Shown piece by piece: positions 1-25,879 of a stretch of 25,879 nucleotides of DNA. Each line of letters opens with the position of its first letter. Position 1 is the stretch's first letter. Below the pieces are notes generated by a model. The model saw nothing but the letters and a program-made list of their open reading frames with translations, did no database searches and was not told the DNA's origin. Location of the stretch: the NCBI GenBank assembly GCA_001412365.1, contig LKUE01000201.1:1-25879 (forward strand), given 5' to 3'. The translations under genes were made by a program, and so were the position numbers. This DNA comes from Desulfuromonas sp. SDB. GTDB taxonomy: Bacteria; SDB-A.

Positions 1-1
1 C

Positions 2-196
2 ATTTTCAATCTGATATCACAAAAAAAGGCACCTATTTTAAATTTCAAGAATAAAAAATTTTCAATTTACTCCTTCTACCATTCTCCCCTTAAAATTGAA
101 AATCTACTGACTCAATATTTTAGGGAAGTTAATTCAGCAACTGTAGTAGATGAACAGAATAATTGGCAGAGTAAAATTTACCAGGTACAAAAATAA
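2..196 (+). CDS. C-terminal 64 codons of an unidentified protein (5' end outside window)
   Basis: A plus-strand frame is open from base 2 to the TAA at 194-196. It reads as ordinary protein, with a run FSIYSFYHSP followed by a helix-like stretch and the end KIYQVQK. I cannot assign a family. Its TAA is immediately adjacent to the mreC stop (199-197 on the other strand), the layout expected for two real convergent genes. No shared terminator hairpin is visible at the junction, so the two transcripts probably overlap at their 3' ends. Coding status is inferred from the open frame to the window edge, the plausible composition and the exact abutment. Confidence 0.6.
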   Translation: MFNLISQKKAPILNFKNKKFSIYSFYHSPLKIENLLTQYFREVNSATVVDEQNNWQSKIYQVQK

Positions 197-1069
197 CTAT
201 TCAACCTGAAAATTCAACTCCCAATCTCCAATTTCAAAAATAAGTTCTCCCTGAAAATCAGACATCTCCGGCTGAAATTCTTCGCTAGGCTGGGTAGAAA
301 TAACAAAAACATTATCTAATGCTGCTAATTCCTGGCTGGGTATTACCGGAACTTTTAAAAACAGGGTGCTGCGATCAAAGGGACCTGCCTCCACTAACCC
401 GATATCCAGACCCCGGGGATAGACTCCGCCAATTCCGGTAGTGACAATACGGTCTCCTTCCCTCACATCTGCATCCGCTTCAACTTGGAATATTAAATTC
501 CTGCTTCGGCCATCCCAGCTGACAATGCCAATAGCACCGCTCTTTACATCCATGGCGCTGGCTCTGAAATTCAAATCATAAAAGGTCTGCACCACAGAAT
601 AATCTGACATAACCTTGATCAGTTTCCCCACTACCCCTCCCACTCCAATCACTACTGATCCCCGGTACAGTCCATCCCGGTATCCTTTGCTTAAAACCAG
701 GGATAAATTAACATAATGCTGATTGCGGGAGATTATGGCAGCGGGTATGAGATGGTAAGTGCTGGCTTCTTTAAATCCCAGCAGTCTTTTCAACCTTTCA
801 TTTTCCCTAATCAAATCTTCCACAGAAATTCTCTGCAAAGTCAATACTGCTAATTCTTTTCTGAGTTTTTGATTTTCTGACCTCAATGTAACTACTTCCT
901 CAATCAAAGAATTAACTCTGAGCATGTAGGTAACAATTGAGGGGGAAGCATAAGTTAGGGTAGTATGACGGGATTGATAGTCAAGAACAGAAAACAAAAA
1001 ACCCACCACCAGAATAATGATCAGAGAAAATGAGTCAATTTGAGACTCGCTGAATCTTCTCCGGGCTAT
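197..1069 (-). CDS. mreC: Rod shape-determining protein MreC, probable AUA start
   Basis: MreC is an inner-membrane protein that links the MreB cytoskeleton to the elongation-phase cell-wall machinery. The body shows a membrane segment, a coiled coil (about SLIEEVVTLRSENQKLRKEL) and the double beta-barrel region with GVVGKLIKV and IVTTGIGGVYPRGL, which are typical of the family. The first canonical start in frame is GTG at 1009, but it lies inside the membrane helix (SLIIILVVGFLFSVL). The frame stays open upstream through a basic RRRF segment to ATA at 1069-1067, which overlaps the mreB stop as ATAG and sits 7 nt after a GGAG Shine-Dalgarno (1080-1077). I therefore place the start there, giving about 290 residues, a normal MreC length. 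No mreD follows; the next gene is convergent. Confidence 0.93.
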   Translation of the reverse strand: MARRRFSESQIDSFSLIIILVVGFLFSVLDYQSRHTTLTYASPSIVTYMLRVNSLIEEVVTLRSENQKLRKELAVLTLQRISVEDLIRENERLKRLLGFKEASTYHLIPAAIISRNQHYVNLSLVLSKGYRDGLYRGSVVIGVGGVVGKLIKVMSDYSVVQTFYDLNFRASAMDVKSGAIGIVSWDGRSRNLIFQVEADADVREGDRIVTTGIGGVYPRGLDIGLVEAGPFDRSTLFLKVPVIPSQELAALDNVFVISTQPSEEFQPEMSDFQGELIFEIGDWELNFQVE

Positions 1070-2121
1070 TCTTCTTCTCCTTTCATAATGACTTTCTCAT
1101 AAATTTCCAAATTTGCCAAAATCTTACCTGCTCCCCTAACCACACTTTCCTCGGCATTTTCAGCTACGGTAACTCTGATATTAGTTTCTTCCTGAATCAG
1201 ATCAGACAATCCATTGAGCAATGATCCCCCCCCGGTCATGACAATGCCTTTGTCCACAATATCATTACTTAATTCCGCCTTGGTTTTCCGGAGGGTATCT
1301 TTAACTGCCTGAACTATCATCTTTACCGGTTCCTTAAGTGCTTCTCTTACTTCACTTGATCCGATTTTTATGCTTTTGGGGATGCCTGAATCAATCTCCA
1401 TTCCCCTCACTTCCATATATTTTTCTTCATCCAACACAAATGCCGATCCTACATTTTTCTTTATATTTTCAGCAGTATTAACACCTATATCCAGATGATA
1501 AACATTCTTCATCCATCTCTGTATATACTCATCCATTTCATCCCCCCCGATTCTAGCTGAACCATTAGCTACTATTCCCGCTAAAGCAATCACTGCAATC
1601 TCGGTAGTTCCTCCTCCAATATCTATGACCATATTGGCAGAGGGGGAGAGTACATCAATATCCACTCCAATTGCCGCAGCCAGGGGTTCATAAACCAAGT
1701 ACACTTCCCGGGCTCCAGCTCTTTCCACTGAATCTTTCACCGCCCTGCTTTCTACTGCAGTGATACCGGTGGGAACCGAAACCAATACCCGGGGATGACC
1801 CATCAGTCCCCTTTTCTGCTGTAAATGCATAAAATACCTCAGCATTTCTTCAACCAAAGCAAAATCAGATACTACTCCGTCTTTCATTGGTTTAACCGAT
1901 TCCAAACCACTAGGAGTTCTTCCGTACATTTCTTTGGCTTCATCCCCTACTGCAACTATTGATCTATCGCTTACCCGGTAGGAAATGACCGAAGGCTGCT
2001 TTAAAACCACTCCCTGACCTTCAATGTAAATTAAGGTAGAAGCGGTTCCCAGATCTATAGCCATATCATTAGTTATAATATTGGTAAATGTTCTTCTTAA
2101 TCCTCTTATCCCAAATGCCAT
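1066..2121 (-). CDS. mreB: Rod shape-determining actin homologue MreB
   Basis: MreB is a bacterial actin that polymerises under the membrane and positions lateral wall synthesis. The actin/Hsp70 nucleotide-binding signatures are clear: phosphate-1 motif DLGTAST (residues 23-29), the second phosphate loop DIGGGTTE (167-174) and the adenosine motif GIVMTGGGSLLNGL near the C-terminus. At 351 residues it has the usual length; the N-terminus is about ten residues longer than many MreBs (an internal Met at residue 20 directly precedes the actin core), but the ATG at 2121 has a GAGAG Shine-Dalgarno-like run. It heads a two-gene unit with mreC (stop and next start overlap). Its promoter lies 115-145 bp upstream, so it is likely transcribed independently of the long operon that ends at udp. 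Confidence 0.97.
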   Translation of the reverse strand: MAFGIRGLRRTFTNIITNDMAIDLGTASTLIYIEGQGVVLKQPSVISYRVSDRSIVAVGDEAKEMYGRTPSGLESVKPMKDGVVSDFALVEEMLRYFMHLQQKRGLMGHPRVLVSVPTGITAVESRAVKDSVERAGAREVYLVYEPLAAAIGVDIDVLSPSANMVIDIGGGTTEIAVIALAGIVANGSARIGGDEMDEYIQRWMKNVYHLDIGVNTAENIKKNVGSAFVLDEEKYMEVRGMEIDSGIPKSIKIGSSEVREALKEPVKMIVQAVKDTLRKTKAELSNDIVDKGIVMTGGGSLLNGLSDLIQEETNIRVTVAENAEESVVRGAGKILANLEIYEKVIMKGEEE

Positions 2122-2235
2122 TAAGCTTCTCTCTTGTTAATATTTACAAAATTCTGGCAATAATACCGTTAATACTTGTTGAGGTAACCCATTTTATTGA
2201 TTTATATAATTACAAGTTCCCCTAAACAGAAATTT

Positions 2236-2264
2236 AATATAATCTTATTAGTTTTTAAAGTCAA
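2236..2264 (-). promoter_or_regulatory. Sigma-70-type promoter for mreB-mreC
   Basis: On the minus strand TTGACT (2264-2259), a 17-bp spacer and TATATT (2241-2236) each differ from the consensus hexamer at one position. The -35 box overlaps the udp stop codon (2263-2261). The remaining leader to the mreB ATG is about 110 bases, AT-rich, with no gene and no convincing riboswitch. Confidence 0.7.
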
Positions 2265-3022
2265 GAACTCAGTTTAGCTGCAGCGAGTAGTCCGATTTTC
2301 CCCAACCTGGTTTCCACCAACTCCAGCAGGGAATCATCTGGTTTTTCAGTTTGGGTACGGTTTACAATAGCTCCGCAGATTGCCCCCGATTTTAAATTAA
2401 AAACTCCAGCCAAAGTAAATAAAGTTGCCGCTTCCATCTCATAATTCAGCACTCTTAATTTCCGCCATTGTTCCAGAGAACCCTGAAAACTTTTAATTAC
2501 ATAACCGCTGTAGGTATCATATCTTTCCTGGCCAGGATAAAAGCTGTCACTGGAAGCAGTTATGCCTAAATGATATGGTAAATTCTGAGTATCACAGCTC
2601 TGTTTTAAGGCGGTAATCACTTCATAGCTGGCTACCGCAGGATACTCCAAGGGAGCATAATGAGATGATGTTCCGTCTAATCTCACCGCCCCGGTAGTTA
2701 TGATCAAATCTCCTAAATTTATATGGGGTTGTATTGCTCCGGTAGTTCCTACCCGGATAAATACCTCTATTCCAATTCTGGCTAATTCTTCAACCGCAAT
2801 AGCCAGGGAAGGCCCCCCTATACCGGTTGAAGTTATCAGCAGGGGAATTCCCTGAAATTTACAGCGGCAACTTGTATATTCCCGGTTCCGGGCAATCAGC
2901 TGAGCACTGTTCATATCAGCAAAAGCAGCTATCTTTTCCACCCTCTGAGGATCTCCTGGCATCAGCACAACTTTGATGTCCCTGACCTGATCTTCACTTA
3001 ATTGCAGATGATATTGTTTCAT
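2261..3022 (-). CDS. udp: Uridine phosphorylase (nucleoside phosphorylase-I family)
   Basis: This enzyme reversibly cleaves uridine (or a related nucleoside) with phosphate to free base and ribose-1-phosphate, in cytoplasmic pyrimidine salvage. The family signatures are present: phosphate-binding PGDPQRV (22-28), STGIGGPSLAIAVEEL (65-80), the catalytic-barrel motif RVGTTGAIQ (90-98) and the ribose-binding NYEMEAATL (193-201). The substrate-specificity segment around residues 160-175 (FYPGQERYDTYSGY) fits uridine phosphorylases better than purine enzymes, though base specificity is not proven. Length (253) is typical. The ATG overlaps the stop of the preceding gene (ATGA). It is the last gene of the long operon; metabolically it is unrelated to its neighbours. 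Confidence 0.92.
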   Translation of the reverse strand: MKQYHLQLSEDQVRDIKVVLMPGDPQRVEKIAAFADMNSAQLIARNREYTSCRCKFQGIPLLITSTGIGGPSLAIAVEELARIGIEVFIRVGTTGAIQPHINLGDLIITTGAVRLDGTSSHYAPLEYPAVASYEVITALKQSCDTQNLPYHLGITASSDSFYPGQERYDTYSGYVIKSFQGSLEQWRKLRVLNYEMEAATLFTLAGVFNLKSGAICGAIVNRTQTEKPDDSLLELVETRLGKIGLLAAAKLSS

Positions 3023-3765
3023 GGACTATTATCCTGTTGGTGTTTGTAAGATATAACCATCCAATACTGTTTATTTTCCATATTAAATCTTTTCCAGTAA
3101 ATCCAGGGCAGAGTGTCCAGCCATACACTCCCGGTGTCAGTTTGGCTGGTATAGACATCCTCCTTTTGGAAAATTGAATCAAGAGGAAGCTGATAATCAG
3201 GTTCACTGGCAAACACCAGTACATCCTGTTGATACAGACCCACCCAAAAAGGAGTGGCTGAGCTGGCTAAACCCTGAAAGGCAATCCTGCGTTTTAAAAT
3301 TTGATCGGAGAGTTTAATTTCAATATACAACTGGTCAGAATGAAATACTAACTCCAGGGGATTAAAAAATATATTTAATCCGAAATCAGTTGAACTGTAA
3401 TCAATTTCTCCGGATAAAGAGGTAAACCTTGAATTAAATTCACTATCCGGATAAACCCAGGCTGAATCATGTTGAACAATAATCACTTGCTGGATATTTC
3501 CGGGATCCAGATTATACAGCTTCCGGACAAGTTCAGTTTTAGGTTCTTCCACTACCGCAGCTAATTCCAATCTTCCTTTCCACAAATTAAAATATCCTTT
3601 TAATCCTGAACTTATCTGTTCTGCTTTTAGGGGAAGAGCATCTCCAATATCCATACTGACTACTTCGGTGGCAGAACCGAATTTATAAACTGAATAAAAA
3701 AATCCTAGAGCCGCTCCTAATATCAATACCACCAGATAAGTAATAATTATCAATATCTTCTTCAT
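3019..3765 (-). CDS. Membrane-anchored protein of unknown function
   Basis: I do not recognise the family. The 248-residue product starts with two lysines and a single strong hydrophobic segment (about residues 4-27, with a small-residue run LGAALGFF), which could be an uncleaved anchor or signal peptide without a lipobox. The rest is soluble, rich in beta-strand-like alternation and aromatic residues, and so probably lies outside the cytoplasm. The ATG has a good GGGAGG Shine-Dalgarno about nine bases upstream. It lies 36 bp after the diguanylate cyclase gene and overlaps udp by 4 bp. It could be a partner of the neighbouring membrane signalling protein, but nothing in the sequence shows this. 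Confidence 0.8.
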   Translation of the reverse strand: MKKILIIITYLVVLILGAALGFFYSVYKFGSATEVVSMDIGDALPLKAEQISSGLKGYFNLWKGRLELAAVVEEPKTELVRKLYNLDPGNIQQVIIVQHDSAWVYPDSEFNSRFTSLSGEIDYSSTDFGLNIFFNPLELVFHSDQLYIEIKLSDQILKRRIAFQGLASSATPFWVGLYQQDVLVFASEPDYQLPLDSIFQKEDVYTSQTDTGSVWLDTLPWIYWKRFNMENKQYWMVISYKHQQDNSP

Positions 3766-3801
3766 TAAATTATTCCTCCCTCATCTTTCACCAGTTGGTT
3801 A

Positions 3802-5856
3802 TCATTGATCAGGGACAATACCAATTTGCACTGATCCTGAATAAGCAATTTTATTTCTTCCCTTCTGCTTAGCCACATAAAGAGAACGGTCAGCATCTTC
3901 AATTAAATCTTCTTTGTTAACCGCCCTCAAGGGATAACTGCTAACTCCTATGGAAACAGTCACTGTCAATATCTTATCCTGATCTACCTCGATTTCCAAG
4001 TTTTCAATTCCACTTCTAATTTTTTCGGCGACAATCAAAGCCTGACGGTTAGTACAGTCCGGAAGCACCAGGGCTAATTCTTCCCCTCCATAACGCCCCA
4101 CAAAATCAAATTTCCTCACTGAATCAGTAATGAATCGGGCAATAGTTTTCAACACTTTATCTCCAGCCCGGTGACCGTATGTGTCATTTACATTTTTAAA
4201 ATGATCTAAATCAATGATAATAAAACTTAAAGGTTTGTTGCTGCGCTGACCTCTGGATATCTCTTCATCCAGGATTTCCTGCAAGAAACGGTGGTTGAAT
4301 AATCCGGTTAAACCATCTTTGATCGCCAGTTTTTCTTTCTCTTCGTACAAACGGCTTCTTTCCAATGCTGCTCCCAGCAATATACTGAAAACATCCAGCA
4401 GCTCCAAATCGCGGTGGGTAAAATTATTCAAGTAACTGCTCAGCAGTAGAACTGCCCCCATAGTATCTTCTTTGGAAGGAATGGGAACCGCAGCAAAGGA
4501 AGCTATATTAATACTGCCATCATTTGGTTCAATTAAAAATCTTTGAACATCACTGGGTTTATGAAAATTTTTCTCCACCATGGACATGTTGTTTTTTACA
4601 ATAATTTTCAGAATGCTATTTTCATCCAATTTTATTATTTCGTCAGGTTTGTACATTTTGACCATATTAAAACCTGATTTCAAAATGCGTACTGCATTAT
4701 AATCAACCTGGACTGCAATGATGAAATCATCAAAAGATAAACTTTCTTTTATTTTACGGGAAAACACCTTGATTACATCACCTAAATAAAGACAATGGAT
4801 CAATTGATGAGACAGATCGTTGATCAGCTCCAAGGAGGTGGAACTTAACTCCTTTTTCTCCAAATAGGATGATATCTGGAGCATATCCGATAATAATTTG
4901 GCAAACAGGGTAAGATCATAAGCACGTTCGGCATCAAAAGCTCCTTGTTCATCGCTGTCCATAGCCAGTATTCCAATATAATTATCTTTAAACTTCAGGG
5001 GCACTCCACAAAACGAACCAATGGCCACCACATCCTGATAGTAGCCTATGCTGGTAGAAGACCGGCTGAAATTTTCCACCAGAAAATAATCATTTTCCTT
5101 AAGGGTCAATCCCACAATGCTTCCCCCCGGTTTTACCGGATTAGAGCTAATTGATCCGGGAAGAGCTGAACGGAAATCAACCATTTTCAATCTAATCCCA
5201 TCAATTGTATTTTCTAAAAACATCAGTACTACCGTTCTTACCCTGGGATTTCTGAAAATTAAATCCAGAACATAATTTATAGACTTTTTTGATATTTTTT
5301 CTGCCTGATCAACCCTGTCTAATTCAGGCAAGGTTAAATCTTTGGGGGGTGGTTCTTTTTTTATGAAATGTACCCGGAAAGAAAGAATTCTAATTAAACT
5401 TTCTACGGTTAATCCTAAGAACAGCAGCTGGAATATTCTGATGGAGAAGGAATTTGTCGCAGAAAAAAGAGAAGAACCTAATTCCCCCGCTGCAATTATT
5501 ATCAACCCCATGTAAGCATCTTTCTTTTTAGCTCTGAACGTAATCAAAACCACCAGGGGGAAATATAAATTCCACAATATCCCTCCGGAAAGCTGAGTGA
5601 TAAAAATAAACACTGAGGTCAGCAGCACCACTGCATTGGTTTTAATGGGCTTGTAGAAATCTCTTCTGGTTTTGAAAAATAAACCAATTAATATCAAAAC
5701 TCCCACTCCAAACATTATCACTAAACCCAATCTGCTGTGATGTTGCTGGGAGTAGTCAAACACCAATCCGGAAAAAGAAAATATCAGCAAAATTGCTGAT
5801 AAAACATAGGGAATTATATTTAAGTAAAATTCTTCGGATACAGGTTTATGGTTCAT
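3802..5856 (-). CDS. Membrane diguanylate cyclase with two GAF domains and GGDEF
   Basis: The predicted enzyme makes cyclic di-GMP from two GTP. About six hydrophobic segments fill residues 14-160, followed by two GAF-like sensor regions (roughly 190-335 and 345-505) and a C-terminal GGDEF domain (about 515-680). The active site is GGEEL at 590-594, a permitted GGEEF variant, and an RxxD product-inhibition site (RKFD, 581-584) lies exactly five residues before it, so the enzyme should be active and feedback-inhibited. Metal/nucleotide motifs DGLTGLFNHR and IIDLDHFKNVND are intact. No EAL or HD-GYP domain is present. The ATG lies inside the end of dxs, an 11-bp overlap, so its translation is probably coupled. 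The sensed ligand is unknown. Confidence 0.93.
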   Translation of the reverse strand: MNHKPVSEEFYLNIIPYVLSAILLIFSFSGLVFDYSQQHHSRLGLVIMFGVGVLILIGLFFKTRRDFYKPIKTNAVVLLTSVFIFITQLSGGILWNLYFPLVVLITFRAKKKDAYMGLIIIAAGELGSSLFSATNSFSIRIFQLLFLGLTVESLIRILSFRVHFIKKEPPPKDLTLPELDRVDQAEKISKKSINYVLDLIFRNPRVRTVVLMFLENTIDGIRLKMVDFRSALPGSISSNPVKPGGSIVGLTLKENDYFLVENFSRSSTSIGYYQDVVAIGSFCGVPLKFKDNYIGILAMDSDEQGAFDAERAYDLTLFAKLLSDMLQISSYLEKKELSSTSLELINDLSHQLIHCLYLGDVIKVFSRKIKESLSFDDFIIAVQVDYNAVRILKSGFNMVKMYKPDEIIKLDENSILKIIVKNNMSMVEKNFHKPSDVQRFLIEPNDGSINIASFAAVPIPSKEDTMGAVLLLSSYLNNFTHRDLELLDVFSILLGAALERSRLYEEKEKLAIKDGLTGLFNHRFLQEILDEEISRGQRSNKPLSFIIIDLDHFKNVNDTYGHRAGDKVLKTIARFITDSVRKFDFVGRYGGEELALVLPDCTNRQALIVAEKIRSGIENLEIEVDQDKILTVTVSIGVSSYPLRAVNKEDLIEDADRSLYVAKQKGRNKIAYSGSVQIGIVPDQ

Positions 5857-7753
5857 TTACATTCAATGACTTCCACCGGGTTATTATTTTATTATATATA
5901 CTGTGTTCATCTAATCCTATAAATTGCAGCAATTCATCAGTAGAACCGTGTTGGACAAACTGGTCAGGTATTCCGAAAGATTGAAAGGGAACTAAGATAT
6001 CCTGCTCCAACATGGATTTAGCAATGAATGATGAAATTCCATTTATTACTGATCCTTCTTCCAGGGTTACCACTAATTTTGCCTGTTTTGCCAGTCCCCA
6101 AATAGCTGGATCCAAAGGTTTTACAAACCTCAAATTTACTACAGTGACCCCGATATTATCATCCCGGGTAATTTTCTTTTGAAGCTCCAAGGCGGTATGA
6201 ACCATATTACCCACTGCCATCAGCACTATTTCACTGCCTTTTTTTAACATCTCCGCTTTTCCCAGACTGATCTTGGGGGAAAATTTACTTTTTAAACTGT
6301 AGTTAATTTTACCCCGGGGGTATCGAACCACCGTAGGTTGATTTAAATTAAAGGACAATTTGATCATCTCTGTTAACTCCCCGTAGTCGGCAGGAGCCAT
6401 TATTACCAGATTAGGTATTGCCAAAAGATAGGAGATATCAAAGCAGCCATGATGAGTGGGACCATCCTCACCTACTATTCCCGCTCTGTCCAGAAAAAAT
6501 GAAACCGGCAGTTCCTGCAGGGCGATATCATGGATTACCTGGTCATAAGCTCGTTGGAGAAAAGTAGAATATATTGCCACTGCCGGTTTCAAACCCTGGG
6601 TAGCCAAACCACCGGCAAGAGTTACCGCATGACCCTCAGCAATTCCTACATCAATAAACCGGTGGGGAAACTTCTGGGCAAAACGATCCAACCCGGTTCC
6701 TAAAGGCATGGCTGCAGTTATCGCTACAATTTCCTGATCATTTTCCGCAACTTCAACCAGAGTTTGAGAAAACACTTCAGTCCAGGATAAGTTGGTTGCT
6801 TTCTTTTTATTATCCCCAGATTCAACTTTAAACGGTCCTATTCCGTGGAAGGTTTCCGGATCTTTTTCCGCATGTTCATATCCTCTGCCCTTTTGAGTTA
6901 GTACATGTACTACTTTAGGTCCCCGGATACGCTGGACTCCTTTAAAAATATCTACCAGTTCCCTCACATCATGCCCATTCACCGGACCAATATATCTAAA
7001 ACCCAATTCTTCAAAAAGGATGGTGGGCACCAGAAAGTTTTTTACTCCTTCTTCAAGTCTTCTGGACACATCCCTGGCTCTTTTACTTAAAAAGGAAGGC
7101 AGTAATCCCAATAATTCCCATACATCTTCCCTTAACCGGTTGTAAACAGGAGCAGTTACCAATTTATTCAGATAATTTGAGATCATTCCAACATTTTCAC
7201 TTATGGACATTCCATTATCATTTATTACTACAGTCATATTGGCGTGCTTGGCGCTAACCTGGTTCAATCCTTCCCAGCTCAACCCCCCAGTTAATGCTCC
7301 ATCTCCTACTATAGCCACAATTTCCTTTTTCTGTCCCTTGAGGTCTCTGCCCAGAGACATCCCCAGAGAAGCAGATATGGCAGTAGAAGCATGACCAACC
7401 CCGTAAGCATCATATTCACTTTCCGACCTTTTGGGAAATCCGCTCAATCCCTGGTATTTTCTTATGGTGTCAAATCTCTGTTTCCGCGAAGTTAATATTT
7501 TATAGGCATAGGCTTGATGTCCTACATCCCATACAATTAAATCTTCGGGAGGGTTGTATGTTTTAAGCAAGGCAAGGGTCAGTTCAATAGAGCCCAGGTT
7601 GGAGGCTAAGTGCCCCCCGTTTTTAGATACCACTTCAATAATCACATCTCTCAGCTCCTGAGCCAGATGTTTAAGGTCATTAACCGATAAATTTTTCAGG
7701 TCCCGGGGGTTTTCAATTTCAGATAACAGTTTGTAATTTTTCCAATCTATCAT
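5846..7753 (-). CDS. dxs: 1-deoxy-D-xylulose-5-phosphate synthase
   Basis: DXS condenses pyruvate with glyceraldehyde-3-phosphate using thiamine diphosphate, the first and often rate-limiting step of the MEP isoprenoid pathway. Family marks are the N-terminal block with GGHLASNLG, the thiamine site GDGALTGG (150-157 from the chosen start) with VINDN about 20 residues later, the conserved histidines of GHQAY and VGHAST, and the C-terminal transketolase half with DRAGIVGEDGPTHHG. A TTG lies four codons upstream, but the ATG at 7753 fits better: it forms a TAATG overlap with the preceding stop and sits six bases after GGAG. The resulting 635 residues match the family length. ispA and a polyprenyl-phosphatase-like gene lie just upstream, making an isoprenoid cluster. 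Confidence 0.97.
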   Translation of the reverse strand: MIDWKNYKLLSEIENPRDLKNLSVNDLKHLAQELRDVIIEVVSKNGGHLASNLGSIELTLALLKTYNPPEDLIVWDVGHQAYAYKILTSRKQRFDTIRKYQGLSGFPKRSESEYDAYGVGHASTAISASLGMSLGRDLKGQKKEIVAIVGDGALTGGLSWEGLNQVSAKHANMTVVINDNGMSISENVGMISNYLNKLVTAPVYNRLREDVWELLGLLPSFLSKRARDVSRRLEEGVKNFLVPTILFEELGFRYIGPVNGHDVRELVDIFKGVQRIRGPKVVHVLTQKGRGYEHAEKDPETFHGIGPFKVESGDNKKKATNLSWTEVFSQTLVEVAENDQEIVAITAAMPLGTGLDRFAQKFPHRFIDVGIAEGHAVTLAGGLATQGLKPAVAIYSTFLQRAYDQVIHDIALQELPVSFFLDRAGIVGEDGPTHHGCFDISYLLAIPNLVIMAPADYGELTEMIKLSFNLNQPTVVRYPRGKINYSLKSKFSPKISLGKAEMLKKGSEIVLMAVGNMVHTALELQKKITRDDNIGVTVVNLRFVKPLDPAIWGLAKQAKLVVTLEEGSVINGISSFIAKSMLEQDILVPFQSFGIPDQFVQHGSTDELLQFIGLDEHSIYNKIITRWKSLNVNEP

Positions 7754-8223
7754 TATATTCTCCAAAATATTATGGCCAAAAGAGCTCCGATAATTGCACC
7801 TACAAAAACTTCAAAAGGGGTATGTCCAATTAATTCTCTGAACCTTCCAGATTTTGGATGGCCGGTTATTTCAAATTCTTCGATGATGATATTGAGCAAA
7901 GTTGCCTGTTTTCCCACCGCCCTTCTCACTCCTGCCGCATCGTAAATAACAATTAATCCGAAAAATAAAGCAATGCCAAAAAAGGGACTTTTAAATCCGA
8001 ACCAAAAACCGGTGAGTAAAAATAAAGTGGTTACTGAAGCGGAATGAGATGAAGGCATCCCTCCCGGTTCAGTTATACGCTGTAGATTTTTCCCCAAACT
8101 GAATTGCCGGTTTTTTTTAAAATCCTGAATTGTGCCAACAACCACCTTCATCGCCTGCACCGCCGCACCGGTGAACAAAGTAACTAAAGCCAAAGATATT
8201 CCGTTTCTGGGTATGGTCATCAT
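7753..8223 (-). CDS. Divergent PAP2-family (DUF212) membrane phosphatase-like protein
   Basis: A 156-residue integral membrane protein of the divergent PAP2 group. It keeps the PSSHS signature (57-61), a basic GVRRAVGKQA segment (98-107) in place of the usual second PAP2 motif, and GHTPFEV (133-139) with the likely catalytic histidine, amid three to four hydrophobic helices. PAP2 enzymes remove phosphate from lipid phosphates or diphosphates. The position between ispA and dxs makes a prenyl-diphosphate substrate an attractive guess, but only a guess. It starts at ATG 8223, overlapping the ispA stop as ATGA; a second ATG follows directly and could be used instead. Confidence 0.88.
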   Translation of the reverse strand: MMTIPRNGISLALVTLFTGAAVQAMKVVVGTIQDFKKNRQFSLGKNLQRITEPGGMPSSHSASVTTLFLLTGFWFGFKSPFFGIALFFGLIVIYDAAGVRRAVGKQATLLNIIIEEFEITGHPKSGRFRELIGHTPFEVFVGAIIGALLAIIFWRI

Positions 8224-9101
8224 TTGTTCCTGGTTAAGATGTACTGGGCAATTTCAATAATCCGGCTTGAATTCACAGATAATTGACTGAAACAGGTAAT
8301 TGCTTTTTGAGCGTACTTCTCCGCCATTATTTTCGCAGATTCGATACCGTAAATTCCGGGATAGGTAAGCTTGTTCTCATCCTGATCTTTATGCAGTTTT
8401 TTCCCCACCACATTTTCATCTCCCAATTCATCCAGCAGATCATCAACAATCTGAAATTCCATTCCTAAATAAATACCGCCCTGGGTTAGCTTTTTTAACT
8501 CATTTTCCCCGGCATCAGCAATTATTGCTCCACAAACCAAACTTGCCGATATCAACGCGGCAGTTTTCCTGCTGTGTATATATCTCAATATTTTGTATTC
8601 ATTCACCGACCATTGATGCCAGTGCATATCCGCCACCTGCCCTCCAATCATTCCATCAGTTCCTACTGCCCTCCCCAATACTTTAATTATCAGAGGAACT
8701 TTATCCGCAGGAAGATGATCCGATATCAGTTGCCAAGCATAGGTACAAAGAGCATCTCCCGCTAAAATAGCTAGGTCTTCTCCGAATTTTTTATGAGATG
8801 TCAGTTGTCCTCTTCTGAGGTCATCATCATCCATAGCCGGTAAATCATCGTGAATCAAGCTGTAGGCGTGCAGCATTTCAATGGCAGAAGCTACTGCCAA
8901 AGCATGCTGCTGGTTGCCTGAATAAATCCGGCTGGCTTCCACCACCAGAGTAGCTCTTAATCTTTTCCCCCCGGCTAATGTTGAATATCTCATAGCTTGA
9001 TGAATTACCGGAGGAAATGATTTTTCAGGGGGAAGATATTTATCTATCCATTTTTCCACCAGTTGTTTGTTATATTTCAGGAAAGAATTAAGTGATTCCA
9101 C
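8220..9101 (-). CDS. ispA: Polyprenyl (farnesyl/geranylgeranyl) diphosphate synthase
   Basis: This trans-prenyltransferase adds isopentenyl diphosphate to allylic diphosphates in the cytoplasm, supplying C15-C20 precursors for quinones and undecaprenyl phosphate. Residues seen: GGKRLR (44-49) for IPP binding, the first Asp-rich motif DDLPAMD (85-91) with the two-residue insertion typical of bacterial FPP/GGPP synthases, and the second motif DDLLD (220-224). Length (293) is standard. The start is GTG at 9101, sharing its G with the xseB stop (TAGTG). Chain length cannot be fixed from these residues. Placement after xseB and before dxs is a common bacterial arrangement. Confidence 0.95.
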   Translation of the reverse strand: MESLNSFLKYNKQLVEKWIDKYLPPEKSFPPVIHQAMRYSTLAGGKRLRATLVVEASRIYSGNQQHALAVASAIEMLHAYSLIHDDLPAMDDDDLRRGQLTSHKKFGEDLAILAGDALCTYAWQLISDHLPADKVPLIIKVLGRAVGTDGMIGGQVADMHWHQWSVNEYKILRYIHSRKTAALISASLVCGAIIADAGENELKKLTQGGIYLGMEFQIVDDLLDELGDENVVGKKLHKDQDENKLTYPGIYGIESAKIMAEKYAQKAITCFSQLSVNSSRIIEIAQYILTRNK

Positions 9102-9310
9102 TATTTAAATTTCTCCAGCTGACCTTCTTCAGTAATTTTATTGATCTTCACCTCTGCTTCAGTTAAAAATTTCTCAGCAATTCTGAGTAACTTCATCCCC
9201 TGCTCATAAAATTTTATGGTTTGATCAAGTTTAAGATCAGGATCCTCTAGTTTTTCAACAATCTGGTTCAGCTGATCCATTACTTCTTCAAAATTAAGCT
9301 GTTTTTCCAT
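9101..9310 (-). CDS. xseB: Exodeoxyribonuclease VII small subunit
   Basis: XseB is the short helical subunit that binds the XseA large subunit, forming exonuclease VII, which degrades single-stranded DNA from both ends into oligonucleotides. The 69-residue product shows the family pattern: N-terminal NFEEVMDQLNQIVEKLED, then LDQTIKFYEQGMKLLR and a charged helical tail. The ATG at 9310 follows folC by 24 bp. Its usual partner xseA is not beside it; the neighbour on that side is folC. The large subunit must be encoded elsewhere for XseB to act. Confidence 0.93.
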   Translation of the reverse strand: MEKQLNFEEVMDQLNQIVEKLEDPDLKLDQTIKFYEQGMKLLRIAEKFLTEAEVKINKITEEGQLEKFK

Positions 9311-9334
9311 AAAATAACAGTTATCACTAAACCA

Positions 9335-10591
9335 TCATTTAGTCAACTTCTTAAGCAATTCCCCCGCCCAGTGAAAACTTCCCACTGCCAGGCAATCTTC
9401 TGAAGTTTCAAAGAACTGGGTAACTGCCTGGGAAAGTGGCAGTATTTTACAATTTTCAGAGTCCAATAATCCCGTAAAGTCATGGGGATTAAAACATCTT
9501 TTATTTTGAAATTTCGTGAATATGTACCTTGTGGTTATGGGGCGGAGAGTTTCCAGCATACTCATAATATTTTTATCTTTCATTGCTGCAAAGTAAAGGT
9601 TAACTTTTCGATGAGGATAATAATTTTTAAAAGTTTCCACCACTGATCTTACCGCCGGTTGATTGTGACTGCCGTCTACTATCTTCAGGGGATGTTTACT
9701 GACTATCTGAAATCTTGCAGGTAGTTGCAGTTTTTCCAATCCTTTTAAACCCCGGGGGACATCAATATTCATCACTTCACTGATTTTTTCTAAAGCTTCT
9801 GCCACCAGCTGCAGATTATGTTGCTGATAAATTCCCCAAACCGGCAGCTGATAGGTTTTAGTGTTATCATCAACATATTGATATAAATGCCCACAATCGC
9901 ACTGTTTAAAATTTCTGATTTTATCGGGTTCGGTGAATATCAACTGAGAGACTGACTTTAACCGGGCTCTGATCTTGAACAAATTTTCCAGTGACGGCTG
10001 GGGATTGGTTATTACCACAGTCCCTTCGTTTAAACCTCCCAGCTTATCCAGGGCGATATCTACTACCGTGTTGCCCAGAAGATTTTGATGATCTAATCCC
10101 AGGGAGGTTACCAGGGTTAAATTTGCCGGTAATATTCTGGTGGCATCATAGCTGCCTCCTAAACCGGCTTCGGCAATTAGCACATCCGCTTGAGTAAGCT
10201 GAGTATATAGCAATGACATCAAAAATATCACCGTAAAGTAGGTTTTAGTTTGATAATTAAGAAGTTGGGGATAGAGCTGGGAAAAAACGTACTGAACTTG
10301 ATCCTCAGAAATATTCTGATTGTTTAATTGTATTCTCTCCCTCCAGTTGACCAGATGAGGAGAACTAAAGCATACTACTTTTAATCCGCAGGCTGTTAAG
10401 GCAGTGGATAACATCGCCGCAGTGGATCCTTTGCCGTTGGTCCCCAGTATCTTAACTGTATAGGGCAAGGTCAGTTTAAGCGATTTGAACTGCTGGTTAA
10501 GTTCATCAATTTCTCCGTCTAATATACGCAAGGGTTTTATTTCCCGGTTAGCTAAACCCCGGAGATAGTTTTCAATTTCAGAAATATTCAC
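9335..10591 (-). CDS. folC: Folylpolyglutamate synthase / dihydrofolate synthase family protein
   Basis: FolC is a Mur-ligase-type ATPase that adds glutamate to dihydropteroate and/or tetrahydrofolate. It has the P-loop GTNGKGST (50-57), the metal/folate loop as EAGLGGSYDAT, where most family members have GLGGRLDATN, the conserved LDHQNLLG histidine, and a lysine in the position of the carbamylated lysine (DIALDKLGG). A Mur-ligase C-terminal domain follows with VDGSHNQPA. At 418 residues it has the normal length. The Arg-to-Ser change and general divergence mean the exact reaction (one or both activities) is uncertain. The start is GTG at 10591, overlapping the previous stop (GTGA). Confidence 0.9.
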   Translation of the reverse strand: MNISEIENYLRGLANREIKPLRILDGEIDELNQQFKSLKLTLPYTVKILGTNGKGSTAAMLSTALTACGLKVVCFSSPHLVNWRERIQLNNQNISEDQVQYVFSQLYPQLLNYQTKTYFTVIFLMSLLYTQLTQADVLIAEAGLGGSYDATRILPANLTLVTSLGLDHQNLLGNTVVDIALDKLGGLNEGTVVITNPQPSLENLFKIRARLKSVSQLIFTEPDKIRNFKQCDCGHLYQYVDDNTKTYQLPVWGIYQQHNLQLVAEALEKISEVMNIDVPRGLKGLEKLQLPARFQIVSKHPLKIVDGSHNQPAVRSVVETFKNYYPHRKVNLYFAAMKDKNIMSMLETLRPITTRYIFTKFQNKRCFNPHDFTGLLDSENCKILPLSQAVTQFFETSEDCLAVGSFHWAGELLKKLTK

Positions 10592-11508
10592 TGCCCTTCG
10601 ACCAGCTGCCCTGCTTGAACAATTTCCACTCCTTGATCAGTGGCAATCCACAACTGCCCCAGCGAAGGTATGTACTCGAAATCATTAATCAAGGGAAAAA
10701 TTCGGCTTAATCCCAGCCAACTTACAATACCCTGTGCCGACAAAATCTGTAGTCCTCCTCCTTTTCTCAAACCATTTATCTTGCAATATGTTCCCAGCAG
10801 CAGCAAATCATCAAGGGGGTAAAGTGCAGAAATCCCGTTGAATACCAAACCGCTGTTTCTTCCCATGCGGAAAGATTCCCATTCACTGTCAAAAAGCCAC
10901 AATCCTCCTGGAGAATAGTCGGAATAATCATCTTCCATCCCTATCCAAAACCAGCCACTGTCTCTGACCAGATCGGTTACCGGGAGATACTGGGCAGAAT
11001 TGCACTCAGTGTAAAAAGCGGAATGATGAAAAACAGCAAGATCTGTGGAAAACCATAAACCCCGGTCAGTGCCCAGCCACAGGGTATCTTCTCCCAGCAG
11101 TACCGAAGTGGCAAAAGCAGTAGGAATAAAGGTAAATCTTCCCCGGGCGTATTTAATCAGTCCATATAAATTGGAAAATATATAACTGCCTTTAAAATAA
11201 GCAATATCGGTAATCCAGCGGTGGTAATAATCTCCGGGAATATACTTGTCAATTAAATTGAAATCCTCATCCAGAATGACAATACCGTTATAGGTGCCTA
11301 CCAGTATAAACTGATCTCTGCAGTAAACTGCGGATATATATTTGCAGGGCAGGTGTTCATCCGGTATTTTATTTAACTCCATATTTACCGGATCGCAGTA
11401 ATACAAACCCTGACCCTGAGTGCCCATATAAACACAGCTCCGGTGGTATTCCAACTCATTTACGGTTACTCCGGATAAAATTGATATTATTATTAAAACT
11501 AAAATCAT
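10588..11508 (-). CDS. Exported beta-propeller-like protein of unknown function
   Basis: A 306-residue protein with a hydrophobic N-terminus (MILVLIIISILSG) that looks like a signal peptide or anchor, with no lipobox cysteine. The rest has repeated blade-like motifs in which a strand with Trp/Leu-hydrophobic-Gly precedes Thr/Asp-Gly: LWLGTDRGLWF, FWIGMEDD, LLLGTYCKINGL, LWIATDQGVEIV. These resemble the short repeats of regulator-propeller (Reg_prop) domains, but no kinase or other output domain is attached. It sits between mutS and folC with 4-bp overlaps on both sides, so it is a real translated gene. Role unknown; the genomic context gives no hint. Confidence 0.78.
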   Translation of the reverse strand: MILVLIIISILSGVTVNELEYHRSCVYMGTQGQGLYYCDPVNMELNKIPDEHLPCKYISAVYCRDQFILVGTYNGIVILDEDFNLIDKYIPGDYYHRWITDIAYFKGSYIFSNLYGLIKYARGRFTFIPTAFATSVLLGEDTLWLGTDRGLWFSTDLAVFHHSAFYTECNSAQYLPVTDLVRDSGWFWIGMEDDYSDYSPGGLWLFDSEWESFRMGRNSGLVFNGISALYPLDDLLLLGTYCKINGLRKGGGLQILSAQGIVSWLGLSRIFPLINDFEYIPSLGQLWIATDQGVEIVQAGQLVEGQ

Positions 11509-14060
11509 TTCTGGGCTGTTTTCTTTAGTTCGTGTAAAATGTTCAGAGCTTGAAGAGGAGTAAGTTTATCCGGATCCAGAGATTGTAATTCTTCCACCAC
11601 CGGATGGCGGAACAAACTCAACTGCTGTTCTTCTGCAGAATTTTGCTGATGGGCGGGGAGTTTTACTTCGGTTCTTTCCAAATTGGTGAGTACCTGTTCA
11701 GCCCGGGCAATTACTTCTGCAGGCAATCCCGCAAGCCGGGAAACCTGAATTCCATAACTGTGACTGCTTGCCCCGGGGACTACTGAACGGAGAAAAATTA
11801 TACGATTTTTCTTTTTAACCACCGCTACGTTAAAATTCTCTATTCCCTTTATCTGATCAGCCAATCCTGCCAATTCATGATAATGGGTGGCAAATAAAGT
11901 TCTACAGCCGATACGGTTATGGATGTATTCAGCTACTGACCAGGCAATAGATATTCCGTCAAAGGTACTGGTCCCCCTACCTATTTCATCGAGTATAACC
12001 AGGCTACGGGGGGTCACATTGTTCAAAATATTGGCAGTCTCAATCATCTCCGCCATGAAAGTGCTTATCCCTTTGGAAATATCATCGCTTGCTCCAATCC
12101 GGGAAAACAATTTATCCACTATTCCCAGTTCCATTTTTTGGGCGGGGACAAAACATCCTGCCTGAGCGATGATGGTCAGAACTGCAGTTTGCCTCAGATA
12201 AGTTGATTTTCCGGACATATTGGGACCGGTTATAATGATCAGGGAAGGATCTGCCGATGCGGTTAAATTCAGGTCATTGGGGATGAAATCCTCCTGGACA
12301 TTTTTTCTTTCCACTACCGGGTGCCTTGATGCCTTCAACTCCAGTTTTAATTTATCTGTAAACACCGGACGGGTGTACTGGTAAGTAGAGCTGGCTTGGG
12401 CAAAGGACAGCAGCACATCTAAATCCGAAAGGAGTTGCCCGTTATAACTGATCTTATCAGCACTTTCTCCGCACCTTTCCCGAAGTTGGTCTAAAATTTC
12501 CTGTTCCAGTTTAGCTAACTTTTCCTGTCCATTTATCACCGTATTTTGCAGTTCGGTTAACTGGGGAGTGGTAAATCTCTCCGCATTGGATAGCCATTGC
12601 TTCTTTTGATATTCAGGAGGTACCTGACTGAGGTTGGGTTTGGTCACTTCAATATAGTAGCCGATAAGGGCATTGTACTTTATCTTCAGGGAATTGATTC
12701 CTGTTTTTTCCTTTTCTGTCTTTTCCATCAGGGATATTGTTTCCAGGGCGGTTTTTACCTGGCGGTTTAGCTGATCAAATTCAGGATGGTAACCGCTTCG
12801 GATAACTGAGCCGGAATTGTCCGGAGATCCCAAAGCCCTTTCCAATATATCCCGGAGAGCAGGCAGTTCATTTAAGTTTTGTTCAATTTGTTTAACTAAT
12901 TCCACCTGGCATTTTCCCAGGTGATGTTTAATCTGGGGAATTATCTGCAGTATTTCCCTCAATTTTATCAGTTCAGTCACCGTAGCCTTTCCTGTGCCTA
13001 ATCTCCCCCCCAATCTCATGGGATCAATCATTCCGGTTAATAAATTTACCAGAGCTTCGGTTAATTCCTGATTATTTATAAATGCTGCCACTGCATCCAG
13101 TCTCTTCTCTATGTTGTCTCTATCCACCAGGGGATAATTCAACCAACGCCGAAGGGTTCTTCTGCCGCTGGCTAATTTGGTGAAATCTAAAATATTGGCA
13201 AGGGAATAATTTTGATCACCTCTGCTGGATTCAAAAATTTCCAGATTTTTAAAAGTTACATTGTCAATGACCATAAAATCCTGTGGATCGTACCGGATTA
13301 TCTTCTTGATATGCTTCAAATCGGACTGAGTGGTTTTATTGAGGTATTCAAACAGGGCGGCAGCGGATATTTCCGCTAAACAGTTGGCTTCGATTCCAAA
13401 ACCCTGCAGGGACAGTACTCCCAGATGGCGGAGCAAACTTTCTCTTACCGAGGGGGTGTAATAGGTCTTATCTAAAACTGTAGTCAACCAGGATTTAGAC
13501 CAGGTGTATTGCTCATTACGGGTTAATACCTCGGTGGGATTTAGTTGGTTGAGCTGTTCTTCCAGCTGATCGGTTTCAACTTCTCCTGCGTAAAATTCCC
13601 CGCTGGCTACTTCAGCATAAGCTATTCCCGCTATTTTCCCTTTAATCACCACCGAACAGAGATAACAATTCCGGTGGGGCTGAAGAAAATCAGGATCTAA
13701 ACTGGTACCCGGAGTAATTACCCTTACCACTTTACGTTTGATCAGCTTACCCTGGGGAGGTTCCAGCTGCTCACAGATGGCTACCCGGTGTCCTCCCTGT
13801 ATTAATTTGTGGATGTAAGTTTGAGCTGCTTTAACCGGGATCCCCGCTAAGGGTATCCGGTTATCCTTGCCTGCAGGTCTGGAGGTCAGGGCAATGCCAG
13901 TCACCTCTGACAATATCTGAGCGTCCTCATAGAAGGTCTCATAAAAGTCTCCCATCCTGAACAACAGCAAAGCGTGGGGATATTCTGATTTTTCCTTCAG
14001 GTACTGGCGGAGAAATGGAGTTGCCGAATCCACATCAACTTTATCAAACAGCTTGGCCAA
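11505..14060 (-). CDS. mutS: DNA mismatch repair ATPase MutS
   Basis: MutS recognises mismatches and small loops in DNA and recruits downstream repair factors. The full 851-residue MutS1 layout is present: mismatch-binding F-Y-E (residues 39-41, in GDFYETF), the connector, core and clamp regions, then the ATPase with Walker A GPNMSGKST (612-620) and Walker B LDEIGRGTSTFDG (DE at 691-692). The C-terminus carries the helix-turn-helix dimerisation segment. The start is TTG at 14060, preceded by GGGAG five bases upstream, and overlaps the miaB end by 17 bp. The usual neighbour mutL is absent; a beta-propeller gene follows instead. Confidence 0.97.
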   Translation of the reverse strand: MAKLFDKVDVDSATPFLRQYLKEKSEYPHALLLFRMGDFYETFYEDAQILSEVTGIALTSRPAGKDNRIPLAGIPVKAAQTYIHKLIQGGHRVAICEQLEPPQGKLIKRKVVRVITPGTSLDPDFLQPHRNCYLCSVVIKGKIAGIAYAEVASGEFYAGEVETDQLEEQLNQLNPTEVLTRNEQYTWSKSWLTTVLDKTYYTPSVRESLLRHLGVLSLQGFGIEANCLAEISAAALFEYLNKTTQSDLKHIKKIIRYDPQDFMVIDNVTFKNLEIFESSRGDQNYSLANILDFTKLASGRRTLRRWLNYPLVDRDNIEKRLDAVAAFINNQELTEALVNLLTGMIDPMRLGGRLGTGKATVTELIKLREILQIIPQIKHHLGKCQVELVKQIEQNLNELPALRDILERALGSPDNSGSVIRSGYHPEFDQLNRQVKTALETISLMEKTEKEKTGINSLKIKYNALIGYYIEVTKPNLSQVPPEYQKKQWLSNAERFTTPQLTELQNTVINGQEKLAKLEQEILDQLRERCGESADKISYNGQLLSDLDVLLSFAQASSTYQYTRPVFTDKLKLELKASRHPVVERKNVQEDFIPNDLNLTASADPSLIIITGPNMSGKSTYLRQTAVLTIIAQAGCFVPAQKMELGIVDKLFSRIGASDDISKGISTFMAEMIETANILNNVTPRSLVILDEIGRGTSTFDGISIAWSVAEYIHNRIGCRTLFATHYHELAGLADQIKGIENFNVAVVKKKNRIIFLRSVVPGASSHSYGIQVSRLAGLPAEVIARAEQVLTNLERTEVKLPAHQQNSAEEQQLSLFRHPVVEELQSLDPDKLTPLQALNILHELKKTAQK

Positions 14061-15258
14061 TTAAACTCCCTCCCCTTAATTCCGTTACGGTTGCCCCTAC
14101 TACCTGTCCGGGGTGAAAATCACCGTTTATCAACACCGGAGTGTAATCAGTAGATAAACTGTACCAGTGTGGTTTAATTTTAGCTGGTTTTACCACCAGC
14201 AGCTTAACTTCACTGCCCACCCGTGAATCTAATTTATTTAAAGTTATCTTCCGCTGTATATCAATTAGTTTTTGCAGACGTTTCTGCTTTTGAACTGAAT
14301 TCAGTTGATTTTCCTGGAGATTGTCCAAGGTTCCTTCCCGGGGGGAGTAGGCGAACATATAGGCTTCATCAAATCTCACCTCCAACATTAAATCCAGAGT
14401 CTGATGGTAATCCTGGTTTGTTTCACCGGGAAGTCCTACCATTACATCAGTAGTCAGTTTTATATCCGGTATTATTGACCTGATCATCTTTATTTTATCC
14501 AGGTATTGTCTTCTGCGGTAACCCCGGTTCATCAATTTTAAAAGTCTATCCGAACCACTTTGAAATGGAAGATGCAGATATTTTAACATTTTGGGGGAAG
14601 AAGCCATCAATTCAATTAAATCTGGCTGGAGGTCAGCAGGATGGGAGGTGAGGAAGCTGATCAGGTATAATTTTTCAATTTTTTCAATTTCCCGGATAAG
14701 TTCCACTAATCGGCAGTGGTTATAATTATAACTGAGGACATTTTGACCTAACAACTGGATTAAACGGGTTCCCCTGGCTACCAAACTTTCAATATCATCT
14801 TTTACTTGGAGGGGTGATCGGGAGCGCACTGGTCCTCTCAGATAAGGCACGATGCAGTAAGAACAAAACCTCTCGCATCCGCGTACTATGGGCACCTCAG
14901 CAACTACTGGAGATGCCAATTCCGCCAGCCCAGAATTATCTAAATTTTCAATTTCCATTTCATCTAACTTGAACTGGTAACTTACTATATCCGCCCCTGC
15001 CTCTTTCAGCAGTTCGGGCTTATGTCGGGCAAGACAGCCGATGACCATTACTTTTTTACAGTGTCCGGAAACTGATTTAATCCAACCTACCGCCCGGTTT
15101 TCCGCATGTTTTCTCACCGAACAGGTGTTTACAATTACCAAATCTGCCTGATGGTAATCTCCGGCGGGTTGATAACCCTGTTGATGCATCAGTTCTTCGA
15201 TCCTGCGGGAATCGGCAAAATTCATCTGGCAGCCGTATGTCTTCACAAAGTACTTCAT
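14044..15258 (-). CDS. miaB: tRNA-2-methylthio-N6-dimethylallyladenosine synthase MiaB
   Basis: MiaB is a radical-SAM methylthiotransferase that converts i6A37 of tRNA to ms2i6A. Its N-terminal MTTase domain has the three cluster cysteines C10 (YGCQMN), C46 (NTCSVR) and C75 (IGCLAR); the radical-SAM motif is C128-x3-C132-x2-C135 (RGCERFCSYC); a TRAM-like domain ends the protein. GCQMNFADS favours MiaB over MtaB or RimO. At 404 residues it is slightly shorter than many MiaBs, mostly through compact linkers. A consensus-like promoter lies about 60-85 bp upstream, so this is the first gene of the long operon; the Shine-Dalgarno at its ATG is weak. An isoprenoid cluster in the same operon supplies the dimethylallyl precursor for the base it modifies. 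Confidence 0.94.
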   Translation of the reverse strand: MKYFVKTYGCQMNFADSRRIEELMHQQGYQPAGDYHQADLVIVNTCSVRKHAENRAVGWIKSVSGHCKKVMVIGCLARHKPELLKEAGADIVSYQFKLDEMEIENLDNSGLAELASPVVAEVPIVRGCERFCSYCIVPYLRGPVRSRSPLQVKDDIESLVARGTRLIQLLGQNVLSYNYNHCRLVELIREIEKIEKLYLISFLTSHPADLQPDLIELMASSPKMLKYLHLPFQSGSDRLLKLMNRGYRRRQYLDKIKMIRSIIPDIKLTTDVMVGLPGETNQDYHQTLDLMLEVRFDEAYMFAYSPREGTLDNLQENQLNSVQKQKRLQKLIDIQRKITLNKLDSRVGSEVKLLVVKPAKIKPHWYSLSTDYTPVLINGDFHPGQVVGATVTELRGGSLIGQAV

Positions 15259-15314
15259 CTGAATAGACTCATTGTTTTATAATTGTGCTGAAACTTATTC
15301 AAATTCACTTTTTC

Positions 15315-15343
15315 ACTATATCCTGAAATCAGCAATTTTTCAA
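15315..15343 (-). promoter_or_regulatory. Promoter of the miaB-to-udp operon
   Basis: On the minus strand TTGAAA (15343-15338), a 17-bp spacer and TATAGT (15320-15315) each match the sigma-70 hexamers at five of six positions. It lies between the terminator at 15371-15398 and the miaB ATG, where a promoter is needed. No other comparably good promoter was noticed further down the operon before mreB. Confidence 0.65.
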
Positions 15344-15370
15344 TGTGCTGATCAAGTTTTAAATAATATG

Positions 15371-15398
15371 AAAAACCCGCCGGATTTCTCCAGCGGGT
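15371..15398 (-). terminator. Rho-independent terminator of the truncated gene
   Basis: A GC-rich hairpin pairs 15375-15380 with 15393-15398 and 15382-15383 with 15390-15391 (one C-A mismatch, six-base loop). Reading the minus strand it is followed by five Ts (15375-15371). It lies about 31 bp after the stop of the gene remnant at 15429-15509 and before the miaB promoter. Confidence 0.8.
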
Positions 15399-15428
15399 AT
15401 AGGATAAAACAATATTTACAAAAAATGA

Positions 15429-15509
15429 TTAAGCGTTCATATCATCGAGGATTGCTTCCAGATCCTCCTCGTGTTCCACCTCATCTATAGTCAATATGTT
15501 TTTATTTAT
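15429..15509 (-). pseudogene. C-terminal remnant of a chromosomal gene at the island edge
   Basis: A minus-strand frame ends at TAA (15431-15429) with the acidic tail DEVEHEEDLEAILDDMNA and is open back only to a stop at 15512-15510, leaving 26 codons without ATG or a Shine-Dalgarno (a TTG at 15494 could give 21). It is properly placed before a strong terminator, and its base composition resembles the core genes, whereas the sequence upstream of it turns sharply AT-rich. The simplest reading is that the rest of the gene was lost when the neighbouring island arrived. The tail is too short to identify; its acidic end loosely recalls DUF1292-type proteins, but this is a weak impression. A genuine acidic micropeptide is the alternative. 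Confidence 0.5.
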
Positions 15510-15785
15510 TTACTTTTGTTTGTTGTAAATAAAAAAAATATCATTTCATCATTTTATATCCGATATTTTATGTTCCCTTTAATTTTGAATTTATTCTTAC
15601 AAGAAGATCCTGATCAACACATTTTTTAAGAAGTTTTGAAATTTTTACTTTTATTTGTTTTTCGATATGAATTGTTGTTCTGGAGTATTAACCATTTACG
15701 GTTTAGAATATCCTTTTCAATAAACAATAAAACACTTTCTCTATTATTGTTTTTTTTGTGGAAACCGCGATTGCCGAGGGAGGGT
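15510..15785. other. AT-rich gene-free junction between core genome and island
   Basis: No convincing gene is seen in these 276 bases. The sequence is strongly AT-rich and holds a weak A/T stem (15723-15730 with 15744-15751) followed by a T run on the plus strand, which could be a fortuitous terminator-like structure. Short frames on both strands here run into res or lack start signals. No tRNA, integrase or clear attachment repeat is visible. Confidence 0.5.
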
Positions 15786-18689
15786 TTAAACCTCACTCGC
15801 CTCAACCACAATCTTAAAATCAACTTGCAGTTCTTTAAAATGCCTCTTGGCGCAACGTATTTTATCGGCTTCAAAATTTCTTAACTTTTCAAAATCCTTA
15901 ATCCCTTTTGTTTCTCTTACGAGATAAAGCGTATCATCTCCATGCTTAACAATCGCCCAATCCGGGTTATATGCACCTATCGGAGTATCAACCTTAAACC
16001 ACGAAGGAAGCTTCACGAATAATTTAATATCTTCGCGCACGTCTAAATTCTCCGCAAAACGCTTTTCAATCTCAGAGTCATATTCAATGGCGTCATAGAC
16101 TGATTTTTTAACTTCAACAAGATTATTCAGATAGCTTATAATTTCTGTTTCTTCAAACAAACGCATTTCATATTCTTGACCGGCAATCTTCTCATATTTA
16201 ATGCCGTCTATGATCAATTTATGCAATTCTCGCTTTATCAAGCGAACTACCGAATCCATAAACCTTTGAGGATTTAAAGCAAATTCTTCCATCCTGCCGG
16301 AATTTATCAATATTCGCACAAGAGTATTTCTTGTCAACTCTGTTTCTTTCTGCAAATACGCTAAGATATCAGGGAGATTTAGTTTTTCTTCACCATAGGA
16401 AGCAAGTGTTTCCTGTACTCTTAGCTCTTTCGTGCCAATACCCTTTTCTTTAATATCCACTTCTGCTTTTTTGTATAAAATTTTCACTTTCTCTATCCGC
16501 TCCATTCCTCTAATCGCCTTTGAAGCATTTTCAATCAAAACTTCGGTATCATATTCCACCGAATATGTCGTTTTCGGTTTTATCTTATCCCATAAAATCT
16601 TAAACTCATCGTCAAGATAGACTTGTTTATTTATTTGAAGCGTTTTTCGATTATTTTTGTTAACAACCCTCTCAGAAAACAAATAACTCTGGACAACATC
16701 AATAACCTGATGTTTAACATCTTCAAACTCTGGACTAAGTTCAACCTCAAAATATTTATCCGAAGGATCAAATTTTGGCTGAATCTGGCCGTCGTTATTA
16801 ATATGGCCTTGCTCTTTTAACTCATTCCAAATCTTTTCTGACTTCTCTGCACCGATAGTTTTTTCTTCCCCATCTACAACCTGAGCGATTCTAGCAAAAG
16901 CGGCTTTACTTACAACCCCAAAGCGGATATTAAAATCTTCCTCAATTTCTGTTTGTAGTTTTTTCGCAAAATCATCATAGCTTTCATTGGCAATCACCGT
17001 AAGCCGGTTTATCGTTTCATCAAAAATACGCTCTCCGTCCTGTCTGACCGGCAACCTAAGCCCTCGGCCTATTTCCTGCCTTTTCTTCATCTCCGATTTT
17101 GTTTCATTAAGTGTGCATATCTGAAAGACATTAGGGTTATCCCATCCCTCACGCAGAGCAGAATGGCTAAAGATAAACCGCAACGGCTCATCTAGGGATA
17201 ACAATTGCTCTTTATTTTTCATGATCTTATTGTAAACATCTTCATCGGCTTGAGTATCACCTGAGGTGTCTTTTAGAATCCCTTTTTTATCAGCGGCAAA
17301 ATAGCCGTCATGGAGCTTTTCAATCGGGAATTTAAGCAAATCTTTATACCGAGGCTTTTGAATTAACTCTTTGAAATATTCTTCAAACCACAGAGCAATT
17401 TTACCCTTTACCGAATTGACCTGTTCATCATAAGAACGATAATTAGCTACCCTATCAATAAAAAACAAGGAAAGAACCTTAATCCCTTTATCCTTAACTT
17501 TTAATTCCTTTTCCAAATGCTCCTGAATAGCATTTTTGATCTGCACCTTCATAATATCATCTGTTAAGCCACCCTGCGTTTGCCCCACGATTAAAGTTTT
17601 ACCATTGGTAAAGGAAATAAACTCATTCCCCGGCTCTGCGCTGATTTCATCAATAATGTAACCATTTTTATAGTTTTCACGCTCATTAGACCGTGTAAAC
17701 AAATCATCCTTGTGCTTTACAGTTATATTTTTAAGTTTTGGACCAGTTGGTGAATCAACATGAATTGCTAATTTAGCCTTAATCCCGTTTCGGTTATCAA
17801 CAGACTTAAACTGAATAAACGGCTCGTTAAAATATTCGCCGCTTAAAACAGATGCAACCTCAATCCGTTTTACCAAGCGCATATCGTAAGCTTTGATGGG
17901 ATCAAGCTTGTATAATAAATTATATGGATTTCTGTGTGTAGCGGAATATCGCATTGTGCAAAGCGGATTCAATGTTTCAATTGCTTCTTTCGCCTTAGGT
18001 GTATTATCAACGCTCTGAGGCTCATCTATAATAACAATGGGATTAGTTGCCTGAATAAATTCTATAGGCTTTCTGCCAGATAGTTTATCGCTTTCCCGAT
18101 GTATGATATTACTTTTCTTTTCCTCGTCCTTATCCTCCAGAGTTTTCCTGAAAGCATCTATATTTATAACCATAATCTGAATCTGATTACTTGTCGCGAA
18201 TTGGCGCACCTGATTGACCTTTTTGGAATCGTACACAAAATAATCATAAGAAACATTATTATAAAGATGCAGAAAATGCTCTTTTGTAATATCAAGGTTT
18301 TTCAATACGCCTTCTCTAATAGCAATGCTTGGAACAACAATTACATATTTCTTAAACCCGTATTTTTTATTGAGTTCAAAAATAGTGCGAAGATACACAT
18401 AGGTTTTACCGGTCCCGGTTTCCATCTCAATAGAAAAATGCTTGCCTTGCAATGTTGGAATTCGTTCAATCCCGTTATTCTCTTGCACTAACCGCACGTT
18501 TTCCAATAAAGCCGGTTCATCCAAAACAAGCCTATTGCCAACGCCAAGTTCAGTTTGAAAAATCCAGTCTTGCCGTTTAAAACCTATTTCAAGATCTCCC
18601 TCAGATAAAGGCTGACCGTCAAACACATCGGTCATAGCATTAACTGCATCAATCTGAAACTGTAAATTAGAGTCAAATTTTAACTTCAT
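15786..18689 (-). CDS. res: Type III restriction enzyme Res subunit (helicase-nuclease)
   Basis: Res hydrolyses ATP to communicate along DNA and cuts about 25-27 bp from an unmethylated recognition site when bound to Mod. Superfamily 2 helicase motifs are in order: Walker A ETGTGKT (90-96), motif II as DEPQ (222-225), SAT (249-251), motif V ALREGWDNPNV (511-521) and motif VI QEIGRGLRLPV (538-548). The C-terminal PD-(D/E)xK nuclease is intact as PD (909-910) and ETK (926-928). Length (967) is normal. No clear Shine-Dalgarno precedes its ATG; a short frame overlaps its start (18673-18738), so translation might be coupled. Unusually, it is separated from mod by DUF3800 and a 287-bp gap with opposite-strand signals, so it can be controlled apart from the methylase. 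No frameshift is present. Confidence 0.95.
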   Translation of the reverse strand: MKLKFDSNLQFQIDAVNAMTDVFDGQPLSEGDLEIGFKRQDWIFQTELGVGNRLVLDEPALLENVRLVQENNGIERIPTLQGKHFSIEMETGTGKTYVYLRTIFELNKKYGFKKYVIVVPSIAIREGVLKNLDITKEHFLHLYNNVSYDYFVYDSKKVNQVRQFATSNQIQIMVINIDAFRKTLEDKDEEKKSNIIHRESDKLSGRKPIEFIQATNPIVIIDEPQSVDNTPKAKEAIETLNPLCTMRYSATHRNPYNLLYKLDPIKAYDMRLVKRIEVASVLSGEYFNEPFIQFKSVDNRNGIKAKLAIHVDSPTGPKLKNITVKHKDDLFTRSNERENYKNGYIIDEISAEPGNEFISFTNGKTLIVGQTQGGLTDDIMKVQIKNAIQEHLEKELKVKDKGIKVLSLFFIDRVANYRSYDEQVNSVKGKIALWFEEYFKELIQKPRYKDLLKFPIEKLHDGYFAADKKGILKDTSGDTQADEDVYNKIMKNKEQLLSLDEPLRFIFSHSALREGWDNPNVFQICTLNETKSEMKKRQEIGRGLRLPVRQDGERIFDETINRLTVIANESYDDFAKKLQTEIEEDFNIRFGVVSKAAFARIAQVVDGEEKTIGAEKSEKIWNELKEQGHINNDGQIQPKFDPSDKYFEVELSPEFEDVKHQVIDVVQSYLFSERVVNKNNRKTLQINKQVYLDDEFKILWDKIKPKTTYSVEYDTEVLIENASKAIRGMERIEKVKILYKKAEVDIKEKGIGTKELRVQETLASYGEEKLNLPDILAYLQKETELTRNTLVRILINSGRMEEFALNPQRFMDSVVRLIKRELHKLIIDGIKYEKIAGQEYEMRLFEETEIISYLNNLVEVKKSVYDAIEYDSEIEKRFAENLDVREDIKLFVKLPSWFKVDTPIGAYNPDWAIVKHGDDTLYLVRETKGIKDFEKLRNFEADKIRCAKRHFKELQVDFKIVVEASEV

Positions 18690-18738
18690 AGCTTCGCCGT
18701 TCAGCTGCTTCGCTGATTACACAGATTATTTTTAACAT
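18673..18738 (-). other. Possible 21-codon leader ORF overlapping the res start
   Basis: On the minus strand an ATG at 18738 opens a 21-codon frame (MLKIICVISEAAERRS...) that ends at a TGA (18675-18673) inside codons 5-6 of res. The frame is open for a further 25 or so codons upstream without ATG. Because res itself lacks a good Shine-Dalgarno, termination here could feed ribosomes to the res ATG. The ORF's own ribosome site is weak, and the segment lies partly under a plus-strand promoter, so the open frame may be accidental. Confidence 0.25.
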
Positions 18739-18760
18739 TCGTCCATACCCAAGATATACT
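18732..18760 (+). promoter_or_regulatory. Promoter for opposite-strand small RNA
   Basis: TTAACA (18732-18737), a 17-bp spacer and TATACT (18755-18760) match the sigma-70 hexamers at five of six positions each. It points away from res, towards the structured region and terminator at 18795-18893, and predicts a start near 18767. Confidence 0.6.
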
Positions 18761-18766
18761 GTTTTC

Positions 18767-18893
18767 AGCTCATCTGCCACGCGTAGAAAGAGTAACCGGG
18801 ATGTAAACAAGCATCCCCTGCATTAGTCAAAAAGGACTGGGGATTCCCGGTCGACAGGCAATTCTGATTACTCGGAATTGCCTGTTTTTTTTT
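18767..18893 (+). ncRNA. Predicted structured small RNA, antisense to the res leader
   Basis: About 127 nt between a consensus-like promoter and a strong terminator, on the strand opposite to all island genes. The core folds as one nested hairpin: 18795-18801 (ACCGGGA) pairs with 18845-18851 (TCCCGGT), 18813-18818 (ATCCCC) with 18839-18844 (GGGGAT), and 18825-18828 (AGTC) with 18835-18838 (GACT). The 3' side is continuous for 17 bases, while the 5' side carries bulges of 11 and 6 bases. A mutually exclusive hairpin (18798-18803 with 18812-18817, both six bases) is also possible. Bases 18781-18860 are 41/80 G+C, clearly higher than the flanking genes. I do not recognise a known RNA family. If the island operon is transcribed through into res, this RNA is antisense to that mRNA. 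Confidence 0.55.
18854..18893 (+). terminator. Strong Rho-independent terminator, plus strand
   Basis: An uninterrupted 11-bp stem pairs 18854-18864 (ACAGGCAATTC) with 18875-18885, with a ten-base loop, followed by nine Ts (18885-18893). The T run is only on the plus strand; in the minus direction the stem is preceded, not followed, by the A/T run, so it should not stop island-gene transcription. Confidence 0.85.
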
Positions 18894-18903
18894 AATAATC
18901 TCC

Positions 18904-18932
18904 TTGACTTATACCGCTCCTTGAGGTATACT
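18904..18932 (+). promoter_or_regulatory. Second opposite-strand promoter with an embedded operator-like dyad
   Basis: TTGACT (18904-18909), a 17-bp spacer and TATACT (18927-18932) form a near-consensus promoter on the plus strand. Between and overlapping the boxes is an inverted repeat, TATACC (18910-18915) and GGTATA (18925-18930), nine bases apart, positioned where a repressor would block RNA polymerase. The same region is a direct repeat: CTCCTTGA occurs twice with a 17-bp period. The predicted transcript would start near 18939 and run into the 3' end of the DUF3800 gene as antisense. Two small hairpins (18943-18953, 18960-18970) and a T-rich run (18974-18983) follow and might end it early. 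Confidence 0.45.
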
Positions 18933-18976
18933 TAAAATGAACCACTGAAAGTGTGAATGCACCGTAGGTGGTGTTT

Positions 18977-19765
18977 TTATTTTGGGGAAACCACAATTCC
19001 ATATTCATTATCCCCGCTTGCCTGCAAATTGAAAGAGTCTTTCATCGTGTCTAACAAATTCTTAACTTTCACTATATCAAAACTAGCTGGCATCCTGCTT
19101 GGGAAGTCCTTTCCCAAAATCTCTTTTATTCCATACAAATAAACAAGATACGAGACCAAATCAGCAAGTTGTATAAAATACGACTCCCTTGATTCTTTCG
19201 GCAATGGGTCTTCAATTAAAGATTTTATTTCCTGACGGTAACTCTCCGGATTGAATTTTGACGGTATAAAATTGATACGCTGAATCTTTCGCGTTGTCTT
19301 CCGCATCTTTCCTTCTCTTCCAGGATCTGTAATTATCAAAAATCTTTTCGAAGGGTCAATTTTTTTCAAATCATTCTCAATTCGCTGAACAGAATAGGTT
19401 AATGCTTTGTCTAACACGGAGTACTTAGGCACAGTTACTTTTTTCTTGTTAATCAGAATATTGATGATTTTTATATCAAGTTCAGCAACCAATTTACAGT
19501 ATAGATCCGTAATTAAAATCCGGTCATACTCTGACAAATTAAATGCCCTGTAAGGTTTTTTGTTTAAAAGGAAATACTTTGTGTGCAGTTCTGTCTTAAC
19601 GGGAAAATTAAAATCAGCTTTAAGTTGACGTCTAAAATCTTGTATGTGTTTATATGCCTGTTTCCAATCCAGATAGTGAGTATAAACAGCCGTCAGCACA
19701 AAAATCGGTGACGAATACGCGGGATAACCGTCGTCTCCTGTTTCATCGTAATATGCGATATACAT
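18977..19765 (-). CDS. DUF3800 domain protein, predicted RNase-H-fold nuclease
   Basis: DUF3800 proteins are predicted metal-dependent nucleases of the RNase H fold that are often found in defence islands; their biochemical role is mostly unknown. The acidic residues expected for the fold are all visible: YYDETGDD at the N-terminus (D7, E8), TELH (E59, H61), IITDPGREG (D147) and IQLADLVSYL (D202). The 262-residue length is typical. The ATG at 19765 lies 9 bp after mod, with an AGGG Shine-Dalgarno overlapping the mod stop, so it belongs to the same operon. Its insertion between mod and res suggests an accessory role in the restriction system. Whether it acts on DNA or RNA cannot be told. Confidence 0.85.
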   Translation of the reverse strand: MYIAYYDETGDDGYPAYSSPIFVLTAVYTHYLDWKQAYKHIQDFRRQLKADFNFPVKTELHTKYFLLNKKPYRAFNLSEYDRILITDLYCKLVAELDIKIINILINKKKVTVPKYSVLDKALTYSVQRIENDLKKIDPSKRFLIITDPGREGKMRKTTRKIQRINFIPSKFNPESYRQEIKSLIEDPLPKESRESYFIQLADLVSYLVYLYGIKEILGKDFPSRMPASFDIVKVKNLLDTMKDSFNLQASGDNEYGIVVSPK

Positions 19766-19774
19766 AATTTTTCC

Positions 19775-21667
19775 CTAAACTGTCCTAAAATCATCAACTC
19801 CCTTTGATTTCATAATCTGCACAGCGTTGGTTTTAAGCTGGTCATTATTGACAAAACCCTGATCTAAACATATAACTCTGCTCGGCTGTTTTTCTGCCAT
19901 TGCCTTAATTACTTCTTTTGTTAGCTCTTTCTCAAGGCATACAAGCATAGCGCCGTCTTCTATGGAATACACGGTCTTGCCAGCTAATTCGATCTTCTCA
20001 ATCTTTGTTGTTAATTCAAACCCGGCTTTAAGTAGAATTTCAAACAAAATGTCTTCTTGCGTAGCTTTTGGATCAATGTGGTCAATATATAATTCCAATT
20101 GCTTTTCAAGCGCTTTTTTATCGCTAGATAATTTTTCAGCATCCCAGATTTTAAAGTTTGACTTGTCGAGCTTAAAAACCTTAAAACCTAAGTTTAACTG
20201 TTTATCTTTGAACAAAGTTTCGCCTTTTTCTTTTTCAATACTTTTGATTACTCTGCGAATACGTTCTTTGCCAATGTCAGCAATAGTTTTAAAGCCGGCT
20301 TTATAAGCGGCTGTATCTTCACTACAGTATTCTGGCAATTGGACGCATATATATTTTCTATCGCCCTTATCCTTTGAATTTAAATCGATTATAGCGTGTG
20401 CAGTAGCATTAGAGCCTGCAAAAAAATCTAAAATGATATCGTTTGAATCAGGATTAGTCGCAACGTTAAGTAGATTCTGAATAAGTCCAATGGGCTTTGG
20501 ATAAGGGAAAATTTGTATATCACCAAAAATCTTTATAATTTCATTAGTTCCATGCTGAGTATAAACATCTTCAATAATAGAAAAAGCCTTTCCCATTCTA
20601 ATATTTCCATCTTCATCCTTAAGATATTGTTTCGTATGTACAGTCCAGCCATCTTTGCTTTTCACAAATTCAAGTTCATTATTCTTTAAAGCACTTTCTA
20701 CGCGTTCTTTACTCCAATACCATTGTCGTTTAGGCATAATTCTGGAACCATCAGGAGCCTGTATGGGAAAAACTAAATTTTTCCTCTCACCAACTGCTTT
20801 CCCTGCTTCTAAAGGGTGTGTTCTATAAGGACCTCTAACTTTGTAATTCTCATCTTTATTTTTGTAATATTTATTAACGGAATCTTCGCTATAAGGAACA
20901 AAAAGTTGCCCAATAGCATCAACATTTTTTGCATAAAACATAATATATTCGTGAAGAGTAACTAAATGTTTTTCTTTTGCCCCACCACCATATCGTTTTT
21001 TCCAAATAATACAATCAATAAAATTTTCTTCACCAAATATCTCATCACATATTTTTCGTAAATTAGACACCTCATTATCATCGACACTTATAAAGATAAA
21101 TCCATCATCACAAAGTAAATTCTTCGCCAAAAATAGCCTCGGATACATCATGTTCATCCACTTGCTATGAAAGCGCCCCTCTGTATCCGTATTTGTCGAA
21201 AACTTCTTGCCTGCCGCGTCAACCTGACCTGTGTATTGCAAATATGTTGTTAAATTCTCTGTATAATCATCTGGGTAGATAAAATCATTGCCGGTGTTAT
21301 AAGGCGGATCGATATAAATCATCTTAATTTTGCCATAATATGATTTCTGCAAAAGCTTTAACACCTCAAGATTATCGCCTTCGATAAAGAGATTTTCCGT
21401 GTTGTCAAAATTCACTGATTCTTCAGGACAGGGTTTTAATGTACCGATACTGGGATTTTGAATAATCCTAAAACAATCAGCTTTTCCCGGCCAATTCATG
21501 CCATAACGTTCTTTACCGGCTTCGATACTCTCACCCAAAGTCAGCTTTAACTTTTTAAAGTCAATCTTATCTTCGGTAAATATTTCCGGAAATAATTGGC
21601 GCAATTTTTCTTTTTGCTCTTTAGTTATATCCATTGAACGTAAATCGAGTTTTTCTGGTTCGCTCAT
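19775..21667 (-). CDS. mod: Type III restriction-modification N6-adenine methyltransferase (Mod)
   Basis: Mod provides sequence recognition and methylates one strand of a short asymmetric site at adenine N6; it also directs Res. The beta-class order is seen: catalytic motif IV DPPYNTG (DPPY at 120-123) before SAM-binding motif I DFFAGSNATAHA (414-425). The region between (about 210-400) is the variable target-recognition part. Length is 630, at the usual type III size, with intact motifs. The ATG at 21667 has an AGGGGG Shine-Dalgarno six bases upstream and lies 10 bp after the helicase gene. No simple-sequence repeats typical of phase-variable mod genes were seen. Confidence 0.96.
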   Translation of the reverse strand: MSEPEKLDLRSMDITKEQKEKLRQLFPEIFTEDKIDFKKLKLTLGESIEAGKERYGMNWPGKADCFRIIQNPSIGTLKPCPEESVNFDNTENLFIEGDNLEVLKLLQKSYYGKIKMIYIDPPYNTGNDFIYPDDYTENLTTYLQYTGQVDAAGKKFSTNTDTEGRFHSKWMNMMYPRLFLAKNLLCDDGFIFISVDDNEVSNLRKICDEIFGEENFIDCIIWKKRYGGGAKEKHLVTLHEYIMFYAKNVDAIGQLFVPYSEDSVNKYYKNKDENYKVRGPYRTHPLEAGKAVGERKNLVFPIQAPDGSRIMPKRQWYWSKERVESALKNNELEFVKSKDGWTVHTKQYLKDEDGNIRMGKAFSIIEDVYTQHGTNEIIKIFGDIQIFPYPKPIGLIQNLLNVATNPDSNDIILDFFAGSNATAHAIIDLNSKDKGDRKYICVQLPEYCSEDTAAYKAGFKTIADIGKERIRRVIKSIEKEKGETLFKDKQLNLGFKVFKLDKSNFKIWDAEKLSSDKKALEKQLELYIDHIDPKATQEDILFEILLKAGFELTTKIEKIELAGKTVYSIEDGAMLVCLEKELTKEVIKAMAEKQPSRVICLDQGFVNNDQLKTNAVQIMKSKGVDDFRTV

Positions 21668-21677
21668 TTTATACCCC

Positions 21678-24548
21678 CTATACTACTTCCCATTTTATCG
21701 TAAATAGTTCCTGTTCGCTAACCTTTTGGCCCAATTGTTTCTCAACATCATCTATTAAAGATTCTTTTCTCTTATCTACTTCGCGGCAGGCATCATCTAA
21801 TTCTTTCCACAACGCCTCACGTTTCGATTCAATACCTTTTATCTGCTTTTGAATCTTAACTTTTTCTGGCAAGTTCGGCGCAGTGCGTGCTTGCCTTCTC
21901 AATTCTTTAATATTTTCATCAATATCTTTTATATTCTCTCGGAGCGTCTTTTTCTTATCCTGCGCCCATTTATCAAGTTTATCCATTTCTTCATCAAAAA
22001 ACGTACTGTTACGCACGTCAATATTCTTCAATATTTCTCCACGCTGATTGTTGAGCAATTCTTGAGTTTTAGCCGTATCTACTTCGCTATTACCGGGAAT
22101 AACTTTCGCGTCTAAAGAAAAAAGGCGATAAGATTGCTCCGGGCTTAAAGAATTTCCCTCATTATCGGCACCAGCTAAGATAAGATAATCCTCATCTGAA
22201 ATAGATTCAATGGTCAAAGCGTAAGCTGATAAAAATCCCGATTTCCCCACTAATTCCTCAAGAATTGTGATTTTCTTACTGCTATTGCAATAATCAAATT
22301 GCAAATAAGCTTTTGTTAATTCTTTTGATTTTGCCATAGCAAAAACTTTTTGCGCTATGGGATGGCCTATACGATAAAGATGCGCGTCTTCAACATTTTT
22401 GGCCATCCTGTAAGGGCCAAGTGAAATATCCGGGATGTCTTCAAAGCATTTCGACTTCAACATAAAAGAATACGAATCACTTGAAAAATCAGCATGATCT
22501 TTAAGGTAATATTTGGTCAAATCCCACAAAAGAACCTCATATTTACTTAAATAATCCCGGCTTTCGACAAGGTTTACTCTCAGCTTCTCATGCACTTCCT
22601 CGTCAAAATGTTCAAGAAGGTTTTGCCGTGTAGAAGCCATTCTGTCGGCAATCTTTTCCTCTAATTCTTTTTGCAACTCATCAAAGTATTGCTGTATGTC
22701 TTCAGGTGTCCGGCATTGCTGATATATAGTGGCTATGCGTTTTTCAAAATCAACTCCTGATTCAATCGCTCCCAACACGTCATCGCTTGCGCCAAATACA
22801 CCGCTAAAAAGTTTAAATTTCTCATCTAACAATTGATATATCCTCTGATCCGCCGCGTTGGTTTTATTCAAAAAATTAACAACCACGACATCATATTTTT
22901 GTCCATAACGATGACAGCGGCCTATACGCTGTTCTATCCTCTGCGGATTCCAAGGTAAATCATAGTTAATCACCAATGAACAAAACTGCAAATTTATTCC
23001 TTCCGCCCCGGATTCAGTAGCAATCATTATTGAGGCGTGATTTTTAAAATAATCGACCAAGGCCGCGCGTGTATCCGCACTCTTTGAGCCGGTAATCACA
23101 TCAGTGCCTTTATGTTTTTCAAGCCACTGTTTATATATTGATTTTGCCAAATCATCATTGTTTGTACCGTTAAACATAACGATTTTATCTTTATATTCTG
23201 TCTGGGAAAGTAAATTAAACAAATAGTCCTGTGTTCTGCGGGATTCTGTAAAAATCAAGGCTTTTTCATCAGCACCAAACTTTTCAGCCTGTTTAAAGCC
23301 CATCTTTAAGGCTTTCATCATCTCATTACCTTTGGCGTTATGAGTTATTGATTCAGCCAAATCACGGAAGCTTTCTAAATCTTTGATTTCCGCCTTTATT
23401 TCCTCTATCTGCTCCTGAGTTATTGTATCGCTTTCTTCTTCTTGTCCGTTTTCTTCATTCCATTCATCTTTGGTAGCGTCTAATCCCTCATAATCCGCAG
23501 AGAGAGATTCACTTATTTCTTCTTTCCGTGCCTTTTCTGCCTCTTTAACAAAAATCTGCAAGCGGTTAATCAACGAATGTAGTGTTTTAGCAATCGCGAA
23601 CGTTGAAGAAGCTAGTAGCTTACGAAGAATAAGAGTTATTAATTGCCGTTGGCTTGAAGGCAAGGCGTATAAATGGTCTCGCTGTAAATATTCTGAAACA
23701 AGATCGTATAATTTTTGTTCTTCCGGGGTAGGAATAAATTCCTGAACCAAAGCCATCCTATTCGTATAATTTATATATTCTGTAACTTGCCGCCGCAAGG
23801 TACGCTTACAAACCGGTACAAGACGAGTTCGCAAATCAGCGTATAATTGCTCATCATTCAAATATACAAACTGGCTTTTAAAACTTTTCACATCGCCAAA
23901 AACGTAATCGTCAATAAAACTCACCAAACCGTAAAGCTCTAACAAGGAATTTTGCAATGGGGTTGCAGTCAGTAACAGTTTAGGCGCATTAGAGACAGAT
24001 TCCTTTATACTGCGGGCGATTTTATTTGACTTTTTATAGACATTGCGCAAACGGTGCGCTTCATCTAAAACTACTAAATCCCATTTAACTAATCTCAAAT
24101 ATTCTTCTTTACTGCGTGCGAAATGATAAGAACAAATAACAGCAATATCCTTTTGATCAAAAGGATTCGATACCCCCCGCTTCACAAAATCATTAAAAGT
24201 TTTACTCTCCAATATAAGCGAAGGAACAAAAAACTTATCTAAAAGCTCTTGATTCCATTGTTTTCGTAAGGATGAGGGAACAATAATAAGTATTTTGCGC
24301 CGTCTTTCAGCCCAACGCTGAGACAACACAAGACCGGCTTCAATAGTCTTACCTAAACCGACCTCATCGGCTAAAAGGACACCTTTTGAAAAAGGCGATC
24401 GAAAAGCAAACAAAGCTGCATCAACCTGATGAGGATTCAAATCAACTTGTGCGTCCGCTAAAGTAGATGTAATTTTTTCAATGCTATCCGGTGGACACCG
24501 CTTGCTTAATTCCCATGCGAAATATTTAGCGTGATAATCAGTAATCAT
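21678..24548 (-). CDS. SNF2/RapA-like helicase of a defence operon
   Basis: A DNA translocase-type ATPase. Motifs in order: Walker A DEVGLGKT (61-68), DEAH (162-165), TATP (194-197), the second RecA lobe with ALIFTESRRTQDYL (430-443), motif V TESGAEGINLQF (511-522) and motif VI QRIGRCHRYGQ (540-550). Between the lobes is a strongly acidic, charged insertion (about 335-395, including EENGQEEESD). The last 110 residues or so form a long predicted coiled coil. At 956 residues it resembles SNF2 helicases that accompany methylases in defence systems, such as DISARM DrmD, but the DUF1998 and other DISARM genes are not present here. It starts at ATG 24548, 23 bp after the ATPase gene, and is followed by mod. 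It probably moves on DNA for the restriction system. Confidence 0.9.
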   Translation of the reverse strand: MITDYHAKYFAWELSKRCPPDSIEKITSTLADAQVDLNPHQVDAALFAFRSPFSKGVLLADEVGLGKTIEAGLVLSQRWAERRRKILIIVPSSLRKQWNQELLDKFFVPSLILESKTFNDFVKRGVSNPFDQKDIAVICSYHFARSKEEYLRLVKWDLVVLDEAHRLRNVYKKSNKIARSIKESVSNAPKLLLTATPLQNSLLELYGLVSFIDDYVFGDVKSFKSQFVYLNDEQLYADLRTRLVPVCKRTLRRQVTEYINYTNRMALVQEFIPTPEEQKLYDLVSEYLQRDHLYALPSSQRQLITLILRKLLASSTFAIAKTLHSLINRLQIFVKEAEKARKEEISESLSADYEGLDATKDEWNEENGQEEESDTITQEQIEEIKAEIKDLESFRDLAESITHNAKGNEMMKALKMGFKQAEKFGADEKALIFTESRRTQDYLFNLLSQTEYKDKIVMFNGTNNDDLAKSIYKQWLEKHKGTDVITGSKSADTRAALVDYFKNHASIMIATESGAEGINLQFCSLVINYDLPWNPQRIEQRIGRCHRYGQKYDVVVVNFLNKTNAADQRIYQLLDEKFKLFSGVFGASDDVLGAIESGVDFEKRIATIYQQCRTPEDIQQYFDELQKELEEKIADRMASTRQNLLEHFDEEVHEKLRVNLVESRDYLSKYEVLLWDLTKYYLKDHADFSSDSYSFMLKSKCFEDIPDISLGPYRMAKNVEDAHLYRIGHPIAQKVFAMAKSKELTKAYLQFDYCNSSKKITILEELVGKSGFLSAYALTIESISDEDYLILAGADNEGNSLSPEQSYRLFSLDAKVIPGNSEVDTAKTQELLNNQRGEILKNIDVRNSTFFDEEMDKLDKWAQDKKKTLRENIKDIDENIKELRRQARTAPNLPEKVKIQKQIKGIESKREALWKELDDACREVDKRKESLIDDVEKQLGQKVSEQELFTIKWEVV

Positions 24549-24571
24549 AGATAAATTCAGCCTTCAATAGT

Positions 24572-25879
24572 TTAAAAACCTCCTACCAATTCCAATGCCC
24601 TTCTGGAATAACTTTGTAATTCCATATCATCAATTAGCTCTTTTTCATAAGCAGGATTAGTATCGTGATGGTATCTTTTTGAATAATCATTCACAGCATC
24701 TAATTCATCTAAAATTGGTTGAGCAGAAACAAGAGGACTGCCACTTTGAGCTTTGCGTATTTTCCCGATAAAATCACCGAGCCATTCCGTCTCAGAAAAA
24801 TGACCAGGGAAAATAAATCGGATATATTGCTCTAATAAAGGTCGAATTGTACGAGCTACATTTACCCTATCTCCAGAGCCGTTATAACAATATTCACTCA
24901 AAAGGGAATGATTTCGATGATATTCCTCTCTCGTCTCCTTCACAATATCCCACTCAGTAATTGTTGAGTTTTGCCCTAGTCTAGAAAGCTGAAGCGGCTT
25001 AGTTTCAGTTTTATTCGAGCTATCCCAAATAATCTTAAGAAAATTTGGATCATGCGACATAACGATAACCTGCTTGGCTTTTTGAGTTAGTTTACAGATT
25101 ATTTGTTTCGTACATGTACGGCGTGATCTATCTAAACTGGAAAAGGGGTCATCTAAAACAATGATCTTCTCTGAGAGTTTAGAATCAGTTTCTAATTTAG
25201 CAATAAAAAAAGCAAGCGCTAATGTGCTTTTGTCACCTGCGCTGAGCGTATTCCTAAAAGATGGAATAGCCCAAGATGAAGAAGTATCGCCAAGATCCAC
25301 CGAAACATTATTAATTTTAATTTGATAATGCGAACTCGCAGTGCCTCCAAGATAACTCCTTTTTGTTTCGGTGATTCTAAAACCTGCACCAAAGTTTTCT
25401 AAAAGCTTGTTTATTTTTGCTTCATAATTTGTAAAAATATTTTCGGTGTAAGTATCGAGATCAGATTTTACCTGATTTTTTTTCTGCTCTAAGGTTCTTT
25501 TGGAATCGCATGCCTTAGAATAAGCTTCGCACAACTCTTTTGCATCCTGCTCAAAGCGACGTTTCCTTGCTTTAAGCATAACAATATCATTTCTTACTAT
25601 CGCCACATCGGCAGATTTTATTTCGTTTTTTCTTATATCAATTTGTTTATTGATTTCACTCACAGAATGATTATACGCATCAACGCTTTGCTTAATACCT
25701 TCAACTGCTTTTTGTGCCTGCCAGAAATCGTCGCTAAGTTTAATATTTTCCAATGGTGATTGCTGTTTCTTTGAAATGTACTCCTGCGTTACAATTGACA
25801 GAGCTTTTAACAAATCAATTATATAAGAAATATCGACGCTCGGATTACCTAACTTGACATATTGTTTCCAATAATCACA
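24572..25879 (-). CDS. RecF/SMC-like AAA_13 ATPase, C-terminal part (5' end outside window)
   Basis: The frame is open to the window edge, 22 codons beyond the TTG at 25813, so that TTG is not the start; the Walker A must lie outside. Visible parts: a coiled-coil stretch (roughly 25750-25430), the ABC signature LSAGDKS (25246-25226), Walker B IIVLDDP (25165-25145) with D-loop SSLD, and the switch histidine in MSHD (about 25060-25049). A helical C-terminal domain follows with RPLLEQ (24844-24827) and KRYHH (HH at 24670-24665). This layout matches the AAA_13 group, which includes PrrC and RloC, the ATPases that carry anticodon-nuclease activity; the spacing of an R-x3-E pair is like theirs, but no zinc-hook CxxC is visible. 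It is the first known gene of the island operon here. Confidence 0.87.
   Translation of the reverse strand, partial: CDYWKQYVKLGNPSVDISYIIDLLKALSIVTQEYISKKQQSPLENIKLSDDFWQAQKAVEGIKQSVDAYNHSVSEINKQIDIRKNEIKSADVAIVRNDIVMLKARKRRFEQDAKELCEAYSKACDSKRTLEQKKNQVKSDLDTYTENIFTNYEAKINKLLENFGAGFRITETKRSYLGGTASSHYQIKINNVSVDLGDTSSSWAIPSFRNTLSAGDKSTLALAFFIAKLETDSKLSEKIIVLDDPFSSLDRSRRTCTKQIICKLTQKAKQVIVMSHDPNFLKIIWDSSNKTETKPLQLSRLGQNSTITEWDIVKETREEYHRNHSLLSEYCYNGSGDRVNVARTIRPLLEQYIRFIFPGHFSETEWLGDFIGKIRKAQSGSPLVSAQPILDELDAVNDYSKRYHHDTNPAYEKELIDDMELQSYSRRALELVGGF

Follow-up and report, generated by a model that had tools for sequence, protein, structure and literature searches.

What does a small-RNA unit do on the strand opposite to a type III restriction operon? 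In the window analyzed here, a 25,879-nt stretch of a Desulfuromonas sp. SDB contig, the genes for the type III restriction subunit Res (15786–18689) and the type III modification methylase Mod (19775–21667) lie on the minus strand with a DUF3800 gene between them. The plus strand between res and this DUF3800 gene had been read, in a first sequence-only reading, as a complete small-RNA gene antisense to the leader of res. The same island contains, beside mod and res, a DrmD-like SNF2 helicase and an AAA protein resembling PADLOC PDC-S06 (21678–25813).

A structured RNA with its own promoter and terminator

Sequence and folding analysis of positions 18732–18893 (plus strand) revealed a promoter, a structured RNA and a terminator, in this order. 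The promoter (TTAACA-17-TATACT, 18732–18760) has 10 of 12 matches, and its −10 hexamer ends 8 nt before the core hairpin, the same gap as in most bacterial homologues. The promoter position and the terminator predict a transcript of about 127 nt (18767–18893), referred to here as RNA A, whose putative 5′ end was placed accordingly. It would begin with a core hairpin (CUCAUCUGCCACGCGUAGAAAGAG, 18769–18792) made of an outer stem CUC/GAG and an inner stem UCUGC/GUAGA, to which pattern matches, a match to the family model R1 and compensatory changes in homologues all point. A second hairpin, H2 (GGGAUGUAAACAAGCAUCCC, 18798–18817), corresponds to the covarying hairpin of the family, and is followed by an extra hairpin, H3 (GACUGGG-GAUU-CCCGGUC, 18835–18852), predicted from the fold. 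The lack of the U tail after H2 and the addition of H3, found in this copy only, make the window copy atypical. The intrinsic terminator (18853–18893), detected by both folding and signal scan, consists of a 15-pair stem and nine Ts. Promoter and nine-T terminator are therefore present at the place and on the strand proposed before.

The plus strand had a folding energy of −53.5 kcal/mol compared to −34.7 for shuffled sequences (z −5.2). In the minimum-energy fold the hairpins stand separately (core 18768–18793, H2 18798–18817, H3 18835–18852, and the terminator), and the R1 model likewise gives separate hairpins, so that the nested form described in the first reading, whose 3′ strand runs over 17 bases, is an alternative fold only. 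The window contains one promoter followed by such a terminator at 60–180 nt, and the same arrangement turned up in 3 of 200 windows randomized by a first-order Markov model. As this composite alone amounts to p ~0.015, the main support for RNA A, which is strong, is the comparative one provided by the R1 match described below. Together, these signals and that match support the existence of a complete opposite-strand small-RNA unit.

A mobile structured repeat, which had also been considered, was rejected for this genome, where the element is present in single copy. DNA searches with the whole 169-bp element gave no further full copy, with nothing in plasmids, the core alone in phages, and just short pieces in 98 genomes. 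The match of the terminator hairpin to itself on the opposite strand corresponds only to its palindrome.

RNA A belongs to a family present in many phyla

Several weak DNA matches converged on 30 bases of the window (18767–18796), some of them in noncoding gaps of phages (SPbeta-like phages of Bacillus and a Vibrio phage). The core search pattern, CTCATCTGCCANGNGTAGANNGAG, was detected in 82 viral contigs and, with one G replaced by R, in at least 118 loci of GTDB species genomes spread over many phyla. A blastn search with the core also matched E. coli, both P1-like plasmids and chromosomes. The family comparison, based on 187 distinct copies, showed that a hairpin of two stems, CUCAUCUGCCAnGnGUAGAnnGAG, is near-invariant and is followed by a covarying hairpin and, in most cases, by U's.

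The model R1 was built from a 60-sequence alignment from which the window was left out. It matched positions 18768–18822 of the window with 49.2 bits (E 1.3e-11 for the window, 1.6e-9 for the whole genome), and this was the sole significant match in the window's genome. The window copy has both the core and H2 of the family, a sigma-70-type promoter ending at the usual 7–9 nt before the core (here 8 nt), and a convergent DUF3800 gene within 1 kb (187 nt), although of another DUF3800 subfamily. Its assignment to a small-RNA family found in many bacterial phyla is thus well supported on comparative grounds.

Covariation of the stems, suggested earlier as a check on the RNA, was indeed observed. 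H2 covaries strongly in the 60-sequence alignment, and double changes were found in 9 of 9 H2 pairs and in two core pairs, with 180 double-change cells compared to 41 in shuffles, counts that lean towards structure as the alignment was fitted to the model. Because the search pattern had fixed the core, its covariation was assayed on pattern-free R1 matches, in which two core pairs had changed on both sides, from C-G to G-C, and a third was variable on one side. One such double change occurs in L245, which came from the diverse-genome search and is again a neighbor of PDC-M04, the system described in the next section.

No Rfam model reached its cut-off on RNA A, either in the window or in the other loci scanned, and RNA A is a family without an Rfam model. 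The Rfam DUF3800 motifs (among them DUF3800-I RF02969, VI RF02915, VII RF02967, VIII RF03075 and IX RF02968) are also structured RNAs linked to DUF3800 genes, and VII and VIII lie near RNA A in some phages. However, neither the window nor RNA A in the other scanned loci reached their gathering score, and none of them matched, at E up to 10, three copies of RNA A and one copy of RNA B (see below). The original published DUF3800 motifs outside Rfam, or other work, may already include RNA A.

In most GTDB loci RNA A lies beside the candidate defense system PDC-M04

PDC-M04 is a PADLOC candidate anti-phage system, not named in any paper found by our literature search, that comprises a predicted DUF3800 nuclease (PDC-M04A) and a RelE/colicin-D-like protein of ~160 amino acids (PDC-M04B). 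One or both genes lie beside RNA A in 82 of the 118 GTDB loci listed, including loci with the partner gene only; in the other 36 PDC-M04 is absent from the stretch examined, which in some reaches a contig end. In the same 118 loci, a DUF3800 gene within 1 kb of RNA A is convergent in 65 cases and co-directional in 9, with a spacing of mostly 504–554 nt, a near-fixed distance because the partner gene PDC-M04B lies in between. When all collections were considered, nearly all of the 77 convergent loci had distances of 494–667 nt, compared to 187 nt in the window. Promoters with at least 8 of 12 matches and a −10 hexamer ending 7–9 nt before the core were found for 90% of the GTDB copies accompanied by PDC-M04. 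On P1-like E. coli plasmids, the core lies past the 3′ end of an operon of two genes, in convergent orientation to it. The first of these genes is annotated as DUF3800, and PADLOC models identified the pair as PDC-M04A (E 2e-95) and PDC-M04B (E 7e-51). As far as sequence comparison goes, these data establish family membership, covarying stems, a fixed promoter spacing and a near-fixed convergent placement beside PDC-M04A/B.

The PADLOC models matched describe two proteins and no RNA, whereas RNA A occupies a near-fixed place beside them; the window, in contrast, lacks both proteins. Its DUF3800 protein had no match among the PADLOC models at E up to 0.01, so it is not a PDC-M04A, and the 84 nt between RNA A and the DUF3800 gene contain no PDC-M04B gene. 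This protein (18977–19765, minus strand; Pfam PF12686, E 2.7e-17), whose gene is convergent with RNA A and RNA B, has a predicted RNase H2/H3-like fold and is a candidate nuclease. Its structural model (mean pLDDT 73, with low values for residues 148–191) resembles RNase H2/H3 with Z up to 9.0, the best 21 hits being all RNase HII/HIII, in agreement with the RNase H fold published for DUF3800 (PMC10910872), and the acidic residues of the family (D7, E8, E59, D147 and D202) are conserved. Searches for relatives of this protein found none in viruses and only weak ones in plasmids (29.6% identity). The model of PDC-M04B (pLDDT 96) was closest to colicin D, HigB, RelE and YafQ, a kinship that at a modest Z of about 5 is suggestive but not proof, and no solved structure was a convincing sequence relative.

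The predicted RNase H-like fold, together with the occurrence of DUF3800 with CRISPR loci and known ncRNAs (PMC10910872), could also be taken to mean that the protein uses the RNA as a cofactor or guide for cleavage instead of being inhibited by it. We consider this unlikely, as RNA A has no spacer-like variable segment other than H2, its core is invariant, many copies carry a U-rich tail after H2, and the phage-borne orphans described below suit an inhibitor better than an activator.

A second RNA adjoins the window DUF3800 gene

Absent from the first reading was a second RNA, RNA B, located at the 3′ end of the DUF3800 gene. The signal scan detected a promoter-like site, TTGACT-17-TATACT, at 18904–18932 of the plus strand, followed on the same strand by the element ACCACUGAAAGUGUGAAUGCACCGUAGGUGGU (from about 18939/18941 to 18972) and a T run that overlaps the end of the DUF3800 gene (18904–18978 in all). 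The closest relatives of the window DUF3800, those of G028 and G322 (54% and 51% identity), carry GAACCACTGAAAGTGCGAATGCAYCGTAGGTGGT, then a hairpin, directly at the 3′ ends of their genes and in convergent orientation; it is the same element as in the window, identical except for 1–2 bases. RNA B was therefore beside 3 of the 3 window-type DUF3800 genes found. Among 386 genomes it was detected in the window genome and G028 only, G322 being a third case that was found separately, and its exact pattern was not found in viral contigs. Because RNA B is kept at the 3′ ends of the two closest relatives, it probably serves as cognate RNA to the window DUF3800, and RNA A would be additional. The three other DUF3800 genes of the window genome (G000:C93, C348 and C98), which are of other types, have no RNA A or RNA B match adjoining them.

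The type III operon and the antisense question

RNA A lies opposite the sequence 79–204 nt upstream of res. The same gene order was found in a locus from a Victivallaceae MAG (L155), with PDC-M04 replacing the window DUF3800: mod (4389–6269), PDC-M04A (6280–6996), PDC-M04B (6965–7510), RNA A on the opposite strand (7519–7572) and res (7972–10851). This res (G464:C123:7972–10851) encodes a protein 51% identical to the window Res and is located just past the end of L155, no window-like Res being present within any of the RNA A locus stretches examined. Comparison of both layouts suggests that cassettes of DUF3800 and RNA have been exchanged in one type III operon gap, with RNA A kept in the window.

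The recurrence of this mod, DUF3800, RNA A and res layout, with RNA A opposite the sequence upstream of res in both cases, and the fact that the signal scan listed no minus-strand promoter-like site between RNA A and res, would fit a cis-antisense RNA that delays Res by pairing with the leader of a transcript reading through from mod and DUF3800 into res. We nevertheless regard this as very improbable. In GTDB genomes RNA A accompanies PDC-M04 and not res, and, in the loci examined, the window and L155 are the only places where it neighbors a window-like Res, so the first reading's question of whether the RNA always lies beside res is answered in the negative. Moreover, the 5′ hairpin is near-invariant, loops included, in species without res nearby, a conservation for which pairing with res cannot account. 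Antisense control of res, as originally proposed, is thus not supported as the main function, and on this comparative evidence it is not a common property of the RNA A family, although a local antisense effect may exist in the window and L155. Action in trans, offered then as a fallback, is the candidate mode of action that the comparisons best support.

A different possibility is that the window copy has no present partner, being left from a lost PDC-M04 cassette or representing a host-borne orphan of the phage type. PDC-M04 is missing in the window, the equivalent gap in L155 contains PDC-M04 and RNA A, the U tail after H2 has been lost, and orphan copies are common in phages and present in other defense neighborhoods. 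However, the intact promoter and core and the strong terminator argue against decay, and we hold this to be somewhat unlikely.

Phage and orphan copies

PDC-M04 was not found in the stretch examined for 74 of the 82 viral-contig copies. A promoter of at least 8/12 at 7–9 nt was detected in 11% of the viral orphans, compared to the 90% of the GTDB copies with PDC-M04. Tandem copies occur in SPbeta-like phages, and some phage copies sit within tRNA arrays on the same strand; a tRNA lies within 1 kb of 23% of the viral orphans, against 15% of random positions on the same contigs, a mild excess that is suggestive only. In one viral contig an abiF RNA is ~170 nt from RNA A, and several phage noncoding regions (L019, L031, L021, L024 and L087) have RNA A near DUF3800-VII, DUF3800-VIII, abiF or ROOL RNA. 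In two E. coli chromosomal loci (L104 and L105), orphan copies are next to remnants of a phage antirepressor or close to dinD, and the stretches shown contain no gene annotated as DUF3800.

As the phage copies are mostly without PDC-M04 and promoter, and as phage pseudo-ToxI is known to mimic the RNA antitoxin ToxI (PMC3475682), the comparison suggests that they could act as decoys or antitoxin mimics. The type III toxin-antitoxin ToxIN and its phage mimic are a suggested parallel for the candidate RNA A, but ToxI is a repeat RNA, unlike RNA A, and a ToxI-like neutralization by RNA A would be an analogy only.

A model for RNA A

A role in protein-binding control or as an antitoxin is more likely for RNA A than one as antisense switch of res, because the family is found beside DUF3800 and, without the nuclease, in many phages. 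We propose, with a probability of about 0.58, that RNA A is a small structured RNA transcribed on its own, that it goes with DUF3800 nuclease modules, mainly PDC-M04, and restrains the nuclease, and that the window copy is an orphan antitoxin-like RNA. RNA A would be transcribed from its own promoter and bound by the proteins of the PDC-M04 module through the invariant core hairpin, and the bound RNA might keep a nuclease inactive until infection upsets the balance, which would give the module a defense role. The model for such a mechanism is AbiF, whose ncRNA binds and neutralizes the toxic protein (PMC12373285). Like RNA A, the RNA of AbiF-RCd22 (abiF RNA, RF03085; PMC12373285) is a small hairpin RNA adjoining a nuclease defense gene, and it acts in cis and in trans by protein binding. 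AbiF differs in being a HEPN nuclease, and its RNA has another sequence and structure and lies upstream in the same transcript. Against our proposal, PDC-M04 is itself just a candidate system, and the fold similarity of PDC-M04B is modest. Further points against it are the lack of PDC-M04A and PDC-M04B in the window and of PDC-M04 in 36 of the 118 GTDB loci, the three other DUF3800 genes of the genome that have neither RNA beside them, and the atypical structure of the window copy.

In the window, the PDC-M04 genes are missing, and the same mod-res gap is taken by a different DUF3800 with RNA B. RNA A could have been kept from a PDC-M04 cassette that was replaced, or the DUF3800 now present could have co-opted it, and we call it orphan or co-opted because PDC-M04 is absent there; it may act with this DUF3800, with a PDC-M04 arriving from outside, or with no partner.

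More tentatively, PDC-M04 may be a three-part, RNA-restrained anti-phage system formed by an RNase H-like DUF3800, a RelE/colicin-D-like RNase and RNA A. Phages would then carry promoter-less RNA A as antitoxin mimics, some in tRNA arrays or beside DUF3800-VII/VIII and abiF, and the window would represent two RNA cassettes stacked in a type III restriction operon. RNA A is likely a third, RNA component for the candidate defense system PDC-M04 in many phyla, the family offers a reason for the small orphan hairpin RNAs of many phages, and the role of DUF3800-linked RNAs becomes directly testable in E. coli and B. subtilis.
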